Assembly: GCA_033875315.1 (NCBI GenBank) | Contig: JANRJG010000015.1 | Span: 62,001-126,000 of the forward strand | Reading direction: 5' to 3' | Source of the DNA: Candidatus Methylacidiphilales bacterium | GTDB taxonomy: Bacteria; Verrucomicrobiota; Verrucomicrobiia; Methylacidiphilales; CAZTYG01 | Length of the DNA stretch: 64,000 nt | Part shown: positions 1 to 64,000 of the stretch, piece after piece | How positions within the stretch are numbered: the stretch's first letter is position 1 | Layout of the letters: the number at the start of each line of letters is the position of its first letter | Translations under genes and position numbers: made by a program | The notes under the pieces: generated by a model | What the model was told of the DNA's origin: nothing | Seen by the model: the letters and a program-made list of their open reading frames with translations, nothing else | The model's database searches: none

Positions 1-944
1 CGCTGGTATTCCAGCATGAGTTGGCTGCGGGGAATGGAGCCGCCGAATTCCACGCCGTCGGGAAGTGGATGGGTCAACCGGCGCGGCAGTTCAACGCGTC
101 CGAAAATCCGCAAGCAGGCGTGTCGGTGGAAACCGCCCTTGCGCCAGGCTTCCAGGAGGTAGTGGGCGCCCTTCCTCATGCCAAAGGTGCCGGCCCACAG
201 AATGACCATGGGTCCAAGGCCCCGCGTTCCGCCCGATACCGCCACCCCTTCTTCGACCGTCTCCGGGGCCCCGTAGGGAATAACGATCATCTTGGAGGTG
301 TCGAGCCCGGCGGCGGCATAGGAATCCCGGCTGAAGCGCGAGGCGCAGACGCGGACGTCGGCCGCGGCCCATTCGGCGCGGCGGCGGGCGGTCCGCCGGT
401 CTTCACGTTCGGCGGTATAAGCATGATAGGCCGTGGCCAATTCGGGAAGGACCTGCATTTCGCGTTCCAGAATGGACTGGACAAATAGGGGCTCGGGGGC
501 GGGCAGCTCGTAAACGCAGGGAATACCGAGGGAGCGGGCCCGAGTGAGGGTCGCCAACGAGCTGTATTCAAAGCCATAGACCGCGCGCAGTCCCTGGGGA
601 AGACCGGAAGCGACCAAACGGTCGAATCGGGTTTCGGACCATTCCCAAACCCGGTCGGTCAGACGTCCGTCGCGGTCGATCAGACCGGAAGCCAAACGCA
701 GGAGCTCGCCGGTGGGGTGGGTTTCGATGTGGCTGAAGGGAATGCCGCCGTCGTTGCGGCGCTTCCAGCGGGCCTCGAGCGGATAACTGGCCAGCTTGGC
801 CAGCCGGAAGAGGGCTCTTTGTCCGTGGGAGTTTGGACGGTGGACGAGGGTGGTGACCAAGCGGTCAAGAAGTCCGGCCTCGTGGAAAGCCAAGGCGGCT
901 TGTTGGACGAAGGGGGCGACGGAAGGGTGGAAGACGCGGATCAT
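1..944 (-). CDS. Glycosyltransferase family 4 (GT-B), C-terminus cut by window edge
   Basis: Reading the minus strand from an ATG at 944 gives an open frame of about 314 codons to the window edge. It begins MIRVFHPSVAPFVQQAALAF, a typical N-terminal Rossmann domain of a GT-B glycosyltransferase. Near residue 240 comes the start of the second domain (ILWAGTFGMRKGAHYLLEAW, the nucleotide-sugar-binding half). The usual E-x7-E motif would lie beyond the edge, so the retaining GT4 assignment rests on fold-like pattern only. The start overlaps the stop of the upstream glycosyltransferase as ATGA (941-944), so it is translationally coupled in the polysaccharide operon. The sugar donor and acceptor cannot be told. 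Confidence 0.8.
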   Translation of the reverse strand, partial: MIRVFHPSVAPFVQQAALAFHEAGLLDRLVTTLVHRPNSHGQRALFRLAKLASYPLEARWKRRNDGGIPFSHIETHPTGELLRLASGLIDRDGRLTDRVWEWSETRFDRLVASGLPQGLRAVYGFEYSSLATLTRARSLGIPCVYELPAPEPLFVQSILEREMQVLPELATAYHAYTAEREDRRTARRRAEWAAADVRVCASRFSRDSYAAAGLDTSKMIVIPYGAPETVEEGVAVSGGTRGLGPMVILWAGTFGMRKGAHYLLEAWRKGGFHRHACLRIFGRVELPRRLTHPLPDGVEFGGSIPRSQLMLEYQ

Positions 945-1972
945 AGGCGGGAGGATTCGGCAAATCGGGCGGCGGTGTGGTGGTCCAGGAAATCCCACCA
1001 ATCGCGGTGGGCCGATGGCGAGCGGACCAGCCGCCAGAGGAGCCGGGGCCTGAGGAACAGCGTGACCAGCAGCCGGGCCAGACGCAAGGGGGATTCCCGG
1101 TGCCAGAAGAAAAAGGCGGCCGGGGTATAAAGGGCGGCCAAAAGAAGCGGGGCGGTGCATGGGGGCTTTTGGGAAACAGCCCACGCCCAAAGGTGCTCCA
1201 ACGTTTCCGTTTGTCTTGGAAATCGCTTCACGGATTGCCGCACGAACGTGGCGGCGAGCATGGCCTGCATTTCGGCCCATTCAGCACGATCAAACGAACG
1301 CGCGGTGGTGCGTGTGAGGGAAAAATGCGCTTTGGGCGTATTCACCAACACCAAGGGATGGGGGAACATGCGCTCGCGGAACACTTCCACCACAGCGATG
1401 GGCACATCGGGTGTCCTCCAGTCATCGCCCGGGCGCGAGCGGAGGAGGAGGGCGCTCTGGGAATGGAGAGCGCCGATGGACTGGAGTGGTCGGCCCCACG
1501 ACATCAGGGAGTGGGGCCCGCTGCCGTCTTCGATGGGCCAAGTGGTGGTGCCGGTGTCGGTGAACGCACCCTCTACCTCTTCCTTCCAGATCCGCATGTT
1601 GGCCCAGAAGACGACGACCTCCGGATGCGCCTCTGCGGCATCAAGCATGCTGCGAAGGAAGTCGGGTTCCCACCAGTTGTCATCCTCCAACATGGAATAA
1701 AAGGGAGCGGGGGAGCCTTGGAAAAAAAGGTTGAAGGTGGCCGTGCCTCCGAGATTCCTTGGGTGGACGTCCATCCGGATTCGGGGATCACCAAGCTCGC
1801 TGACAATGCGGGAAGGGAGTGGATCGCTGGGATCGTCATTGTGCACTTCGGCCGCCCATTGGGTGAAGGTTTGGGCCCGGAGTGAATCGAGTGCCCGTTG
1901 CAGAAGATGGGGTCTGCGGAAGGTGGGCACATAGACTTGGACGAGGGGTGTGGTTGTGTGGGAGGGCGGCAT
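941..1972 (-). CDS. Glycosyltransferase family 2
   Basis: This 343-residue protein starts with the GT-A pattern VQVYVPTFRRPHLLQRALDS. It carries NDD at 45-47 and EDDNWW at 96-101, equivalent to the metal-binding DxD of family 2 transferases. It probably transfers one sugar from a nucleotide donor to the growing lipid-linked glycan at the inner membrane. The C-terminal third (residues about 255-315) has hydrophobic stretches that may attach it to the membrane. It ends in an ATGA overlap with the next glycosyltransferase and follows the acyltransferase gene by 9 bases. It resembles the 10061-11140 product, which has a similar HDDDWW site. Confidence 0.85.
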   Translation of the reverse strand: MPPSHTTTPLVQVYVPTFRRPHLLQRALDSLRAQTFTQWAAEVHNDDPSDPLPSRIVSELGDPRIRMDVHPRNLGGTATFNLFFQGSPAPFYSMLEDDNWWEPDFLRSMLDAAEAHPEVVVFWANMRIWKEEVEGAFTDTGTTTWPIEDGSGPHSLMSWGRPLQSIGALHSQSALLLRSRPGDDWRTPDVPIAVVEVFRERMFPHPLVLVNTPKAHFSLTRTTARSFDRAEWAEMQAMLAATFVRQSVKRFPRQTETLEHLWAWAVSQKPPCTAPLLLAALYTPAAFFFWHRESPLRLARLLVTLFLRPRLLWRLVRSPSAHRDWWDFLDHHTAARFAESSRL

Positions 1973-1981
1973 GCGGGGGCA

Positions 1982-3043
1982 TCAATCGGAGTGGATTTGC
2001 CTGGGAGTTTTGCCCTGCAAACGGTGACGGAAGTTTTCCAGTGGCCTTTCCACCAGCCGGAAGAAGCACCAACCGGCGGCGAGGCCCAGCAGGACATGCC
2101 CCAACCAGAAGAAAAGGTAAGAAGGGCTGTTTGTGGAAATGTAGCGGTGGGCCAGATTGTGAGCCGGACTCATGACCGGGAGGTGGACGAGGTAGACCGA
2201 ATAGGAAATCGTTCCAAGGGCGGCCAGCAAGCGGGGAGGGCGGGGCCAGGATGTGCCGAAGCGGACCACCAGGACCATCAGCAGGGCGCTGGCCGCCGCC
2301 ACTGCATGGGCCGCCTGGCCGAAGAAGAGAGAAAATAGAAGCAGTCCGAATGGATAGGCAAGTGCGGCCTGGCGCAGCCGGCATGCCAGATGGGATTGCA
2401 GGGCCAGACGTGCGGCACAACCGGCGGCGAATTGGGGCCAAAGATCCAGCAGGGCCGTGCTTCCCCGTGGCAGTAGATGGGCCACAAGCGTGATCGCGGC
2501 CAGATAAAGGATTCTCGAGGCGGCGCCTGCAAAGAGAGGTAGAAGAGCGGCAGCGGCAATCAGGTAAAAGCCGATTTCGTAGCACAGGCTCCAATTGACC
2601 AGGATCGGGGATTGGATTCCGATCCAATGTCCCGTCAACAACAGGTCGGCCAGGATGTCCGGGGCCCGGGCGGGCCAGTTTGCCGGAATACCGCGCCCGT
2701 TGAACGGCGCGGCCAGGCAGGCCAGAACCACGGCGAAAACCCAGGCGACCCAGTAGGCCGGGAAAATGCGCAGTGCACGGTCGAGGCAGAAGGCCGCGGC
2801 CTGCCGGTCATCGCCGGTGCGTCGCTCCACGATTCCGGTGATCAGAAAACCGGAAAGGGCGAAAAATGCGGCCACGCCCAGCCAGCCACGGTCGAAGAGC
2901 CCGGCCATGAAGACGAGGATCGGGTGGCTGCTGTCCTCAACCAGAAGATGGGAATGATGCAGGACCACGGCCAGACAGGCCGCCCCACGCAGGGCGTTCA
3001 GCCAGGGCGAGTATGCGTCCGGATTCAACGGGGGGCGGGGCAT
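1982..3043 (-). CDS. Acyltransferase-3 family membrane protein (OafA/YrhL-like O-acetylase)
   Basis: The protein has 353 residues with about ten hydrophobic segments. Its N-terminal block (NALRGAACLAVVLHHSH) carries the RG and HH features of acyltransferase-3 proteins, and GVAAFFALSGFLIT is the family's second signature. These proteins move an acyl group, usually acetyl, from the cytoplasm onto a sugar of a surface polysaccharide. The open frame extends upstream to 3769, but the ATG at 3043 fits the family N-terminus and overlaps the upstream GT2 gene by only 19 bases. The position in a glycosyltransferase operon supports O-acylation of the glycan made here. Confidence 0.88.
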   Translation of the reverse strand: MPRPPLNPDAYSPWLNALRGAACLAVVLHHSHLLVEDSSHPILVFMAGLFDRGWLGVAAFFALSGFLITGIVERRTGDDRQAAAFCLDRALRIFPAYWVAWVFAVVLACLAAPFNGRGIPANWPARAPDILADLLLTGHWIGIQSPILVNWSLCYEIGFYLIAAAALLPLFAGAASRILYLAAITLVAHLLPRGSTALLDLWPQFAAGCAARLALQSHLACRLRQAALAYPFGLLLFSLFFGQAAHAVAAASALLMVLVVRFGTSWPRPPRLLAALGTISYSVYLVHLPVMSPAHNLAHRYISTNSPSYLFFWLGHVLLGLAAGWCFFRLVERPLENFRHRLQGKTPRQIHSD

Positions 3044-4017
3044 GGCAGTGGAGGCGCGATCTGGGAGCGCCCGCCGTTCGATAACAGGTGGCGGATGCGT
3101 TTGGCGGCACGCCAACCCACCAGCCGGGAAAGTGCTTGGAAGGTGGGGCCTGCAGGAAAGGGGCGCAGGCTGCCCCCGAGTGCACGGCTCGCGTCCTCGG
3201 CACGGCGTGAAAGACCGGGGGCCCCGGGATAAAGTTCGAAGGCAAGCCATTTCCATCCCGCGGCCATGATGGGACGGGCGGTGTCGGAACCCGCGGTTTT
3301 TTCCAAGTTTTGAAAAATCAAGGAGGTGGCATCGAAGAGGGATTGAAGGGATCGTGCATCCGAGCGGCTGCTCAGGGAGCCCGACGGCAGGCTGCGATAG
3401 TAGATGCGGGCGCCCGGGCAGAAATAGATGCGGCCCGCGGCCAGCATCACGCGGGCAAAATATTCGCCATCGTCGTTCAGCGTGATGTTTTCGTTCCAGC
3501 TTCCTGCTTCGTCCAAGAGGGTCCGGTGGCTCAACCAGGCGCCCGGTTGCATCATCCATCCCCCATGGAAAAGAAGGGACAGGAATTCTACGGGATCGAG
3601 GTCTTTCCAGTTGGGCTGGGGTCGGAACCGGGCTTCGTTCGGGTTGGTTAGGAAGCGGTCCCATTCCCCGGACATCAAGCGGATGTTGGGTTGGCCGGCG
3701 GCGAGGCGGACCTGGCGTTCGATTTTGTCGGGCGCGAGAAGGTCGTCGGCATCGAGGAACTGGATCCACTGCCCCTTGGCGGCATGGAGGGCGGTGTTGC
3801 GGGCAGCGGCGGCATTGCGCGAGGGTCCTTCGATCAGCCTGAGTCCGCGGGCAAGATAGGCCCGCGCGATGGCGAGACTGCCGTCGGTGGAACCATCATC
3901 GACAAGGATGATTTCTTTTTCCGGCCAGGTTTGGGCGAAGGCGGAGTCCAGGCAGGCGCGCAACCATGGGGCGGCATTGCGGCAGGGGATGAGGATGGAA
4001 ACGAGAGGGGAGTTCAC
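3025..4017 (-). CDS. Glycosyltransferase family 2
   Basis: This is a classic inverting GT-A enzyme. From the GTG at 4017 it reads VNSPLVSILIPCRNAAPWLR, with DDGS at 40-43 (nucleotide binding) and DADD at 89-92 (metal site). The GTG was chosen because it forms a GTGA overlap with the upstream stop at 4014-4016; an upstream ATG at 4053 is possible but would add an atypical leader of 12 residues. The protein has about 330 residues and no clear membrane segment. It probably adds one sugar residue to the lipid-linked glycan. Confidence 0.88.
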   Translation of the reverse strand: MNSPLVSILIPCRNAAPWLRACLDSAFAQTWPEKEIILVDDGSTDGSLAIARAYLARGLRLIEGPSRNAAAARNTALHAAKGQWIQFLDADDLLAPDKIERQVRLAAGQPNIRLMSGEWDRFLTNPNEARFRPQPNWKDLDPVEFLSLLFHGGWMMQPGAWLSHRTLLDEAGSWNENITLNDDGEYFARVMLAAGRIYFCPGARIYYRSLPSGSLSSRSDARSLQSLFDATSLIFQNLEKTAGSDTARPIMAAGWKWLAFELYPGAPGLSRRAEDASRALGGSLRPFPAGPTFQALSRLVGWRAAKRIRHLLSNGGRSQIAPPLPCPAPR

Positions 4018-4946
4018 GCCAGGAGACTCTGCCAGCTGTGCCGGAAATACCATTTCTTGGAACTAGCCACGTAATGGTGCAGGACGGCGCGGCGTTCGAT
4101 GGCTTCAGGCAGGACGGGTAGGGTCACATAGTCATCCGCCGGCAGGATGGTCCTTGCGCCAGCACGTGCCACGAGGGTGGCGATCAGGGCCTGCTCCAGA
4201 TAGTAGTGAGTGCCGTGGCGGGTGATCCAATCGCGGCACATCGCTTCCAGCCAATCCCAGTCGAGGATGCTTCCGTCCAAACCGGTCAGGCCGACGTTGA
4301 CCAGCGGGGGCACCTTGCAGCCGGCCCATTCCTGCAGGGTTTGATCCGGGTATCCGTAGGAGGTTTCGTGATCGACAGCGTGCAGGGGAGTCGCGGGCTG
4401 GTCGAGCCACTCCAGAAGCAAGCCGGGATTGCGGAAAAACAACATGTCCGAGTCGAGGACCAGGTTCCAACCGACGTGGGCCAGATGCGGGTCGATTAGT
4501 TTGCGGATGTTGGGATAGGTGTGCCACTGCCTGTGCAGGAAGGGGTAACGTTCCCGGGGAAGTTCGGCCTCCAGCCGTGAGAGGGCTTCCGTTCGCCCGA
4601 TCACCCGGACTTCTTCGAAGTGGTCATGGAACAATTCGGTCCGTCCGGGCTGCAGGGAGCCGTCATCGATTAAGCAGATGCGCCACCGGGAGCTGGTGGC
4701 CCTGCGGAGCGACCAGGCGCAGAAGAGGGTGAGGTGCCAAAAACGTTGGCCGGTGAGAAACCATATCGTCCGGAGAGGGGTCTGTGGGTCGGCGGTGATG
4801 ATGGGCAGATGAAGGGCGGCCTTCCGCATGGCCGCCTCCCCCCGGTGCTCAAGCCAGGAGGGGTAGAATCCACCCCGTGCCCGGCAGCGGGCCAGAAAGG
4901 ACCGGGGCCGGTGCCATATGTGATAAAGCATCCGTCCGGGGGTCAT
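4014..4946 (-). CDS. Putative GT-A type glycosyltransferase
   Basis: The protein has 310 residues from the ATG at 4946, which overlaps the upstream stop (ATGA at 4943-4946). A longer frame from 4973 exists but would intrude further into the upstream gene. The core contains CLIDDGS (91-97) and LVLDSDMLFF (163-172), the latter a DxD metal site of nucleotide-diphospho-sugar transferases. A conserved-looking block near residue 215 (GYPDQTLQEW) and a late YLEQALIATL match the acceptor side of such enzymes. The exact family is not recognised; GT8-like or DUF-type GT-A are the nearest. It sits directly after a second DxD-type transferase and may act with it. Confidence 0.7.
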   Translation of the reverse strand: MTPGRMLYHIWHRPRSFLARCRARGGFYPSWLEHRGEAAMRKAALHLPIITADPQTPLRTIWFLTGQRFWHLTLFCAWSLRRATSSRWRICLIDDGSLQPGRTELFHDHFEEVRVIGRTEALSRLEAELPRERYPFLHRQWHTYPNIRKLIDPHLAHVGWNLVLDSDMLFFRNPGLLLEWLDQPATPLHAVDHETSYGYPDQTLQEWAGCKVPPLVNVGLTGLDGSILDWDWLEAMCRDWITRHGTHYYLEQALIATLVARAGARTILPADDYVTLPVLPEAIERRAVLHHYVASSKKWYFRHSWQSLLA

Positions 4947-5932
4947 GCTTCGGGGGGAGCGCCGGCCTTCCATTTTGGATCATTTTCCGGAGTGGATTCG
5001 GTGAAACGGTTGCGCAGGAACAGGCGGCTGATCCAATGTTGTTGGCGCAAATGATTGCGTAGGGCGATGGGAAACAATGCACGACCGGCGTGACGCAGGA
5101 GTTGCAGCCCGGCCATGAGCCAGGCCCGGGTCAATTCTTCCGGTTGGGAGTCGTCCATCAGAACGGCATCCAAACGGGGGATGTAGACGCGATTGCCCAG
5201 CTGCCGGTTGAGGCGGACGGTCAGTTGGTCAAGATGGGCTTCGCCCCGGCCGTGGAGAATGCGCACATTGGCACAGGCAAAATCCAGGTGGTGCGGGGTG
5301 AAGTTGTATTCGGGGCCCAGCACGGCGACGGACAGTCCTGATTCCCAAACCGTTTGGCGGAGGCTCTTTTGGTCGCTGGCATTCGAGTAGTGGTAATAGC
5401 CATCCCGATTGAGGGCAAAATAGGCATCAAACCGTTCGATCCAACGAGCGAAGAATCCATGAAGACGGGGCGAGTGCTGGAAGCCCAAGACCCCGCCATT
5501 GAACTCGGGGAAAGCATCCGGAATACCTGGTAATGGACAGTCATGGCCCTCAAAAAGTTGATGGCCCGCGAAATCAAATCTTTTGAGCAAAGTAAAAACA
5601 TCTTCCAGACCTGCCAGCACGCGAGTGTCGGCGTCGAGGTAAAGAAAATGTTGGTAGGGGCAGAGGCCCATGAGGATCTTGTCCCGGAAGCCGAAATGGG
5701 GATGGGTGACGGGAACAAGGTCATCCCAAAAGGGATCGGGGTCGCTTTCCGCACAGTCGGAAACAAGACAAATAGCCAACCCGGGGTTGTGGAGTCGCAC
5801 ATGAGCGGCGGCGGTCCGGGCCTCATCAAGGAACCGACGACTGGTGGCGACGTAAACAACGCCTTGGCGGTCTGGCAGCGCGACGGTTGGCCAGGCCGGA
5901 TGGCGGGCATCGATGGAGGGATGGATGGTCAT
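4943..5932 (-). CDS. Putative nucleotide-diphospho-sugar transferase (GT-A)
   Basis: This 329-residue protein has LYLDADTRVL (98-107) with the DxD signature at 100-102, and later EFNGGVLGFQHS, the acceptor-side NGG block seen in GT8-like and related transferases. The N-terminal VVYVATSRRFLDEA is a typical first strand and helix. Both ends are ATGA overlaps (4943-4946 and 5929-5932), which places it firmly in the operon between a methyltransferase and another putative transferase. Substrate is unknown. Confidence 0.72.
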   Translation of the reverse strand: MTIHPSIDARHPAWPTVALPDRQGVVYVATSRRFLDEARTAAAHVRLHNPGLAICLVSDCAESDPDPFWDDLVPVTHPHFGFRDKILMGLCPYQHFLYLDADTRVLAGLEDVFTLLKRFDFAGHQLFEGHDCPLPGIPDAFPEFNGGVLGFQHSPRLHGFFARWIERFDAYFALNRDGYYHYSNASDQKSLRQTVWESGLSVAVLGPEYNFTPHHLDFACANVRILHGRGEAHLDQLTVRLNRQLGNRVYIPRLDAVLMDDSQPEELTRAWLMAGLQLLRHAGRALFPIALRNHLRQQHWISRLFLRNRFTESTPENDPKWKAGAPPEA

Positions 5933-6672
5933 GGGGAGCGGGGACGGAGAACGGCCACCCCATGTCCGCGTTCACTGGCGAAAACGTGGATGTCGAAACG
6001 GTCCTTCAATTCCACCAAAGAACGACGGACCCCGGGAGCGCTGACCGCATCGTGAAGCACCAGGAAGCCGCCTGGGGCCAGGCGGGGGGCGTAGGCCAGG
6101 ATTTCATCACGGGTGTCTGGATAGGCATGGGATGTGTCGAGAAAGATCAATTGGGCCTGCGGCGGAAGCTGCTCCATCACCGAAGGATCGAGAGAAGTTC
6201 CCTCGACCCAGGTGGCCCAGCCTTCGAGTTGATGGCGTTTGAGATTGGCGTGGGCGGCATCGAGATACCTGTGGCAGGGGTCCAAGGCCCATACCTTTCC
6301 GCCAGTCTGTTGTATGGCCAGGGCCAGATGCGCGGTGGACCAGCCGGTGAAGCAGCCGAGTTCGATGATGGTCTGCGCAGGAATGGAAAGTGCCAATTGA
6401 TAAAGAAATCGGGAGACGGAAGGTTCGGAATGGAAGTGACCCGGTGCTCCTTGCGGGGTGAACGCCTCTGGATCGCCCAGATCCACGGGCATCCTTTGTT
6501 TGGTCTGCGTCTTCGTGAGCATTCCGGCCAGATCGAGCGGTCCGGTGTTTCCAATGACGTCCTGGTAATCCATGCCGTATTCGCGGGCCAAGGCGGTCAC
6601 ATCGTTCCAGATGAAGCGACGGGTCAGGGCGATACGCAGGAGATGAAGGCGGGCGGAAATGTTGGATGACAT
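5929..6672 (-). CDS. Class I SAM-dependent methyltransferase
   Basis: From the ATG at 6672 this is 247 residues. The SAM-binding motif I is TIIELGCFTGWSTAHLA (101-117), followed by VWALDPCHRY (motif II acidic residue) and LIFLDTSHAYPDT, then APGGFLVLHDAV. This is the pattern of the methyltransferase-24/CmcI-like group, which includes sugar and hydroxyl O-methyltransferases. An alternative ATG at 6711 would overlap the upstream gene by 34 bases; the 6672 start leaves a 5-base gap. With the neighbouring TylF-like enzyme it suggests that the glycan carries methyl groups. Confidence 0.82.
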   Translation of the reverse strand: MSSNISARLHLLRIALTRRFIWNDVTALAREYGMDYQDVIGNTGPLDLAGMLTKTQTKQRMPVDLGDPEAFTPQGAPGHFHSEPSVSRFLYQLALSIPAQTIIELGCFTGWSTAHLALAIQQTGGKVWALDPCHRYLDAAHANLKRHQLEGWATWVEGTSLDPSVMEQLPPQAQLIFLDTSHAYPDTRDEILAYAPRLAPGGFLVLHDAVSAPGVRRSLVELKDRFDIHVFASERGHGVAVLRPRSP

Positions 6673-6677
6673 GCTGT

Positions 6678-7451
6678 TTAGTTGGAGTTGGACGCGGGCT
6701 TGACCAGACATCTTGCGGTATAGTCGATTCGGTGAAGGTAGGGAGCCGCGGGCAGCGAGAAAAAAAACTCATCGGCCGCGCGTCGCGCCCCCTGCCAGTG
6801 TCCGTAATCATCCAAAATCAGGATGCCCCCGGGTGACAGCAACGGGTAAAGGTGTTCCAGTTCGTGACGGGTCGACTCATACCAATCGGTATCCAAGCGC
6901 AGCAGGGCGATGGATTGAGGCAGCCGGGCCGGAATGGTTTTCTCCACCGGGCCGACGATGTAGTGGGTTTGCTCCCCGGGATAACCGGTGGAGTGGAGAT
7001 TCTGTCGGACATCGTCGAGACCGGCCACACAGGCAACGGCTTCGCTGTGGAGCGGATCTCCAAGAAGCGTGCTGGCCGAGCGACCGGCCAGATCAAGATC
7101 CTTGTCGGTGGGAGCGGTCATTCCCGTGTAAGTGTCGTAAAGCCAGAGTGAGCGCGAGTCATCCTGGAGTCGGAGCAATTGGAGGGCGGCGGCCATCATG
7201 CTGCCTCCGCGCCAGACCCCGCATTCCACGATGTCTCCCGGAATGGCTTGTTCCACGCAGTGGGCGACTGCATTGAGAACCGAGGCCAAACGGGCCGGAC
7301 CCGTATAGGTGAAGGGCGATACCCTGCGGATGATTTCCCGTTCCTCGGGCAAAAGGTCTGGCACCTCTGCGGCCGGGTCATGCGGCCGGTAACGGCGGAT
7401 CTGCCAACCAGCATGGTTGAGGAGGCTATGGATGCGGTCGTACCATTTCAT
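6678..7451 (-). CDS. TylF/MycF-like sugar O-methyltransferase
   Basis: The protein has 257 residues and matches the macrocin-O-methyltransferase family: a SAM site IVECGVWRGGSMMAAA (74-89), LWLYDTYTGMTAPT, LLRLDTDWYEST with the metal-binding Asp residues, and ILILDDYGHWQGAR near the C-terminus. Family members methylate a sugar hydroxyl using Mg2+. The open frame runs upstream to 7877, but the ATG at 7451 forms an ATGA overlap with the upstream GT2 stop and fits the family length. Methylation of a terminal sugar is a common chain-termination signal read by Wzt C-terminal domains such as the one encoded at 11163-12401. Confidence 0.88.
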   Translation of the reverse strand: MKWYDRIHSLLNHAGWQIRRYRPHDPAAEVPDLLPEEREIIRRVSPFTYTGPARLASVLNAVAHCVEQAIPGDIVECGVWRGGSMMAAALQLLRLQDDSRSLWLYDTYTGMTAPTDKDLDLAGRSASTLLGDPLHSEAVACVAGLDDVRQNLHSTGYPGEQTHYIVGPVEKTIPARLPQSIALLRLDTDWYESTRHELEHLYPLLSPGGILILDDYGHWQGARRAADEFFFSLPAAPYLHRIDYTARCLVKPASNSN

Positions 7452-8344
7452 AGGGGGATGCGCCCGGCGAAGTGACCGCAGGCTCCATGCCAAGAAATCC
7501 GGGCGGAGGGTCCCTCCCAGGCACGGCAGCTGAAGTAGGCCTTCCATTGACGCAGATGGAGGGTCCAGCGCGGGATGGGAAACCAGGGGTTGCAACCGTG
7601 TTTGGTCAGAACGCGCATCCAGGAAGCCTGCATGGATTCGTGGAGCCGGGCAAGATAGGCCGGTTCGAGACGCGAGGCCGGAATCAGGTGGGTCAGCCGG
7701 AGTCCCGGGGAGTAGGCCACTTCCCAGCCGGATTTGAGGACGTGAAGAACAATGTCGTTGTCCCCGCCCGAGGCCAGGCTCTTGCCACAGCGATCTGTAA
7801 GGGAAGTATCGCTGTCGTTGAGCCAGGCCCCGAGGGCAGAGCGGCGGAGGACCATGCCCGCCCCGATGGGGGCGCAAGCCGGATATTCTCCGTTCCAGGT
7901 CGCGGTCATGAATGCATTACCCAGATCGCGCAGGGCCAACAGCCCGTGGTGAGGGATGGACCAGTCCGGCGGGGGGGCTTCGAATTCGGGAAGAGATGCT
8001 CCACCAGCGGCACCGACCTGGGGATTGGTGCGCATGAGATCAAGTGCGCTTTCGAGGTAGTCCGGTGCCAGGAGGTTGTCATCGTCGACAAAAACGAGGA
8101 ACTCGGCGGAGCTGGCCCGCACGCCGGTGCGACGGGCGTGGGAGAGGCCCATTCGGGATTCGGCGATGATGCGCGCTCCTGGGAATCGGGAGAGATCCAC
8201 GGCCAGGGGAGGCTGGGAGGCATTGTCAATGATCAGCAACTGCCATTGGTCGATTGGCAGGGATTGAGAGGCCAGCCCCTCGAGTGTGCGGGCCAGGCGT
8301 TCCCGGTGGGGTTGGTGGGCGGGGAGGATGACGGAAACATTCAT
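7448..8344 (-). CDS. Glycosyltransferase family 2
   Basis: This 298-residue GT-A enzyme begins MNVSVILPAHQPHRERLART. It has IIDNAS at 38-43, VFVDDDNLL with the metal-binding DDD at 87-89, and GGDNDIVL near residue 203, matching the (E/D)D acceptor-activating region of family 2. The N-terminal strand, helix and DDD spacing are canonical. ATGA overlaps join it to the acetyltransferase gene upstream and the TylF-like gene downstream. Confidence 0.87.
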   Translation of the reverse strand: MNVSVILPAHQPHRERLARTLEGLASQSLPIDQWQLLIIDNASQPPLAVDLSRFPGARIIAESRMGLSHARRTGVRASSAEFLVFVDDDNLLAPDYLESALDLMRTNPQVGAAGGASLPEFEAPPPDWSIPHHGLLALRDLGNAFMTATWNGEYPACAPIGAGMVLRRSALGAWLNDSDTSLTDRCGKSLASGGDNDIVLHVLKSGWEVAYSPGLRLTHLIPASRLEPAYLARLHESMQASWMRVLTKHGCNPWFPIPRWTLHLRQWKAYFSCRAWEGPSARISWHGACGHFAGRIPL

Positions 8345-8907
8345 GACCTGTGGCGCAGGATACGCGCCGGGTTGCCCACCGCGATGGCACCCGTCGGCAG
8401 ATCATGGGTGACAACAGTTCCGGCTCCGATGATACAGCCATCTCCGATGGTGACGCCACCGGTGATGATGGCACCGAAGCCGATCCAGACATCGTCTCCG
8501 ATCCGTACCGGGAGAGGTTGGTCGGGCTGGCTGCGGATCAGGGTTCCCATGGGCGGGATGTCGTGGTTGGAAGAAGCAATGCAAACGTGTCCGGCAATGA
8601 GGCAGTCCTTGCCGATATGGACTCCCCCATGGCCGTAGATCACGACATGGGGGCCGAGAAAGGTGTGGGATCCGATGATGATGCTGCCATTCCACGGATG
8701 GAGGATCACGCCTTGGTCAAGGTGGGCAAGGGGTCCGATCTGGAGGGTGCCTCGACGCGCCGGTGCCGGACCTAGGCCGACTTCGCAGCGGGCTCCGATG
8801 AAAGCACCCATACCAACAGAAACGCCAGTTGCCCGCACCAGGGCAATTCTCATGCGGGAAGCGTAGATGGCCGCGTGATGAAGGGTGGATAAGAGGGGGC
8901 GCTTCAA
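8341..8907 (-). CDS. Left-handed beta-helix (hexapeptide) acetyltransferase
   Basis: The protein has 188 residues. After a short N-terminal helix, residues about 30-180 carry repeated [LIV]-G-x-x-x hexapeptides (for example IGPLAHLDQGV, IGSHTFLGPHVVI, IGDDVWIGFGAIITGGVTIG). An SSNHDIPP loop near residue 113 supplies the family's catalytic His. Such enzymes transfer acetyl from acetyl-CoA to a sugar hydroxyl or amino group. The gene is bracketed by ATGA overlaps with a GT4 upstream and a GT2 downstream, so it probably acetylates a sugar of this glycan. Confidence 0.86.
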   Translation of the reverse strand: MKRPLLSTLHHAAIYASRMRIALVRATGVSVGMGAFIGARCEVGLGPAPARRGTLQIGPLAHLDQGVILHPWNGSIIIGSHTFLGPHVVIYGHGGVHIGKDCLIAGHVCIASSNHDIPPMGTLIRSQPDQPLPVRIGDDVWIGFGAIITGGVTIGDGCIIGAGTVVTHDLPTGAIAVGNPARILRHRS

Positions 8908-10064
8908 AGATTTTTCCGGGTGGAATTCTGGGTGGCTTGATCAAATAGAGTCAAAACATCCGAGCAAGGGTGGGGCTTTGTGAGAGTGAGCGCATGTTGG
9001 CGGGCTTCCTGTCCCATGTTTTCCCATTGGTGGCGAGCATCCCAACAAGCTTTAAGCGTCTCGGTCAACGAATTGGCGGAGATATCGCGGCAGACAAAGC
9101 CGCTGATGCGGTCCTTGATCCATTCATCCACGCCGCCCACCGGAGTGGCCAAAACCGGACGTCCGCACAAGAGGGCCTCCATCATGGCCAGGGAACAGCC
9201 TTCAAGACGCGACGGCAGTAGTAAAAGGTGGTGTTCCCGCCAGAGCGCTGCGATATCCGTGGTGTGCCCGCAGAAAGCGATCCGATCGGCCAGCCCGTGC
9301 CCGTGCGCCATTTTTTGTAGAGACAAGGTATCCGGGCCCTGGCCGAAAATATCGAGATGCCATTCCGCTGATTCACCAAGGGCTCCCGCCAAAGCAGGGA
9401 TCAGGAGATCGAGTCCCTTGTCCCGGGATTCGATGCGCGAAACTGTGGCCATGCGGTAGGGGGGGGATGGGGGCCAGGGAAGCCCGGTCAATCCGGTATG
9501 CGAGGTGGGGTTGTATACGACATGGGCACGCGGAATGGAACTCCCGCTCTGCTGTTGGGCCAGCAGTAGATTATGCTTGGAAACAAAAATCGTGGCGGCG
9601 GCAGATTCAAAGCATCCATGGGCAAGGGCTTGGTCCCTGGTATTCAATTCGACGGCTGCATCGTTTGACTGGCAGATGAGAACGTAAGGTAACTGTGTTG
9701 CTTTCAACCAGTCGATCAACAAGGGCTCAACCAGGAAATCGAATGTGCCGCCCTGGCAAAGACAAAGTATGTCTGGGGAGAATCGTTCGAGTGCACTGAA
9801 GATCGCCGGACGGGTGGAGAGAGTTGAGCACCAACGCATGAGGCGTTTTTTTATTCCGCCCCTGACGAGACGTTCGTCCCGACGATGGATGGTGGCGCCC
9901 CGGCCGACGAGATGGAGGATACGTGGATGGGCGGAGGTCAGGGGGGATAAAGCGAGGAAAAGATGGTCCCCACGCTGGGCGGCGGATTCGGCGGTTGTGG
10001 TCCACAGCGAATCCGCCCCGCCCCATGGGTAGGTGAGTATCGTCGAGGCAAAAGCAACCTTCAT
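8904..10064 (-). CDS. Glycosyltransferase family 4
   Basis: The protein has 386 residues with the GT-B layout. The N-terminal domain starts MKVAFASTILTYPWGGADSL, with the glycine-rich acceptor loop. The C-terminal domain contains ATVSRIESRDKGLDLLIPAL and LLPSRLEGCSLAMMEALLCG, the E-x7-E motif of retaining GT4 enzymes. GRPVLATPVGG follows as the donor-binding loop. It is coupled by ATGA overlaps on both sides. Sugar specificity is not readable from the sequence. Confidence 0.9.
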   Translation of the reverse strand: MKVAFASTILTYPWGGADSLWTTTAESAAQRGDHLFLALSPLTSAHPRILHLVGRGATIHRRDERLVRGGIKKRLMRWCSTLSTRPAIFSALERFSPDILCLCQGGTFDFLVEPLLIDWLKATQLPYVLICQSNDAAVELNTRDQALAHGCFESAAATIFVSKHNLLLAQQQSGSSIPRAHVVYNPTSHTGLTGLPWPPSPPYRMATVSRIESRDKGLDLLIPALAGALGESAEWHLDIFGQGPDTLSLQKMAHGHGLADRIAFCGHTTDIAALWREHHLLLLPSRLEGCSLAMMEALLCGRPVLATPVGGVDEWIKDRISGFVCRDISANSLTETLKACWDARHQWENMGQEARQHALTLTKPHPCSDVLTLFDQATQNSTRKNL

Positions 10065-11140
10065 GAAGGTGTTGGCTGGCTTTTTGGGGGGCGCCGGCTG
10101 GGTTTACCCGACTTGGAACGTGCCCGAGCGATCCAGTCTTTAAGGATCGGAGGCAGCAGGCGGCCCAGGTGGTAAAAGAAATTTGGCTTTTTTGGAACAT
10201 AGGGAAGGACAAGCGCCTGGATATCTTTCGGCAGGAGACCACGACCGAGGAGGGGTCCATAACACCACGGCTCTGCCAGCAGGGGCAGAATCTGATGGAT
10301 GGAATGGTCAGGGCAGTTGGTCAGTCGGTCTGCTAACAGCAAAACAAACCCTGATGGATCATCCAGCATGTCCAACAAATGATGGGTTGTTTGAGAGAAG
10401 TTTTGTGATTGTTCCAAGGCATCGTAACGATGAGTGTCCTGGCCGGGATGCAACCTGATGCAGACCGAGGGCGTGGGGGAATACGTCAGATTGCCGACGG
10501 CGGCCAGGCAGACCCCCAGCAAGCGGTCGTTGTCAAAAGGATTGGCCCGCCGCAATGCGGGCATGATCCTGCGTATACTGTCGGTGTGGGCCACAAGCGT
10601 GGAATAGCGGACCGGGGTTCCCCAGAGACTTGCCAGGATCATGTCTGTTTTTGGGAGATTCCAGTCATGCCTCGTGTCCGGGAATCCGGCGCCGAACCAA
10701 AGCATGAGATTAGAGCCACAGCCGAAGGGGGATGACTCCGACCTGGCTTCCAGGTAGCCCGAATAAGTGGAGGATGGACCGCATCCTGTTCCGATGCGGG
10801 CCAGTGCGGATTCGAGGTGATGGGGCATCCACCAGTCGTCATCGTGCAGCATGGCCATGGAGCCGTCCTGTTCGAGGTTGTCCATGAGGTAGAAAAGGTG
10901 TTCCAGCGGGGGCAAGGGCGTCGTGTGCGAGACGAAATCAATGGGAAGTTCCCTCGAGAACTCGCCTGCTACGGAGCGTGTGCGGGCCGGAGTCCGATTT
11001 TCGGAGATGAGGACGCGTCGGATGCGCGGGCGGGCCGACTGCGCGGCAACGGATTGGAGGGCGGTACGGAGAAAATCCGGGCGGTCAGTGGTGGGAATGA
11101 CCACAGTGACATCGGATGAGGGGGCGTCTATCGGGTGCAT
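10061..11140 (-). CDS. Glycosyltransferase family 2
   Basis: This 359-residue protein starts DVTVVIPTTDRPDFLRTALQ and has AMLHDDDWWMP with the metal triad at 100-102. It resembles the transferase at 941-1972 in having an aromatic pair after the acidic site, a pattern of GT2 enzymes in O-antigen clusters. The C-terminus is basic (ARSKSGKPSRRPPK), perhaps for contact with the membrane surface. It overlaps the next gene as ATGA and lies 22 bases after the Wzt gene. Confidence 0.84.
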   Translation of the reverse strand: MHPIDAPSSDVTVVIPTTDRPDFLRTALQSVAAQSARPRIRRVLISENRTPARTRSVAGEFSRELPIDFVSHTTPLPPLEHLFYLMDNLEQDGSMAMLHDDDWWMPHHLESALARIGTGCGPSSTYSGYLEARSESSPFGCGSNLMLWFGAGFPDTRHDWNLPKTDMILASLWGTPVRYSTLVAHTDSIRRIMPALRRANPFDNDRLLGVCLAAVGNLTYSPTPSVCIRLHPGQDTHRYDALEQSQNFSQTTHHLLDMLDDPSGFVLLLADRLTNCPDHSIHQILPLLAEPWCYGPLLGRGLLPKDIQALVLPYVPKKPNFFYHLGRLLPPILKDWIARARSKSGKPSRRPPKSQPTPS

Positions 11141-11162
11141 TTACCGGGCATCCCTGAGGGAA

Positions 11163-12401
11163 TCAGTCGGTCAGGCGAAGGGATTCAGTCTGCAGATGGG
11201 GGCGGATGCAGCCATTGATCGTGCCGCCGTAGTCGTCTCGCCCGCTGCCAGTCTCATGAACAAAAAAAGAAATGGCATCTGGGATATGAACCTCGATGCG
11301 GGTGGCGTCGCGCACCAACATGATGTTGAAGGTGTAGCGGCCGTCATTCAGGAAGTTGGCCGGCAAATGGTATCGGTGCAGGTATCGTCCGGGCTGATAG
11401 CTGGCGCTCTTGAGGCCGGAACAAAGGACCCAGGTGCCCTGCTTGTCAAACAAGTGGATGCTGGAGGAAAGATGGTTTTCGGCCTGCATGGCCTCGATTT
11501 CGATTTCCAATACCACTTCCCTGTCGATGGGGACATCGACGCATGTCCTGCCTTCACAGACTATTTGCGCAGAGCGTATGGATAAATTGCTGCGGGTGGC
11601 GATGGGGTCGTTTTCCCAGGAAATCCTGCCCCCTGTGGACGCGATGGTTCCGATGCTTTCCGCGATAACCGGGCCTGGCGGGCCCTGCAGGGCCAATTGA
11701 CCGCTTTTCAAGAGCAGCACCCTCGAACACAAATTGGAAACGATGCCCAGATTGTGGCTGACGAAAAGCACGCTGCGTCCCTCGTTTTTGGAGACAGACT
11801 GCATCTTCCCGAGGCATTTTTTCTGGAACTGGGTGTCCCCGACTGCCAGAACCTCGTCGATGATGAGGATCTCGGGCTCGAGGTGGGCGGCGACGGCGAA
11901 GGCCAGGCGCACATACATGCCGCTGGAGTAATGCTTGACCGGCGTATCGAGGAATTTTTCCACTTCGGCGAAAGCCACGATCTCGTCGAATTTATTCCGG
12001 ATTTCCGCCCGGTTCATGCCGAGGATGGCGCCGTTGAGGAAGATGTTTTCCCGCCCGGTCAGCTCCGGGTGGAAGCCGGTGCCGACTTCGAGGAGGGAAG
12101 CCACTCTTCCCCGCAGGCGGACACGTCCGCGGGTGGGTTCGGTGATGCGGGAGAGTATTTTGAGCAGGGTGCTCTTGCCGGCGCCATTTCTTCCGATGAT
12201 CCCGAGGACTTCTCCCTGCCGGACTTCGAAGGAGACGTCGTTGAGGGCTTGGAAAATTTCCGATTTCCGATTTTTGGGTTCTGGTTTGCGGAACAGGCCG
12301 CTGAGGGTTTCGCGCAGGGTTCGATAGGAAGCCTCCCCTCCCTGGTGGGTGAGGATGTAGTCCTTGCCGAGATTTTCGACGGAGATGACGGGGGCACTCA
12401 C
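11163..12401 (-). CDS. wzt: Polysaccharide ABC exporter ATP-binding protein with Wzt-type C-terminal domain
   Basis: The protein has 412 residues. The ATPase half has Walker A GRNGAGKST at 70-78, the ABC signature as YSSGMYVRLAFA (near 165), and Walker B with EILIIDEVLAVGD. Residues about 265-412 form a separate beta-rich domain like the C-terminal domain of Wzt, which in known O-antigen systems recognises the modified non-reducing end of the chain before export. It pairs with the permease gene 107 bases upstream. The presence of this domain and two methyltransferases in the operon suggests a capped glycan, but the cap has not been identified. Confidence 0.9.
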   Translation of the reverse strand: MSAPVISVENLGKDYILTHQGGEASYRTLRETLSGLFRKPEPKNRKSEIFQALNDVSFEVRQGEVLGIIGRNGAGKSTLLKILSRITEPTRGRVRLRGRVASLLEVGTGFHPELTGRENIFLNGAILGMNRAEIRNKFDEIVAFAEVEKFLDTPVKHYSSGMYVRLAFAVAAHLEPEILIIDEVLAVGDTQFQKKCLGKMQSVSKNEGRSVLFVSHNLGIVSNLCSRVLLLKSGQLALQGPPGPVIAESIGTIASTGGRISWENDPIATRSNLSIRSAQIVCEGRTCVDVPIDREVVLEIEIEAMQAENHLSSSIHLFDKQGTWVLCSGLKSASYQPGRYLHRYHLPANFLNDGRYTFNIMLVRDATRIEVHIPDAISFFVHETGSGRDDYGGTINGCIRPHLQTESLRLTD

Positions 12402-12508
12402 TTCGTTCGTATGCTTAATGGTGGAGCAGCGGGCGCTTGAAAAGGCTGGATGAAGGTTCGCTCTTTACCCGATTTGGGCCGTTGATTTTGTTAGTGAACA
12501 AAAGAAAG

Positions 12509-13366
12509 TCATATCACGTCGGCGAAGGTGCGCTCGGTGGCGCGGAAGACTTTCAGCCCCAAGAGGACGAAAAGCAAAGAGACGACAAGAGCAAGGATCA
12601 CCTCGAAGATGGGGAAGATGGCATGGCCCAGAATGGCCCAACGGAAGCCCTCGATGACACCAACCATGGGATTCAGGGCATATAGAAGGTATAGGGTTTC
12701 GCCCAACTTGGCGCGAACGACATCGTTGCTGAAAGCGACGGGTGAGACATAAAGCCCGAATTGGAGGATGAACGGGATGATGAAGCGGAAGTCCCGGTAG
12801 GTGACATTGAGGGCGGTCAGGAGCAAGCCGGGTCCGAGGGCGGCGAGAGTGGCCAGGAGCATGAGGAGAGGGAGGGCGAGAATCTGCAGCGGGGGAAGGA
12901 AATGGAACCAAATCATGAGGCCGGCCAGCACCGCGAGGGAGATGCAGAAATCGATCAAGCTGACCGCGAGCGCCGCACCGGGGATGATGAGGCGGGGAAA
13001 ATAGACCTTGGAGATGAGGTGGGCACTGCCGACGAGGCTGTTTCCCGAAGAGCCGAGGGCGCTGGAGAACAACTGCCAGGGCAGCAGGCCGGCGAAGACC
13101 ATGAGCGCGTAAGGGGTGTCTCCCTGACTAGGCAGACCGGCCACACGGCCGAAAACCACGGTCATGATGAGCATGGTGAGGACGGGGGGGATGATGGCCC
13201 AGAGCACGCCGAAAACCGTTTGTTTGTAGCGCACGGCAATGTCCCTCCATGCGAGGATGAGGAACAGTTCCCGGTAACGCCAGAGGTCGGCCCAGTAGTG
13301 CAGGGCGCCCCGACTGGGCTCAATGACGACTTCTGTTTTTGCTTCAGACATGCTGGTTTTTTTCAC
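12509..13366 (-). CDS. wzm: Polysaccharide ABC exporter permease (ABC-2 type)
   Basis: The protein has 285 residues with six hydrophobic segments and the ABC-2 permease pattern: an N-terminal amphipathic stretch (HYWADLWRYRELFLILAWRD), then IAVRYKQTVFGVLWAIIPPV and a mid-protein PRLIIPGAALAVSLID. It forms the membrane channel that moves the lipid-linked polysaccharide from the inner to the outer leaflet, energised by the Wzt protein encoded next. Starts at 13366 or 13351 (MSEAK) are both possible. The gap of 107 bases to wzt holds no recognisable feature. Confidence 0.9.
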   Translation of the reverse strand: MKKTSMSEAKTEVVIEPSRGALHYWADLWRYRELFLILAWRDIAVRYKQTVFGVLWAIIPPVLTMLIMTVVFGRVAGLPSQGDTPYALMVFAGLLPWQLFSSALGSSGNSLVGSAHLISKVYFPRLIIPGAALAVSLIDFCISLAVLAGLMIWFHFLPPLQILALPLLMLLATLAALGPGLLLTALNVTYRDFRFIIPFILQFGLYVSPVAFSNDVVRAKLGETLYLLYALNPMVGVIEGFRWAILGHAIFPIFEVILALVVSLLFVLLGLKVFRATERTFADVI

Positions 13367-13432
13367 ACTTCGTGCCGGTCCCTTCGGCAGGTGATTTGGC
13401 CGAAGTTCCAGTAATCCAGCAGGTTGTGCAGA

Positions 13433-13969
13433 CTAGGAGAAGGGCTCGAGCCAATCGGGCTCGATTTCCAAAGCCACGGAACGCTGCAGGATTTCGACGG
13501 ATAAAATCAGTTTGGTGCGTCCGCTCCTGCGCTGGACCACGCCTTCGAGGCCCTTGAGCCGACCGGTGGTGATGCGGGCGCGGCGTCCGACGCCGAGGTA
13601 GGGACAGTCCTCCGTGCCGAGGCCGGATGCGAGCACAAGCCGGATGGCTTCCAACTCGGCTAGCAGGCGGCCCTGGTCGTGGACCTCGATCACCGCGGCC
13701 ACGTGGCCGGAGCCGTAAACTGCATTGCGTTGGAGAAGACTGAAGGCTCCGAAGGTGTAGCCCGCGAAAAGGGGGTGGTGGAAGGCGGTGCGTTTGCCGG
13801 GATAGACCCGTATTCTTTCCCGGAGCGGGAGGTAATGCCCCAATCCCTGTTGGGCCAACCACTGGTCTAGTTTTTTTTCGCAGCGCGGCCTGGTGTGCAG
13901 AACCCACCATTTGCAACGACCGTCGACCGAAGACGGAGGGCGGAAAGAAGGGGGGGACAGCGTGATCAT
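13433..13969 (-). CDS. Specialised NusG paralogue (RfaH/LoaP/UpxY-like antiterminator)
   Basis: The protein has 178 residues. Residues about 20-115 form a NusG N-terminal domain beginning CKWWVLHTRPRCEKKLDQWL. A KOW motif follows at about 125-150 (GRRARITTGRLKGLEGVVQR). Specialised NusG proteins at the head of polysaccharide operons bind RNA polymerase and prevent early termination in long transcripts, so this one probably controls the operon that follows it. Its start overlaps the regulator stop as ATGA (13966-13969). The extension FRPPSSVDGR at residues 9-18 precedes the conserved domain and is encoded by a dispersed repeat (see the repeat at 13922). No target element was found. Confidence 0.85.
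   Translation of the reverse strand: MITLSPPSFRPPSSVDGRCKWWVLHTRPRCEKKLDQWLAQQGLGHYLPLRERIRVYPGKRTAFHHPLFAGYTFGAFSLLQRNAVYGSGHVAAVIEVHDQGRLLAELEAIRLVLASGLGTEDCPYLGVGRRARITTGRLKGLEGVVQRRSGRTKLILSVEILQRSVALEIEPDWLEPFS
13922..13947. repeat. RPPSSV-type dispersed repeat inside the NusG-like gene
   Basis: A short purine-rich segment on the plus strand contains AGACGGAGGGCGGA, read on the minus strand as RPPSSVDG in frame at the start of the NusG-like protein. Near-identical units occur twice in rlhA, at 36186-36219 and 36952-36985. Confidence 0.6.
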
Positions 13970-14550
13970 AGAAGCTTCTCCGCCAGAGGCAGGATCTTGC
14001 GGATGCGGGTCTCGAACTGGTGAAGTTTGGTCAGGCGGCCCTGGATGAATTCGGAGTCTGCCCCCTTGGCACCCCGGGCTGAGACGAGGACTTGCATTTC
14101 CTCCAACTGCCGGGAAGTGGACTCCAGGCGGGGCCTAATGAGGGCACCGAGAAGGTGGCGGAGAACTTGGCGGAAATCAGGATTGGCCTGGTAGTAATCG
14201 CGGCGGTCGCCCTTGACCCAGACCTGTTCGAGCGCCCCCCAGGACTTGAGTTGACGCACGCCCATGCTGGCGTTGCCTTTGCTGATGTGCAGGGCGTCCA
14301 TCAAGTCGTGCAGGGAAAGCGGTCGGGGACTGAGGTAAAGAACCGCGTAAATCTGGCCGAGGGACCGGGGCAGACCGAGCCTTTGGGCCGAGCGGCTGCC
14401 CAAATCGATGAAGCGTTCGCGGATGGCGGTGTCCTGATCGTTCAAAACAAATTGAACGATACCGGCTGGATCGCACTTTGGCAAGTGGGAAGCGGGGGCG
14501 ATCAGGAGAAGGAATGACAATCGTGGGCGGGCGGGCGTAGTATGCGCCAT
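13966..14550 (-). CDS. GbsR/MarR-like winged-helix transcriptional regulator
   Basis: The conserved part begins near FIDLGSRSAQRLGLPRSLGQ and continues with IYAVLYLSPRPLSLHDLMDA and LHISKGNASMGVRQLKSWGA, the helix-turn-helix of GbsR-type regulators. It ends in a helical tail that would dimerise. The ATG at 14550 adds about 35 atypical residues and overlaps the start of the divergent gene at 14549, so the true start may be a TTG at 14445. That start would give about 159 residues and leave roughly 100 bases for divergent promoters. Its stop overlaps the NusG-like start, so the two control proteins are probably made together. The ligand is unknown. Confidence 0.75.
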   Translation of the reverse strand: MAHTTPARPRLSFLLLIAPASHLPKCDPAGIVQFVLNDQDTAIRERFIDLGSRSAQRLGLPRSLGQIYAVLYLSPRPLSLHDLMDALHISKGNASMGVRQLKSWGALEQVWVKGDRRDYYQANPDFRQVLRHLLGALIRPRLESTSRQLEEMQVLVSARGAKGADSEFIQGRLTKLHQFETRIRKILPLAEKLL

Positions 14551-15079
14551 GGACTTGTCGCGATACCAAGCCGCAGATTTCGACCGAGGTGCCCCTGTTT
14601 GGAAAGAAGCCTTGTGGCGGCTTTGCCAGGGATTTTTTTTCCAAGCCCTCTGGCCGGTGCCCTCAAGCTGGCGGGTGGGCTTGCTGCGATGGTTCGGTGC
14701 CCGTATTGGTGCGCGGGCTGTGATCCGCGCCGGGGTCAACATATCGTTCCCTTGGAGGTTGGAGATGGGCGACGACGTTTGGATCGGGGAAGAAGTGATG
14801 ATCCTTTCCCTGGCCCCGGTGCGATTGGGATCGAATGTTTGTCTGTCCCAGCGCTCTTTTCTCTGCACGGGGTGGCACGATCGCCACCGTGAAACCTTCG
14901 ATCTGGTGGTGAAGCCGATCACGATCCATTCTGGATGCTGGGTGGCGGCGGCGGCTTTTGTTGGTCCCGGGGTGGATATGCCCTCCGGAACCGTTTTGGC
15001 GGCCGGAGCGGTCCTGGTGAAGTCGCCGGAAAAACCTGGGATGTATGCCGGCAACCCGGCGCGGGCCATCGGCGTGTGA
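14549..15079 (+). CDS. WcaF-like hexapeptide acetyltransferase
   Basis: The protein has 176 residues and follows the colanic acid acetyltransferase WcaF pattern: an N-terminal LSRYQAADFDRGAPVWKEAL block, then hexapeptide repeats from about residue 55 (IGARAVIRAGVNISFPWRLE, MGDDVWIGEEV). A catalytic-type His lies in the loop GWHDRHRETFD, and PEKPGMYAGNPARAIG closes the fold. It would acetylate a sugar of an exopolysaccharide repeat unit. It heads the plus-strand half of the locus, opposite the regulator gene, and its stop overlaps the following GTG start (GTGA). Confidence 0.88.
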   Translation: MDLSRYQAADFDRGAPVWKEALWRLCQGFFFQALWPVPSSWRVGLLRWFGARIGARAVIRAGVNISFPWRLEMGDDVWIGEEVMILSLAPVRLGSNVCLSQRSFLCTGWHDRHRETFDLVVKPITIHSGCWVAAAAFVGPGVDMPSGTVLAAGAVLVKSPEKPGMYAGNPARAIGV

Positions 15080-16155
15080 AAATCCTGTTGTTGAACCAAT
15101 ACGTCCCCCCGGACGCATCGCCAACCGCGCTGCTTCTTGGCGACCTGGCCCGTATACTGGAGCAGGAGGGGCACGAGGTCCGTCTCGTCGGAAGCGGATC
15201 GAGCTATGGGGTTAGGCGGCGTGGTTGGGGTCGCTGGTTGCATGAAGGGTGGTCCCTGCTGCGCATGATGTCGGCGGCCGTGTCCGGGCCCAAACCCGGG
15301 GCTGTCATCGTGCTGAGTTCGCCGCCCTGTCTGTTGTTGGTCGGCGTGTTGGTGGCGCGGGTGCGCGGGGCACGTCTTCTGCATTGGGTGATGGATGTGT
15401 ATCCGGAAACCGCGGTGGCCCTGGGGGAATGTGGTTGGTGGGCGGGCGAAGTTTTGGGCGGGTTGATGGGATGGGCCTATAGATCTTGTGCCAAGGTGGT
15501 GGTGCTGGATGACGACATGGCCCAGTGGTTGGAGAAGAGGCACGGCATCCAAGCCGAGGTGTTGCCGCCCTGGCCTCCGGAACTCGCGGCTTCTGATGTT
15601 TCAGCCCGGGCAGTCTCCGGCAGGCGTATATGGATGTATTCAGGCAACTTGGGCCGGGCCCATGATTGGGAAACGTTGGTGGACGCCCAGGAAATCTTGG
15701 AAAGAGAAGGAAAGGCCTGGGATTTGGTGATCCAGGGCGGAGGTTCAGGATACGAAGAAGCACGCTTGGAGGCGGAAAGGCGTGGCTTGAAGCATTGTCG
15801 CTGGCTGCCCTACGTTCCCAGGGAGCAGTTGATGGGAACATTGATGGAAGCCGAAGTATTGGTGGCCACCCGGCTCCCTTGTCTGAGGGGATTGCTTTGG
15901 CCGAGCAAGCTGGCGGTGATGCAATCTTTACCCAGAACCATACTCTGGGTTGGGGAAAGGCATGGGGCCGTGGCCCGGATGTTGAGTCAACGGGGCGGCG
16001 TCGGGATTTTTTCCTGCGGCCAAAGCGAAGAAGTCGCCCGGTGGTTGGCTGGATTGCCCGGGGAGCGGCTCCCGATGTCGGGTGAGCCGATTGCTTTGCG
16101 CCGCCGCAGATTGCAAGAACAAGCTCTGGCTGTCTTTGCAAACGCATTGAAGTAA
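15076..16155 (+). CDS. Glycosyltransferase family 4 (WcaI-like)
   Basis: From the GTG at 15076 the protein has 359 residues and begins VKILLLNQYVPPDASPTALL, the N-terminus of GT4 enzymes such as WcaI. It has a GRIWMYSGNLGRAHDWETL-type domain boundary near 190 and a CRWLPYVPREQLMGTLMEAE block. The usual EG..E donor motif is weak here (VATRLPCLRGLLWPSKLAVM), as in other WcaI relatives. The GTG overlaps the stop of the WcaF-like gene. The order WcaF then WcaI-like mirrors colanic-acid-type clusters. Confidence 0.84.
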   Translation: MKILLLNQYVPPDASPTALLLGDLARILEQEGHEVRLVGSGSSYGVRRRGWGRWLHEGWSLLRMMSAAVSGPKPGAVIVLSSPPCLLLVGVLVARVRGARLLHWVMDVYPETAVALGECGWWAGEVLGGLMGWAYRSCAKVVVLDDDMAQWLEKRHGIQAEVLPPWPPELAASDVSARAVSGRRIWMYSGNLGRAHDWETLVDAQEILEREGKAWDLVIQGGGSGYEEARLEAERRGLKHCRWLPYVPREQLMGTLMEAEVLVATRLPCLRGLLWPSKLAVMQSLPRTILWVGERHGAVARMLSQRGGVGIFSCGQSEEVARWLAGLPGERLPMSGEPIALRRRRLQEQALAVFANALK

Positions 16156-16182
16156 GGCATAACCGGTCTATGTTGGCCCCGG

Positions 16183-17544
16183 ATGATCATCGCGGCAATT
16201 CTCGGATTGGTCGGCATCCTGGTGGCACTCTTGGTGACGCCATGGGTCATCCATTTGGGTGAAAAGGGCTGGGGTCTGGACCGGCCGGACAATTACCGCA
16301 AGAAACACCGTCAACCCGTCTCCCGTCTGGGAGGGGTCCCCGTATTGTTCGGATTCCTCATCGCCGTTTCGGTTGTCTTCTTTTTCCATCCGGAATACAC
16401 AACGCGGTGGCTGCCCGTGTTGGTCACGGTGGTTTTGATGTTTGGCCTGGGTTTTTGGGATGATCTGCGCCCGCTGGGGGCGCGTCTGAAATTGTTCTGC
16501 CAGATATTGATCGCGGTGTTGGCCTACTGTCTCGGCCTGAGTATTGAGTCGGTCACCTATCCGGGATCGGGGGTGAGTGTGAATCTGGGGGCGCTCGGCT
16601 TTTGGGTGTCGATCTTCTGGCTGATCAGTGTGCCCAACATTGTCAATCTGATTGACGGGGTGGATGGCTTGGCCGCCGGACTGGGCGCCTTGTTGCTCTG
16701 TACCCTGGGCTATGTCGGCTGGTCGATGGGGCAAACGGACGTGTCCTGGGTCAGTTTTTCCCTGGTCGGTGTGTTATTGGGTTTTTTGTGTTTCAATTTC
16801 CCGCCCGCCCGCATTTTCCTGGGCGATGGGGGTGCGTATCTGATTGGCAGTGCCGTGGCCTGTCTCTCGCTGGTGAGTGCCAACAAGGGGGCCGTGGCCG
16901 CGGTCATCCTGGTCATGATGGTGGCCCTGGGGCTGCCGATCATGGATACGTTGTTTGCCCTGGTCCGTCGGGCCTTCCGGGGGTTCCCTTTGTTCCACGC
17001 CGATGCGGAACACATCCACCACCGCTTGCAGCGGTTGGGCCTTTCCGAGCGGAGGGTGGTCCTCGGGCTTTACCTTGTTTCCGCCATTTTCAGCATGGTG
17101 GCGCTGAGCGTGCTTTGGTCGCAGGGACGGACCCTGCCCATCGTGCTGGGCATGCTATTTCTGGCCATGGTGCTGATGGTCCGCTACCTGGGTTACATCT
17201 GGAGTTGGGCCGACCTGGCCTCGCAGGTCCGTCGTTCGATCGAGCGGCGCCGCGAGGTGCGTTACGCCCTGCTCCAGGCCAGTTTGATGGAACTGGAAGT
17301 GGAGCGGTGCCAGAGTTTGGCGGAATTCCGCGTGGTGATGATCCAGGCCCTGCGACGGGTGGGTTTTGTCCTGGATGAGCATATCAACCAGGACCGCTAC
17401 CTCAATGTCACCCTTTATTTTGTCCATGAGGAGTCGCTGGTGTTGCAGGCCCCGAACGATCTGCGCGACAGCGAGCATTGGAGGCGTCTGGCGGAGTGTT
17501 TCCGCCGTCCCTACATGATGGCCCTCAAGCGCTGGCAGGATTGA
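16183..17544 (+). CDS. WecA/TagO-family undecaprenyl-phosphate sugar-1-phosphate transferase with C-terminal extension
   Basis: The protein has 453 residues with about ten or eleven membrane segments. Family motifs are present: FWDDLRPLGARLK (91-103), NLIDGVDGLAAG (155-166), IFLGDGGAYLIG and the cytoplasmic HADAEHIHHRL loop that recognises the nucleotide. These enzymes start a glycan by moving sugar-1-phosphate from UDP-sugar to undecaprenyl phosphate. Ordinary WecA proteins end near 350 residues; here residues about 350-453 form a soluble tail (ERRREVRYALLQASLMELEV onward) of unknown function. It lies 27 bases after the GT4 and one base before the ligase gene, so it is co-transcribed. Confidence 0.88.
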   Translation: MIIAAILGLVGILVALLVTPWVIHLGEKGWGLDRPDNYRKKHRQPVSRLGGVPVLFGFLIAVSVVFFFHPEYTTRWLPVLVTVVLMFGLGFWDDLRPLGARLKLFCQILIAVLAYCLGLSIESVTYPGSGVSVNLGALGFWVSIFWLISVPNIVNLIDGVDGLAAGLGALLLCTLGYVGWSMGQTDVSWVSFSLVGVLLGFLCFNFPPARIFLGDGGAYLIGSAVACLSLVSANKGAVAAVILVMMVALGLPIMDTLFALVRRAFRGFPLFHADAEHIHHRLQRLGLSERRVVLGLYLVSAIFSMVALSVLWSQGRTLPIVLGMLFLAMVLMVRYLGYIWSWADLASQVRRSIERRREVRYALLQASLMELEVERCQSLAEFRVVMIQALRRVGFVLDEHINQDRYLNVTLYFVHEESLVLQAPNDLRDSEHWRRLAECFRRPYMMALKRWQD

Positions 17545-17545
17545 T

Positions 17546-19864
17546 ATGGGGCGGACGCGACTGTGCGTTTTGGCCGGGATTCCGGTTTTGGCGGTTGCGC
17601 TGGGTGGCGGGACAAGCCCGCTAGGGCAGGGGGTGGTGTTTATCTTGATGGGATTGGCGATGGTCTTTTGGGAGCCCCGTTCGGCGCCCCGCCCGTTTCT
17701 CCTCTGGGCGTCCATCGCGCTCGTCCTGTGGTGTGCCATCCCGTTCCTGCCTGCGGGTTGGTTGTCTTCGCCCGCTTGGCGACACGATCTGGAAGCGGTT
17801 TTGGGCCATGCCCTTGCCCCAACCCACACGGCGCAACCCTGGTTGACCCTGGGTGCATGGCTCACTTTGGGCTCGGTCGTGGCATGGGTGGTTTGGTTGG
17901 ACGCCCAGGACCTGGGTGACCAAGAGCGCACAGGGGTGTTGAAGATCTATCTGCTGGGTTTTGCCGGAGTGGCGCTGGCCGGCTTGATTTGTCAAATTGC
18001 CGGGGTCCGGCCTCCGCTCTGGGAGGGCATACAACCGGGTCCATTCCCCAACCGCAACCAGAGTGCGAACGTCCTGGCGCTGGCCGGGGTTGCGGCGTTG
18101 GCGCTGGGCATGCGCCAGTTGCACCATGGAAGGCGGCATGGATGGATTTGGCTGGGTGCGGTCGGCTTTTTTCTCGGGCTGCTCCTGCTTCTGGGATCCC
18201 GTGCCGGTTTCATCCTCTTCTTTTGCGGCGCGGCTGCCTGGTTGGGCTGGGAATTTGTCGGATCGCGCAAAAAAAACCACGTCGTGGCCGGCGTGGTTCT
18301 GTCGCTTTTTTTGCTCGCGGCCACACTCTTCATTGGCGGCGAAACAGTGGACCGGCTGCTGCATGCGGCCCGGGATCAGACGACCTGGCAGAAGGAATCG
18401 AGACTCCTTCTCCAGCATGACGCGCTGGACATGGTGCGGGACCAGCCGGTGTTGGGATTGGGACTGGGCAATTTTGACGGGGTTTTCGGCCTCTACCGGG
18501 ACCGTTACCAGAACTACAGCCGCCCCATCCACCCGGAAAGTGACTGGGTTTGGTGGATGGCGGAAACCGGGGTTCCGGGAGCGGTGTTGTTGATCGTCCT
18601 GGCTGGGTGGCTGCTCCGAGTGTCCTGGCCCGGGGCGGTGGAGAATGATCGGCGACTGCGTCGTGCCGCGATCGTGGTCCTGCTGCTTTTCATGGTCCAT
18701 GCGGCGGTGGACGTTCCGGCCCACCGATTAGGTTCCATCTTGGCGGTGCTGTTTTTTCTCCCTCTTGCGCTCCCGGCCAAGTCAGGGTCCATTCCGGCGA
18801 TTCGTGTGCGCGCGGGCTTCATGCTGGCTGGGGTGACCGTGGCGGTCTGGGGCTTCCTTCTGGCCGGCATGTCCCTGGGATGGTTCGATCTGCCGGGGCA
18901 GGTCCGGCGCGAACGCCTGATGTCGGAGGCGGAAGCCCATGATCAGGCCTCCCGCCATGCCGAGGCGTTGGAATGCGCACTGGAGGGCCAGAAAATGGCA
19001 CCACTGGACTGGCGTTTATACCGTCAGGAGGGCTTTTCCCGCCTGGGACTTAACCAGGGCGGAGAACTGGCCAGACGGGCCTTCCGGTTGGTCAGGGCAC
19101 TTGAGCCTGACAGCCCGTTTGTGCAATACCAAATTGGTGTCGCCTGGTTGGGCCGTGATCCCGCCCAGGTGATCGCGGCCTGGGATGAGGCGCTGAAACG
19201 CAGGAGCCAACAACGCACCAGTTTTTATTTGGAAATGCTCGGGGCTTCAGGCCGTGACCCCCGGGTGAGGCCCCTGTTGGACCGCATGGCTGCGGACTAT
19301 CCCGAGTTGGATATCTTCAATCTCGCACGGGCGCGCGCGGAAGACTTTGAAGGGCACTTAGAGCGGATTTTGGCGCATGCCCCCTCCTATTACAAACTGC
19401 CGCCGGATGGCATGGATTCGTTTTTTGAGGCCTGGCGGGAACGGCGGGGAAATCTCCGTTTCATCCAGGAAATCTGTGCCCGTCCGGACTGGATGAACGC
19501 CGGCTGGTGGACCTTGGCCCGGGCCCACGTGGCCCTCAAGCAGCCGCACCGTGCCATGGAATTGGCCAAGCAAAACCTCATCCCTCCGGTGCTGCCACGG
19601 CTCGATTTGGACGAAGACAAGGCCCGCGAAATCCTTCGCAAACATCCCGATGACGTGCCGGCCGGACTGGCCCTTTATGAATGGGCCCTGCGATCCGGTG
19701 ATGGCCCGACCGCACGCAAGCGTTTGGATGTGCTGCTGGGCCTGAAAGACAAGCCGGTCTACCTCCACTACCTGGATGCCATGTTGTGCATGAAAGAAGG
19801 ACGCGATGCCGCGGGATGGGAAGCCCTGGAGCGTTTCCGCCAAGCCAGCGCGCAGCAGCCTTGA
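17546..19864 (+). CDS. O-antigen ligase/polymerase (Wzy/WaaL-like) with long C-terminal helical-repeat domain
   Basis: The protein has 772 residues. Residues 1-430 contain about 12 membrane segments and the O-antigen ligase block (NRNQSANVLALAGVAALALG, then VLGLGLGNFDGVFGLYRDRY and HPESDWVWWMAETGVPGAVL), with the large periplasmic loop typical of WaaL/Wzy. Residues about 440-772 are soluble and rich in paired helices with A-x-x-A spacing (EAHDQASRHAEALECALEGQ, ELARRAFRLVRALEPDSPFV), which suggests TPR-like repeats in the periplasm. It may polymerise repeat units or ligate the finished chain to lipid A core; sequence alone does not decide. It directly follows the WecA-type gene. Confidence 0.82.
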   Translation: MGRTRLCVLAGIPVLAVALGGGTSPLGQGVVFILMGLAMVFWEPRSAPRPFLLWASIALVLWCAIPFLPAGWLSSPAWRHDLEAVLGHALAPTHTAQPWLTLGAWLTLGSVVAWVVWLDAQDLGDQERTGVLKIYLLGFAGVALAGLICQIAGVRPPLWEGIQPGPFPNRNQSANVLALAGVAALALGMRQLHHGRRHGWIWLGAVGFFLGLLLLLGSRAGFILFFCGAAAWLGWEFVGSRKKNHVVAGVVLSLFLLAATLFIGGETVDRLLHAARDQTTWQKESRLLLQHDALDMVRDQPVLGLGLGNFDGVFGLYRDRYQNYSRPIHPESDWVWWMAETGVPGAVLLIVLAGWLLRVSWPGAVENDRRLRRAAIVVLLLFMVHAAVDVPAHRLGSILAVLFFLPLALPAKSGSIPAIRVRAGFMLAGVTVAVWGFLLAGMSLGWFDLPGQVRRERLMSEAEAHDQASRHAEALECALEGQKMAPLDWRLYRQEGFSRLGLNQGGELARRAFRLVRALEPDSPFVQYQIGVAWLGRDPAQVIAAWDEALKRRSQQRTSFYLEMLGASGRDPRVRPLLDRMAADYPELDIFNLARARAEDFEGHLERILAHAPSYYKLPPDGMDSFFEAWRERRGNLRFIQEICARPDWMNAGWWTLARAHVALKQPHRAMELAKQNLIPPVLPRLDLDEDKAREILRKHPDDVPAGLALYEWALRSGDGPTARKRLDVLLGLKDKPVYLHYLDAMLCMKEGRDAAGWEALERFRQASAQQP

Positions 19865-19879
19865 ACGGGGCTGCCGCCA

Positions 19880-20560
19880 TCAGGGGCTTCCATCCATTTG
19901 CAGCCGCCGGATGGGTTTCCGATAGATAGTCGTGCGTCCGGCCAGTAATCCTTCCGGGAATCCCGGCACGTCGAATACGGCATCCCACATGCGCTCAAAC
20001 GCATGGGCGGCATCGTTCCGGGCCCGTGACGCCGCCTCCGCGCGTAGGTAAAAATCGTGCGGGCGACGATGGATGGTGCTGCGTGTGACGGCAAACTGGG
20101 CCCCGCAGGCGAAGGTGAATGTTTCCGGGCAGGGCCGGTCGAAAACCGCAGACCAGGTGTCCGCCATGTCGAGCGGGGTCCGCTCCGCGTTCTTCGACCA
20201 TCTTTGGTACAGGCGTGATCCGGTGGCATCGTCGGTATCGATGATGTGCCCCAGCCATTCGAAGCCGGGAGGATCGGCCAATCCCTCGCGCGCCAAGCGG
20301 GCCAGCGAGTCGTGGAAATCAAAGGCGTGATCGAAGGGGCGGCCCTGGCAGAAGATGGTTGTCTCCGGGAGTTCGTGGTAATGACTAACAATATGAAATA
20401 AGTAGGACTGTGCTTCCCGGCCGTGATTGGGCAGTGGGATTTCCGAGGTCCGTTCACGGGCCGTCCCCTTGTTGTAAACAAAGGACCTGATCCCCCGGGG
20501 GATGTTGCGCAGCCATCCGGTGTCTTCGTTGTGGCGGGCGACGACAAGATCCACGGTCAT
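19880..20560 (-). CDS. DUF3431-like protein
   Basis: The protein has 226 residues and starts VDLVVARHNEDTGWLRNIPR, with SFVYNKG close after, the signature of DUF3431. These proteins look like distant glycosyltransferases: a first strand with a V-A-R-[HY]-N-E motif and a central acceptor-like region (LFHIVSHYHELPETTIFCQG). No function is established that I can state. It is convergent with the O-antigen ligase gene (15-base gap) and divergent from the OLD ATPase (80 bases). Its location at the edge of a glycan cluster makes a role in glycan transfer plausible, as inference only. Confidence 0.7.
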   Translation of the reverse strand: MTVDLVVARHNEDTGWLRNIPRGIRSFVYNKGTARERTSEIPLPNHGREAQSYLFHIVSHYHELPETTIFCQGRPFDHAFDFHDSLARLAREGLADPPGFEWLGHIIDTDDATGSRLYQRWSKNAERTPLDMADTWSAVFDRPCPETFTFACGAQFAVTRSTIHRRPHDFYLRAEAASRARNDAAHAFERMWDAVFDVPGFPEGLLAGRTTIYRKPIRRLQMDGSP

Positions 20561-20640
20561 GGTGCCAATCTACAGTGCCGGGTGGGCCCGATGCAAAAAC
20601 TCCGTGTGCCCGAGATTGTTTGTGCTTGAATGGGCAGCGG

Positions 20641-22284
20641 ATGAACATGGAGATTCAGGTCAGGAATTACCGCTGTTTCAACGAGGCCCATCCGGCCGTT
20701 CTCCGCATCCACCGGGGCACCACCGCGCTCATTGGTGCCAACAACGCCGGCAAATCCACCCTCCTGCGTTTGTTTTATGAACTCCGCCCGCTTTTCGCCA
20801 AATTGGCCGAGTCCCCGGCGGTTTGGGCCGCGCTCCTCAACGAGTCGATTCCCCTTCCTCAACCGCTGGAAGTGGAGGATCGCGAAGCCATCCTTCACCG
20901 GCATGCCAGGGGTGACCTGGTCCTGAATATTCGTGTTCTGGATTGTGACCTGTCCGCCCGCAAGCCAGATCCCCGGCCCTACATCGTTCCCGGTGAGATC
21001 GACCTGGTCGTCTCGAGGAAGAACTTCCGCGTGATCGCCCGGGTGGATGGCGCGCGGGGTCGTTTCCAAGTGGTCGATGCCCGGGGTTCCCATGCCCGTT
21101 TGACCGGGGGCGAGGCCGCCCTCATCACCGTGTCCTGGCCGGTCTTGCAGGAACTCTTCGGTTCCCTCGCCGACAGTCTGTACATCGGGCCCTACCGTGC
21201 CCTGCGCCCGTTCCCGGAGGAAGACCACAGCTATGATCTCCAACTGGGGGCTTCGTTTTTCAAGAAATTCCTCCGCGTCCATGAGACGGAGAAGGCGCGC
21301 TTCAACGAGGGTGCCCGGCGCCTGGAGCGCGACATGCGGTCCATCTTCCAATTCAAAAAATTCGAGGTCGCCGTCCTGGGCCGGCCGGCGGCGCTTTTTT
21401 TTGACATCAACGGGGAACGTTACCGCATTGACGAACTCGGGAGCGGGGTCGGGCAGGTCTTCCTCATCCTGGCCCATGCCCACCTCCTGCGGCCGGCCTA
21501 TGTCTTCATTGATGAGCCGGAGTGCCACCTGCACCCATCGATACAGGCGGAGTTCGTCACCGCGCTCAATGGCTACGCCCGCAAGGCGCTTTTCCTGGCG
21601 ACCCACAGCATGGGTTTGGCGCGTTCGGCCGGGGACAGGATCTACCAAGTGGTCCGGCATCCCTCCGACCGTTACACCACCGTGCAACGATACCGACCGG
21701 AGGAGCGATTGAGCGAGGTCTTGGGGGAAATCAACTTTTCCGTCCAGCAACAGGCGGGCTGCCGCAAGATTCTGCTGGTCGAGGGACCGACCGAAGTCAA
21801 GGCGGTCCGCCAGTTCCTCCGCCACCTCGGCCAAGACCGCCAGGTGGTGATCATCCCGCTGGGGGGCAGCAGCATGATCAACGGACACCGGGATGACGAA
21901 TTGCGGGAGATTGCCCGCATCTGTCCGGATGTCTTCGCGCTCATCGACAGCGAGAAACCATCGCCCCGTGAGGTTCTGTCTGTCGAGCGCCAGGGGTTTG
22001 TCAGATCATGCGGCAAGTCGGGCATTGAGTGCCATGTCCTGGAGCGGAGGTCATTGGAGAGTTACTTGACCCGCGCGGCGATCCAGAAGGTGCTGGGCAA
22101 GGGCTTCCAGGAACTCGGCCCGTATGACGATGTCAAACGCCGCTACGGCCACTGGCCGAAATCGGACAACTGGAAAATTGTCCGGGAGATGGCATTGCGG
22201 GATTTCGAGCAAACCGATCTCGGGCAGTATCTGCGATTTGTCATCGAGTCGCCCTGTCGTGTGGCCGGGGTGAAAGAGGATTGA
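20641..22284 (+). CDS. OLD-family ATPase with TOPRIM nuclease domain
   Basis: The protein has 547 residues from the ATG at 20641. Walker A is GANNAGKST (32-40), the ABC-type signature region is ELGSGVGQVFLILAHA, and Walker B is YVFIDEPECHLHPSIQ, followed by the switch His in FLATHSMGLARSA. A TOPRIM domain comes next: ILLVEGPTEVKAVRQFL with the catalytic Glu, and IDSEKPS with the acidic pair. OLD proteins of known type are phage-defence nucleases, and the paired form (Gabija) also needs a UvrD-like helicase. No helicase gene is adjacent here: upstream is a DUF3431 gene, and downstream a repair gene whose 3' end overlaps by 44 bases. It is therefore a solitary class 1-like OLD. Confidence 0.82.
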   Translation: MNMEIQVRNYRCFNEAHPAVLRIHRGTTALIGANNAGKSTLLRLFYELRPLFAKLAESPAVWAALLNESIPLPQPLEVEDREAILHRHARGDLVLNIRVLDCDLSARKPDPRPYIVPGEIDLVVSRKNFRVIARVDGARGRFQVVDARGSHARLTGGEAALITVSWPVLQELFGSLADSLYIGPYRALRPFPEEDHSYDLQLGASFFKKFLRVHETEKARFNEGARRLERDMRSIFQFKKFEVAVLGRPAALFFDINGERYRIDELGSGVGQVFLILAHAHLLRPAYVFIDEPECHLHPSIQAEFVTALNGYARKALFLATHSMGLARSAGDRIYQVVRHPSDRYTTVQRYRPEERLSEVLGEINFSVQQQAGCRKILLVEGPTEVKAVRQFLRHLGQDRQVVIIPLGGSSMINGHRDDELREIARICPDVFALIDSEKPSPREVLSVERQGFVRSCGKSGIECHVLERRSLESYLTRAAIQKVLGKGFQELGPYDDVKRRYGHWPKSDNWKIVREMALRDFEQTDLGQYLRFVIESPCRVAGVKED

Positions 22285-23116
22285 GGGCTTCACGGGCGAG
22301 GAGGAATTGTTTGCGGGCCATGCCCCAGCGGTAGCCGCCGAAGGCGCCGGTGCGGCGGATGACCCGGTGGCAGGGGATGAGTACCGCGATCGGGTTGGCC
22401 CCCACTGCCGTGCCCACAGCCCGGGCGGCTTCCGGTCGTCCGACGGCACGGGCCAGGGTTCCGTAATCCACCAGCGCACCCTCGGGTATGTCCAACAGGG
22501 CGCGCCAGACCTGGAGTTGGAAGCGGGTGCCGCGCAGATGGAGAGGGGTTCTGTGGTTTCCATCGAAAAGCCTGCCTGCGCGGACTGCCGCACCCCGGGG
22601 ATCGTGAATCCATCCTGCTTCCGGCCAGGTCCGGGCCAGGTCGCGGATTTGATGGTCCAAGGGTGCGCGGTCTGGAAGGAAGCGCACCACGCTGAGTCCA
22701 CGGGCCGTCCAGGCGAGGAGTGTTCGCCCGAGAAGAGTGCCGGTTTCCCCGTAGCGGATTTCCGCTCCGGCGCCGCCGCGGCGTGCTTCACCCGGTGTCA
22801 GCCCGTCGGTGCGGATGATGAGGTCGTGCAACCGGCCGGGACCACTCAGTCCGATCTCCAGCGAAGTGTGAAGGATATCCTGTCCGGTTTGGAGGCGGGC
22901 CAGGGCAGCTTCCCTGCTCAGGTGCTGTAAGAAAAGGGCGGGCGAAATCCCGGCCCAGCGTGTGAAAAGGCGTTGAAAATGGAACGGACTCAGGTGGACA
23001 TGTTCCGCCGCGGCCTTGAGGTCGGGGGGGTGGGTGCTGTGCGCGTCCAGAAATTGCAGCGCCTTCTCAATCCGGGCGTAATCCATTTCGGCCTGGCAGG
23101 GTTTCCGGGTGGGCAT
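22241..23116 (-). CDS. AraC-type regulator fused to methylated-DNA-protein cysteine methyltransferase (Ada-like, no N-terminal Ada domain)
   Basis: The protein has 291 residues. Residues about 12-105 are an AraC helix-turn-helix pair (PPDLKAAAEHVHLSPFHFQR and LEIGLSGPGRLHDLI). Residues about 120-280 form an O6-alkylguanine methyltransferase, with the acceptor Cys249 in VLIPCHRVIRRTG. It removes alkyl groups from guanine in DNA and may switch on its own gene. The Zn-cysteine N-terminal domain of E. coli Ada is absent, so the phosphotriester-sensing part is missing. Start candidates are 23116 (MPTRK) and 23086 (MDYAR). The 3' end overlaps the convergent OLD gene. Confidence 0.86.
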   Translation of the reverse strand: MPTRKPCQAEMDYARIEKALQFLDAHSTHPPDLKAAAEHVHLSPFHFQRLFTRWAGISPALFLQHLSREAALARLQTGQDILHTSLEIGLSGPGRLHDLIIRTDGLTPGEARRGGAGAEIRYGETGTLLGRTLLAWTARGLSVVRFLPDRAPLDHQIRDLARTWPEAGWIHDPRGAAVRAGRLFDGNHRTPLHLRGTRFQLQVWRALLDIPEGALVDYGTLARAVGRPEAARAVGTAVGANPIAVLIPCHRVIRRTGAFGGYRWGMARKQFLLAREALNPLSPRPHDRATR

Positions 23117-23271
23117 GGGTTGAATCTGGCAAAGCCCGGATGTCCCATCCACCCGGATCTTGCGGACATCGTTGACCGCGAATGGATGCAAATCCTCGCC
23201 ATGGAGCACGGACCTGGAGGGCTTCAGCTTTTGTCTCTCCCATTGGCGACTACTCGCGTCCGTTCGCGGTT

Positions 23272-23664
23272 TCAATCGTCCGAAACCGGCCGTCCGCCGC
23301 GTCCCGCCTTGATCGAGGCGCGGTGGCGCTTGCCCTCGACGGCCCGGCGTTTGGCTCCCTTGGAGGGTTGGCGGTACTGGCGCCGCTTCTTTTCCCTCTC
23401 CTGTTGGCGCGCCAGAACGGCGGCCTTGCGGGCATCCAGGATGCGGGAGAGGAGGCGTTCCCAGGCCAGGGTGCGGTTGCCCGACTGCGAGCGGCCATCC
23501 TGGCAGCGAACGGACAGTCCGGTGGGATGGTGGATCAGCTCGACCGCGGTGGAGACCTTGTTGACATTCTGGCCCCCCGGCCCAGAGGAGCGGCAAAAAC
23601 GTTCGGTGAAATCCTCTTCGCGCAGGCGGAGCGTTTTCAGTCGTTCCTGGAGGGTGGAGTCCAT
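23272..23664 (-). CDS. Release-factor-like GGQ protein
   Basis: The protein has 130 residues and carries the release factor domain 3 with SSGPGGQNVNKVSTAVEL (GGQ at 30-32), the residues that enter the ribosomal peptidyl-transferase centre and hydrolyse peptidyl-tRNA. The tail is highly basic (REKKRRQYRQPSKGAKRR). Such short proteins lack stop-codon recognition and act in ribosome rescue or release of stalled peptides. The region after GGQ (CQDGRSQSGNRTLAWERLL) is closer to RF1/RF2 than to ArfB, so the precise role is open. It lies just upstream of a pseudouridine synthase gene on the same strand. Confidence 0.82.
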   Translation of the reverse strand: MDSTLQERLKTLRLREEDFTERFCRSSGPGGQNVNKVSTAVELIHHPTGLSVRCQDGRSQSGNRTLAWERLLSRILDARKAAVLARQQEREKKRRQYRQPSKGAKRRAVEGKRHRASIKAGRGGRPVSDD

Positions 23665-23706
23665 GGTCCAGATTTACCACAGAGGGTGGGGAGGACCCAG
23701 AGAAGA

Positions 23707-24429
23707 TTACCGGGCCAAATCCCAGAAAGCTTGCAAATCCCCGGGCAGGGCAGAGACAATTTGTATCCGTTCCGTTTCCCAGGTGAAGCCGATACCTGAA
23801 GCGTGCAGCGCGTGGCGGTTGAGATGCAGCCGTGCTTCCAGCGACGGGGTCCAGCCGGTGCGGATGAATTCCAGATAAGCTTCCGGAGCCGGACCGTAAA
23901 TCTTGTCGCCAACGACCGGAAAACCGAGGTGGGCCAGATGGACCCGGATCTGGTGCAGTCGTCCGGTCTCGGGGAAACAGGCCACCTGGCTGATTTCACC
24001 CGCCAGGGGGTGTTGCCTCGTTTCGAGTCGTTGGATGCGGGTCCGCGCCGGGCTGCCGTCCGGATGGACGCCTTGTTTGAGATGGATCTCCGAGGGGCCG
24101 TGGTCGCCCAGGCGGGCCAGCGGAGCGTTGATTTCCGCTGTGTCCGGAGTGCGACCATACACCAGGGCATGGTAGGACTTTCCGACGGTGCGGCGCATGA
24201 TTTGCTTGCCGAGGGAAGAGGCGCCTTCGTGCGTGCGGGCCAGGAGCACGATGCCGCTGGTTTCGCGATCCAGCCGGTTGATGCAGGCATTGAGCTCGCC
24301 GGGGAATTGTTCCAGGGCCCAGTCACGCAGGGTGGGGGGACCGCCTGGTTTGGTGGGGTGGCAGAGGACGCCCGAAGGTTTGTCCACGGCACGCCAGTGC
24401 AGGCCTGATTGAAGAATGGGAAACAACAC
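23707..24429 (-). CDS. RluA-family pseudouridine synthase
   Basis: The protein has 240 residues with the RluA core: WRAVDKPSGVLCHPTK, then CINRLDRETSGIVLLAR with catalytic Asp54, and the later GRLHQIRVHLAHLGFPVVGD block. Such enzymes convert uridine to pseudouridine in 23S rRNA or tRNA. There is no S4 domain, as in the smaller RluA/TruC-type members. The start at 24429 lies near the divergent hypothetical gene; the exact RNA target is not readable. Confidence 0.87.
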   Translation of the reverse strand: MLFPILQSGLHWRAVDKPSGVLCHPTKPGGPPTLRDWALEQFPGELNACINRLDRETSGIVLLARTHEGASSLGKQIMRRTVGKSYHALVYGRTPDTAEINAPLARLGDHGPSEIHLKQGVHPDGSPARTRIQRLETRQHPLAGEISQVACFPETGRLHQIRVHLAHLGFPVVGDKIYGPAPEAYLEFIRTGWTPSLEARLHLNRHALHASGIGFTWETERIQIVSALPGDLQAFWDLAR

Positions 24430-24502
24430 GGGAAAATCTCACACTGGGTTAGAGGATTCCTTTTGCCAAGCCGCGTTCTTCTACCGATATTCATGGCTGT
24501 TT

Positions 24503-26005
24503 ATGCAACGGATTCCGACCATGGCTTTGGGCCTCGCCCTATGGGGGCTCTTATTCTCGGTTGCCCCGCACGTCCGGGCGGCAGAATGGGTCGCCATTGC
24601 CGTCTCGGGTGAACCGGTCAAGGTGGTCTCCCCGGACCGGGTAGAGGAACTAGGAGAGATGGTCACCCTGCGGGATGCCGGTGGACGGGCCTTGGGAGCT
24701 TGGCAGAAATCGTTCGTTCTGGAACGCATGGTCCAACCCCCTGCTGAAAAGAGTTCATGGGAAGCCGGGGCGCTGCGAGCGCGGTTGGGTGAGTGGGAGG
24801 CTTTTCTCGGACGGCATGCCGTTGCCGAACCGTTGGTGGGACCGGTACTCAAGGAAGTGCGCGCCTTCGTGAAATTTCAGGATGAACAGGCCGCGGCAGC
24901 CCTCGCCGAAAAACAAAAACGCCTGCAAGGCCGCCTCGAGGCGGTTTTGGCGATGCCTTTGCCGCCCAAAGATCCGACACCCGATGCGGAAATGATCCAA
25001 GCCCACATCCGGGATGCCCGCGCCCTGCTCGCAGAAATGCCGGAAGCGAGCGCGAAACTTCAGGAACACCTCAAGCCATGGGAGGAAATCGGGGACGCTC
25101 TCGCTGCGGGCAAGGTGTGGTTCGAAGACGCTTGGAAAACCCCGCAAGAAATCGATGCCCTCAAGCAGGAGCGCCTCCGGAAGATAAGGGAGGCGGCCAT
25201 GGAAAAAGTGGGACGCATGGAAATTCCCGCCACCGTCATCCCGGCGGACAAGATGGGCCAGCTGCAGATCGGAGTGTTGGTCAGTTTCGGTCTGGGGGTG
25301 CTGGCTTTGCCCGCCCTGCTTATCTGGCGGACCACCACAAGTACGGTCATCAAGTCGAAAAGCCAGGGCCATGTCCGGCTGACGCACAAGAGCGGACTGT
25401 TGGAGTCGATCAAGATCCTTCTTTTCCTGACCTCGTTTGTCGTGGTCGCCGTCGAGGGCTACTATATCTACCGTCTCTGGTTCGCCCCCCGTGGGGCGGA
25501 AGTGCAGCTGGCCGAGCCGGCGGCTTGTCCGGATCTCCTTAAAATGGCCTATGCCTGCAGCCGTCCTTCCGATCTGAAAATGGTCGATGTGCCGAGGGAA
25601 GTGAAAGTGGCGAATGCCGCCCTGAACAGCCATCTGGCCCAATACCTGGCCTTCACCGGCGGGGGGCAGGAGGGTGCGCTTGAACGCACCGCTTGGTCGG
25701 TCCGGATCGACCCACAAGCCATTCTGATACAAGAAAATCTCCGTTGTGGTTCACGCACCTGGACCGCCACTTACACCATTGAGTTATCCGAAGATGCGGG
25801 CGGCAAGCGCTTCCGCACCGGGCGGGTCTTGATCGATGGGATGCAGGTTCCCCAGATACTGGGCGGGCTGTTGTGGAATTCCTTCCAAGCCGAGCTCCAA
25901 TCCTGGGCCAAGCGGAGCGCGGTTTCGCAGCATTACCAATTCGCCGGGGTCGAGGAAGACAAACTGCTGCTGCGCATCAGCATGATGCCCCCGCTCCAGC
26001 CTTAG
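24503..26005 (+). CDS. Hypothetical membrane protein with signal peptide and two further membrane segments
   Basis: The ATG at 24503 was chosen over an upstream frame start at 24416 because it gives a clean signal peptide (MALGLALWGLLFSVAPHVRA). The protein has 500 residues. Residues about 30-260 are Glu/Ala/Lys-rich and helical, perhaps coiled coil. Two membrane segments follow (IGVLVSFGLGVLALPALLIW and ILLFLTSFVVVAVEGYYIYR). The last 150 residues form a soluble domain. I do not recognise a family. It is isolated, between a divergent RluA gene and a repeat-containing intergenic stretch. Confidence 0.7.
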   Translation: MQRIPTMALGLALWGLLFSVAPHVRAAEWVAIAVSGEPVKVVSPDRVEELGEMVTLRDAGGRALGAWQKSFVLERMVQPPAEKSSWEAGALRARLGEWEAFLGRHAVAEPLVGPVLKEVRAFVKFQDEQAAAALAEKQKRLQGRLEAVLAMPLPPKDPTPDAEMIQAHIRDARALLAEMPEASAKLQEHLKPWEEIGDALAAGKVWFEDAWKTPQEIDALKQERLRKIREAAMEKVGRMEIPATVIPADKMGQLQIGVLVSFGLGVLALPALLIWRTTTSTVIKSKSQGHVRLTHKSGLLESIKILLFLTSFVVVAVEGYYIYRLWFAPRGAEVQLAEPAACPDLLKMAYACSRPSDLKMVDVPREVKVANAALNSHLAQYLAFTGGGQEGALERTAWSVRIDPQAILIQENLRCGSRTWTATYTIELSEDAGGKRFRTGRVLIDGMQVPQILGGLLWNSFQAELQSWAKRSAVSQHYQFAGVEEDKLLLRISMMPPLQP

Positions 26006-26017
26006 ACGGAAAAAGCA

Positions 26018-26191
26018 TTTCACCGCGAAGTGCGCGAAGCTCGCTAAGACATACGGGTTTGAGTATGAAACAACCTCGTTCACCAATCGGTGAGACTGAA
26101 TCCAACCCCGATCCTTATCAGGGTTGGATTGCTTGATAATGTAATATAATCAAGCGTTTCCGCTTCGCGTTCTTCGCGTCTTTGTTGGTGA
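26018..26191. repeat. Palindromic repeat, family A (CTTCGCG/CGCGAAG)
   Basis: The left arm (26018-26048, TTTCACCGCGAAGTGCGCGA) and the right arm (26160-26191, CTTCGCGTTCTTCGCG) are imperfect inverted copies. Between them are a TTCACCAATCGGTGA palindrome and a second hairpin (ATCCAACCC ... GGGTTGGAT). It fills the gap between the convergent hypothetical gene and the NAD-binding gene. Confidence 0.75.
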
Positions 26192-26208
26192 GCCCGTATC
26201 CCGTATCG

Positions 26209-27129
26209 TTAAGGCTGGGCATCCGAGATGTGCCGGGCCAGGCCTGCGGCAAAAGGCAGGGGATGGAAGTCGAGATCGGCCGCGGCCGGTGAAGTGTCGG
26301 CCTGTTGGTCTTCTTCCAGCATGGCCACGTGCCCGGGGGTGGGGATTTTCCACGGCGAGACCGCTTCGATGAACCAGGCCCCGAGGATGGCGAATTCCAC
26401 CGGAACTGCCAACGGGTGGATGCGGACCCCGTTCTGTCGGGCCAATGTTTCGAGGACCACCCGGAACGGCAAGGGAGGGCCCCCAAGTTCGAAGGTTTTT
26501 CCGATCGAGGCCGGAGTGTCGAGCGCGCGCGCAAAGGCCCCCGCCACTTCATCCACATGCACCGGTTGCATCAGGGTGGTGCCATCCCCGACCATGGGGA
26601 TGATCCCACCGGTCAGCCAGCGCAGGGGCGGGGTCATTTGGCGGACGAAGATGGAACAAAATCCGTCGCCCGGCCCGTAGATGACGGCCGGGCGGAAGAT
26701 TGTCCAATCGAGTCCGCTGGCGCGCACCGCGCACTCCCCCTGCCATTTGGTGCGATGGTAAGCGGAAACCGCATGCTCCCTCGTCCCGCTGGCGCTCATG
26801 TGCAGGAGGCGGCGGACACCGGCGGCGTGGCAAGCATCGACGAGGTTGCGCGTCCCCTGGGCGTGGATGGTGGAGAAAGTCTGGGAGCCGCGCTCGAAGA
26901 TGATGCCGACCAGGTGGATGACGCCGGTGACACCGGTCATGGCCGCCTGCAGAGAAGATGGATCCGTCACGCTTCCTGCGACCAGGGTGCATCCGGTTTC
27001 CGATTGCAATCGGAGGGCGGCGGCGGATTCCGGATGGCGGGCCAGAACGCGGGCATGGTGTCCGCGGCGGTGGAGTTCGCGTACGATGGCCCGCCCGACA
27101 AAACCCGTCCCACCGGTGACCAAAATCAT
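26209..27129 (-). CDS. NAD(P)-binding protein, NDUFA9-like (atypical SDR)
   Basis: The ATG at 27129 gives 306 residues starting MILVTGGTGFVGRAIVREL, with the dinucleotide-binding G-x-x-G-x-x-G at 6-12. RLLHMSASGT and YHRTKWQGE resemble the active-site Ser and Tyr-x3-Lys of the extended SDR group, with a TIFRPAVIYGPGDGF block. Such proteins are often annotated as complex I NDUFA9-like or isoflavone-reductase-like, with no known bacterial reaction. The frame runs upstream to 27282, but the chosen start is the only one that keeps the nucleotide site near the N-terminus. It is divergent from the photolyase gene. Confidence 0.8.
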   Translation of the reverse strand: MILVTGGTGFVGRAIVRELHRRGHHARVLARHPESAAALRLQSETGCTLVAGSVTDPSSLQAAMTGVTGVIHLVGIIFERGSQTFSTIHAQGTRNLVDACHAAGVRRLLHMSASGTREHAVSAYHRTKWQGECAVRASGLDWTIFRPAVIYGPGDGFCSIFVRQMTPPLRWLTGGIIPMVGDGTTLMQPVHVDEVAGAFARALDTPASIGKTFELGGPPLPFRVVLETLARQNGVRIHPLAVPVEFAILGAWFIEAVSPWKIPTPGHVAMLEEDQQADTSPAAADLDFHPLPFAAGLARHISDAQP

Positions 27130-27219
27130 CCCCCAGCAATAAACCAAAGCCCGGCGAAGGCAAAGCGGATTGGTTGAAAGCGGGCTTGCGCTGGGAAGGA
27201 TCCCCACGAACTTGGTGCA

Positions 27220-28569
27220 ATGAAAACGGCATTGGTCTGGTTCCGGCGTGATCTGCGGTTGGAGGACAACACCGCCCTGCACCGTGCCTTGTCAGAGGCG
27301 GAGCAGATTGTCCCCGTGTTTGTCTTCGATCCCAAGATCCTGTCCTCGCCCGACGTCGGCGGGCGGCGGGTGGCCTACCTGCTGGCCTGTCTGGATTCGT
27401 TGGACAAGAACCTGCGCCACATCGGAGGCCGGCTGATCCTCAGGGAAGGTGACCCCGTGACCGCGCTGCGGGAATTGGCCCGGGAGGCCGGGGCCGAAGC
27501 GGTCTTTTGGAACAAGGACTATGAGCCCTTTTCGCTCAAGCGGGATGCGGCGGTGGAAGCCATGTGCGGATCGTCCGGCTTGGCTTTCCGGGCCTTTGAC
27601 GATCAGTGCGTCCATGCCCCGGGCACGGTCCTGAAGCAGGACGGAACCCCCTACACCGTGTTCACGCCTTTTTCCCGGGCTTGGAAGGAAAAGCCCGAGC
27701 CTTCTCCCTGGCCAAGACCCAAATCCATCCGCGTGCCGGGTGGTCTGGCCGGGGCGGCCCTGCCCACCTTGGAAAGCCTGGGCCACCGCGTGGATATCGA
27801 GCTGCCCCCCGCGGGAGAGCGGGCGGCGCACGAGTCGATGAAAGCCTTCCTGGCGGAAGCGGTTGGCACTTACAAATCGCAGCGCGATATCCCCTCGGTG
27901 GAGGGCACCTCTCGCTTGTCACCCCACCTGCGGTTCGGGACCCTTTCGCCGCGAACCGTTCTGGCGGGCGCGCGCGCAGCCCTGAGCCGCGGGGTGGGGC
28001 CGGAGGCCGAGATCGGGGTCTTCGTTAACGAACTCATCTGGCGCGAGTTTTACAAACACATCCTCCATCATTTCCCCCATGTCGAGAGTGGTTGTTTCCG
28101 GAAGGGGTATGACGCCCTGGCGTGGGAGAATGATAAATCCCTTTTTGCCGCATGGTGCGAGGGCCGCACGGGCTACCCGATTGTTGATGCGGGCATGCGG
28201 CAGTTGAACCAGACCGGCTGGATGCACAACCGCCTGCGCATGATAACGGCCAGCTTCCTGACCAAGGACCTGCTCATCGATTGGAAGTGGGGTGAACGCT
28301 ACTTCATGAAGCAGTTGCTCGACGGTGACCTGGCGGCCAACAACGGGGGTTGGCAATGGGCGGCGGGGACCGGGACCGACGCGCAACCCTATTTCCGGAT
28401 CTTCAATCCTTCCAGCCAGACGGCCAAGTTCGACCCGGAGGAGAAGTTCATCCGTCGCTATGTTCCCGAGGTCGATACGCCCTCGTATCCGCGCCCGGTG
28501 GTGGTGCATTCCGAGCAACGGGACAAAGCACTCGCCTTGTACAAGACCGTGCGCGATGCCGGTCTGTAA
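27220..28569 (+). CDS. phrB: Deoxyribodipyrimidine photo-lyase (CPD class I)
   Basis: The protein has 449 residues, the normal length for the family. It starts MKTALVWFRRDLRLEDNTAL, the antenna-cofactor domain. The C-terminal FAD domain shows FVNELIWREFYKHILHHFP, AWCEGRTGYPIVDAGMRQLN, TGWMHNRLRMITASFLTKDL and GGWQWAAGTGTDAQPYFRIF. It repairs cyclobutane pyrimidine dimers using blue light, with FADH- as catalytic cofactor. It is divergent from an NAD-binding protein gene, and no other repair gene shares its operon. Confidence 0.92.
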   Translation: MKTALVWFRRDLRLEDNTALHRALSEAEQIVPVFVFDPKILSSPDVGGRRVAYLLACLDSLDKNLRHIGGRLILREGDPVTALRELAREAGAEAVFWNKDYEPFSLKRDAAVEAMCGSSGLAFRAFDDQCVHAPGTVLKQDGTPYTVFTPFSRAWKEKPEPSPWPRPKSIRVPGGLAGAALPTLESLGHRVDIELPPAGERAAHESMKAFLAEAVGTYKSQRDIPSVEGTSRLSPHLRFGTLSPRTVLAGARAALSRGVGPEAEIGVFVNELIWREFYKHILHHFPHVESGCFRKGYDALAWENDKSLFAAWCEGRTGYPIVDAGMRQLNQTGWMHNRLRMITASFLTKDLLIDWKWGERYFMKQLLDGDLAANNGGWQWAAGTGTDAQPYFRIFNPSSQTAKFDPEEKFIRRYVPEVDTPSYPRPVVVHSEQRDKALALYKTVRDAGL

Positions 28570-28711
28570 ACTGGGAAAGGCCTTTTTACCGCGAAGATGG
28601 GATAGCTGGTTGTGAACGGATGGCGAAGCCGTTCGTATGCAGGGGGGGCGGATTTGTCCTCCTTAACTCACGCCCCTTTACGGTGTGAGATATGATGGCT
28701 AAGTTTGATCC
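28570..28711. repeat. Intergenic stretch with a family A half-arm
   Basis: The 142 bases after the photolyase stop contain TTTTTACCGCGAAGATGGG at about 28582-28600, one arm of the family A repeat. A short hairpin (GAACGG..CCGTTC, about 28615-28635) follows. No other gene-like signal is visible. Confidence 0.45.
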
Positions 28712-30415
28712 GTGGCCGATCCAAGGAAACCATTGCTGCTGCGCCCGTTGTTGTGGCTGCGCCACGGTTGGCCTTGGGCTTTGGCGGTGGCGTTGCTGGG
28801 ATTGGTTTCGACGGTCCTGGTCCTGTGGAGGGTGGCTTCCTACGACCACAAGGATCTCGTGCGATGGGCCGGGCGGCAGGTCGGGTATGAAGTCGAGGCT
28901 GGCTCCGTAACTTTTCCCAAAGCCGGGCGTTTGGTCATCCGCAACCTGCGGGTGGAGGACTTTGCCCGGGTCGAATACCTCGAATTGAACGGGTCCATCT
29001 CTGGCTTGTTCGGACGGACGTTGGATACCCTGCGCGTGCAGGGGTTGGAAGTGCAATTGGGCAAAATGCAGACCGCCCTGAATCAGCGCCAAGGGGGTGT
29101 TTCGACCAAAAAAACAACAAAACTTTTTTCTTTTACCTTAAAGAATCTGATGATCGGCCAGAGTCGGTTGATATTGGATAATCTGGGTCCGGGCATTCCT
29201 CCCCTGCCGGTGCGATTGGGGGATGTGACCCCCATGGTCTTCACGAATCTGCACTTGGGCGGGGCGGAAGAAGATCCGGCGGCGCGGGAAATCCAGATCG
29301 CCACCCTGGAAAACATCATCATCTATTCGCCCTATGATGCCTCGGCGCCGGTGCTGGCTTTTGACAAGATCCGGGTCGGCTTCAGTTGGTCGGGCATCCA
29401 GCAAAAGCAGCTCGACCAGTTGGTGCTGGAAGCGCCAACCATCTACATCGGGCCGGACCTCTTCTGGTTTTCCGACCGGATGAAGGAAGCAGCGGCGCGC
29501 GCGCCCAAGACCGTGGCTTCCGAAACTCCGTGGGGCATCGCGGATTTCCAGATCATCCAGGGTGGGCTTGTCCTGACCCGCGATGGCCAGCCGGCGATCA
29601 AACTGCCCCTCACTTTCGAGTCGCAGCAAAACGGCCTGGTGTTGTCCGATTTCAGCAGCCTGCAATTGGCCCGGGCCGGTTTCCGCATTCCGCTGACCAA
29701 CCTGCCCTACCCGGAATACAACCTCAGCATCGTGGGGATGGAGGGGGAACTGTATTTCAGCCTTCCGCTCGAGGAGCGTGGCCAAAAGGAAAAAGATTTG
29801 AGCAACATCACCCCTGCGTTGAAAATCAAATCGGCACTCTGGAAGGGGTTGGAGCTGCGGGATGTGGCCATTTCGGTCACCTTCGACCGCAAGGGCGTTT
29901 ACGGGGCGGTCGACGGGCTGGCCTACCAGGGCTCGGTCAAGGGGGGATTCACGGTCATGCTGGACCATGCCATGAGCTGGAATGCCTGGGCCTCGACCAC
30001 TGGAGTGGAGTTGGACCCGGTGACCAATCTGCTCAGCCCGGAGCACTTTGTCATGAGGGGTTTGGTGGACAGTTCCTTTGCCGTCAAAGGCCGGAGCCGC
30101 ACGGTCGATGAGTTCACTGGCAAGGTCGATCTCAACCGCCCCGGGAGGATGACCGTCAACGCCGTCGACCGCGTGCTCCAGGACCTCCCGCCGGAGTGGA
30201 ATTCCCTCAAAAAAGAACTGGCCCGGATCAGCCTGGAGGCTTTCCGCGACTACGATTACACCGGGGGCCGGGCCGAGATTGCCTTCAAGCCGCCGCACAG
30301 CGCCTTCCGCTTGGACCTTGACGGGAAGCAGGGTAAAAGGAACGTTAACCTGACCTGGGAAGACCGGGGCCTGCTGGCGCCGGAAAAAATCAACCCCATC
30401 ACCCAAACCAAATGA
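28712..30415 (+). CDS. YdbH-like/AsmA-like intermembrane bridge protein
   Basis: The start codon is a GTG at 28712; the protein has 567 residues. One N-terminal membrane segment (WPWALAVALLGLVSTVLVLW) is followed by a long periplasmic beta-rich region. It contains AsmA-like signs: YEVEAGSVTFPKAGRLVIRN, repeated IxxxxxxLxL strands and a C-terminal block near MRGLVDSSFAVKGRSRTVDE. YdbH and TamB/YhdP proteins bridge the inner and outer membrane and carry phospholipids. E. coli YdbH is about 880 residues, so this one is shorter. The next gene encodes a combined YnbE/YdbL-like lipoprotein and overlaps it as ATGA, which supports the YdbH reading. Confidence 0.68.
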   Translation: MADPRKPLLLRPLLWLRHGWPWALAVALLGLVSTVLVLWRVASYDHKDLVRWAGRQVGYEVEAGSVTFPKAGRLVIRNLRVEDFARVEYLELNGSISGLFGRTLDTLRVQGLEVQLGKMQTALNQRQGGVSTKKTTKLFSFTLKNLMIGQSRLILDNLGPGIPPLPVRLGDVTPMVFTNLHLGGAEEDPAAREIQIATLENIIIYSPYDASAPVLAFDKIRVGFSWSGIQQKQLDQLVLEAPTIYIGPDLFWFSDRMKEAAARAPKTVASETPWGIADFQIIQGGLVLTRDGQPAIKLPLTFESQQNGLVLSDFSSLQLARAGFRIPLTNLPYPEYNLSIVGMEGELYFSLPLEERGQKEKDLSNITPALKIKSALWKGLELRDVAISVTFDRKGVYGAVDGLAYQGSVKGGFTVMLDHAMSWNAWASTTGVELDPVTNLLSPEHFVMRGLVDSSFAVKGRSRTVDEFTGKVDLNRPGRMTVNAVDRVLQDLPPEWNSLKKELARISLEAFRDYDYTGGRAEIAFKPPHSAFRLDLDGKQGKRNVNLTWEDRGLLAPEKINPITQTK

Positions 30416-30903
30416 TCATGACCCCTACCCAATCTTTACGCCGCGTGCTTTTCCTGCTGCCATTGGTTTTCCTCTCCTGCGCCCCCACCGTCAGGCTTTC
30501 CACCCCGGACCCGGTGAAAATCGACGTGAACATGAACGTCCACGTCACGACCGAGGCGGTGAAAAAGTCGGTCGACGGCGACCCCGGAAGCTATTCCCCG
30601 AGGCAGGCCCGGCGCGAGCGCATGGCCGAGTTGCAGGCTTTGAAGAACAACCGCATCGTCGGCGAGGGCAATGACGGCCTGATCGTGCTGAAGGAACCCC
30701 CGGTGGACCCTGCCTATCAATCTTATATCGCCCGGGTGGTCAAGGAGGAGAACGCCGACCGGCAGATGATCCTGAACGATGACGCCGAGTCCAAGAAACA
30801 GCCCGTTTCCGTGGTGGCGCGGGACTTCGCCCGCCGCAACCGCGAGGCCGCCTTCCCCGGCGAGTGGGTGCAGCAGGAAGATGGGACCTGGATCAAGCGG
30901 TAG
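30412..30903 (+). CDS. YnbE-like lipoprotein fused to a YdbL-like (DUF1318) domain
   Basis: The protein has 163 residues. A signal peptide ends in a lipobox (LVFLSCAP), making Cys23 the likely lipid-anchored residue. The next 20 or so residues, VRLSTPDPVKIDVNMNVHV, resemble the mature YnbE lipoprotein, with its alternating N-x-N beta strand. Residues about 65-163 match DUF1318/YdbL, ending VARDFARRNREAAFPGEWVQ then a DGTWIKR terminus. In E. coli these are two genes, ynbE and ydbL, beside ydbH. Here they look fused and follow the YdbH-like gene with a 4-base overlap. Confidence 0.75.
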   Translation: MIMTPTQSLRRVLFLLPLVFLSCAPTVRLSTPDPVKIDVNMNVHVTTEAVKKSVDGDPGSYSPRQARRERMAELQALKNNRIVGEGNDGLIVLKEPPVDPAYQSYIARVVKEENADRQMILNDDAESKKQPVSVVARDFARRNREAAFPGEWVQQEDGTWIKR

Positions 30904-30910
30904 GGGAGCG

Positions 30911-31066
30911 TTTCACCACATAGGGCGAGGGCGCAAAGTTCGCCCAGGAAGCATGTGGACTGCGGGGGAATAAAATCAAAAGGCCGCCCTGGAGGGGCGG
31001 CCTTTCAAAGGATCACAAAGGATCAGATAAGACCAACTTCGCGTGCTTCGCGCTCTTGGCGGTGAG
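30911..31066. repeat. Degenerate family A repeat surrounding a terminator
   Basis: A weak left arm (TTTCACCACATAGGGCGAGG, from 30911) and a clear right arm (ACTTCGCGTGCTTCGCGCTC, 31036-31055, then TTGGCGGTGAG) flank the hairpin at 30979-31005. The element separates the YnbE/YdbL-like gene from the convergent PfkB gene. Confidence 0.55.
30968..31005 (-). terminator. Rho-independent terminator of the PfkB gene
   Basis: A perfect 11-base stem AAAGGCCGCCC/GGGCGGCCTTT (30979-30989 and 30995-31005) has a 5-base loop. On the minus strand the stem is followed by TTTGATTTTATT, so it best stops transcription of 31071-32183. On the plus strand the T tract is short. Confidence 0.75.
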
Positions 31067-31070
31067 AACC

Positions 31071-32183
31071 TCAGAGCGTCTGCAGGAAGCGGACGAGTTG
31101 CTCGCGGTTCGGGCTCTGGGCGTGGCGGACGTAGAAGCCCGAGTTGGCCACGGCCAGTTGGAGGGCGTGGGCCAGGCTGAGGCCGAGGAGTTGCCCGATG
31201 AGCAGGCCGGCATTGAAGTGGTCGCCTGCACCGGTGCTGATCTTGGGCTTGGCGGTGAAGGGACCGTTGACGAAGAATTCACCGGTGGCATCGGCGCCGC
31301 AGGCATACTGGACCGGGTGGACGACGACCGTCTGAAGGCCGAGTTTTTCCCGGATGGCGCCGGCCATGGCGGCGTAGCCTTTGGGGTTTTTGGGGAAGGA
31401 TTTCAGTCGGAGCACCTTGCCGACGTGGTTGGCTTCGCTTTCGTTCAGTCCGAGGGTGACGTTGTGGAACTGTTGGAATTCCGCGATGGTCTTGAGGGCG
31501 GCGGTGAGGTCGGCGTCGATGCGCTTGGCCGGATCGGCCAGGTCGAAGAAGAGGTGCTTGCGCTTGCCTTCCTTGATCGGCTTGAACTCGCTCAGGATCT
31601 TTTTCCACAGGGCGGACATGTGGGGGAGCATGGTCCAGTTGACCATGGCGACAAAGTCGGATGCGTCCCAAAGTTGGCGGAATTTCTTGTCGCCGAGTTT
31701 TTTCTTGATCGTTTCCCAGCTCACTTCATGGACGGTGGCGTGCTGGCCGATCATCAGTTTGCCGTCGCCGAATTCGAGGGCCGAGGTCAGGGCGGGCTCG
31801 GAAATGCCGTGGATTTTGGCGCGCTTGGCGAACTCGGAGAAGACGGGGTGGACCTTGGGGTAGCCGACCATGCCGACGTATTCGACCGGGGCGCCGAGGG
31901 TGCTGAGGGCGAAGGCCATGATGGGGCCGTTGCCCCCGATCTTTTCCACCGTGGAGACGACTTCGAAGTTGGCGCTTTTCCCGGCGGCCTCGCTGATTTT
32001 CTTGCCGAAGTCCTTCATGGACTTGTAGGCGGTGTATTTGGTGGCGGTCTGCCGCTGCTCCACCACTTCCTGGATGGTGTCAACGAAGCCGTCGAAGCCG
32101 ACCAGGCCGTTGTATTTCAGGAGCTGGGCGCGTGATCCGATGAGGCGTTCAGCTGTTTGGCGGGCAAGGCGAGAGTCAGTCAT
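31071..32183 (-). CDS. PfkB-family carbohydrate kinase
   Basis: The protein has 370 residues with the ribokinase-like fold: an early substrate block (LVGFDGFVDTIQEVVE), IGGNGPIMAFALSTLGAPVE, and the C-terminal catalytic and anion-hole motif STGAGDHFNAGLLIGQLLGL with the base Asp. It is longer than most PfkB sugar kinases (about 300-330). The substrate is not clear from motifs; ribokinase, adenosine kinase or fructose-type are all possible. It ends at a strong terminator and is separated by 73 bases from the exonuclease gene. Confidence 0.83.
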   Translation of the reverse strand: MTDSRLARQTAERLIGSRAQLLKYNGLVGFDGFVDTIQEVVEQRQTATKYTAYKSMKDFGKKISEAAGKSANFEVVSTVEKIGGNGPIMAFALSTLGAPVEYVGMVGYPKVHPVFSEFAKRAKIHGISEPALTSALEFGDGKLMIGQHATVHEVSWETIKKKLGDKKFRQLWDASDFVAMVNWTMLPHMSALWKKILSEFKPIKEGKRKHLFFDLADPAKRIDADLTAALKTIAEFQQFHNVTLGLNESEANHVGKVLRLKSFPKNPKGYAAMAGAIREKLGLQTVVVHPVQYACGADATGEFFVNGPFTAKPKISTGAGDHFNAGLLIGQLLGLSLAHALQLAVANSGFYVRHAQSPNREQLVRFLQTL

Positions 32184-32256
32184 AAGCGCCCGAAAATAGC
32201 GATTTCATGGCAAAATTCAAGCGCTAAGGTGTCGCCACCCGAATGAGGCGCGGACT

Positions 32257-32802
32257 TTAGATCTGCCAATCGACGGCGACTTCGCGTTTCAGCCGGGTTT
32301 TGTTGCTCTCGTAGAAGACCTTGCCATGGGTGGCGCCGAACTCATGCACGGCTTTCGTCACCTTGACGTCGTAACAGCAGTATTCGGCGATCTCCCTCAG
32401 CCTGCCTTCCTTCCACCACTTCAGGGCGTCGGTGCCGACGGCCGTCTTGTTGACCCCCAGGGAAGCCTCGGCCACGGCGTCCAGCCCGATGCGGTGGCCG
32501 ATTTTGGACTCGATGTCGACCATGAGGTCGAGGGTGGGCACCTGGGAGAAGTCAAAAAGGGTGTAAGGCATGAGGACGGTGTAGTCGAAGCGGAGGAGGT
32601 TGAACCCGATGACCAGGTCAGCGCGTTGGAGTTCCTGGATGAGCAGGTCGACGTCGCGCTCATGATAGATGGTGTAGCCGCCGCGGGCTGTGCTGTAGGT
32701 GACGCCGATCGACATCTTCATGTCGGCGATGTGGTCCCAGCCACCGACCTCCTGGGCGCTCTTTTGGGTTTCGAGGTCGAAGTAAACGAGGTTCCTGGCC
32801 AT
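32257..32802 (-). CDS. RNase H-like DEDDy 3'-5' exonuclease
   Basis: From the ATG at 32802 the protein has 181 residues: NLVYFDLETQKSAQEVGGW (the first D-x-E, 9-11), VIGFNLLRFDYTVL with the second acidic residue, and EYCCYDVKVTKAVHEF with the Y-x3-D of the third motif. This pattern is shared with the nuclease domain of DEDDy exonucleases such as YprB and some helicase-associated nucleases. The C-terminal region is short and no helicase domain is attached. The longer frame from 32961 has no such motif and overlaps the upstream gene. Confidence 0.75.
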   Translation of the reverse strand: MARNLVYFDLETQKSAQEVGGWDHIADMKMSIGVTYSTARGGYTIYHERDVDLLIQELQRADLVIGFNLLRFDYTVLMPYTLFDFSQVPTLDLMVDIESKIGHRIGLDAVAEASLGVNKTAVGTDALKWWKEGRLREIAEYCCYDVKVTKAVHEFGATHGKVFYESNKTRLKREVAVDWQI

Positions 32803-32810
32803 GGGTGCAA

Positions 32811-33212
32811 TCAACGGCGTCCGTTGAGTTGGAAGCGACCCATCTGGTGCCTGCTGCGTGCGTCGGTGGTTTCGCCGACGGGATCGACATACCACCACAA
32901 GCGGCCATCGGCCTGCCAGCAGCGTTTGCGGCTCAATTCGACATAGGCCACCCAGTTCCAATCAATGGCGAAACCGGGTTTTTTCCCGAAATTCCGTTCA
33001 TACCAAGGGAAGATACGGGTGTGGAGGTCTTTGAGGGCGTCTTCCTTGGTCTTGCCCCAGCCGTTGGGTTGGCTGATGTAGCGGACCATGCCGGGCTTGA
33101 CGCCCGGCGGGAGAGAGGCGGGATCGGCGTGGTCAGGAACCGGGGTGGCCAGCGCCGCCAATGAACCGTGGACGCCGCCAAGCAGCAGGATGGTGCAGAT
33201 GAGAAAACGCAT
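32811..33212 (-). CDS. Small secreted protein of unknown function
   Basis: From the ATG at 33212 there are 133 residues with a signal peptide (MRFLICTILLLGGVHGSLAA). The mature part has Trp/Tyr-rich segments (RKRCWQADGRLWWYVDPVGE) and a basic end. It may bind a ligand, but I recognise no family. The frame extends upstream to 33341, which would remove the signal peptide. It lies 8 bases before the exonuclease gene on the same strand, so the two may share a transcript. Confidence 0.6.
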   Translation of the reverse strand: MRFLICTILLLGGVHGSLAALATPVPDHADPASLPPGVKPGMVRYISQPNGWGKTKEDALKDLHTRIFPWYERNFGKKPGFAIDWNWVAYVELSRKRCWQADGRLWWYVDPVGETTDARSRHQMGRFQLNGRR

Positions 33213-33308
33213 CCATGCAGCATGAAGAGGGGGGCGCAGGATGGCCAAGTAAAAACCGCTCCCGGGCAGACGGGACGTCATTTTTGACTCCTCAGCCGGG
33301 ATAAAGGC

Positions 33309-33338
33309 AAAAAAAGAGCGGGCTACAGGCCCGCTCTT
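33309..33338 (-). terminator. Strong hairpin with T7 on the minus strand
   Basis: The perfect 10-base stem AAGAGCGGGC/GCCCGCTCTT (33314-33323, 33329-33338) with loop TACAG is followed on the minus strand by seven T. It would end minus-strand transcription coming from the porin side, where no gene is visible. It may insulate 32811-33212 or end an antisense RNA. Confidence 0.6.
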
Positions 33339-33444
33339 CACAAACTAAACTAAGGAGGAAACACAAAAACGAATATCTAAACATTGGACAAGCGGCGTGG
33401 GATTTCGTTCAAAAAAGATGGATCTATGGTAACGAACACAACAG

Positions 33445-33474
33445 TTGATCTAAGCTCATCCTGTTGCATATAAA
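33445..33474 (+). promoter_or_regulatory. Candidate sigma-70 promoter for the porin gene
   Basis: TTGATC (33445-33450), an 18-base spacer and TATAAA (33469-33474). Transcription would begin near 33480 and give a leader of about 215 bases, unusually long, which would include the AT-rich part and the ribosome site. Confidence 0.4.
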
Positions 33475-33694
33475 TGACTTACGAACAAAAAAGAAATTCA
33501 GAAAAAAGCTTAAAAAAGGCTGCGGGGTGGGCGCGAAAATAGGATTTGACGAAAAAAAGCATTTCACTAAGTTTCTTCACGTGTGGCGGATCAGGAGTCG
33601 CTGGCATGTTTCATGCTGGTAGGTTTCTGGTCGTTGTTTCCTGACATCAGGGAACAGGCCACCAAACAAAAACACACAAGGAGAAATAACAAAC

Positions 33695-34897
33695 ATGAAT
33701 AAGATGATCACCGGTTTCTTCGCCGCTGTCGTGATCGCCTCGCCCGCTTTCGCGGACGTCGGCGCTCCCGCCCCCACGGCCAAGGACCTCGAGAAAGTCG
33801 TCGAAAAAGTCAACTACGTTGAGACCGCCAAAGAAGGCGTCAAGCTCAGCGGTTACGTTGATGCCGGTTACACCTACAACTTCCAAGGCGCTCGCGTCGG
33901 TGGAAACGCAGTGGACGACAAAGCCCGCGGCGATTTCAACCTCAACGCGGTCAAGTTGACCCTGGAAAAGCCCCTCAGCAGCGCCAACGAGTTCCAAGCC
34001 GGTTTCCGCGCCGACATCAAAGTCGGTGAAGATTCCACCTTGCTCGCGACGCCTAAAGTCTTGGCTGACATCCCCGATGGCTTTGAAAGCAATGACACGG
34101 GTACCTCGGACAACTTCTCGCTTGACCAAGCGTATGTCATCATCCGCGCCCCCATCGGCAACGGACTCGACATCACGGTTGGTAAGTTCGCCAGCCTTCT
34201 CGGCTACGAAGTTGACGATCGTCCGGCAAACCTGAACATCACCTACGGTTACGACTGGTTCTTCACCACCACACACCAGACCGGCGTCAAGCTGTTCTAC
34301 CCGGTGAATGACACCATCGAACTGCAGGCTGCCATCAGCAACGGTTCCGGTCTCGACACCCAGGGCCTCGACACCAGATCCGACGGCTACGGCTACAACT
34401 TCACCATCAACGTGAAGAACAGCGGTGGCAACGCCAACATCTTCAACGGTGTGTACGTCAGCAACACGGCCGAAGACGGCATTGGTTCCGGCGCTTATCT
34501 CTGGAACATCTGGGGTAACTGGGCTCCGAAGTTTGCCAATGACAAGCTTCTGCTCGGCTTCAGCTCGAACCTGAATGTCAACGGGCAAGATGGCGAAGGC
34601 GATGACATCACCGTCTGGACCGGCTCCCTCTACGCGAAGTATCAAGTCACTGATATCTTCAGCTTGGCAGGTCGTGCCTCCTACCTCTCGACGGTTGACG
34701 GTGAAAACTTCGGTTTCGCCGCTGCTGCCGGCGATGCCTACTCCTGGACCGGCACTGCTGGTTTCGACTTGCTCGAAAACCTGCTGCTCCGTGCTGAGTA
34801 CCGCACCGACTTCACCACTGGCCTCGACAATGGCACTGAAAGCGAATCCGACGATTTTGCTCAGACCATCTCCCTGCAGGCCGTTTACACCTTCTAA
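33695..34897 (+). CDS. Outer membrane beta-barrel (porin-like) protein
   Basis: The protein has 400 residues with a signal peptide (MITGFFAAVVIASPAFADVG). The mature part begins with a charged helical segment (TAKDLEKVVEKVNYVETAKE) and then alternating strands such as VKLSGYVDAGYTYNFQGARV, and it ends in ISLQAVYTF with the terminal Phe used for outer membrane insertion. Barrels of this shape (beta-barrel porin 2 type) let small solutes pass. A good ribosome site lies just upstream and a strong terminator just after the stop. Codons are strongly C-ending, which fits a major surface protein. Confidence 0.85.
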   Translation: MNKMITGFFAAVVIASPAFADVGAPAPTAKDLEKVVEKVNYVETAKEGVKLSGYVDAGYTYNFQGARVGGNAVDDKARGDFNLNAVKLTLEKPLSSANEFQAGFRADIKVGEDSTLLATPKVLADIPDGFESNDTGTSDNFSLDQAYVIIRAPIGNGLDITVGKFASLLGYEVDDRPANLNITYGYDWFFTTTHQTGVKLFYPVNDTIELQAAISNGSGLDTQGLDTRSDGYGYNFTINVKNSGGNANIFNGVYVSNTAEDGIGSGAYLWNIWGNWAPKFANDKLLLGFSSNLNVNGQDGEGDDITVWTGSLYAKYQVTDIFSLAGRASYLSTVDGENFGFAAAAGDAYSWTGTAGFDLLENLLLRAEYRTDFTTGLDNGTESESDDFAQTISLQAVYTF

Positions 34898-34925
34898 TCT
34901 GAGATTAGCTTAGGTTCTTTAAAGG

Positions 34926-34962
34926 CCCTCGTCCCGCGCAAGCGGGACGGGGGTCTTTTTTT
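34926..34962 (+). terminator. Rho-independent terminator of the porin gene
   Basis: The stem CGTCCCGC/GCGGGACG (34930-34937, 34942-34949) with a GCAA tetraloop is extended by CCC/GGG, and GTCTTTTTTT follows. It lies 29 bases after the stop. Confidence 0.85.
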
Positions 34963-35070
34963 GTATAGGAGAGGCGCGTGTCAGCCTCTTGCTGCCTTTG
35001 ATTCGTATCCGGTCGCATACCGATTCCCTGGATTTCCGTATTTTAGGAAATACCAAAACAAATGGAGCAG
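34963..35070. other. Intergenic, no gene seen
   Basis: These 108 bases between the porin terminator and the repeat complex have no clear ORF, promoter or repeat. Confidence 0.4.
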
Positions 35071-35304
35071 GTGATAAGGCGCCCTACGGGAGGGCGAAGC
35101 TCCTGCTGAGCCACCCTTGGAAGACGTTGAATATGAACAAAAAAACAGAGCCACTCAATCACATGGCCTTTGGATCCAGACTCACGGATGGGTGAATGGA
35201 TTTTATTTCAGTATCCAAGCCCCCAATACCTCGCGTCCTTCGCGTTCTTCGTGGTGAGCAACTGCATAGCTACAGCTCAGGAGAATCGCCCTCCCGCTGA
35301 TTCA
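35071..35304. repeat. Family B repeat split by a family A element
   Basis: The left part (35071-35130, with CTACGGGAGGGCGAAGCTCC) and the right part (35281-35304, ATCGCCCTCCCGCTGATTC) match the two ends of the intact family B copies at 48715 and 49007. Between them (about 35136-35271) lies the right half of a family A element, which ends TCCTTCGCGTTCTTCGTGGT then ACTGCATAGCTAC. The arrangement looks like an insertion of A into B. Confidence 0.65.
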
Positions 35305-35335
35305 GTCCGCCGGCAAATGGGGTTTGCCGAAGGGA

Positions 35336-37792
35336 TCACCCCAGCACGGTGAGCGTGCCGCTGGTGACACCCAGCTGGCTCGCCGCATGGAGGTCGCCCA
35401 AGAGATCCTGCGCTTGGACTTCACCCGCGAGCAGCTTTCGGTATCCGTCCAAGATGCGGTCTACCCGGGGCCCGTCCTCGTCCAGCAATTCAATACGAAA
35501 GTCCCGCACCCCTTGGGCCATAAACGCCCCCGCGTAGGCGGCCCCGCTCTGGGCTTTGCCATGGTAGACGGTGTTGCGACAGCCCACATCGGCTTTCAGC
35601 GGGTGCAGCAGGCCCACCCGGTCGCGCAGGCGCACGTCATGCTTTTCGCAGGGGCGACCGCAGTCGGTGTAATCCTTGCCCTTGGACAGGAAGGCGGCAA
35701 AGACGCAGTGCTCCATGTGGAACATCGGCATGTGCTGGTGCAGGGTGATTTCAAACCAGGTCGCCGGAGCCGCCACCAGCAGATCGCGGACCTGGTCGGC
35801 ATTCAGATCGTAGGAAACCGTCAGTCGCTCGGGGCCGTGTTCCATCAGCAGGGCCGCGGTCAGCGGGTTGGCCACGTTGAGGGAAAAATCCGCCAGAAAG
35901 GGGATCTGCCGTTCACGGAACCATTCCAGGCCGCCCAGGTTGCGCACCAGGACACCGTCCGGCTGGGCGTTTTCGATCAAGCGGAAAAACCCCTCTTCTG
36001 CTGACTTCTGGATGCGGGGGGTCGCCAGATAGATCTGCGATGCGCCCCAGGCCCGTGCTTGGACCACGGCTTCGCGGTAACGACGGATGTCCTCGAAATC
36101 GAGGTAAACCGTGGGAACCTGAGCCCGCACGGCGGTTTCCAGTTGCTCCATGGTGCGACAGAGGACATGCAGCGCAGGAGAGCGATGCACGGATGACGGA
36201 GGGCGGATGATGGAGGACAGCTTTTCTTGCAGGACTCTTTGACCCGGGCGGCGTGGATGGCCGGGGTCCGGGATCGGGAGCTGGTCCACCAATTCGCGAC
36301 GGAGTCGGTTCAATTCGCTCAGGGGCAGGATCAATCCGGGCTCCAGTTGGAGGTCCAGTTTGCCCAGAGAAAACGGGGTGCCTCCGAGCCTTCCCAATTG
36401 GTCGCGCAGGGTTTGTTCACTCAGCGGGCGCCTCTCGGCTTTTTGCAACGGAATTTGCGAGGTAACGGTCACACCGGAACAGGACAAGCGGAGGGGCTGG
36501 CCCATTTTGCCAGAAACCGTGACGTCGATGGAATTTGCCGGAAGGTGAATCTCGCGACTGAAGGTTTGGCGGAGGGCCTTGTTGAGTTGGGGATCGTCGG
36601 TCTTCCAGACCCGTGACCCGATCGGAATGTCGGGGAAGCGGATCTTGCCGTGCTCGAAGTAGAGCCGGGTTCCACGGATTTCATAAACCCGCCCGCCCTG
36701 CTCGTGCTCGGTATCCCCCCCGGTGTCGATGACCAACCCGTCTCCGGGCTGCAATCGGCAAGCGAAGGTCTTGAGTTTGAGGTGGTCGGGCCCCGCACTC
36801 TCGACCAAGCCGAGAAAGGCGCCGCGCTTCTTGCCGTAGCGGGCGTGGACCAATTCCTGGTGGTTGACCCCATGCATCCATCCACTGCTGAGACCGCGCG
36901 AAAAAGCCATCTCCAATTGATAGCGGTCGGAATCCGTGACTGTATTCCCGCGGTCCTCCGTCGTCCGCCCTCCGTCTTCCGATGCGGCCAGTGCCGCATC
37001 AATGGCCTTCCGATACACCTGGCAGACGGCGGCGACGTATTCCGGCGACTTCAGCCGGCCCTCAATCTTGAAGCTGGCCACTCCCAGGCGGATCAATTCG
37101 GGGATGTGTTCCACCGCGGCCAGGTCCTGCGGGGAGAGGAGGTAGCGCTTGTCGCCCAGATCCCTGACTGCCCCGTCCACGACCAATTGGTAGGGCAGGC
37201 GGCAAGCCTGGGCGCATTCTCCGCGATTGGCGCTGCGCTGGCCCAAGGACTCGCTGGTCAGGCACTGACCCGAGTAGGCCACACAGAGGGCCCCATGGAC
37301 GAAAACCTCCAAAGGGGGGCATCCGGGGTCGCGGAATCGGGCCATCTCCCGCATGGATAGTTCACGGGCCAGGACGATGCGGGTGACACCGAGGGAGGCC
37401 GCAAAACGGGCGCCCTCCGGCGAGGTGATGGTCATCTGGGTGGAGGCGTGGACTTCCACGTCGGGTGCAACCAGCCGGGCCAGCCGGGCCACCCCCAAGT
37501 CTTGGACAATGATGGCATCGACGCCGGCTTCCTGAAGTTTCAGCAAGGTGTCCTCCAGATCCGGGAGTTCCTTGGTGAAGACCAGAGTGTTGAGGGTGAC
37601 GTAGGCCTTTTTGCGGTGGTTGTGGAGAAAATCGACGACCTGGGAGAGGTCAGCTTCGGTGAAATTGTCCGCACGCAGCCGGGCATTGAACCGGGGCAGT
37701 CCAAAAAAAACGGCATCGGCCCCATTGGCCACGGCGGCACGCACACACTCCCAGTCCCCGGCGGGGGCGAGCAATTCGGGGCGGTCGGCCAT
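35336..37792 (-). CDS. rlhA: U32 peptidase-family protein, RlhA-like (23S rRNA C2501 hydroxylation)
   Basis: The protein has 818 residues: the U32 domain (RPELLAPAGDWECVRAAVAN, ELSMREMARFRDPG, GALCVAYSGQCLTS, RGECAQACRLPYQL) followed by a long DUF3656-like part. E. coli RlhA, which forms 5-hydroxycytidine in 23S rRNA, has this domain order, but near 650 residues. Part of the extra length comes from low-complexity inserts encoded by the RPPSSV-type repeat, one near residues 269-281 (EDGGRTTEDRGN) and one near 524-536 (IIRPPSSVHRSP). A family A arm lies just upstream of the start. Confidence 0.82.
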   Translation of the reverse strand: MADRPELLAPAGDWECVRAAVANGADAVFFGLPRFNARLRADNFTEADLSQVVDFLHNHRKKAYVTLNTLVFTKELPDLEDTLLKLQEAGVDAIIVQDLGVARLARLVAPDVEVHASTQMTITSPEGARFAASLGVTRIVLARELSMREMARFRDPGCPPLEVFVHGALCVAYSGQCLTSESLGQRSANRGECAQACRLPYQLVVDGAVRDLGDKRYLLSPQDLAAVEHIPELIRLGVASFKIEGRLKSPEYVAAVCQVYRKAIDAALAASEDGGRTTEDRGNTVTDSDRYQLEMAFSRGLSSGWMHGVNHQELVHARYGKKRGAFLGLVESAGPDHLKLKTFACRLQPGDGLVIDTGGDTEHEQGGRVYEIRGTRLYFEHGKIRFPDIPIGSRVWKTDDPQLNKALRQTFSREIHLPANSIDVTVSGKMGQPLRLSCSGVTVTSQIPLQKAERRPLSEQTLRDQLGRLGGTPFSLGKLDLQLEPGLILPLSELNRLRRELVDQLPIPDPGHPRRPGQRVLQEKLSSIIRPPSSVHRSPALHVLCRTMEQLETAVRAQVPTVYLDFEDIRRYREAVVQARAWGASQIYLATPRIQKSAEEGFFRLIENAQPDGVLVRNLGGLEWFRERQIPFLADFSLNVANPLTAALLMEHGPERLTVSYDLNADQVRDLLVAAPATWFEITLHQHMPMFHMEHCVFAAFLSKGKDYTDCGRPCEKHDVRLRDRVGLLHPLKADVGCRNTVYHGKAQSGAAYAGAFMAQGVRDFRIELLDEDGPRVDRILDGYRKLLAGEVQAQDLLGDLHAASQLGVTSGTLTVLG
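36186..36219. repeat. RPPSSV-type repeat inside rlhA (second copy)
   Basis: The plus strand reads GGATGACGGAGGGCGGATGA, which on the minus strand encodes IIRPPSSVHR within RlhA. The 34-base unit is close to those at 13922 and 36952. Confidence 0.6.
36952..36985. repeat. RPPSSV-type repeat inside rlhA (first copy, other orientation)
   Basis: CCTCCGTCGTCCGCCCTCCG and following bases form the reverse complement of the same unit. It is read in frame in rlhA as EDGGRTTEDRG. It lies in a probable loop between two conserved blocks. Confidence 0.6.
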
Positions 37793-37798
37793 GGGGTA

Positions 37799-37830
37799 AT
37801 TTAACCGCGAAGAAGGCGCAGGGCGCTAAG
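37799..37830. repeat. Family A single arm upstream of rlhA
   Basis: ATTTAACCGCGAAGAAGGCG ... GGCGCTAAG begins 6 bases upstream of the rlhA start codon. It has no matching second arm nearby; a similar arm precedes purH and purM. Confidence 0.6.
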
Positions 37831-37840
37831 AAATTTAACG

Positions 37841-38091
37841 GGACAGGCTCTGAGCCGGAACAATTCAGTTCACCACGAAGAACGTCCCGTCACCGCGTTG
37901 GTCACGCCGAACGGGACCTCACGCGGCGAAGAACGCGAAGCAGAAACACATGATTGGGAATACATGATGAAGTCATCCTACTGCATGACATTTGGATTCG
38001 GGTTGACCGATCGGTGAATGGAGTTTTTGCCAGCCAAAATCCGTATAACTTCGCGAACTTAGCGTTCTTCGCGGTAAATAACTGCATAGTT
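37841..38091. repeat. Long family A element
   Basis: The left flank (GGACAGGCTCTGAGCCGGAA, 37841) is shared with the copy at 46171. Arms are at 37870-37940 (interrupted by a CCCGT..ACGGG hairpin insert) and 38048-38074 (ACTTCGCGAACTTAGCGTTC). A GACCGATCGGTGAATGGA palindrome lies at about 38004-38021, and the end ACTGCATAGTTAC runs to 38092, which includes the stop codon of the yihY gene. Confidence 0.75.
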
Positions 38092-38896
38092 ACGGATGAG
38101 ACTGGCCATAGCGGGCCACGAGGAGCGCGCCGAAGAGCAGGACCCAGCAGCAAGCGTAGGCCCAGAACATGGCCACCATGAAGGAACCGAAAGCCACCGG
38201 AAGGGGGCTGCCGCTCCAGAGAACGGGAAGGGCACGCCCCAGAATCGTCCCCATGACAATCCAGCACAAACTCACCCCGAGCGCCCCCCAGGCCGCCGCA
38301 GAGAAGCGGGGTGTGTGGCGGGGCACGAGCAAATAGGTCAGGAGAACCGAGACGAAGAGCAGAAGCAGGGTGACGGAACTGCGGAGCAGGGAGGCCCCGC
38401 CCGAGGCCAAAGTCGCCAAAACCGGCCAGTGGGTGCTGATGCCGCTGCGGATGCTGTGGCCCAGGAGCAGAATCACGGCTACGCCGACCACGGCCCCGCA
38501 CCAGACGCCCATCAGGCCGATGGATTTGATCCAGCGCCTCCATCCGCCGGCGGCGGCGTCCATCCGGTCGGCAAAGATCTGGTGGATCGCCCTGGCCAGT
38601 TCATTCATAAAACTGGCGGTGGCCCAAAGGGTGCTGATAAACCCCAGTGTGAACCAACCCCGCGAAGTGCCCATCTGGACAGCCTTGCCCACCCGGTTGG
38701 GGGTGCCCTCGAGACTGGCGGGCAACAACGTGCGCAGTACTTCCTCCAATTGCGGCACGATGTCGATGTGAAGCACGTGAAAGACCAGCGTGGCGGCGAG
38801 GATGAAGAGAGGCACCAGGGCCAGGAGGAAATAGAAAGCCAAAGCGCCGGCATATGTGCCGATGAGCCCGAATCGGTCGAAAAACGTGATACGCAT
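38090..38896 (-). CDS. YihY/BrkB-family integral membrane protein
   Basis: The protein has 268 residues with six membrane segments and the family pattern ALAFYFLLALVPLFILAATL near the N-terminus, RGWFTLGFISTLWATASFMN and VLLTYLLVPRHTPRFSAAAW later. Members are often called ribonuclease BN by mistake; they are transport-like membrane proteins of uncertain role. The stop codon lies at the edge of a family A repeat. The gene is upstream of rlhA on the same strand, with about 300 bases of repeat between them. Confidence 0.82.
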   Translation of the reverse strand: MRITFFDRFGLIGTYAGALAFYFLLALVPLFILAATLVFHVLHIDIVPQLEEVLRTLLPASLEGTPNRVGKAVQMGTSRGWFTLGFISTLWATASFMNELARAIHQIFADRMDAAAGGWRRWIKSIGLMGVWCGAVVGVAVILLLGHSIRSGISTHWPVLATLASGGASLLRSSVTLLLLFVSVLLTYLLVPRHTPRFSAAAWGALGVSLCWIVMGTILGRALPVLWSGSPLPVAFGSFMVAMFWAYACCWVLLFGALLVARYGQSHP

Positions 38897-38966
38897 AACG
38901 CTGCAGCAAACTGGGGGACCGTTGCTTAAGGTCTGAAAAACGTTCCCTGACGGGGAGGAATGGGAA

Positions 38967-40502
38967 TCAATGCCGGAAGTGGCGCCGCCCGGTTAGGACC
39001 ATGGCCATGCCGGCCTTGTTGGCGGCCGCGATGACTTCGGCATCCTTCACGCTTCCGCCCGGTTGGATGGCCGCGGTCGCTCCGGCACCTGCCGCGGCCT
39101 CGATGCCGTCGGGGAAGGGGAAAAACGCATCCGAGGCGATGATGCTGCCCTCGAGGGAAAGGCCGGCCTCGCCCGCTTTCCACACAGCGATACGCGAACT
39201 ATCCACGCGGCTCATTTGGCCGGCCCCGATGCCGAGCGTGCGGTCGTGCGCGGCGTAAACAATGGCATTCGACTTCACGTGCTTGACCACGCGCCAGCCG
39301 AAGCGGAGGGCTTTCATTTCCTCGGCGGTGGGTTGGCGCTCTGTGACGATTTTCCAATCGGTCTCGCTCGCCGCGATGGTGTCGGATTCCTGCACCAACA
39401 TGCCGCCGGTGACGGATTTGAAATCATAGGCCCCCGCTGCTGCCGCGTAATGGTTTTCGATCAGGCGCAGGTTCTTCTTTTTCATCAACACGGCCCGGGC
39501 CTCCTCGGTGTAAGAGGGGGCGATGATGACTTCGGAGAAAATTTCCGCGATGGCCTCGGCGCAAGAGGCGTCCATCGGTTTGTTGACAACGATGATCCCG
39601 CCGAAGGGGGCCTGGCGGTCGGTGGCGAAGGCTTTCTCCCACGCTTCTTTGAGTGAGTTTCCGGTGGCCGCACCACAGGGATTGGTGTGCTTGAGGATCG
39701 CCAGTGCGGGCTCGTCCCCTTGAAAATCGCCTATCAATTGCACGGCGGCCGAGATGTCGATGATGTTGTTGTAGGAAAGTTCCTTGCCGTGGATCTGCTT
39801 GAAGAAGTCGTGGAATGGGCCGTAAAGCGCGGCTTTCTGGTGGGGGTTTTCCCCGTAGCGCAGGGGCTGGGCCAGGCGGTGACCGACGGTGAATGATTCC
39901 TGCAGGGCTTTCGTCTCGGGCTCGGCCTTGGAGGTCAGGTATTGGCCGATGAGGGCGTCGTAGCGTGAAGTGTGGCGGAAGACTTTGGCGGCCAGTTTTT
40001 CGCGCGTGACCGGGCTGGTGTCACCGGAGGCCTCGATTTCGGCCCGCACCCTGGCGTAATCGGCCGGATCGACGACGACCGTGACGCTGCGGTAGTTCTT
40101 GGCCGCACTGCGGAGCATGGAAGGTCCGCCGATGTCGATGTTTTCGATCAGTTCGTCGTGCTCCACGCCTTTCTTGGCCAGGGTTTGTTCGAAGGGGTAG
40201 AGGTTGACCACGACGAGGTCGATGGGTTCGATGCCGTGGGCTTCCGCCTGGGCGACGTGTTCTTTGTGGTCGCGGAGGTGGAGCAGTCCTCCGTGCACCT
40301 TGGGGTGGAGCGTTTTGACGCGGCCGTCCATCATTTCCGGAAAGCCGGTGAAGTCCGAGACATCGGTGACGGCCAGGCCCGCCTCGCGCAGCATTTTTGC
40401 CGTGCCCCCGGTGGACAGCAGGCGGACGTTGCGCGCGGCCAGGAATTGCGCGAATTCGAGCAAGCCGGATTTGTCGGAGACGGAGAGGAGGGCGTTTTTC
40501 AT
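38967..40502 (-). CDS. purH: Bifunctional AICAR transformylase/IMP cyclohydrolase
   Basis: The protein has 511 residues, the normal length. It begins MKNALLSVSDKSGLLEFAQF, the IMP cyclohydrolase (MGS-like) domain, with STGGTAKMLREAG. The transformylase half has LRYGENPHQKAALYGPF, ALAILKHTNPCGAATGN and SDAFFPFPDGIEAAAGAGAT. It catalyses the last two steps of IMP synthesis. It lies 117 bases after purM on the same strand, and a family A arm lies 8 bases upstream of its start codon. Confidence 0.96.
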   Translation of the reverse strand: MKNALLSVSDKSGLLEFAQFLAARNVRLLSTGGTAKMLREAGLAVTDVSDFTGFPEMMDGRVKTLHPKVHGGLLHLRDHKEHVAQAEAHGIEPIDLVVVNLYPFEQTLAKKGVEHDELIENIDIGGPSMLRSAAKNYRSVTVVVDPADYARVRAEIEASGDTSPVTREKLAAKVFRHTSRYDALIGQYLTSKAEPETKALQESFTVGHRLAQPLRYGENPHQKAALYGPFHDFFKQIHGKELSYNNIIDISAAVQLIGDFQGDEPALAILKHTNPCGAATGNSLKEAWEKAFATDRQAPFGGIIVVNKPMDASCAEAIAEIFSEVIIAPSYTEEARAVLMKKKNLRLIENHYAAAAGAYDFKSVTGGMLVQESDTIAASETDWKIVTERQPTAEEMKALRFGWRVVKHVKSNAIVYAAHDRTLGIGAGQMSRVDSSRIAVWKAGEAGLSLEGSIIASDAFFPFPDGIEAAAGAGATAAIQPGGSVKDAEVIAAANKAGMAMVLTGRRHFRH

Positions 40503-40510
40503 GGGGAAGT

Positions 40511-40546
40511 TTTACCGCGAAGGACGCGAAGCGCGCGAAGGACTAA
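40511..40546. repeat. Family A single arm upstream of purH
   Basis: TTTACCGCGAAGGACGCGAA GCGCGCGAAG GACTAA occupies the 5' leader of purH, 8 bases before its start codon. There is no second arm. The remaining bases to 40619 hold nothing else recognisable. Confidence 0.6.
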
Positions 40547-40619
40547 GTGAGTTTTGGGGGAGTAGGAGGTTGGTTGGGATGCTTGTTAGAATGGGCTCAC
40601 TAGGGATGTGGGGATCACA

Positions 40620-41651
40620 TCAAAACTTGAGTTTGACCGTCTGGTTGCCCTTGGTGACCTGGCCGATGATGTAGCCTTTGGTCAGGGCGAGGGTCTTGGG
40701 GGCGTCTTTCGCGCTGACGATGACCGTCATGCCGATGCCCATGTTGAAAACCTGGTAGAGCTCGTTCATCGGGACGAAGTCGCCGCTGGCCAGCAACTGG
40801 AAGATGGGGGGCACGGGCCAGCTTCCGGACAAGATCTCCACCCCGGTGCCTTTGGGGAGGACGCGCGGGATGTTGTCGATGAAGCCGCCGCCGGTGATGT
40901 GGGCTAGGCCCTTGATGGTGACGCTTTGGCCCACTTTTTTGAGCAGGGGCTGGTAGTTGAGGTGGGGGGCCAGGAGCAGTTCCCCCAGGGTCTGGCGCGT
41001 TCCCGACACCGGCGAGTCCAGTGTCAAACGCATCTTGTCGAAGAGCACCGAACGGGCGAGCGAGTAGCCGTTGGTGTGCAGCCCGGAGGAAGGCAGGCCG
41101 ATGACGACGTCGCCGGGTTTGATTTTGGAGCCATCAATCATCTTCGGGCGGTCGACCACGCCGATGATCGTGCCGACCAGGTCGTAATCTTCGCCGTGAT
41201 AAACGCCAGGCATCTGGGCGGTTTCACCCCCGATGAGGGCGCAGTGGGAGGCTTTGCAGGCTCTGGCCAGTCCGGTGAGGATCTGTTTGAAGACGGCGGG
41301 ATCGAGTCGCCCGGTGCCGATGTAGTCGAGGAAGAAGAGCGGTTCGGCGCCGAGGACGGCGATGTCATCGATGCAGTGATTGACCAAGTCGCCACCAATG
41401 GTGTCGTGTTTGTTCATGGCGATGGCCACCTTGAGCTTGGTGCCCACGCCATCGACGCTGCTGACCAGGACGGGGTCCTTCATCTTGGGGAAGTTGGCCC
41501 GGAAGAGACCGCCGAAGCCGCCGATCTGGGAAAGGACCTCGGGTCGGCGGGTGGAGGCGATGAGTTTGGGGATGCCTGATTTGACCTTGTTCCCGAGGTC
41601 GATATCGACCCCGGCGGCGGCATAGGCTTTGGTGGTTTTGGCGCGGCTCAT
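40620..41651 (-). CDS. purM: Phosphoribosylformylglycinamidine cyclo-ligase (AIR synthetase)
   Basis: The protein has 343 residues from the ATG at 41651, a normal PurM length. Recognisable blocks are AYAAAGVDIDLGNKVKSGIP, PVLVSSVDGVGTKLKVAIAM, CALIGGETAQMPGVYHGEDY and HITGGGFIDNIPRVLPKG. It makes 5-aminoimidazole ribonucleotide in purine synthesis. The frame extends to 42053, but that part has no family match and would overlap a divergent toxin-antitoxin operon. A family A arm lies 13 bases upstream of the start. Confidence 0.95.
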   Translation of the reverse strand: MSRAKTTKAYAAAGVDIDLGNKVKSGIPKLIASTRRPEVLSQIGGFGGLFRANFPKMKDPVLVSSVDGVGTKLKVAIAMNKHDTIGGDLVNHCIDDIAVLGAEPLFFLDYIGTGRLDPAVFKQILTGLARACKASHCALIGGETAQMPGVYHGEDYDLVGTIIGVVDRPKMIDGSKIKPGDVVIGLPSSGLHTNGYSLARSVLFDKMRLTLDSPVSGTRQTLGELLLAPHLNYQPLLKKVGQSVTIKGLAHITGGGFIDNIPRVLPKGTGVEILSGSWPVPPIFQLLASGDFVPMNELYQVFNMGIGMTVIVSAKDAPKTLALTKGYIIGQVTKGNQTVKLKF

Positions 41652-41664
41652 GGAAGGTGGGGAA

Positions 41665-41693
41665 TTTACCGCGAAGAACGCGGAGGACGCAAA
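41665..41693. repeat. Family A single arm upstream of purM
   Basis: TTTACCGCGAAGAACGCGGA GGACGCAAA lies 13 bases upstream of the purM start codon. Like the arms near purH and rlhA it ends GCGGTAAA when read on the gene strand. Confidence 0.6.
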
Positions 41694-41733
41694 GGGGAAA
41701 TCCATAACGGCCCAAGAAAGCCTTGTCGTTCTA

Positions 41734-41756
41734 GTATCCATGTATAACATGGATAC
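41734..41756. promoter_or_regulatory. Operator-like inverted repeat with -10 of the RHH-PIN operon
   Basis: GTATCCATG-TATAA-CATGGATAC is a perfect 9-base inverted repeat with a 5-base spacer, directly touching the start codon at 41757. It contains TATAAC, a plausible -10 box. RHH antitoxins bind such dyads to repress their own operon. Confidence 0.7.
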
Positions 41757-41987
41757 ATGGATAAGATACAAATCCTTTTCCCCGCGCCAGTCATGCGACG
41801 GTTGAGACGGGTGGCAAGCCGGGAAGACCGGCCTGTCAGCGAAATCGTGCGCCGGGCGGTTGAACGCCACCTGCAAAGTCTGCCCGAGGGCTCCTCCGAT
41901 CGCAGGGTCGAACCTCCGGCCTTTGACGGCGGGGCGATCCTGGTTTCTGCGGAAAAGCTGCGAGACGTGGTATACGAAGGCCGATGA
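41757..41987 (+). CDS. Ribbon-helix-helix antitoxin (VapB-like)
   Basis: The protein has 76 residues. The N-terminal IQILFPAPVMRRLRRVASRE is a ribbon-helix-helix DNA-binding part, with SEIVRRAVERHL as its second helix. The C-terminal tail (FDGGAILVSAEKLRDVVYEG) would wrap the toxin. It is likely to neutralise the PIN RNase encoded next, overlapping it as ATGA (41984-41987). The dyad at 41734-41756 is the probable self-regulation site. Confidence 0.8.
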   Translation: MDKIQILFPAPVMRRLRRVASREDRPVSEIVRRAVERHLQSLPEGSSDRRVEPPAFDGGAILVSAEKLRDVVYEGR

Positions 41988-42418
41988 ACAGCCTGGATAC
42001 GAATATCCTGCTTTATGCCAGCAACACCGCGTGTTCTGAGCACGAAAGGGCACGGGCGGTGGTCGATCTCCTTTTGGCTAAACCGGGCGACTGGATCATC
42101 GTCGATCAAGTGTTGCTGGAGTTTTACCGTGCCATGCGGAACCCCAAGGTGCTGGCGCGCCCGCGATCCGCAGGTGAAGCTGCGCGTCTGATCCATTTCT
42201 ACCGGGCGGAAGCCGGCTGTGCCCATGTCGGTTATGAGGAAGCTGCGTGGAAACTGATTTATCCCTGGCTTGAAAAAAGCAGCTTTCCGGCAAGCAGGAC
42301 CTTCGATGCTCAATTGGCCGCCACTCTTCGACACCATGGCGTCACGCGCTTTTACACCCGAAACACCAAAGATTTCTCCGGCTTTGGATTCAAAGATGTC
42401 ATCAACCCGTTGGATTGA
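41984..42418 (+). CDS. PIN-domain toxin (VapC-like RNase)
   Basis: The protein has 144 residues starting MNSLDTNILLYASNTACSEH, with the first catalytic Asp at 5, then VLLEFYRAMRNPK with the acidic residue of motif 2, and RTFDAQLAATLRHHG with motif 3. It probably cuts tRNA or rRNA when free. It is the second gene of an antitoxin-toxin operon, divergent from purM and convergent with rmuC (36-base gap). Confidence 0.82.
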   Translation: MNSLDTNILLYASNTACSEHERARAVVDLLLAKPGDWIIVDQVLLEFYRAMRNPKVLARPRSAGEAARLIHFYRAEAGCAHVGYEEAAWKLIYPWLEKSSFPASRTFDAQLAATLRHHGVTRFYTRNTKDFSGFGFKDVINPLD

Positions 42419-42454
42419 CCATGGGGCATATCATTGGTCGCGACGATTCTGCAT

Positions 42455-43585
42455 CTAGGCCTCCAACTGCAGCCCGCCCTCGCCGTCCTTGAGTTTGGCG
42501 ATGGTTTTGTCGAAGCGCTCGAGGTCGCGGCCGGCCTTTCCGTAGTCCTCCTGGGCCTGCTGGAGGCGCTGGCCGACTTTGAGGAAATCTTCCTTAAAAT
42601 TCTGGAAATGACGGTCCATGTCCTGGATGCCCTTGAGCAGGGTCTTGGCGTTTTCCTGCATCTCGTAACCCCGGAAGGCCAGGGCCACGGCGTAGAGAGT
42701 GGCGGCCAGGGTGTTCGGTGAAACCGGCGTCACTTTGACCTTCCGGCAATGCTCGATCAACTCGGGCATCTTCAAAATTTCGTAAAATAAACTCTCGCTC
42801 GGCACAAACAAGAAGGCCTGGTCGGCGGTGCCGAGGTCGGGGCGGACGTATTTCTTGGAAATGTCGGTGGCCATCAGTTTGATGACGGATGACAATTCTT
42901 TGCGGGCCAGTTCGCGGGCGGGCTCGTCCTTGGCCGCATCGAGCACTTCGGCGATGCGGTCCTTGGGGAATTTGGCGTCGATGCAGAGGCGGACGTTCTT
43001 GATCTTGATCGAGGCATCGGGTTGCAGGCCTTCGGCGATGCGCGGTTGCCACTCGAAGGCCGAAGGCGGGAGGATGTCCTGGAGGAGCTTTTCCAGGGCG
43101 GTTTCGCCGAAATTCCCCTGAAGCTTGGGCGAGGCCAGGATGTGGTTGAGTTCCCCCACCTGTTCGCTGACCTTGAGCATCTGGTCGGCGCTGGATTTCA
43201 ATAAGACCAGACTGGCGCTCATTTCCTTGAAGGCTCCGAAGTTCTGTTCGAGGTTGTCCTGGAGTCGTTTTTCCACGTTGGCGCGGATCTCCTGGAGGCG
43301 TTCGTTGGTCTGCTGCTGGAGGGCGGCGAAGCGTTGCTCGAGGATGAGTTGCTGGTTGGTGAGGGAATCCTGGATCATCTTGCGGAGCTGCTCGCCGGAG
43401 GCGGCGTTGACATCGCGGAAATCGGCCTTCTGGTCGCCGAGGCTTTTTTCCAGGGCGGCGCGGAGATCGGAAAGCGGGGAGGCCTGGGATTGGCTGAGGG
43501 AGGAGGGCAGTCGGGAAACCAGGTAAGCCAATGCCGCCAGCAGCACGAGGATGAGGGCGCAGAGGATGAGGATGGCGGGGAGCAT
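42455..43585 (-). CDS. rmuC: DNA recombination protein RmuC
   Basis: The protein has 376 residues: an N-terminal membrane segment (AILILCALILVLLAALAYLV), a coiled coil (QQQTNERLQEIRANVEKRLQ), then the RmuC nuclease-like domain with LQGNFGETALEKLLQDILPP, IDAKFPKDRIAEVLDAAKDE and FLFVPSESLFYEILKMPELI. RmuC limits inversions between short inverted repeats, which are abundant in this window. It lies three bases after the PIN toxin gene stop, on the same strand. Confidence 0.9.
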   Translation of the reverse strand: MLPAILILCALILVLLAALAYLVSRLPSSLSQSQASPLSDLRAALEKSLGDQKADFRDVNAASGEQLRKMIQDSLTNQQLILEQRFAALQQQTNERLQEIRANVEKRLQDNLEQNFGAFKEMSASLVLLKSSADQMLKVSEQVGELNHILASPKLQGNFGETALEKLLQDILPPSAFEWQPRIAEGLQPDASIKIKNVRLCIDAKFPKDRIAEVLDAAKDEPARELARKELSSVIKLMATDISKKYVRPDLGTADQAFLFVPSESLFYEILKMPELIEHCRKVKVTPVSPNTLAATLYAVALAFRGYEMQENAKTLLKGIQDMDRHFQNFKEDFLKVGQRLQQAQEDYGKAGRDLERFDKTIAKLKDGEGGLQLEA

Positions 43586-43588
43586 AGG

Positions 43589-44011
43589 CTATTTTTTCGG
43601 AGGCAAGGGTTGGAGGGTGATGAGGGAAGAGAGGGGCTCGAATTCCGGATCGCGATGGATCAGGGTCGATTGGTGGATCTGGGCGGTGGCGGCGATGAAA
43701 GCATCGGCCAGACTGAGCGGGGTGGAGGCTTTGATCCGGGCGGCGGCCAGGCAGAGCGGTTCGTCCGAATGGACCCACTCCACCGGCCAGGAGCGGGCCA
43801 GGGCGAGGAGTTTATCGGCTTGTTCCGAACCGAAGCGGCGGGAGGAAATATAATGGATTTCCGCCAGGGTGACGAAGGAGCCGTAAAGCAGGATCTTGCG
43901 CTTTTGTGCTAAACGCAGGGATTCTTCCACGACGGCCGCCCCGGGTTCATCGCCAAAGAGGGCGAAGATGGCGGAAGTATCGAGGACGTAGCGTTCTTCA
44001 GCCGCGGGCAC
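43589..44011 (-). CDS. PIN-domain toxin (VapC-like)
   Basis: The protein has 140 residues: YVLDTSAIFALFGDEPGAAV with catalytic Asp at 10, FVTLAEIHYISSRRFG with motif 2, and SLADAFIAATAQIHQSTLIH with motif 3. It should be an RNase neutralised by the AbrB-type antitoxin encoded upstream, whose gene overlaps it by 14 bases. The same strand continues into rmuC. Confidence 0.82.
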   Translation of the reverse strand: MPAAEERYVLDTSAIFALFGDEPGAAVVEESLRLAQKRKILLYGSFVTLAEIHYISSRRFGSEQADKLLALARSWPVEWVHSDEPLCLAAARIKASTPLSLADAFIAATAQIHQSTLIHRDPEFEPLSSLITLQPLPPKK

Positions 44012-44225
44012 GTTCTTTCTTCCGTTCCTTGAGCAGATCGAGATTCAACGCCGCACCGGCCAGGATGCCACGGGAAGCGCGGATGGTGTCCTTGGGCAGG
44101 GGGATGACCCGGATCTCCTTGCCGTCGGCGATCCACTCCAGCTTGGCGTTGTCCTCGATCCCGAACTGGCGTCTGAGATCCGCCGGGATGACGGTCTGGC
44201 CGCGTGTCGTCACGGTGGTGATCAT
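43998..44225 (-). CDS. AbrB/MazE-type swapped-hairpin antitoxin
   Basis: The protein has 75 residues, starting MITTVTTRGQTVIPADLRRQ, the SpoVT/AbrB DNA-binding fold, with a WIADGKEIRVIPL second strand pair and a basic tail (LLKERKKERARG). It should bind the PIN toxin encoded next. The start codon lies inside a 12-base palindrome (44219-44230), a possible operator. Confidence 0.82.
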   Translation of the reverse strand: MITTVTTRGQTVIPADLRRQFGIEDNAKLEWIADGKEIRVIPLPKDTIRASRGILAGAALNLDLLKERKKERARG

Positions 44226-44230
44226 GATCA
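44219..44230. promoter_or_regulatory. Palindrome over the start codon of the AbrB-type antitoxin
   Basis: TGATCATGATCA is a perfect palindrome that contains the ATG of the antitoxin. An AT-rich tract with TATAAG about 10 bases upstream on the gene strand could be a -10 box. The antitoxin may bind here. Confidence 0.45.
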
Positions 44231-44310
44231 GAGCTTATAAGACGAAATAAGAAATACAAGACAAAAACCGAAATGACATGCAAACGTATGATGCTGGCAA
44301 AAGGCCGTTA

Positions 44311-44428
44311 ATTAACCACTAAGACTCGAAGACGCGAAAGAGATCAGATTGGTAACTTCTGAAAACACGGATGCACGGCCCCCAAATACCCCTTTTCCGA
44401 TCTTTGTGTCTTTGCGTCTTCGTGGTTC
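44311..44428. repeat. Family A variant (AAGACGCGAAAG/CTTTGCGTCTTCG)
   Basis: The left arm AACCACTAAGACTCGAAGAC (44314-44333) and the right arm TCTTTGTGTCTTTGCGTCTT (44401-44420) form an inverted pair, closing with CGTGGTTC. It is a more AT-rich form of the family A element, between the AbrB-type antitoxin and the Dabb gene. Confidence 0.65.
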
Positions 44429-44442
44429 AAAGCCTTTCCCTC

Positions 44443-44859
44443 TCAGGGGCTAACAAAATCATAAACCACGAAGCGGGCCACCAGAGGCTTGAGCACATCT
44501 TCCACCGCTTTCTTGTGGGCGGGGTGGTTTTCGTAAGCGCGCAGGGCGGCTTCGTCGCGGAAGGTCATGGTGAGGGCGACATCGAACGAATCATCCACAA
44601 CCGGCCGGTCCGAGGGGAGCGGGGTGCCGGCCTGGACATCGACCACCCCGGGCAGGTCCTTGAAGCCGAGGGAAGTGCCGATGAGTTGGGCGCGGGCGGT
44701 GGGGTCGCCCGGTTGTTTCAGCCAGCAGACGACCACATGCTGGACCGTGCCGGTGGTGGCTTGGCCTGCGGAGGGAGCAGCCGGTGGCTTGGAACAGGCC
44801 GCGGCGATGAGGAGTAAGAAAAGAGATAAGGAAAGGGTCAGAGGGGTCGGGGCTTTCAT
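44443..44859 (-). CDS. Dabb-family (stress-responsive A/B barrel) lipoprotein
   Basis: The protein has 138 residues with a signal peptide ending in a lipobox (LLLIAAACSKP). A Dabb-type dimeric alpha-beta barrel begins VQHVVVCWLKQPGDPTARAQ and continues with DSFDVALTMTFRDEAALRAY and ENHPAHKKAVEDVLKPL. The last block is a typical family end. The protein is probably tethered to a membrane. The reaction, if any, is unknown. Confidence 0.82.
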   Translation of the reverse strand: MKAPTPLTLSLSLFLLLIAAACSKPPAAPSAGQATTGTVQHVVVCWLKQPGDPTARAQLIGTSLGFKDLPGVVDVQAGTPLPSDRPVVDDSFDVALTMTFRDEAALRAYENHPAHKKAVEDVLKPLVARFVVYDFVSP

Positions 44860-44895
44860 GGGGATTTCTTTGTGATTTATCGCGTTCTTATCTCG

Positions 44896-44971
44896 TTAAT
44901 CTTACTCGATCTCGTGCTCGTTCTCTCTAACCCCGAGAGCACGAGAATGAGAAAGAGTACGAGAACGAGTA
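44896..44971. repeat. Family C repeat (CTCG/CGAG inverted repeat)
   Basis: CGTGCTCGTTCTCTCTAACC CCGAGAGCACGAGAATGAGA AAGAGTACGAGAACGAG folds into a hairpin built from GAACGAG and GAGCACG units. Related units occur at 48656-48728 and about 48963-49010. Confidence 0.65.
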
Positions 44972-45033
44972 GTTGATTAAACAGCAATGCTTAGGATGCA
45001 AGCGCACCGGAGGGCACGGGCTTATTCATGATG

Positions 45034-45435
45034 TTATGGTTTCAGGAGTTTCCGCAACCGCGCCGTGGTGTCATCACGATCAATCCGGCTGGCGGCGACG
45101 TCGAGGGTCAGGGCTTCCCATTCGGGACCGTCTTTCTCGGGATGGAGGCCATTGAGCCGGAGGAAAACCAGGCAGGCACCGAGGGCGGCACGCTTGTTGC
45201 CATCGATGAACGGGTGGTTCCGGCACAAGTAGAACAGATAGGCCGCCGCGACTTCGATCAGATCGGCGTAGGGGGAATTCCCCGCAAACGTGGCTTGGGG
45301 GGCGGCTACGGCCGATTCCAAGAGCGCCGGTTCACGCACCCCGTCCGAGCCTCCAAATTGGTCGATGGCTGCGGCGTGGATCTCGCGCACGATGTCGACG
45401 GTCAGATGGAAGCAGTTCCCGGGCTTGGCACTCAT
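45034..45435 (-). CDS. doc: Doc-family (Fic) toxin
   Basis: The protein has 133 residues. The Fic/Doc signature HPFIDGNKRAAL lies at 74-85, with FGGSDGVREPALLESAV before it. Doc phosphorylates elongation factor Tu and stops translation. Here it follows an AbrB-type antitoxin (ATGA overlap 45432-45435) rather than the usual Phd, so the pair is a hybrid. Confidence 0.85.
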   Translation of the reverse strand: MSAKPGNCFHLTVDIVREIHAAAIDQFGGSDGVREPALLESAVAAPQATFAGNSPYADLIEVAAAYLFYLCRNHPFIDGNKRAALGACLVFLRLNGLHPEKDGPEWEALTLDVAASRIDRDDTTARLRKLLKP

Positions 45436-45659
45436 GCGAGGCGTTTCATCGTCCTCGAATAGTCCTTCATGGTTTCCTGGATGACCTGGGTGACCTCCTC
45501 CGGGGAGACGCGCGGATGCAGCGGGGTCAGGGTGATGGTCCCTCCTTCGTGCACCGAGACCGTCATTTCGTCCCCGGTCTTGAGGTGAGCCATCTCCATC
45601 AGGGCGGCGTCGAAGATGATGCCCTGGGAGTTGCCGATTTTGCTGATCGTTTTGATCAT
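45432..45659 (-). CDS. AbrB-type antitoxin of the Doc pair
   Basis: The protein has 75 residues: MIKTISKIGNSQGIIFDAAL, a swapped-hairpin DNA-binding part like that of MazE/AbrB, then a C-terminal helix (PEEVTQVIQETMKDYSRTMK) that probably binds Doc. A strong sigma-70-like promoter (45666-45694) lies so close that transcription would begin at or beside the start codon. Confidence 0.82.
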   Translation of the reverse strand: MIKTISKIGNSQGIIFDAALMEMAHLKTGDEMTVSVHEGGTITLTPLHPRVSPEEVTQVIQETMKDYSRTMKRLA

Positions 45660-45665
45660 GTCGTC

Positions 45666-45694
45666 ATACTATGTTTTACGGCGACGGAAGTCAA
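45666..45694 (-). promoter_or_regulatory. Sigma-70 promoter of the AbrB-doc operon
   Basis: On the minus strand TTGACT (45694-45689), a 17-base spacer and TAGTAT (45671-45666) sit 6 bases before the ATG at 45659. The start of transcription would fall near the ATG, giving a leaderless message. Confidence 0.65.
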
Positions 45695-45854
45695 GTGAGG
45701 GGGTCCGCTTAGTCACACGCGAGGAGCATGACTTACTCAACTCGTCCGGTCTGCGTTCCGCAATGCCTGTTGACTGGGATGGGGCAGATGTATTTGCGCG
45801 CTATGCCAGCGCTGGCATTAAACTTCCTGAAGCTCCAGGGCTGCCTCAATGACT

Positions 45855-46094
45855 TTACCGAGCAGCATGGGCTTTTTTGAACCAGCGCTGCTGTTCGATC
45901 AGGCCTGCTCCGTCTTCGCGATCAGGCGCCCGCCAAATGAGCGAGCTGTCACAATCGAGGCCGGCAAAATCACGCGCCGACTGTTCCTCTGACAGATTGC
46001 GAAGATCCTCCCACTTGATTTGATCGAGGAGTTCGCCTGTCTCTTTCCAAATGCCGATTTGGCGTTTGGTGAGATCACGCTGTTCTTGAGTCAT
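45855..46094 (-). CDS. Small hypothetical protein ending in an EQQRWF motif
   Basis: The protein has 79 residues, MTQEQRDLTKRQIGIWKETG onward, with a C-terminal GAGLIEQQRWFKKAHAAR. Small acidic proteins with a similar EQQ-WF end are, from memory, often encoded beside toxin-antitoxin genes, but I cannot name a family with certainty. It is upstream of the AbrB-doc pair on the same strand, with 195 bases between them and no partner toxin visible. Confidence 0.5.
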   Translation of the reverse strand: MTQEQRDLTKRQIGIWKETGELLDQIKWEDLRNLSEEQSARDFAGLDCDSSLIWRAPDREDGAGLIEQQRWFKKAHAAR

Positions 46095-46170
46095 GCTTTG
46101 AGTTTAAAGAGTTACGTTCACCTGCCCATGACATTTTTTCCAGAAAATCATGCGGGCCACGGGGGTTTCC

Positions 46171-46386
46171 GGATAGGCTCTTAGCCGGAACAATGCATTA
46201 GCTTTACCACGAAGCGCGCGAAGAACGCGAAGAACGCGAAGAAGAAACTTTTGGCATTGAGGGCTTTATAAAGCAGTTCAACCCCGATAAGAATCGGGGA
46301 TCAACTGAGGCTCACTGATCAGTGAATCAAAAAGTCGCCTTGCACAAGTCCGAATGACTTCGCGGCCTTAGCGCTCTTCGCGGTGA
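46171..46386. repeat. Long family A element
   Basis: The left flank GGATAGGCTCTTAGCCGGAA (46171) matches that of the copy at 37841. Arms are at 46203-46242 (GAAGAACGCGAAGAACGCGA) and 46357-46386 (ACTTCGCGGCCTTAGCGCTC). Inside lie an AACCCCGATAAGAATCGGGG hairpin and a TCACTGATCAGTGA palindrome. It ends 18 bases from the purF stop codon, and it fills most of the 310-base gap between the EQQ protein gene and purF. Confidence 0.75.
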
Positions 46387-46404
46387 AAAACCGCCTTTCC
46401 TGTC

Positions 46405-48321
46405 TCAATAACTCCGGTTGCTGGCGGAGTTTTCGTAGTAGTTGATGAAGGCTTGGTTGAGGACTTTGTAGCCGCCGGGGGTGGGATACTTCCCGGTAAA
46501 ATACCAGTCGCCGGAATGGTTTGGCAGAGCCTTGTGTAAGTTCTCAATGGTCTGGAAGACGATCAAGACCTCGCCCTTCCAGGTCTCGGTTTTGGGGGTG
46601 ACCAGTTGGGAGATGCGCCGCGAAATTTCCACGGTGGTGAAGCGGTCGTAGATTTTCTTCACGTGGTTCTGCATTTCCACCGGCTTTTTCTCCGCCTGGG
46701 CGGTGCAGAGTTGATAGACCTCGCGCAGGACATCCTCCTGCCCGTGTTCCTTGAGCAGGGAGACGGCGGCCTGGAAGGCGATAAACTTGCCCAGTTGGGA
46801 CATGTCGATGCCGTAGCAGTCGGGGTAGCGGATTTGCGGGGCAGTGGAAGCGATGACGATCTTCTTGGGGTTGAGGCGGGAGAGAATCTTGATGACGGAA
46901 TTTTTCAGGGTCGTGCCGCGGACAACGGAGTCGTCGACGCAGACCAGGGTGTCGCCGGAGTTGAGGGTGCCGTAGGAGATGTCGTAAACGTGGGAGGAGA
47001 GCTGGTTGCGGTCGCTTTCCTGGCTGATGAAGGTGCGGAGTTTGATGTCCTTGTGGGCCAGCTTTTCCGCGCGGGGCCAGCCGTGCATGATGAGCGGGTC
47101 GAGGAAGTTTTCGTCCAACTGGCCCTTCTTGGCCGCATCCAGGATGAGGTCGCGCACTTCCAGTCGGCGGCGCAGGCGGAGTTCGGCCAGCAAACCGTAG
47201 TAGGCGATTTCGGCGGTGTTGGGGATGAAGCTGAAAACGGTGTGGTCGAAGTCGCGCCCGCATTCTTCCATGACCTGATCGACGAGGAGGGCGCCGAGTT
47301 TTTTGCGCTCGGCGTAGATGTCGGGGTCGTTGCCGCGGGAGAAGTAGATCCGTTCGAAGGAACACTGCTTGAGCGGGGCGGGATCCTGGAAGCGGTCGAT
47401 GCTGACCTGGCCGCTCTTTTTGATGATCAGGGCGGTGCCGGGTTCGACTTCTTTCACCTGGTCCTGTTCGAGATCAAACACTGTGAGCAGGGGCGCGCGT
47501 TCCGAGGCCAGGGCAATGACCTCGTCGTTGGCAAACCAGTGGAACGGACGGATGCCGTTGGGGTCGCGGACGGCGAAGACATCGCCGTTGCCGATGAGCC
47601 CGGCCAGAGAATAACCGCCATCCCATCCGCGGGAGGCCACGCGGATGATTTCCAGCACGCGCAGTTCCTCGCTGATGCGACGGGCGATTTCCGCGCCCTT
47701 GAGGCCGTCGTCGCGGAATTTGCGGTAGAGCGCGTCGTGTTCCTGGTCGAGGTGGAAGCCGATGCCTTCCAGGAGGGTCTGGGTGTCGGTGTCGAAGAGC
47801 GGGTGCTGGCCGTGGTCGATGAGGTCCTGGTTGAGGTCCTCGTTGTTGGTGATGTTGAAATTGCCGGCCAGGACGAGGTTTTTGGTCGGCCAGTTGCTGC
47901 GGCGGAAGTAGGGATGGCAGGAATGGATGTTGTAGCCCCCGGAGGTGCCGTAGCGAAGGTGGCCGAGGTAGATCTCGGCGGCGTAGTCGAAGTTTTGTTT
48001 CACCGACTGGGCGAATTCCGGGTGGACGATGCCCTTGCGGACCAGCTTGGCGTAATCCTTGAACTGCGCGTCGAAGATCCGGTCGAGCGGATTCGACTTC
48101 ATCTCGCGCTCGCGGAAGATGTAGGGGAAGCCCGGGGGGACATCGAGTTTGACCGCGGCGATGCCGGCGCCGTCTTGGCCGCGGTTGTGTTGTTTCTCCA
48201 TGAGAAGGAACAACTTGATGAAGCCCCAGAGCGGCGTGTTGTATTTCTCGTAGTAGTAGGAGAGCGGTTTCAGCAGGCGGACGAGGGCCACGCCGCATTC
48301 GTGGTGGATGGGGTCGCTCAT
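46405..48321 (-). CDS. purF: Amidophosphoribosyltransferase (long Bacteroidota-type)
   Basis: The ATG at 48321 gives 638 residues and places the glutaminase Cys at position 9 (MSDPIHHECGVALVRLLKPL) without a propeptide. The N-terminal nucleophile domain has EKQHNRGQDGAGIAAVKL, GHLRYGTSGGYNIHSCHPYF and NFNITNNEDLN. The transferase domain has TLVCVDDSVVRGTTLKNSVI with the PRPP loop, then KIVIASTAPQIRYPDCYGID. It makes phosphoribosylamine, the first step of purine synthesis. It is longer than E. coli PurF (about 505 residues), as in Bacteroidota. The upstream frame to 48804 is not supported. Confidence 0.94.
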   Translation of the reverse strand: MSDPIHHECGVALVRLLKPLSYYYEKYNTPLWGFIKLFLLMEKQHNRGQDGAGIAAVKLDVPPGFPYIFREREMKSNPLDRIFDAQFKDYAKLVRKGIVHPEFAQSVKQNFDYAAEIYLGHLRYGTSGGYNIHSCHPYFRRSNWPTKNLVLAGNFNITNNEDLNQDLIDHGQHPLFDTDTQTLLEGIGFHLDQEHDALYRKFRDDGLKGAEIARRISEELRVLEIIRVASRGWDGGYSLAGLIGNGDVFAVRDPNGIRPFHWFANDEVIALASERAPLLTVFDLEQDQVKEVEPGTALIIKKSGQVSIDRFQDPAPLKQCSFERIYFSRGNDPDIYAERKKLGALLVDQVMEECGRDFDHTVFSFIPNTAEIAYYGLLAELRLRRRLEVRDLILDAAKKGQLDENFLDPLIMHGWPRAEKLAHKDIKLRTFISQESDRNQLSSHVYDISYGTLNSGDTLVCVDDSVVRGTTLKNSVIKILSRLNPKKIVIASTAPQIRYPDCYGIDMSQLGKFIAFQAAVSLLKEHGQEDVLREVYQLCTAQAEKKPVEMQNHVKKIYDRFTTVEISRRISQLVTPKTETWKGEVLIVFQTIENLHKALPNHSGDWYFTGKYPTPGGYKVLNQAFINYYENSASNRSY

Positions 48322-48377
48322 GGAAGCGCAGTAAAATAAACGGACGGGCGCCGGGGGGGAAGCAACATCTGTAGAGT

Positions 48378-48590
48378 TTACCGGTTTCCGCCGGGGGGAC
48401 AAGGGGGTCGGCGGGAGCGGGCGATCCTGGCCGCGGCCAAGAGGATGAAGAGGAGGTTGGCGATCATGATGACGGCGACGAGCGTCGGACCCAGCCGTTC
48501 GAGGCTTCCGGTCAGCCAAAGGATGACAAAAGCGGCCAATTCGGCACCCAGGATCAGGGAAAGGATGAGACCGGGGCGGGGAACGGGCAT
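48378..48590 (-). CDS. Small hypothetical protein with two membrane segments
   Basis: The protein has 70 residues, MPVPRPGLILSLILGAELAA, then VAVIMIANLLFILLAAARIA, with a basic tail. It lies 56 bases upstream of purF on the same strand. No family is recognised; it could be real, but the repeat-rich surroundings make a chance frame possible. Confidence 0.45.
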   Translation of the reverse strand: MPVPRPGLILSLILGAELAAFVILWLTGSLERLGPTLVAVIMIANLLFILLAAARIARSRRPPCPPGGNR

Positions 48591-48655
48591 ATTCTTGATT
48601 TAACCGCTGCGCGGCAGGGTGCAAGTCGGTTAAGAGCCGTGTGTGGTTGATTCCG

Positions 48656-48728
48656 TCATCGTTCTCGTACTCTTTCTCCTTCTCGATCTCTCGGGGAGGG
48701 AGAGAACGAAAACGATAAAGAGAAACGA
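48656..48728. repeat. Family C repeat
   Basis: CGTTCTCGTACTCTTTCTCC and AGGGAGAGAACGAAAACGAT then AAAGAGAAACGAG form a hairpin-like pair, similar to 44896-44971. Confidence 0.55.
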
Positions 48729-48854
48729 GTGGACGACAAGGTGCCTTACGGGAGGGCGAAGCTCCCGCTGAGCCGCTCTTGGAAGATTGACAACAAACCA
48801 GCACGGCAGGAGCCTCGCCCTCCCGTTGATTCTATTTTGGGTAAGAGAAACGGG
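48715..48854. repeat. Family B repeat, copy 2
   Basis: AAGAGAAACGAGTGGACGAC followed by the core CTTACGGGAGGGCGAAGCTC and an end CAGGAGCCTCGCCCTCCCGT. It is a direct repeat of the copy at 49007-49155; the two are about 290 bases apart. Confidence 0.7.
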
Positions 48855-49006
48855 TGGCAACTGTTGGCAGCGGGGATGGGAATCCCCGTCTACAAAAGGA
48901 AAATCTGGGTCCTGCGTTTTTGTAGCTGGGGAATCCTTTTCCCCCTGTGTCTCATCTTGATCTTCAGGGGAGGGAGAGAACGAGAGCGAGTATGAGAACG
49001 ATTGAG
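48855..49006. other. Spacer between the two family B copies
   Basis: About 150 bases with a degenerate family C unit (GGGAGAGAACGAGAGCGAGT, about 48971-48990). No gene-like frame beyond repeat-derived ones. Confidence 0.4.
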
Positions 49007-49155
49007 AGAAACGTGGGGACGACAAAGTGCCTTACGGGAGGGCGAAGCTCCTGCTGAGCCGCCTTGGAAGATTGACAACAAACCGGCTCGGCAGGAGCCT
49101 CGCCCTCCCGTTGATTCTGTCTCTCAGTTGATTCTGTTTTGGGTAAGAGAAACGA
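49007..49155. repeat. Family B repeat, copy 3
   Basis: GAGAAACGTGGGGACGACAA, the core TTACGGGAGGGCGAAGCTCC and the end GGCAGGAGCCTCGCCCTCCC, with a short internal duplication of TTGATTCTGT. It parallels the copy at 48715, and its core is the same as in the split copy at 35071. Confidence 0.7.
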
Positions 49156-49201
49156 GCGGGATCTGCTGGCCATGGAAGGGAAAGGACTCTAGCCAAGGAG
49201 G

Positions 49202-50092
49202 ATGTCGTCGCATCCCGGGCCGGTTCTTTGCTTCGGGGAAATGCTCTGGGATGAGCTGTCCACGGGAAGGCGCCCGGGCGGGGCGCCGATGAATGTGGCC
49301 TTCCACCTGAACCGCTTGGGGCGTCCGGCCCTCCCCGTCAGTGCCGTGGGGGACGATGTCGCAGGGGAGGACCTGCTGCAATTCCTCCGGGATCGGGGCG
49401 TATCGACCGTCGCCGTGGCGAAATCCCCCCGCTTTCCGACCGGGTCGGTCGAAGTCCTCATCGATGAACGGGGCGATGCGCTTTACACCATCCGGCAGGG
49501 GGTGGCTTGGGACGAGATTCCACTGACTGCGGAGATTTTGTCACGGGCGGCGACCTCCCCGGCGTTGGTGTTCGGATCGCTGGCCCAAAGATCGGCTTCC
49601 AATCGGGAATCCCTCACGAAACTCCGGAAAGCCATGGGGGAAGGTGCCCTGTTGGTTTTCGATGTGAACCTGCGCGCGCCTTTTGATGATTTGGACCGGG
49701 TCCGCTCGCTGGCAGTTGATCTGGGCGCGGGGGTGATCAAATGCAACCACGAAGAAGCCGCCCGTTGGACCGGGGGAGAGGCGATGGATTGGGAGGGAAA
49801 TGCCCGGAGGATTGCGTCGGATTCGGGGGTGGCCGGGGTTTGTGTGACGGCCGGGGCCCATGGGGCGGGTTTGTGGTGGAATGGGGTGTGGTCGCAGGAG
49901 ACCGGCCGACCCGTGACCGTGGTGGATACGGTCGGGGCGGGCGACGCCTTCCTGGCGGCGCTGATCGACGGCCTGCTGGCGGGCCTCCCCGCGGGAGAAA
50001 TTCTCGCCCGGGCCTGCCGCTTGGGGGAATGGATCGCCAGCCAATCGGGAGCGACACCGGACTACGAACCTGAAAGGATCCTTGGCCCATGA
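49202..50092 (+). CDS. PfkB-family carbohydrate kinase (fructokinase-like)
   Basis: The protein has 296 residues with PVLCFGEMLWDELSTGRRPG (substrate domain), GAPMNVAFHLNRLG, KCNHEEAARWTGG and the catalytic block VVDTVGAGDAFLAALIDGLL. This order is like bacterial fructokinases, which make fructose-6-phosphate. An AAGGAGG ribosome site touches the ATG (0-1 base), which is unusually close. It is translationally coupled (ATGA) with the AlkD-like gene. Confidence 0.85.
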   Translation: MSSHPGPVLCFGEMLWDELSTGRRPGGAPMNVAFHLNRLGRPALPVSAVGDDVAGEDLLQFLRDRGVSTVAVAKSPRFPTGSVEVLIDERGDALYTIRQGVAWDEIPLTAEILSRAATSPALVFGSLAQRSASNRESLTKLRKAMGEGALLVFDVNLRAPFDDLDRVRSLAVDLGAGVIKCNHEEAARWTGGEAMDWEGNARRIASDSGVAGVCVTAGAHGAGLWWNGVWSQETGRPVTVVDTVGAGDAFLAALIDGLLAGLPAGEILARACRLGEWIASQSGATPDYEPERILGP

Positions 50093-50826
50093 AACCCAAA
50101 GCCGCCCCATCGATCGGCCTCCTCCGCCGCGCATTGAAAGCTGCCGCCCGTCCGCAGCGGGTGGCGGAACTGTCGGCATTCTTCAAGACCGGGCCGGGTG
50201 AATACGCCGAGGGGGACCGGTTCATCGGCGTGAGCGTGCCGGAGATGCGGCGGATCGCGGCAACCGGCGACGGTCTCCAACCGGAGGACGTGCTGCCCCT
50301 GCTCCATTCCCGCATCCATGAGGAACGTATGCTGGCCCTGATGGTCTGGGTGCGGGTCTACCCACGGGGCGACGACCCCACGCGGGCCCGCATCTTCCAG
50401 CTCTACCTCCGGGAAAGAAAATGGATCAACAACTGGGATCTGGTGGACGTTTCCGCCTATCACATTGTCGGTGCGCACTTGCTCGACCGTCCGCGGGGCC
50501 AGCTGGACCGGATGGCGCGCTCGCCCCACCTGTGGACCCGGCGCATCGCGGTGGTTTCGACCTATGCCTTCATCCGCCGGGGGCAAACGGCGGACATCTT
50601 CCGCTTGAGCAAGATCCTTCTGGGCGACGGCCACGACTTGATGCACAAGGCCTGTGGATGGATGTTGCGCGAGGCCGGGAAGCGGGAGCCGGACGCCCTG
50701 CGGAAATTTCTACGGGTCCACACGCCCTGCATGCCCCGGACCATGTTGCGCTACGCCATCGAAAAATTTTCCCCGGCGGAGCGCCGGGAATGGCTGGCCG
50801 TCCCCCGTGCCTTGAAAAGTCGCTGA
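50089..50826 (+). CDS. AlkD-like DNA alkylation repair protein (HEAT-repeat glycosylase)
   Basis: The protein has 245 residues made of helical repeats, with FFKTGPGEYAEGDRFIGVSV, EERMLALMVWVRVYPRGDDP, INNWDLVDVSAYHIVGAHLL and TRRIAVVSTYAFIRRGQTAD, matching the AlkD family. These enzymes remove N3- and N7-alkylated purines without flipping the base. A link with the preceding sugar kinase is not obvious; the overlap suggests only co-transcription. Confidence 0.87.
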   Translation: MKPKAAPSIGLLRRALKAAARPQRVAELSAFFKTGPGEYAEGDRFIGVSVPEMRRIAATGDGLQPEDVLPLLHSRIHEERMLALMVWVRVYPRGDDPTRARIFQLYLRERKWINNWDLVDVSAYHIVGAHLLDRPRGQLDRMARSPHLWTRRIAVVSTYAFIRRGQTADIFRLSKILLGDGHDLMHKACGWMLREAGKREPDALRKFLRVHTPCMPRTMLRYAIEKFSPAERREWLAVPRALKSR

Positions 50827-50882
50827 AATGACGCATCAAAACACTTGATGGCCGCTCCAGCTTCGTCAGGGTATGGGGTCCA

Positions 50883-53114
50883 ATGTCAGAAGCAGCCCAC
50901 GAACCTCTGTTCAAAAGCCTGAAATTCCGTGGCGGAATGGCGGATGTTCTGGCGGGTCTGCTGGTGGGCCTGATGACCCTGGCTTTGGCGGGTTCGTACA
51001 GCCTTCTCATCTTCAACGGGGTGCTGGCGCCTTATGCCATCTGGGGGGTGACCCTGGCCCTGGTTTCGGCGGTGGTCATCGGTCTCTGGAGTGTCCTCAA
51101 CGGGGCCTTTTCCGACCAGGTGTGCATCCCCCAGGACCGCATCGCGCCCATCCTGGGTTTCATGTCTGCGGCCCTCGTGGCCGTGATGGGCGAGGTCGCA
51201 CCGCCCGGGCGCATCTTCGCCACCCTGGCGGTGAGCATCGCGCTCTCGACGTTGTTCACCGGGTTGCTGGTCTACGGCCTGGGGCGGTTCCGCCTCGGGA
51301 ACCTGATCCGCTTCATTCCCTATCCGGTGATTGGCGGATTCTTGGCGGGCTCCGGGTGGTTGCTGGTTGCCGGTTCCGTGCGTGCCGCCACCGGGGTCGC
51401 GTTCAATTGGTCGAATCTGCCGGGTCTTTTTCTCCAGGGTGGGATCCTTCCGTGGTTCCCGGTGGCCTGCTTCGGGGTGGGGCTTTTTGCGCTGCAGCGG
51501 TTCTTCCGTCATTGGTCCGTGCTGCCGGGCTTCCTTCTTTTCAACGTCGGGCTCTTCTATGTCTGGCTGCTGGCCACGGGGCACACCCTGGATTATGCCC
51601 GGGCCCACGGCTGGTTGATCACCCTGGTGGCGTGGGAAGGCGTGCAGTGGCCGGGCTTTTTCGAAGTCCTGCAGCAGGCCGATTGGTTCCGGGTTCTCCA
51701 GATGGGCGGGGCCTTCACCGCCGTGGCCCTGACTTCGGCCGTGTCCATCCTCCTCAATTCCAGCGCCCTCGATGTCGAGTCCAGCCGCGAAAGCGACCTC
51801 AACCATGAATTGCGCACCCTCGGTGTCGGCAACCTCCTGGCCGGGCTCTGCGGCGGCATGGTGGGATTCACTTCGCTCAGCCTTTCCCGCCTGGTCCGTG
51901 AGGCCGGGGGGCGTTCGCGCCTGGTCGGTGTGAGCATGGTGGCGGTCTGTCTGGTCTGTCTGGCTGGTAACATGCATTGGATCGGCTACCTGCCCAAGTT
52001 CGTCCTCAGCGGACTGCTGCTGTATTTGGGTCTGATCTTCCTCCACGAGTGGCTGGTCCTGGCCTGGTGGAAACTGCCGCGGACCGATTATGCCGCCGTG
52101 GTGGCGATCCTCGGGGTGATTGCTTCCTCGGGATACTTCCAGGGCGTGATGGTGGGGTTGCTCATCGCCACTCTGCTCTTCGTGGTCAATTACAGCCGCG
52201 TCCGCATCGTCACCCATGTGCTCAGTGGGGCGGAACAACGCAGCAATGTCGACCGTTCGCCGCAGGAGCAGGCCCTGCTGCGCGAAAACGGTGCCAAGAT
52301 CTACATCCTCCGGCTGCAGGGGTTCATCTTCTTCGGTTCGGCCAGCAGCCTGTTGGGCCAGATCCGCGACCGCCTGGCCCCGGGCGGCGGCGAGCCGGTG
52401 GAATACGTGGTCCTCGATTTCACCCGGGTTTACGGCTTGGATTCTTCCGCGGTCCTATCGCTGCGGCGATTGCGCGACCTCGTCGCCGCCTCGGAGGTGA
52501 CCCTCATCCTTTGTGGGGTGGCGCCCCGCATCCTGGAGCAGATGCGTCTTTCCGGGTTGGACACCGCCAACGACCCACGGGTCAGTGTCCATCCGGACCG
52601 CGATCATGCATTGGAGTGGTGCGAAGACCGGTTGCTTTGGAAGCAGGCAGGGGATGGCGGCCCTGCGGCGGCAATGGATTTGTTTGCGCGCCTGGCCTTG
52701 ACCTGGCCGGTGGGGCCGGTCCGTCCGGATGCACTCAAGCCCTACCTCGATCGGATCGAAGTGCCGGCCGGGACCCGCCTGCTGCGGCAAGGCGAGCCAT
52801 CGGACGCGCTCTTCTTCCTCGAGCAGGGTCGCCTGACGGTCAAACTGGAGTCCGCCAATCAACCCGATGTCCGTTTGCGGAGCATGAATCCCGGGGCCGT
52901 GGTGGGCGAGCTCGGCCTCTACCTGGGGGAACCCCGTACCGCGTCCATCCTGGCCGATGTGGATTGCGTGCTCTTCCGCATGGGACGGGATACTCTCGAT
53001 CGTTTGCAAGTGGAACAACCCGCCCTGGCCTCGGCCTTCCACCAGTGCATGCTGCGCATGGTCGCCTCCCGCTTGGTCAACACCAGCCGGACACTGCAGA
53101 TGGTGATGGAGTGA
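50883..53114 (+). CDS. SulP-type anion transporter with STAS and cyclic-nucleotide-binding domains
   Basis: The protein has 743 residues. Residues about 1-440 form the SulP membrane domain (LAGLLVGLMTLALAGSYSLL, FIPYPVIGGFLAGSGWLLVA, GLCGGMVGFTSLSLSRLVRE). A STAS domain follows (about 465-570; YVVLDFTRVYGLDSSAVLSL). A cNMP-binding domain is at about 620-743 (EVPAGTRLLRQGEPSDALFF, GAVVGELGLYLGEPRTASIL). This suggests uptake of an anion such as sulfate or bicarbonate under cAMP-type control. Confidence 0.88.
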   Translation: MSEAAHEPLFKSLKFRGGMADVLAGLLVGLMTLALAGSYSLLIFNGVLAPYAIWGVTLALVSAVVIGLWSVLNGAFSDQVCIPQDRIAPILGFMSAALVAVMGEVAPPGRIFATLAVSIALSTLFTGLLVYGLGRFRLGNLIRFIPYPVIGGFLAGSGWLLVAGSVRAATGVAFNWSNLPGLFLQGGILPWFPVACFGVGLFALQRFFRHWSVLPGFLLFNVGLFYVWLLATGHTLDYARAHGWLITLVAWEGVQWPGFFEVLQQADWFRVLQMGGAFTAVALTSAVSILLNSSALDVESSRESDLNHELRTLGVGNLLAGLCGGMVGFTSLSLSRLVREAGGRSRLVGVSMVAVCLVCLAGNMHWIGYLPKFVLSGLLLYLGLIFLHEWLVLAWWKLPRTDYAAVVAILGVIASSGYFQGVMVGLLIATLLFVVNYSRVRIVTHVLSGAEQRSNVDRSPQEQALLRENGAKIYILRLQGFIFFGSASSLLGQIRDRLAPGGGEPVEYVVLDFTRVYGLDSSAVLSLRRLRDLVAASEVTLILCGVAPRILEQMRLSGLDTANDPRVSVHPDRDHALEWCEDRLLWKQAGDGGPAAAMDLFARLALTWPVGPVRPDALKPYLDRIEVPAGTRLLRQGEPSDALFFLEQGRLTVKLESANQPDVRLRSMNPGAVVGELGLYLGEPRTASILADVDCVLFRMGRDTLDRLQVEQPALASAFHQCMLRMVASRLVNTSRTLQMVME

Positions 53115-53118
53115 GGGT

Positions 53119-53256
53119 TTGAACAGGAGGTAACGGAGGAAACAGAGCAAGTCACATGTTGATTTTTTGGAAAAGAAACCGTCGAGAGAATGGAATTTAA
53201 CGCCATGCCTGCCCTTTCCCTGGATTGCTCTGTTATCTCTGTTGCCTCCTGTTCAA
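53119..53256. repeat. Family E long inverted-repeat element, copy 1
   Basis: Arms TTGAACAGGAGGTAACGGAG (53119 on) and TCTCTGTTGCCTCCTGTTCA (to 53255) are inverted over about 32 bases, with a 74-base unrelated centre. It lies between the SulP gene stop and the DUF2339 gene stop. Confidence 0.75.
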
Positions 53257-53272
53257 TCGTCCGTACTTGGAT

Positions 53273-56200
53273 TTATTCCAACCACCGGCGGAAGCGGTTG
53301 TAGGAAAACCCGATGCCCACCAGCAACACGGCCAGCGCGGCCGAGGCGATGATGCGGTGGAAAGTATTGTCCAAGTCGTGAAAGAAGAGGCGGACGATGC
53401 CCAGGGCGAGCAGTGCCAGACCGGTGAGTCGATAGGGTTTGAGGCGGGCAGCAAAACCAAAGGCAAGCACCACCACACCCGCTACCGCCCAGAGAACGGT
53501 TCCATAGGCATCGACCCCCAAATTCGGGGTAATGGCCAGAATCATGATGAGTCCGGCCGGAGCCACGGCGTGGAACCAATGGGAGAACGTTGGGGTTGAT
53601 TCCGGATGGGAGCGTTTCAGGGCATAACCCTGGAACAAACCGGCTACGGCGACCAACACCGCCGATATCCAGAATGGCTGGGCATCAAGCCCCGCATCCC
53701 GGATCAGCAAAACAATCAGGGCCGCGCCAACCCAAACAAGAACAGCCATGATCCCCGCTGGGAGGGAAGCAAAGGCCCACGAGGCGCAAACCAGAAGAAC
53801 GGCTCCAACGACCAATACAGCCGGGCGCCAGGGTTCGGGAGGGGCCCATGAACCGACGTAAAACCAAATACAGGCCCCGGCCAAAGCCGCCCAGCTTTGG
53901 TTCCAGATGCGTAATAGGATAGGATCCGCGGCATCCCTGAACCGTGCCTCGATGGCCAGCAGGCCCATGACCGCAACCGCGGCCAGCCACCACGACAGCG
54001 CATGTTGGGGCAGATGGGGCAATCCAAGAAATACCGCCAGATGGAGCCATCCAGCCATTCCGAGGAGGGGCCAGATGCCGCGCAATTCGCGGAGCGATTC
54101 CCGTTGTGATGCGAAGGCCAATCCGGCGGCGCCGAGGGCGAGGACTGTGAAGGCGCAGGGGGCGGGCATGTGTTGGAAACACAAAAAGACCGCAGCCACA
54201 GCCGCCATGAGCCAATAGACCAGCGACTCCCGAGAACTGCCCCCCAGGGGCCGGACTCTCCAGGCGCCCAGGGCCCAAAGCAGAGAGAGAAGTGCTGATA
54301 AAGTCGCGCTCGCTTTGCCTGGATTGTAATCATTACTTAAGAAAACAATATGCAACCATCCCATGGCGGCCAATCCGAAGGTCCACCATAAGGTGCGGGG
54401 CTCGCGCGAGCCGGAAACGGTGGCCAGACTGCCGGCGAGGGCCATCCAGCCGAGTGTGATGGCCGGTATGACGAGCCCACCCGTGGAGATACACAAGAGG
54501 GAGAATACCGCTCCACCCGCAGCGAGGGACCATGGTGACACCCCCCGTCTTTTGATTGCCGGAGCGGCCAAGCCGAGCAGTTGGGTGAGTGCGGTCACCA
54601 ACACGCCCCAGGTCGCGGCCAGCACAACGGGATATTCCTGCGGATGTTCCAGAAAAAGGGAACGGGCACTGCCCAACAGGCCACAGGCCAGAGCGATGCC
54701 GAAGCTCAGATACAATGCCAAAAAACGGCGGGTGGGCTCGATGCGGGATGCGGGAGCGAGATATACGCCACAGGCCAGCAATCCCCATAATCCGCCATGG
54801 ATCAATCCCAGTTCACCGGGATGGGCATAGGCTTGGTTGAAATCACCGAAGACAAAGCGTACCGTGGCCGCGATGAGCACCAGGGCTGGTGCTGCCCACG
54901 CCAGGGGTGCACGGGTCGCCAAGACCACGCCTCCCATGAGCACCAGGGTCACTACACCGAAAGCCAGTGAGGTTTCACCCCGCAGGTAACTGGTGCCGGT
55001 GATCGCGCCGAGAAGACCGACCAGAAAAATACCGGTGGCCGGCCAGGATAGATTCCACGAGACGTCACGGGTTGCCGGGTTGATGCCGACCTTGCGCCGG
55101 TGATACAGGGCGGCCGTGGCCAACGCCGTGAGCAGAAAGGCATGGCGGGCGATTTCCCCGCTCCATGCCGGGAAGAGGGAATCTCCCAAGCGCCAGATCA
55201 TGGCCATGAGGGCCCAGACCCAAGCCAGCGACCAGATGGCCAGGAAGGCGAACTCGCGCACCCGCCCCGATTGTCGCCACCACGAGAATAGGAGGCTGGC
55301 AGATTGCAGAGCCAGCGAAACCCAACGGGCAGGTCCTTCGAGGGTCAGCAGCAGCCAAGTGGTGAAGAGGAAGGATCCTTTGAGGTAATAGTTGGCCTCG
55401 AAATAAGGGTCCGGCATCCGGCGGCGGAGGACGTAGGCGGCAGAGAGGGCGATAATGGACGCCACCAAAGCGAAAGGTTTAAAGTAGGTATCGCCGGCGT
55501 GGTGGCTAAAAAGCCAAGCTAGGGCGAGGACGCCCGAGGTGTTGGCCGTGGTCCAGAAGCGGTCCAGAATTCGGTTGAAGGGCCAGTTCCCCCGCGCATG
55601 GCCCCGCCAGGGCGCGGCCACGTGGATGAACCAGACCACCGCCAGCCATGTGCTGAATAGCAGGGCGGATTGCGCCTTGCCCGAAAGGATCAGTGTGCCG
55701 CCGAGGATGTAAGTACCCACCAACGAAATCAGGGCGGGCAGGATCCAACCGCGTCCAAGCAACAAGCCGGGTCCGGCGGCGGCGAGCAATACAGTGGCCA
55801 GAAGGGCAAAACCGTGGAAGCCGTGGTATTGGGCAAATCCGATGGCCAACAATCCACCGAGGATGCTGAAGGTTCCGGCGACCCGCAACCTGGCCGCCCA
55901 AGCCAGGGCAAAGAATCCCATAGCGGCAAAGATTTGTAATAAAACGCCCGCCATGGGTGATTCCACGATCCGGACGGGTGCCAGGGCATAGGCGGCGAAT
56001 GCGGAAAAATAAAGCATGGCCAATCCGCCCCCGAGCACGACCTCGCCGTAGCCCTTGGTGGTTTCGGCGGTTTCGTCCTTCGGTCGGGTCAGGCGGAAGC
56101 CCCAATAGGAAACCCCGAGCGCGACGGCCAATAATTCGACCCAGCGGACCCAGGGTGGGGATTGGTGGGAGACATAAACGGCGAAGAAGACAGCGGCGAT

Positions 56201-56728
56201 GATGCCGAGGAGGATACCGACCCGTGTGGTCCACCATCCGGCCAGGCCGGCCTCGGTCCACTCTTTTTCCGGGGGCAAAAGATGCAACCGGCGGAAAAGA
56301 CCTGCCCAATCGTAGGGCTCAAACGAAGCCGATGGGCCCGAAGGAGGAGAGGGTTCTTCCGTTCTTTCCCACTGCGGAACAAACTTCTTGGCGGGTTGTT
56401 CAGAAGAAGTGGGAAGCGGGGGTGTAAGCGACGCTTGGGCTTCTGCTGACTGTGGGGGTGGTGTGGCTGTCGGATCTGGATCGTGCGGCCAATGGGTTTC
56501 TGGAACAGGGGGTGTCCACACTTTGGTTTGGACCGGGGCGGGTGTGGGCCTTTCTTGCGGGGTAGGCTTGTGGATCATGGGAGGAAGACCTCCCTGCCTG
56601 AGTTCTTTCAGTTCGATGCGTAGATCTTCGACTTTATGTTTGAGTTGTTCGACTTCCTCGCGAAGGCTCCGGCCCTTCCACCACGCCACGATTCCAAAGA
56701 CCGTCAGGATAAAGAGAAAAAATACCAT
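53273..56728 (-). CDS. DUF2339 giant membrane protein
   Basis: From the ATG at 56728 it has about 1151 residues; an AAGGGG ribosome site lies upstream, and a GTG at 56767 is the alternative. It begins with a membrane segment (MVFFLFILTVFGIVAWWKGR) and a coiled coil (LREEVEQLKHKVEDLRIELK). A Pro/Thr-rich linker comes next, then about 27 membrane segments arranged as repeats (WTTRVGILLGIIAAVFFAVY, ARLRVAGTFSILGGLLAIGF). DUF2339 proteins are of unknown role, perhaps surface- or polymer-related. The gene is flanked on both sides by family E elements. Confidence 0.8.
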   Translation of the reverse strand: MVFFLFILTVFGIVAWWKGRSLREEVEQLKHKVEDLRIELKELRQGGLPPMIHKPTPQERPTPAPVQTKVWTPPVPETHWPHDPDPTATPPPQSAEAQASLTPPLPTSSEQPAKKFVPQWERTEEPSPPSGPSASFEPYDWAGLFRRLHLLPPEKEWTEAGLAGWWTTRVGILLGIIAAVFFAVYVSHQSPPWVRWVELLAVALGVSYWGFRLTRPKDETAETTKGYGEVVLGGGLAMLYFSAFAAYALAPVRIVESPMAGVLLQIFAAMGFFALAWAARLRVAGTFSILGGLLAIGFAQYHGFHGFALLATVLLAAAGPGLLLGRGWILPALISLVGTYILGGTLILSGKAQSALLFSTWLAVVWFIHVAAPWRGHARGNWPFNRILDRFWTTANTSGVLALAWLFSHHAGDTYFKPFALVASIIALSAAYVLRRRMPDPYFEANYYLKGSFLFTTWLLLTLEGPARWVSLALQSASLLFSWWRQSGRVREFAFLAIWSLAWVWALMAMIWRLGDSLFPAWSGEIARHAFLLTALATAALYHRRKVGINPATRDVSWNLSWPATGIFLVGLLGAITGTSYLRGETSLAFGVVTLVLMGGVVLATRAPLAWAAPALVLIAATVRFVFGDFNQAYAHPGELGLIHGGLWGLLACGVYLAPASRIEPTRRFLALYLSFGIALACGLLGSARSLFLEHPQEYPVVLAATWGVLVTALTQLLGLAAPAIKRRGVSPWSLAAGGAVFSLLCISTGGLVIPAITLGWMALAGSLATVSGSREPRTLWWTFGLAAMGWLHIVFLSNDYNPGKASATLSALLSLLWALGAWRVRPLGGSSRESLVYWLMAAVAAVFLCFQHMPAPCAFTVLALGAAGLAFASQRESLRELRGIWPLLGMAGWLHLAVFLGLPHLPQHALSWWLAAVAVMGLLAIEARFRDAADPILLRIWNQSWAALAGACIWFYVGSWAPPEPWRPAVLVVGAVLLVCASWAFASLPAGIMAVLVWVGAALIVLLIRDAGLDAQPFWISAVLVAVAGLFQGYALKRSHPESTPTFSHWFHAVAPAGLIMILAITPNLGVDAYGTVLWAVAGVVVLAFGFAARLKPYRLTGLALLALGIVRLFFHDLDNTFHRIIASAALAVLLVGIGFSYNRFRRWLE

Positions 56729-56797
56729 CACAAACCCCTTTAGAGAAAAGGTTAGTGAGACCCGCACTCATGGGGCAAGTGCAAATAAAAGAACAAT

Positions 56798-56929
56798 GGA
56801 ACAGAAGATAACGAAGGTAACAAAGCAAGCCCGGGGATGGGGGGTGTCTAACTTCGACCCGGTGAAGTGTTTTTCAGAATCAAAAAACCTCTTACTGCCT
56901 TGCTTTGATGCCTTTGTTAGCTTCTGTTT
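56798..56929. repeat. Family E long inverted-repeat element, copy 2
   Basis: Arms GGAACAGAAGATAACGAAGG and (inverted) GATGCCTTTGTTAGCTTCTG, with the same spacing as the copy at 53119-53256. It lies between the DUF2339 gene start and the fumarase stop. Confidence 0.75.
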
Positions 56930-56932
56930 ATA

Positions 56933-58579
56933 TCAATGGGGAGCGCACACGGCGCAGCCGGCGATGTTCTGGAAGAAATCGTTGCCCTTGTCGTCGACGA
57001 GGATGAAGGCGGGGAAGTTTTCCACCTCGATTTTCCACACCGACTCCATGCCCAGTTCCGGGTATTCCAACTGCTCGACTTTCTTGATGTTTTCCTTGGC
57101 CAGGATGGCGGCGGGGCCGCCGATCGAGCCGAGGTAGAAGCCGCCGTGTTTTTTGCAGGCGTCGGTCACGGCCTTGCTGCGGTTGCCCTTGGCGATCATG
57201 ACCATGCTTCCGCCCTTGGCCTGGAACTGGTCGACGTAGCTGTCCATCCGGCCGGCGGTGGTGGGACCGAAGGAGCCGGAGGCATAACCGGCGGGGGTTT
57301 TGGCGGGACCGGCGTAGTAGACCGGGTGTTTCTTGAAGTAGTCGGGCAGGTCGCCGGTTTTGTCGAGGCGTTCCTTGAGCTTGGCGTGGGCGATGTCGCG
57401 CGCGACCACGATGGTGCCGGTGAGTTCGAGCGGGGTGGTGACGGGATGCCTGGACAACTCGGCGCGGATTTCATCCATCGGGCGGTTGAGATCGATCTGG
57501 ACCGCCTGGCCGTTGCGGGAAAGACGGCGGAATTTTTCCGGGATGTATTTCCCGGGCTCGTATTCGAGTTGTTCGATGAAAATGCCGTCGGCGTTGATCC
57601 TGGCCTTGATGTTGCGGTCGGCCGAACAGGAAACGCCGATGCCGATCGGGCAGGAGGCCCCGTGGCGGGGCAGGCGGACGACGCGGACATCGAGGGCGAA
57701 GTATTTTCCGCCGAACTGGGCGCCGATGCCGCACTCGCGGGCCAGCTTGAGCATGCGGGCTTCCATTTCAAGGTCGCGGAAGGCCTGGCCGAGTTCGTTG
57801 CCCTGGGTGGGGAGGGAGTCGAGGTATTTGGCCGAAGCCAGCTTGACGGTCTTCAGGCAGGCCTCGGCGCTGGTGCCGCCGATGACGAAAACAAGGTGAT
57901 AGGGCGGACAGGCGGCGGTGCCGAGGGTGAGCATCTTTTCCGTGAGGAACTGTTCGAGCTTTCCCGGGACAACCGTCGCGCGGGTTTCCTGGTAGAGGAA
58001 GGTTTTGTTGGCCGAGCCTCCGCCCTTGGCCACGAAGAGGAATTCATAGGCGTCGCCGTCCGTGGCGTAGAGGTCGATCTGGGCCGGGAGGTTGGTGCCG
58101 GTGTTTTTTTCCTCCCACATGGTGAGTGGGGCGTTCTGGGAGTAGCGGAGATTTTCCTTGGTGTAGGCATCGTATACGCCGCGGGAGAGGGCCTCTTCAT
58201 CGTGGCCGCCGGTCCAGACCTGCTGGCCTTTCTTGCCGATGATGGTGGCGGTGCCCGTGTCCTGGCAGAAGGGCAGGATGCCGAGGGCGGCGGTTTCCGC
58301 GTTGCGGAGAAGGGTCAGCGCCACCGTGCGGTCGTTGTCCGAGGCTTCGGGATCGTCCAGGATGGCCGCCACTTGTTTCAAGTGGGCCGGGCGGAGGAAA
58401 AAATTGATGTCGTGGAAGGCCTGGAAGGACAGGAAGGCCAGGGCATCGGCTTCGACCTTGAGGATGGTCTTGCCCTCGAAGGTCGAGGTGGAGATGCCCT
58501 CCTTGCTCAACAGACGGTAGGGTGTGTCATCGGCTCCGAGGGGGAAGGGCTTTTGATAGACAAACGGCGGCGTGGGCAT
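56933..58579 (-). CDS. fumA: Class I fumarate hydratase (iron-sulfur)
   Basis: The protein has 548 residues, the same length as E. coli FumA. Motifs include [20 protein letters not shown] (N-terminal Cys of the cluster), [40 protein letters not shown] (further cluster Cys), and [20 protein letters not shown] for the C-terminal swivel domain. It converts fumarate to malate in the TCA cycle. Class I enzymes need a [4Fe-4S] cluster. The gene is isolated; a class II fumarase is not in this window. Confidence 0.94.
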
Positions 58580-58727
58580 GGATTTCCTTTCCCTTCCAAA
58601 TTAGCGGACGTGAGCTCGAAAATCCAGATCTATTAGAGGAAATAATTGAAAAGGCTCGGCGGCATGAGCTTTTTGCGCGTCGTCCAGCTGAATGAAGCAG
58701 CCGTTTGCCCGGGCTGGTCGGGCATGT

Positions 58728-59246
58728 TCAGCCGCCCTTTTTCAGGATCTCTTCCAGCTTTGGCATGATTTCGGAGGGGTGGACCCATTCGGAAGAGCCA
58801 CGACCGGCCAGCTCCTTGCCATCGGCGTCGGTGACGACGAGGTAGGGAATGCCCTGGGCGGAGAGCTTGCGCAGGATCGGGAAGCTGTCCTTTTTGTCGT
58901 AGGCCAGGGCCGGGAATTCCATTTTCCCCCAGTCCATGTATTCGGCCATGTCTTCTGCGGAACGGTCGCTGCTGACAAAGATCAATTCAAACCCGGGATA
59001 CTTCTTGGACAGTTTTTTGTAATCCTTGGAAAGTTCCGGGGTGAAGGCCCGGCAAGGCGGGCACCAGTGCGCGGAAAAGTAGAAAGCCAGCACCTTCTTG
59101 TTGGCCAGGGCACCGGCCGGACTGGCCGCCACTTTCCTGCCGTCCAGATGGACCAGCGCACTTTCCAATTTGTCGGTAAAGGGTGTGGCGCTGAGCATCA
59201 GGGGCATGAGCAGAACGAGGAGCAAGGCAAGCAGGGTGTTTTTCAC
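58728..59246 (-). CDS. Exported thioredoxin-like (tryparedoxin-type) protein
   Basis: The GTG at 59246 gives about 172 residues with a signal peptide (VKNTLLALLLVLLMPLMLSA); a GTG at 59282 would add a charged leader and is less likely. The active-site motif is AHWCPPCRAFTPELSKDYKK, in the WCPPC form typical of tryparedoxins and nucleoredoxins. FIFV-like strands follow (ELIFVSSDRSAEDMAEYMDW) with IPYLVVTDADGKEL. The cysteines would handle disulfide or peroxide chemistry in the periplasm. There is no obvious partner gene. Confidence 0.82.
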   Translation of the reverse strand: MKNTLLALLLVLLMPLMLSATPFTDKLESALVHLDGRKVAASPAGALANKKVLAFYFSAHWCPPCRAFTPELSKDYKKLSKKYPGFELIFVSSDRSAEDMAEYMDWGKMEFPALAYDKKDSFPILRKLSAQGIPYLVVTDADGKELAGRGSSEWVHPSEIMPKLEEILKKGG

Positions 59247-59351
59247 GCTCCAATGGCTAGCACAATCCGCGACCTTTGGCACCTGACTTTTGCATGACGA
59301 ATCGGAAAATCGTCGCTTGTCGTTGCAAGTTCCGCTTATACTTCATCCCTT

Positions 59352-60779
59352 ATGTCGGATGAAACGATCCAAGTCGGCCTGATCTCCCTCGGCTGTGCCA
59401 AAAACCTGATCGATTCCGAGATCATGGTCGGCCACCTCCAAAAAGGAGGGATGACCATGACCCCCGATGCCGGGAAGGCCGATGTCATCATCGTCAACAC
59501 CTGTTCGTTCATCGATTCCGCCAAGGAGGAAAGCATCGACGCCATCCTCGAGGCCCACCGCGCGCGGGGCCTGCGCAAGAACCACACCGGCCAGAAGATC
59601 ATCGTCGCCGGCTGCATGGCCCAACGCTTCGCCGGCGAACTCAAGTCCTCCATGCCCGAGGTCGATGCCTTCATCGGCCTCGATCAGATCAAGGACATCG
59701 TGCCCATCGTGGAAAAAGTCTGCGCCCACGACCGCGATGAAGACGGGGCGCCGGAGAACTTCGTCACCGAGCGTCCGACCTACATCCCGGACTACGACAC
59801 CCCGCGCTTCCGTCTGACCCCCCAACACTACGCCTACGTCAAGATCGCCGAGGGTTGCAACCACCCCTGTTCGTTCTGTGTCATCCCGCGGATGCGCGGG
59901 CGGCATCGCAGCCGCACCGTGGACTCCGTCGTGCGCGAGGTCAGGCAGCTGGTCGCCGAGGGGGTCAAGGAGATCAACCTCATTTCCCAGGACACGACCT
60001 ACTTCGGCATGGACCTTTGGGAGGAAAAAGCCTCCCCGCGCCAGCCGGTCGATTCCTCCAAGGGCGCGGCCCTCACCACCCTCTTGCGGGAAATTGAAGC
60101 CCTGCCCGGCGACTTTTGGGTCCGTCTCCTCTACACCCACCCGGCCCATTGGAGCGACGAACTGATCCACACCATCGCCGACTGCAAAAAAGTGGTCCGC
60201 TACATCGACATGCCCCTCCAACACATCAGCGAGCACATGCTCGGGGAAATGCGCCGGGAGACTTCCGGGCAGCACATCCGCGACCTCATTGCCCGCATCC
60301 GGGCGGGCATTCCGGGGATCGCCCTCCGCACGACCTTCATCGTCGGTTTCCCCGGCGAAACAAAAGCGGATTTCGCGGAGTTGCTGGCCTTCATCCGTGA
60401 AACCCGGTTTGAGCGCTTGGGAATCTTCCAGTATTCGCGTGAAGAGGGCAGCCGTGCCGCCAAGATGGTCCGGCAGATTCCGAAGAAGGTGAAAGAAGAG
60501 CGCTGGCACGAGGCCATGGCTTTGCAGAAAGAACTGGCGGCGGAGATCAACGGGCAGTGGGTCGGGCAGAACCTCCGTGTCCTGGTCGAGACTTCCGGGG
60601 TGGCCCGGGCCCAGGCCGACGCGCCGGACATCGACGGCCGGGTTTACGTCGACCCCGATTTGGCGGTGGGCGAATTCCACGAGGTGAAGATCCATGCGGT
60701 TCGCGACTACGATTTGATTGCCGAAGGGGCCGGCCGGGTCAAGGGAGCGGGCGGGCGGGCCTATGCGGCGGCGCGTTGA
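59352..60779 (+). CDS. rimO: Ribosomal protein S12 methylthiotransferase RimO
   Basis: The protein has 475 residues. The N-terminal UPF0004 domain starts VGLISLGCAKNLIDSEIMVG with cluster Cys in SLGCAKN, NTCSFID and AGCMAQ. The radical SAM motif is EGCNHPCSFCVIPRMRG with Cys-x3-Cys-x2-Cys. A TRAM domain closes the protein, near VETSGVARAQADAPDIDGRV. It adds a methylthio group to Asp in ribosomal protein S12. The CAKNLID form separates it from MiaB. The gene stands alone on the plus strand. Confidence 0.93.
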   Translation: MSDETIQVGLISLGCAKNLIDSEIMVGHLQKGGMTMTPDAGKADVIIVNTCSFIDSAKEESIDAILEAHRARGLRKNHTGQKIIVAGCMAQRFAGELKSSMPEVDAFIGLDQIKDIVPIVEKVCAHDRDEDGAPENFVTERPTYIPDYDTPRFRLTPQHYAYVKIAEGCNHPCSFCVIPRMRGRHRSRTVDSVVREVRQLVAEGVKEINLISQDTTYFGMDLWEEKASPRQPVDSSKGAALTTLLREIEALPGDFWVRLLYTHPAHWSDELIHTIADCKKVVRYIDMPLQHISEHMLGEMRRETSGQHIRDLIARIRAGIPGIALRTTFIVGFPGETKADFAELLAFIRETRFERLGIFQYSREEGSRAAKMVRQIPKKVKEERWHEAMALQKELAAEINGQWVGQNLRVLVETSGVARAQADAPDIDGRVYVDPDLAVGEFHEVKIHAVRDYDLIAEGAGRVKGAGGRAYAAAR

Positions 60780-60848
60780 GCTTTTTTCTTGGCAACCCTC
60801 TTCGGAGCAACCGATTCCACAGACAACGGGACTGTCTACTTGAACGAT

Positions 60849-61292
60849 ATGAAACCCCTGATTTTATTCATCCTGCTTTCTGGAATAGGCCTGGCCCGGG
60901 ATGCGGCGTGTGCTGGAGAGACGGCAAGGAAGGCTGACTCCAATGGCGATGGGTTGCTGGATCGCAAGGAATGGATCGCTTTCCTGGGCGAGGATCTTTT
61001 TTCGCGGATGGATCGTGATGGGGATGGAGTCGTTTCTCGCCAGGAAGCGTCCCGACATGCCGGCTTGGGGGTGGTCCGGGGATTGGAGCGTCCGCAAGTG
61101 GAGTTGGGTTTTGACCAGGTGGACCGGAATCGGGATGGGAAAATCACGCCCATGGAACTACGAAAAGCCCTGGCCCGACAAAAGAACGTGGAAGTCGTCT
61201 TCGATGACTACGATATCGACAACGATTTGCATCTGCAAAAATGGGAATTGAAAGAGCCGCCGAACAATGTGGGGATCCAGTTCCGTTTTTGA
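60849..61292 (+). CDS. Secreted EF-hand protein
   Basis: From the ATG at 60849 the protein has 147 residues with a signal peptide (MKPLILFILLSGIGLARDAA). Four EF-hand-like loops follow: DSNGDGLLDRKEW, DRDGDGVVSRQEA, DRNRDGKITPMEL and a weaker DIDNDLHLQKWEL. They would bind calcium outside the cytoplasm. The frame to 60789 adds no signal peptide. Its stop abuts the convergent EamA gene stop with no gap. No partner is known. Confidence 0.8.
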   Translation: MKPLILFILLSGIGLARDAACAGETARKADSNGDGLLDRKEWIAFLGEDLFSRMDRDGDGVVSRQEASRHAGLGVVRGLERPQVELGFDQVDRNRDGKITPMELRKALARQKNVEVVFDDYDIDNDLHLQKWELKEPPNNVGIQFRF

Positions 61293-62210
61293 CTAGGACG
61301 CCACCAAGCCCGCCACACCGGCTACGGCCATGGCGCCGCCCAAAACGGTGCGCAGCGTGGGTCGCTCGCCTTCCAGCCACCAACTCCAAGGCATGATGAC
61401 CAACGGTGCCGTGGCCACGACGGGCAAAACGAGCGCACTCGGCCATTCGCGCAAGGCCGCCTGATAGCACGTCACGCCCAACACCGGGCCGCTCAGGGCA
61501 TTCAAAAAAGCCCAGGGTAAGCCAGCTTTAAAAGTCGTCGGATTTCTCCAAAATTGGAGTGATTTTCGACTGATTACCAAAACAACAACGATAAAGATTA
61601 CCCCGCCGAGCATTCGCTGAGCGGTGGAAGAAAAGGCGTCGAGGGTGACCAGTTCCTGCCGGTTGGCGGCAAAGCCCACTCGGCTGAGGACCGCTCCGAG
61701 TGCCTGGCCCGTGGCGGCCACCAACCCCCAGGCCAAGCCGCCCAGAAGGGACCTGCGGTCCGCCGCAGGCAGGGAGTTCGGTGAGAGGGCGATGGCCACT
61801 CCGGTCAAGATGAGCGTGATCCACGCCGTTTGGCCTGCGTGAAGCGAGGTACCCAGAAAGCACCACTCGATCAGCGCGGCGATGGGTGCCGCCAGGCACT
61901 GCACGATCAAGAGGCTGAGCCGCGCTCCCAAGGGTGGAAGGGCCCGGAAGAGGGCAAAATCGCTCAAGCCAAAACCGACCACCCCACTGAGGAAAAACCA
62001 ACCCAGGCCCGGCCCGGAAAATCCGGCTCCGAAGGCCAAAGCCAAAGGGAAAAGGATGCAGGAGGCCAGGGCAGTTCGCAGCCAAACGGCGTCCCATGTG
62101 CCCAGCGCCGAGGTCGAGCGCCGGGCAAAGATCACCGACCAGGAAAAGAGTAGGGTGGCCCCGCAGGCAAAGAGCATGTCGCATTCTGCCCAGAAGCCGT
62201 TCTTTCGCAA
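61293..62210 (-). CDS. EamA/DMT-family transporter
   Basis: The protein has 305 residues with about ten membrane segments in two repeats, as in DMT/EamA transporters (LFACGATLLFSWSVIFARRS, GWFFLSGVVGFGLSDFALFR, AAPIAALIEWCFLGTSLHAG, then a second set ending GGAMAVAGVAGLVAS). The substrate is unknown, perhaps an amino acid or metabolite. A start at MLFAC (62177) is possible. The stop is immediately next to the EF-hand protein stop. Confidence 0.82.
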   Translation of the reverse strand: MRKNGFWAECDMLFACGATLLFSWSVIFARRSTSALGTWDAVWLRTALASCILFPLALAFGAGFSGPGLGWFFLSGVVGFGLSDFALFRALPPLGARLSLLIVQCLAAPIAALIEWCFLGTSLHAGQTAWITLILTGVAIALSPNSLPAADRRSLLGGLAWGLVAATGQALGAVLSRVGFAANRQELVTLDAFSSTAQRMLGGVIFIVVVLVISRKSLQFWRNPTTFKAGLPWAFLNALSGPVLGVTCYQAALREWPSALVLPVVATAPLVIMPWSWWLEGERPTLRTVLGGAMAVAGVAGLVAS

Positions 62211-62317
62211 AAGAATGAAAGCTCGCCTCCATGCACCTCGGTGCTTGCCACTCCGGCCCCCCCCGCTACAACGATTCCACGTCTCGTTTTATCTAATCAT
62301 CAGAACCCAGGAACCCC

Positions 62318-64000
62318 ATGGCCGCCGATAATTCTCCCGTTGCAAAAGTTGAAGCTCCCGCTCTCAAAGCCCTTTCCATCAAAAACACCCTCGCCGCCAC
62401 ACCCCGCACCGCACCGAAGCACGCTGTGACGGTCAAAAACGCCGCCGGCCAGGCTGTCACCCTCGCCGACCCCCGCGCCACCCGCGCCCTCGTCGCCTGC
62501 ATGGACGTCCACGCCGTCGTCGGCGGTGCCGCCTGCCACTGGGGTGGACCGGCCGCCCTGGCCGAAGTCATGTCCGCCCTCCACGGCATCCTCTTTTCCA
62601 CCCCGGGCCGCGAATGGTTTGAGGCCTATAATTTCGTCAACGACGCCGGCCACACCGAGAATGGCGTTTACGCCGTCCGCGCGCTCTACGGCTTCGACGG
62701 CCTCGACTACAAGGCCCTTTCCGGATTCCGCAGCATCGCCAGCAAATTGACCGGCCACGGCGAATCCCATCTCAACCCCGAAGGTGTTTACCTCTCCAAC
62801 GGCCCGCTCGGTTCCTCCCTCCCCCAGGCCCAGGGCCTGGCCATGGGCGACAAACTCATCGGCAACGACCGCGCCACCCTTTGCGTCATCTCCGACGGCG
62901 CCGCCATGGAAGGCGAGGCCAAGGAAGCCTTCGCCGCCATTCCCGGTCTGGCCGGCAAGGGCCAACTCAACCCCTTCGTCATGATCCTCTCGGACAACGA
63001 CACCAAGCTCTCCGGTCGCATCACGCAGGATTCCTTCTCCATGCAGCCCAGCCTGGAAGCCCTCGCCCCCCTCGGTTGGAACGTCATCAAGGTCGAGAAT
63101 GGCAACGACCTCCAGGCCACCTACCTCGCAGTAGAGAAAGCCCTGGCCGCGGCCAAGGCCGATCCCAGGAAGCCGGTCGCCCTCTGGCTCAAGACGGTCA
63201 AGGGTTATGGCATCAAAAAGACCGAGGCCGACAGCTCCGGCGGCCATGGCTTCCCGCTGAAAGACGGCGAGTTCATCCTCGATTGGATGACGGAAATATT
63301 CTCCGGCTCCGAAGTTCCCGCTGACATCCTGGCCTGGGCCAAAGACATCCGTGCCACCTGGGAAAAGAAACAGGAAGCCGCCAAAGCCGCCGCGCCCAAA
63401 CCCGCCGGTCCCAAGACGGCCAAGATCCAGGCCGGCCTCTCCGCCGGCGCCATCAAGGCCGCCCAGGAAGGCCTGCCCGTCGTCACCGTCTCCGCCGACC
63501 TGGCCGGTTCCACCGGCATGAGCACGTTCGCCAAGACCTTCCCCGAACGCGCCTTCGATATCGGCATTGCCGAATCCAACATGGTCAGCGCCGCCGCCGG
63601 TCTTTCCAAACAGGGCTTCATTCCCATCGTCGATACCTTTGCCCAGTTCGGTGTGACCAAGGGTAATCTCCCGCTCACCATGGCCGTCCTTTCCCAGGCC
63701 CCGGTCATCGCCGTCTTCTCCCACTGCGGTTTCCAGGACGCCGCCGACGGCGCCTCGCACCAGGCCACCACCTACTTCGCCGCCGTCAGCCCCATCCCCC
63801 ACACCACGGTCATCTCCTGCTCGTGCAGCGACGAAGCTGAAGCCTACATGCACCAGGCCATCCGTCGTGCCGCCGAGGCCCGCAAGACCGGCCACGCATC
63901 CGACAATGTCATCTTCTTCGTCGGGCGCGAAAACTACCCGCTCTCCTGGCAGCCCGGGGTTTCCTACGACTGGGGCAAAGCGCAAGTCCTGCGTGAGGGC
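62318..64000 (+). CDS. tkt: Transketolase, C-terminus cut by window edge
   Basis: The ATG at 62318 opens a frame of 561 codons with no stop to the window end. Recognised parts are VNDAGHTENGVYAVRALYGF, SNGPLGSSLPQAQGLAMGDK, CVISDGAAMEGEAKEAFAAI (the cofactor site), LSDNDTKLSGRITQDSFSMQ, WLKTVKGYGIKKTEADSSGG and, in the second domain, DIGIAESNMVSAAAGLSKQG with the catalytic Glu. A linker (KKQEAAKAAAPKPAGPKTAK) separates the halves. Transketolase moves two-carbon units in the pentose phosphate pathway and uses ThDP. Codons are strongly C-ending. Confidence 0.88.
   Translation, partial: MAADNSPVAKVEAPALKALSIKNTLAATPRTAPKHAVTVKNAAGQAVTLADPRATRALVACMDVHAVVGGAACHWGGPAALAEVMSALHGILFSTPGREWFEAYNFVNDAGHTENGVYAVRALYGFDGLDYKALSGFRSIASKLTGHGESHLNPEGVYLSNGPLGSSLPQAQGLAMGDKLIGNDRATLCVISDGAAMEGEAKEAFAAIPGLAGKGQLNPFVMILSDNDTKLSGRITQDSFSMQPSLEALAPLGWNVIKVENGNDLQATYLAVEKALAAAKADPRKPVALWLKTVKGYGIKKTEADSSGGHGFPLKDGEFILDWMTEIFSGSEVPADILAWAKDIRATWEKKQEAAKAAAPKPAGPKTAKIQAGLSAGAIKAAQEGLPVVTVSADLAGSTGMSTFAKTFPERAFDIGIAESNMVSAAAGLSKQGFIPIVDTFAQFGVTKGNLPLTMAVLSQAPVIAVFSHCGFQDAADGASHQATTYFAAVSPIPHTTVISCSCSDEAEAYMHQAIRRAAEARKTGHASDNVIFFVGRENYPLSWQPGVSYDWGKAQVLREG

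Follow-up and report, generated by a model that had tools for sequence, protein, structure and literature searches.

The closest described counterparts of the system reported here are RfaH of E. coli, UpxY of Bacteroides and LoaP, all NusG paralogues, together with the winged-helix proteins GbsR/OpcR of Bacillus and MJ223. What is cited on them below comes from those parts of the sources that were available. RfaH occurs in 23 out of 117 phyla, with about 95% in Proteobacteria, and R73 is listed among its DNA-contact residues (PMC7593976). The ops sequence of E. coli is GGCGGTAG (PMC6775461), and this leader sequence is able to form a small hairpin (PMC6775461, PMC7819879). UpxY acts in leaders upstream of upxY (PMC7819879), while LoaP is linked to a leader hairpin of the UNCG type at which, according to the accessible part of PMC12691694, there is no pause. 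The operator of Bacillus GbsR/OpcR is an AT-rich inverted repeat near the start site, and the winged-helix GbsR-type family consists of DNA-binding repressors (PMC7396694). How operon-encoded NusG paralogues find their targets is stated to be unknown in the available part of PMC7593976. The first-pass annotation of the present DNA held that a GbsR/MarR-type regulator with a NusG paralogue is not a described pair, which fits the literature searched, where no description of a GbsR–NusG combination was found; however, PMC7593976 associates one RfaH cluster (CL4) with an HTH regulator, the details of which are not in the available passage. Matches for RfaH, UpxY or NusG plus exopolysaccharide in Verrucomicrobiota were off topic, as judged by listing, and the term Verruco does not occur in PMC7593976 (main text), PMC7819879, PMC12691694 or PMC13015549.

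The window, i.e., the whole stretch of 64,000 nucleotides analysed, belongs to a genome of 3.15 Mb in 42 contigs (95.65% complete). On its minus strand, a gene for a GbsR/MJ223-type winged-helix regulator (13966..14445; model and profile matches) is followed by one for a specialised, RfaH/UpxY-like NusG paralogue with NGN and KOW parts (13433..13969; models, profiles, predicted fold), by wzm, encoding an ABC-2 glycan export permease (12509..13351), by wzt, encoding the glycan export ATPase (11163..12401; model matches), and by 11 further in-line ORFs (941..11140). The latter are mostly glycan genes, including glycosyltransferases, a hexapeptide acetyltransferase, methyltransferases and an acyltransferase, with two lacking a Pfam match. 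The overlap described earlier between regulator and nusG is present: the regulator frame ends at 13966, the NusG ORF starts with ATG at 13969, and both share an ATGA. Of the continuation listed in the first-pass annotation, wzm, wzt and at least 12 more genes with overlapping stops, the two export genes stand, but only 11 in-line ORFs come after wzt; 4-base overlaps occur in several of these, but not for wzm and wzt, which lie 66 and 107 nt from their preceding genes. For wzm, the ATG at 13351 is the preferred start, since the alternative GTG at 13366 is the end of the conserved leader element discussed below (sequence read by eye). A WcaF-type acetyltransferase gene (14549-15079) is oriented divergently to the regulator; roughly 90 bp separate it from the predicted operator, which could serve both directions.

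The regulator scores 28.8 bits against Pfam MarR_2 (cut-off 27), whereas its best NCBIfam model, CudC, reaches 47.9 bits, far under the cut-off of 218. A profile match to MJ223 (1ku9; 4e-33, over profile positions 5-154) indicates whole-domain similarity to the GbsR/MJ223 winged-helix family. Its reading frame is open up to 15552, and the similarity to orthologues starts at a palindrome at 14440-14457. The start is thus probably the TTG at 14445, which remains unproven, rather than the upstream ATG (14550), rejected because the similarity ends at the palindrome. A choline role as for GbsR was rejected, the neighbours being glycan genes, and the operator spacing and the coupling to NusG also differ from the Bacillus and MJ223 systems. 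The best named matches to the regulator are mostly in Verrucomicrobiota metagenome assemblies, and the window genome is placed in this phylum. The same genome encodes a second GbsR-like regulator (L002, G000:C14:132080-132481; 28% identical), just before which lies a different palindrome, TATTTTCA...TGAAAATA.

In a survey of 60 genomes of the same order, a regulator at least 52% identical (52–56%) was found in three (G001, G005 and G029), each time adjoining, in the same order, a NusG of 55–58% identity that no other of the 60 genomes possesses. Five more distant same-order regulators (L008, L009, L010, L013 and L014) also adjoin a NusG, and the pair is present in further assemblies (L059, L060). 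All six close orthologues with a NusG neighbour (window, L037, L038, L039, L059 and L060) show the 4-base overlap. Across the phylum, the regulator was detected at E ≤ 1e-12 in 158 of 387 genomes. From these matches, 129 loci were examined (29 supplied as loci, 100 fetched); the weakest matches, and those beyond the matches listed, are outside this set. Anaeromyxobacter and other distant matches (L065–L070) were excluded, with no NusG match; L071 is a marginal match. NusG lies directly downstream of the regulator in 38 loci and directly upstream in two. Together with the window and the other order-level loci, this amounts to 49 pairs, of which 24 overlap by 4 bases, 22 are spaced within -8 to +6 nt and three are further apart. 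Pairs are distributed over 12 families and lie to either side of a 100/100 branch of the regulator tree (141 rows), which separates groups of 43 rows (six pairs) and 98 rows (42 pairs). The pair label changes seven times on this tree against 40 in shuffles; pairing has therefore been gained or lost repeatedly. Hence, lack of conservation in relatives, which would have refuted the first-pass proposal, is not what is seen, and the genome search it suggested for such pairs near glycan genes finds them repeatedly. Two loci (L164:433-1656 and L182) have the reversed order with NusG first, and a different palindrome lies between the genes, GTTTAG...CTAAAC in the case of L164. In L043 (G002:C71), regulator and NusG stand as a unit of two genes, with no glycan genes immediately after them, which suggests action in trans.

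That most regulators lack an adjacent NusG, and that the regulator of L063, where the pair is absent, overlaps wzm directly by ATGA, would be compatible with regulator and NusG being ordinary operon neighbours without a joint function. We regard this as very improbable, in view of pairing on both sides of a deep split, the reversed gene order in two loci and the co-segregation of element, regulator and NusG types described below.

The predicted operator, GTTCAA-N6-TTGAAC (14440..14457), is exact in the window and lies at the 5' end of the regulator gene, a position reminiscent of the Bacillus GbsR/OpcR operator. A -10-like hexamer TATCGT (14456..14461, minus strand) shares 2 nt with it and is preceded at a distance of 17 nt by a -35-like hexamer TTGCCA (14479..14484, minus strand). 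Close orthologues start with the same palindrome or a one-mismatch version. A version with no more than two mismatches is located at the regulator start or upstream of it for 46 of the 49 pairs, compared to 1.3% of shuffled upstream stretches, and for 58 of 95 non-pair loci (57 of 94 without L064, which ends at a contig edge and is excluded from later counts). In regulator clade A, the start of the -10-like hexamer precedes the operator by 3 nt at 12 of 24 loci (4 nt in the window), with the -35-like hexamer 16–18 nt further upstream; no common promoter-operator spacing was found in clade B, and the promoter fit is weak outside clade A. Ten of the 48 pair leaders and none of the 93 non-pair leaders contain a second operator copy (≤2 mismatches), situated 9–37 nt beyond the stop codon of nusG, as if a second, glycan-gene promoter were under the same control, an inference from position alone. 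A reading of the palindrome as a LexA-type site was rejected, as the spacing of the LexA motif is different. The only other exact copy in the genome (L047:1501-1518; G000:C12:14047-14064) is found 2 bp upstream of the ATG of a gene for a secreted protein with an apparently PEP-CTERM-like C-terminus.

The conservation of this palindrome also bears on the role of the regulator. Instead of repressing initiation, the GbsR-like protein might act on the NusG paralogue itself, as its partner or as an inhibitor, in the way known for UpxZ and UpxY (PMC7593976), and the tight translational coupling of the two genes would suit such a role. Yet the palindrome is kept at regulator promoters without an adjacent NusG, regulator and NusG are often separate, and the family is one of DNA-binding repressors, which makes this alternative unlikely.

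The NusG paralogue of the window is best described by the UpxY model of NCBIfam (68 bits; cut-off 100), ahead of RfaH (TIGR01955, 45.5 bits; cut-off 144.5), LoaP (23.4 bits; cut-off 125) and NusG itself (21.3 bits), and thus passes none of the three specialised cut-offs. Its profile is closest to RfaH among PDB entries, at 70 bits compared to 42–48 for NusG. The predicted structure yields Foldseek matches to NusG and RfaH, but with a pTM of 0.63 it is only roughly comparable; for the KOW part, which in RfaH is alpha-helical and autoinhibited, AF2 predicts strands at low confidence, leaving the fold there uncertain. One other NusG gene in the genome represents the canonical NusG. Like UpxY, the window protein is encoded in a glycan operon, here at its head, although the partner gene is of GbsR type and not upxZ. 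With RfaH it shares the character of a NusG paralogue for long glycan operons, whereas the factor in these loci is often encoded within its own operon, alongside a repressor. Moreover, the RfaH contact residues are not kept in the profile consensus (alignment by eye): R73 is replaced by G and, in some members only, K10 by R.

Between nusG and wzm, the window carries a leader hairpin CTTCGGC...GCCGAAG (13382..13405, minus strand) and, just after it, the element GACCGGCACGAAGTGTG (13364..13380, minus strand), hereafter A-type, with a mini-hairpin CAC-GAA-GTG at 13366-13374. The window element thus comes after nusG, instead of upstream of it as for UpxY. A hairpin is found at the same place in L037, L039, L059 and L060, and GACCGGCACGRAGTGTG occurs there without mismatch in G001 and G005, the contig of G029 stopping before this position. 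No second exact copy of the A-type element exists in the window genome. The A-type pattern was derived from five loci and then scored in further clade A loci; within three mismatches, it is present in 31 of 43 clade A loci (opposite strand: 1 of 43) and in none of 100 clade B loci. In 29 of the 31 elements, the core folds into a mini-hairpin of 3 bp enclosing GRA, in three stem versions, with 98.3% pairing and 7 compensating cells against 1.4. Where a clade A locus has no adjacent downstream NusG, the element lies before the regulator or 63–90 nt after it.

Leaders of pairs more generally show the motif GGGCGGCAGCGTG after nusG; of the 48 leaders with sufficient length for scoring, 32 match GGGCGGYAGCNTG within two mismatches, compared to 2.8% in shuffles. 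The element patterns were drawn up when some of the loci on which they are scored had already been inspected. If three mismatches are allowed, this B-type element is present on the same strand at 59 of the 100 clade B loci, against 3 of 100 for the opposite strand, and at 1 of 43 clade A loci. It sits behind a hairpin whose helix covaries strongly, with 67 compensating-change cells against 24.4 ± 4.0 in shuffles and 85% pairing against 22–49% in slid versions (L101 and L128, which are weak, and L087 and L088, with a longer stem, are omitted from the alignment). A B-type model (R1), built from 30 leaders, was run on 95 sources that lack an adjacent NusG and retrieved 27 rows; all 26 placed rows (the L044 row was left out) are on the strand of the regulator, 19 between regulator and next gene, five upstream of the regulator and two far downstream. 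Strong B-type elements away from a regulator (G181:C249:13605-13649, G141:C47:22539-22584 and G107:C130:18471-18514) are possible further targets in trans, and a weak R1 match (20 bits) occurs in the window at 57202-57256. Neither element was detected at three mismatches in all loci of its clade: it is absent from 12 of the 43 loci in clade A and from 41 of the 100 in clade B, including some pairs (e.g., L073, L098, L104, L106, L125, L126 and L132). In 17 pair loci, no Rfam family other than tRNA (two tRNAs) exceeds its gathering score; JUMPstart RNA has no match there and nothing credible in the window stretch.

The suggested comparison of the leader before wzm with ops- and LoaP-like elements was accordingly positive for an ops-like element behind a hairpin. 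As in E. coli, the core resembles ops, but these leaders mostly carry GGCGGCAG (B-type) or GGSACGRAGTSTG (A-type) with a hairpin in front; as for LoaP, a leader hairpin accompanies a NusG paralogue, but here an ops-like core follows it. Since the window carries the A-type variant, the ops site of RfaH target leaders, which clade B matches with its ops-like B-type element, appears to be met there in a looser sense only, and on recruitment there are no data. Alternatively, the leader element could be an RNA regulator of its own, i.e., an attenuator or a translational control, with NusG recruited without it, e.g., in cis after translation. The upstream helix covaries as an RNA would, and recruitment in cis is a model in print for operon-encoded NusG paralogues (PMC7819879). 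We nevertheless consider this doubtful, as the B-type core is close to E. coli ops (PMC6775461) and the element type tracks the NusG type also in cases where the nusG gene lies at another locus.

Of 40 genomes, most of them with split loci in which NusG is encoded away from the regulator, 37 contain a specialised NusG (95–168 bits, compared to 43–64 for the housekeeping type); the exceptions are G048 (66% complete) and G415, without a match, and G110, with the housekeeping type only. As judged from these loci, the constant part is regulator, element and glycan operon, with NusG adjacent in some loci and elsewhere in the genome in others. A NusG tree of 75 rows, including the canonical one, covers, for the split loci, the NusGs of 25 genomes or copies rather than all those of the survey of 40. 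It places 13 of 14 clade A NusGs, adjacent or not, on one side, where the canonical outgroup and three f12 sequences also fall; the remaining one is a copy on the other side from G399, a genome with both types. The three f12 genomes combine an A-like NusG, encoded elsewhere in the genome, with a clade B regulator and neither element type at their loci (L135, L142 and L144 among them), perhaps representing a third type. Because of this 13/14 split and the f12 and G399 cases, matched sets of element, NusG and regulator types are, on the comparative evidence, a rule with exceptions.

Taken together, we favour a two-stage switch, with a probability of roughly 70%, in which an autorepressor would gate initiation and an RfaH-like factor would load at the element and carry elongation through the operon. 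In the first stage, as inferred from the site position and the family, the GbsR-type protein would bind the palindrome that overlaps its own -10 region and repress its own promoter, on which nusG and the operon also depend. Release would come from a ligand, perhaps a precursor of the glycan. In the second stage, once transcription starts, translation of the coupled nusG would supply the factor, which is inferred to load on RNA polymerase passing the hairpin and the ops-like mini-hairpin sequence after nusG, and would then sustain elongation across wzm, wzt and the glycan genes. The two-step idea of the first-pass annotation, with the regulator at initiation and NusG at elongation, gains support from the operator at the regulator promoter and the ops-like leader element. 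Sequence comparison establishes the conserved pair, the conserved operator, the conserved strand-specific element and its two forms, which track the regulator clade and, less strictly, the NusG clade; binding, ligand, pausing and antitermination, and with them the switch, are only inferred, as there are no binding, expression or mutant data. Against this switch stand the changes at R73 and K10, the loci without an element, the f12 mismatches, the weak promoter fit outside clade A and the uncertain KOW fold.

Beyond the single locus, we lean slightly towards the view that Verrucomicrobiota possess at least two orthogonal RfaH-like loading codes, in which element, NusG and GbsR-type repressor evolve together, as two matched sets (A and B) that are usable with NusG adjacent or elsewhere, so that operon-encoded NusG paralogues would be recruited through ops-like sites as well as in cis. 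The phylum-wide set offers candidate loading sites and two specificities to swap, and the repressor within it would tie initiation to elongation. The recurrence of this toolkit across the phylum may thereby provide a concrete way to test how operon-encoded relatives of NusG find their targets.

Follow-up and report, generated by a model that had tools for sequence, protein, structure and literature searches.

The window, by which we mean the whole 64,000-nucleotide stretch of DNA analysed here, contains two overlapping genes on its forward strand. The upstream one (28712..30415, +; GTG start, TGA stop at 30413-30415) is a ydbH-like gene, and its 567 aa product is a predicted inner-membrane-anchored AsmA-like protein with a predicted N-terminal membrane helix at aa 21-43 (28772..28840, +), a hydrophobic stretch assigned as helix by DSSP on the AF2 model. 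The downstream gene (30412..30903, +; ATG start, TAG stop) codes for a lipoprotein of 163 aa, in which parts corresponding to YnbE and YdbL are fused, and the two genes share an ATGA stop/start overlap (30412..30415, +). The preliminary description had listed a ydbH-like gene followed by a 163-residue lipoprotein with a lipobox at Cys23; both reading frames were found where it placed them, and the lipobox was recognized in the sequence behind a hydrophobic signal (LFLLPLVFLSC). The lipoprotein reads MIMTPTQSLRRVLFLLPLVFLSC|APTVRLSTPDPVKIDVNMNVHV..., that is, a signal peptide (aa 1-22, with Cys23 30412..30480, +), an alternating segment, a linker and a DUF1318 domain. Cys23, which stands directly before the strand segment, is predicted to be lipidated and is invariant in 21 aligned members of the family.

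Upstream of the pair lies a deoxyribodipyrimidine photolyase-like gene (27220..28569, +), named by eye from its sequence. It also directly precedes the ydbH-like gene in other genomes of the window's taxonomic order (L135, L137, L138), and is probably functionally outside the YdbH-YnbE-YdbL system. The window comes from an incomplete draft assembly of 42 contigs, whose completeness is 95.65%.

The C-terminal part of the lipoprotein had been described as a DUF1318 end, and this assignment holds. PF07027 (DUF1318) matches aa 69-163 (30616..30900, +) over profile positions 3-92 of 92 (E 1.8e-15, 57.6 bits vs. a cut-off of 27), and AF2, run with 21 sequences, modelled the domain with a pLDDT of about 97. 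The sole significant Foldseek match of the lipoprotein model was PDB 28oj (E 5.7e-5, TMt 0.88 for the YdbL length, rmsd 1.8 Å, 23% identity), the crystal structure of E. coli YdbL, which is titled 'probable chaperone-like protein'. The fold search found this structure clearly, whereas by sequence the window protein matched it in the PDB at E 0.76 only. The GE...G, N..R and terminal W positions are common to the window domain and to E. coli YdbL. Although the C-terminal fold is like that of 28oj, the latter is a free domain without a YnbE segment, whereas the window domain is not a free periplasmic protein with a plain signal peptide, being preceded by the lipobox Cys23 and the YnbE segment. 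DUF1318 is present in a single copy in the genome.

A YnbE-like segment had been proposed for residues 24-50, together with a comparison of these residues with YnbE; we find the segment better bounded as aa 24-45 (30481..30546, +), C-APTVRLSTPDPVKIDVNMNVHV. The Pfam model of YnbE, PF13617, did not match it, but an HMM and profiles built from mature YnbE did. PF13617 matched none of the 21 fused clade members. This model covers aa 26-59 of E. coli YnbE, and about half of that is a charged or helical tail (KDVEELL / DDFFGDLD), which is gone in the window clade and has a linker in its place, so the missing match reflects a limit in the coverage and sensitivity of the model. An HMM made solely from eight proteobacterial YnbEs (E. 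coli, Salmonella, Proteus, Klebsiella, two from Photobacterium, Pseudomonas and Azospirillum) gave the mature N-terminus of the window protein 16.5 bits (E 8e-5, 237 sequences), compared to 7.9 bits for the best of 2040 shuffled segments. The scores of the clade on this HMM ranged from 16.6 down to 2.6 bits, thus some fell below the best shuffled segment; every member scored above the first unrelated lipobox N-terminus (1.2 bits). Profile-profile comparison (hhalign) of the fused clade with the eight proteobacterial YnbEs gave probabilities of 84-87% and E values of 4e-6 to 8e-6; with either clade profile 0 of 300 column-shuffled versions reached the real YnbE score, and the reversed YnbE profile gave E 0.012 with the fused clade. 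The likeness of the mature starts begins at the Cys residue, as can be seen by comparing C-TPTVQLAAPSEPININLNVKIEHEI of Pseudomonas YnbE with C-APTVRLSTPDPVKIDVNMNV of the window protein.

Within the segment V35-I37-V39-M41-V43-V45 alternate strictly, and the alternation of hydrophobic and polar residues known from YnbE was seen in all 34 clade members, with V/I/L/M/F at 203 of 204 inward and 10 of 170 outward positions; both counts are in part imposed by the search pattern. Judged from sequence comparisons, the YnbE-type segment is not a product of chance. In the monomer AF2 model (21 sequences) the YnbE segment and the linker are disordered and the strand is not docked on the YdbL domain; disorder of the isolated segment is what the model would be expected to give for a strand that needs a partner. 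The flexible linker (aa 46-68; 30547..30615, +) follows from the low pLDDT (about 49-60 for aa 41-60), and its last residues open the first DUF1318 helix of the model (helix 63-79). Across the clade the distance between the strand and DUF1318 is 20-40 aa, with a median of 24.

The reading of the first gene as YdbH-like gained support from a profile-profile match and from synteny. A profile of 19 orthologues matched a YdbH/PF11739-type profile, made from E. coli YdbH and 17 Verrucomicrobiota proteins, with a probability of 98.2, E 5e-14 and a score of 124 (hhalign); the best of 60 column shuffles scored 21.7 and the reversed profile 39.3. The conserved part is the C-terminus: the region of about aa 323-542 (29678..30337, +) is homologous to the C-terminal part of E. 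coli YdbH. Five long relatives, encoded beside fused genes in other families of the class, link both profiles (E 1e-73 and 1.3e-11). Profiles were needed on both sides, the match of the YdbH-like profile to the single E. coli YdbH sequence being too weak (probability 0.3), and the cut-off of PF11739 was not reached by the window YdbH clade, of which 3 of 19 members matched weakly (best E 0.0091). The AF2 model (mean pLDDT 76.7) has a beta-rich body behind the N-terminal helix; a PDB fold search with it gave no significant match, and a sequence search of the PDB with YdbH found no relative at E<=1. We interpret the neighbour as a putative shortened YdbH homologue, with the profile match and the synteny pointing to YdbH within the AsmA-like group.

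Searching the window genome with the YdbH profile gave no match and missed the window gene itself, so this search was insensitive. The other AsmA-like candidates of the genome (G000:C39:81593-82489 and G000:C8:56499-56870; L175-L179) are a 514-aa frame, which matches AsmA above the cut-off but YhdP and DUF748 only with scores below theirs, and a frame of 796 aa with a weak match to DUF748. TamB had no match in this 95.65% complete assembly (E<=0.01). In view of these results, the YdbH-type bridge may carry more of the load than in E. coli.

A survey of Verrucomicrobiota, which the preliminary description had suggested, showed that the fusion is not an isolated case. One clade has it as a fixed trait, and a second fused form is present in other parts of the phylum. 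DUF1318 was found in 50 of 62 genomes of the window's order, which is Methylacidiphilales as judged from the named relatives (Methylacidiphilum, Methylacidimicrobium), and in 137 of 388 genomes across the phylum. Every full-length member read among the first 30 loci of the order was fused (28 loci besides the window; one copy was truncated at the end of its contig), and fused genes of this type were also found in Chthoniobacter, Prosthecobacter and other Verrucomicrobiales. An alignment search of the genome contigs identified 24 named loci, and a single-sequence search of the contigs with the window protein gave no match. At most other DUF1318 loci read in the phylum, a ydbH gene is followed by ynbE and ydbL as two genes. 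At the 66 distinct split loci a small lipoprotein, C...EIKPIHITIDVNVKVDRALDDFFGDLD, precedes a DUF1318 protein that bears a plain signal peptide. The split loci (e.g. L033, L072, L094) are like the window in having an upstream YdbH-like gene, a YnbE strand and a DUF1318 domain with the GE...G, N..R and terminal W at the same positions, and differ from it in having two genes, the EIKPIHITIDVNVKVDRALDDFFGDLD core in YnbE and a plain Sec signal on YdbL.

The second fused form, F2, was found at 12 loci (L047, L064, L073, L080, L083, L095, L103-L108). Like the window protein, it combines a lipobox, a YnbE segment and DUF1318 in one ORF and has a YdbH-like gene upstream; its YnbE segment, however, has the local split-type sequence (profile comparison with split YnbE, E 1.9e-19), and its DUF1318 lies outside the branch of the window clade. 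In a set consisting of E. coli YnbE, 27 split YnbEs and three F2 fusions PF13617 matched 14 of 31 sequences (E<=10), and 6 of 10 F2 members scanned had weak matches in the right place (E 0.015-0.16). The PF11739 cut-off was passed by 7 of 10 upstream proteins, namely by 4 of 4 from split loci and 3 of 4 from F2 loci (L083, L095, L104), and it was not reached by the two from window-type fused loci. In the DUF1318 tree the window type forms one branch (SH-aLRT 99) and F2 stands apart; in five families (f29, f34, f45, f46, f86) split loci occur alongside fused ones. The tree requires two or more state changes, but its 89 columns are too few for a firm count of fusions or for the ancestral state.

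Several loci depart from these patterns. Most genomes searched in family f7 carry a second, divergent lipoprotein with DUF1318 and a degenerate YnbE-like start (CRSVRISPQQPKLYDVNVSVNV; CAPLRLQSPEPLLFDVDLDTEI; L168 and L173, Methylacidiphilum sp. Yel and Verrucomicrobia bacterium LP2A), and the ORF upstream of the divergent gene at L173 is not YdbH-like. At L143 and L149 (G051 and G049, family f9) the ydbH-like and fused genes are divergently transcribed neighbours without overlap, and at L139, L140 and L142 (G004, G015, G002) the fused gene has no recognised adjoining ydbH-like gene. DUF1318 was matched three times in one genome, where two of the matches share a contig and are separated by about 3.5 kb (L117, G187:C13). 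The YdbH-like proteins of many split loci (L056, L059, L060, L078, L090, L092 and others) end in a motif like APV.LD.NVNGP.E.L..LG, unlike those of the window clade, which end in GKRNF.I.W; the docking edge may differ between the split and the window-type forms.

It is instructive to compare the locus with its E. coli counterpart. Kumar, Davis and Ruiz (PNAS, 2024) reportedly described an intermembrane bridge formed by YdbH and YnbE of E. coli. In E. coli, YdbL is free in the periplasm and is proposed to keep YnbE from stacking into multimers. According to published accounts, YdbH of the inner membrane interacts with YnbE, an outer-membrane lipoprotein (PMC12977461; PMC11784454), and the YdbH C-terminus and YnbE are proposed to join by strand addition (PMC12045153). 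The overlapping ydbH and ynbE genes are strongly translationally coupled (PMC6728339), and the ATGA overlap in the window is of the same kind. As stated in the preliminary description, ydbH, ynbE and ydbL are adjacent in E. coli, and their order is the same as that of the parts in the window and of the genes in the split Verrucomicrobiota loci. The likeness thus extends to gene order, overlap of the first two genes, homology of the YdbH C-terminus, a YnbE strand after the Cys residue and the DUF1318/YdbL fold. In contrast to E. coli, YnbE and YdbL of the window form one polypeptide, the YdbL part is predicted to be lipid-anchored, the YnbE part lacks the tail after the strand, and the YdbH-like protein is, with 567 aa vs. 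879, about 310 aa shorter.

Profile, structure and synteny all support the three-part reading (YdbH-like protein, YnbE segment, DUF1318 end) that had been made from the sequence. We think, with a probability of roughly three in four, that the two proteins of the locus make up an intermembrane lipid bridge of the YdbH-YnbE-YdbL type, with the YdbL control domain joined to YnbE. We base this on the gene order common to E. coli and the split loci, the YnbE match, the YdbH homology, the YdbL fold and the ATGA overlap, and also on the genome's content, as it has one DUF1318 and, by PF13617 at E<=10, no separate YnbE. Against it speak the PF13617 and PF11739 cut-offs, which the window clade does not reach, the missing YnbE tail, the monomer model, in which the strand does not dock on the YdbL domain, and the length of the YdbH-like protein, which may be too short to span the periplasm.

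By analogy with E. coli, the beta-rich YdbH homologue anchored in the inner membrane would be one end of the bridge and the lipoprotein would go to the outer membrane, where its alternating YnbE strand would add onto the open edge at the C-terminus of the YdbH-like protein. The added strand would lengthen the hydrophobic groove up to the outer membrane, and phospholipids would travel along this YdbH-YnbE groove. The YdbL domain, on its linker of about 20-25 residues, could act in cis on the sticky strand, which it would hold or cap; the strand would then pair once with YdbH and not stack with other YnbE strands.

It is conceivable that the N-terminal piece is a mere lipid tether and spacer, which anchors YdbL to the membrane, while the bridge has its strand from another source or needs none. 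The failure of PF13617 in the clade, the loss of the part after the strand and the disorder of the segment in the monomer model would fit this explanation; we consider it unlikely, because the segment matches the proteobacterial YnbE HMM and profile, and keeps its in/out alternation in 34 of 34 members, because the genome gave no match to another YnbE (E<=10), and because the TPEPVKIDV core would hardly be retained in a bare tether. The neighbour might, alternatively, belong to some other AsmA-like/DUF748 or GspN-like type whose cargo or partner is different, with the lipoprotein serving that system. AsmA-like families have a common fold and cross-match, and the single-sequence matches of the YdbH-like protein were to PF05359 DUF748 (E 6.5e-5, below the cut-off) and weakly to the T2SS protein GspN of Leptospira (0.0088). 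Such a partnership seems improbable to us in view of the match to the YdbH C-terminal profile (E 5e-14), which is far above the shuffled and reversed controls, and of the DUF1318 and YnbE companions, which are those of ydbH operons.

We also considered whether the fusion might be artificial, caused by misassembly, a frameshift or faulty gene calling, as the genome is a draft (42 contigs, completeness 95.65%). The one-frame architecture is, however, found in single-contig genomes (G023, G024, G025, G026) and in named Methylacidiphilum and Methylacidimicrobium isolates; the same fused frame thus recurs in many independent genomes of the order, and we rejected this explanation as having a negligible probability.

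Returning to the two-protein bridge, YnbE and YdbL in one chain would mean that the helper and its client are always present 1:1 and at the membrane. A more speculative idea, which we put forward tentatively, is that YdbL is a stoichiometric subunit of the bridge and not a passing chaperone; in the fused lineages it would remain as a permanent cap at the outer-membrane end of each YdbH-YnbE bridge, limiting strand stacking and perhaps handing lipids over to the membrane; as part of this idea, fusion or splitting of the YnbE and YdbL parts may have occurred more than once.

The searchable literature, of which our search had partial coverage, does not mention a YnbE-YdbL fusion, and within that coverage the fusion is a so far unreported variant of the known YdbH-YnbE-YdbL system. 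The movement of phospholipids to the outer membrane of diderms is an active question, and no part of the YdbH bridge is less understood than the role of YdbL. Structural work on a sticky strand that is hard to handle may be more convenient with the fused protein, which is a single chain. The existence of a natural fusion speaks for a direct action of YdbL on YnbE, in a 1:1 ratio, with YdbL able to stay attached during the work of the bridge; in this group of Verrucomicrobiota each bridge probably carries its own helper.
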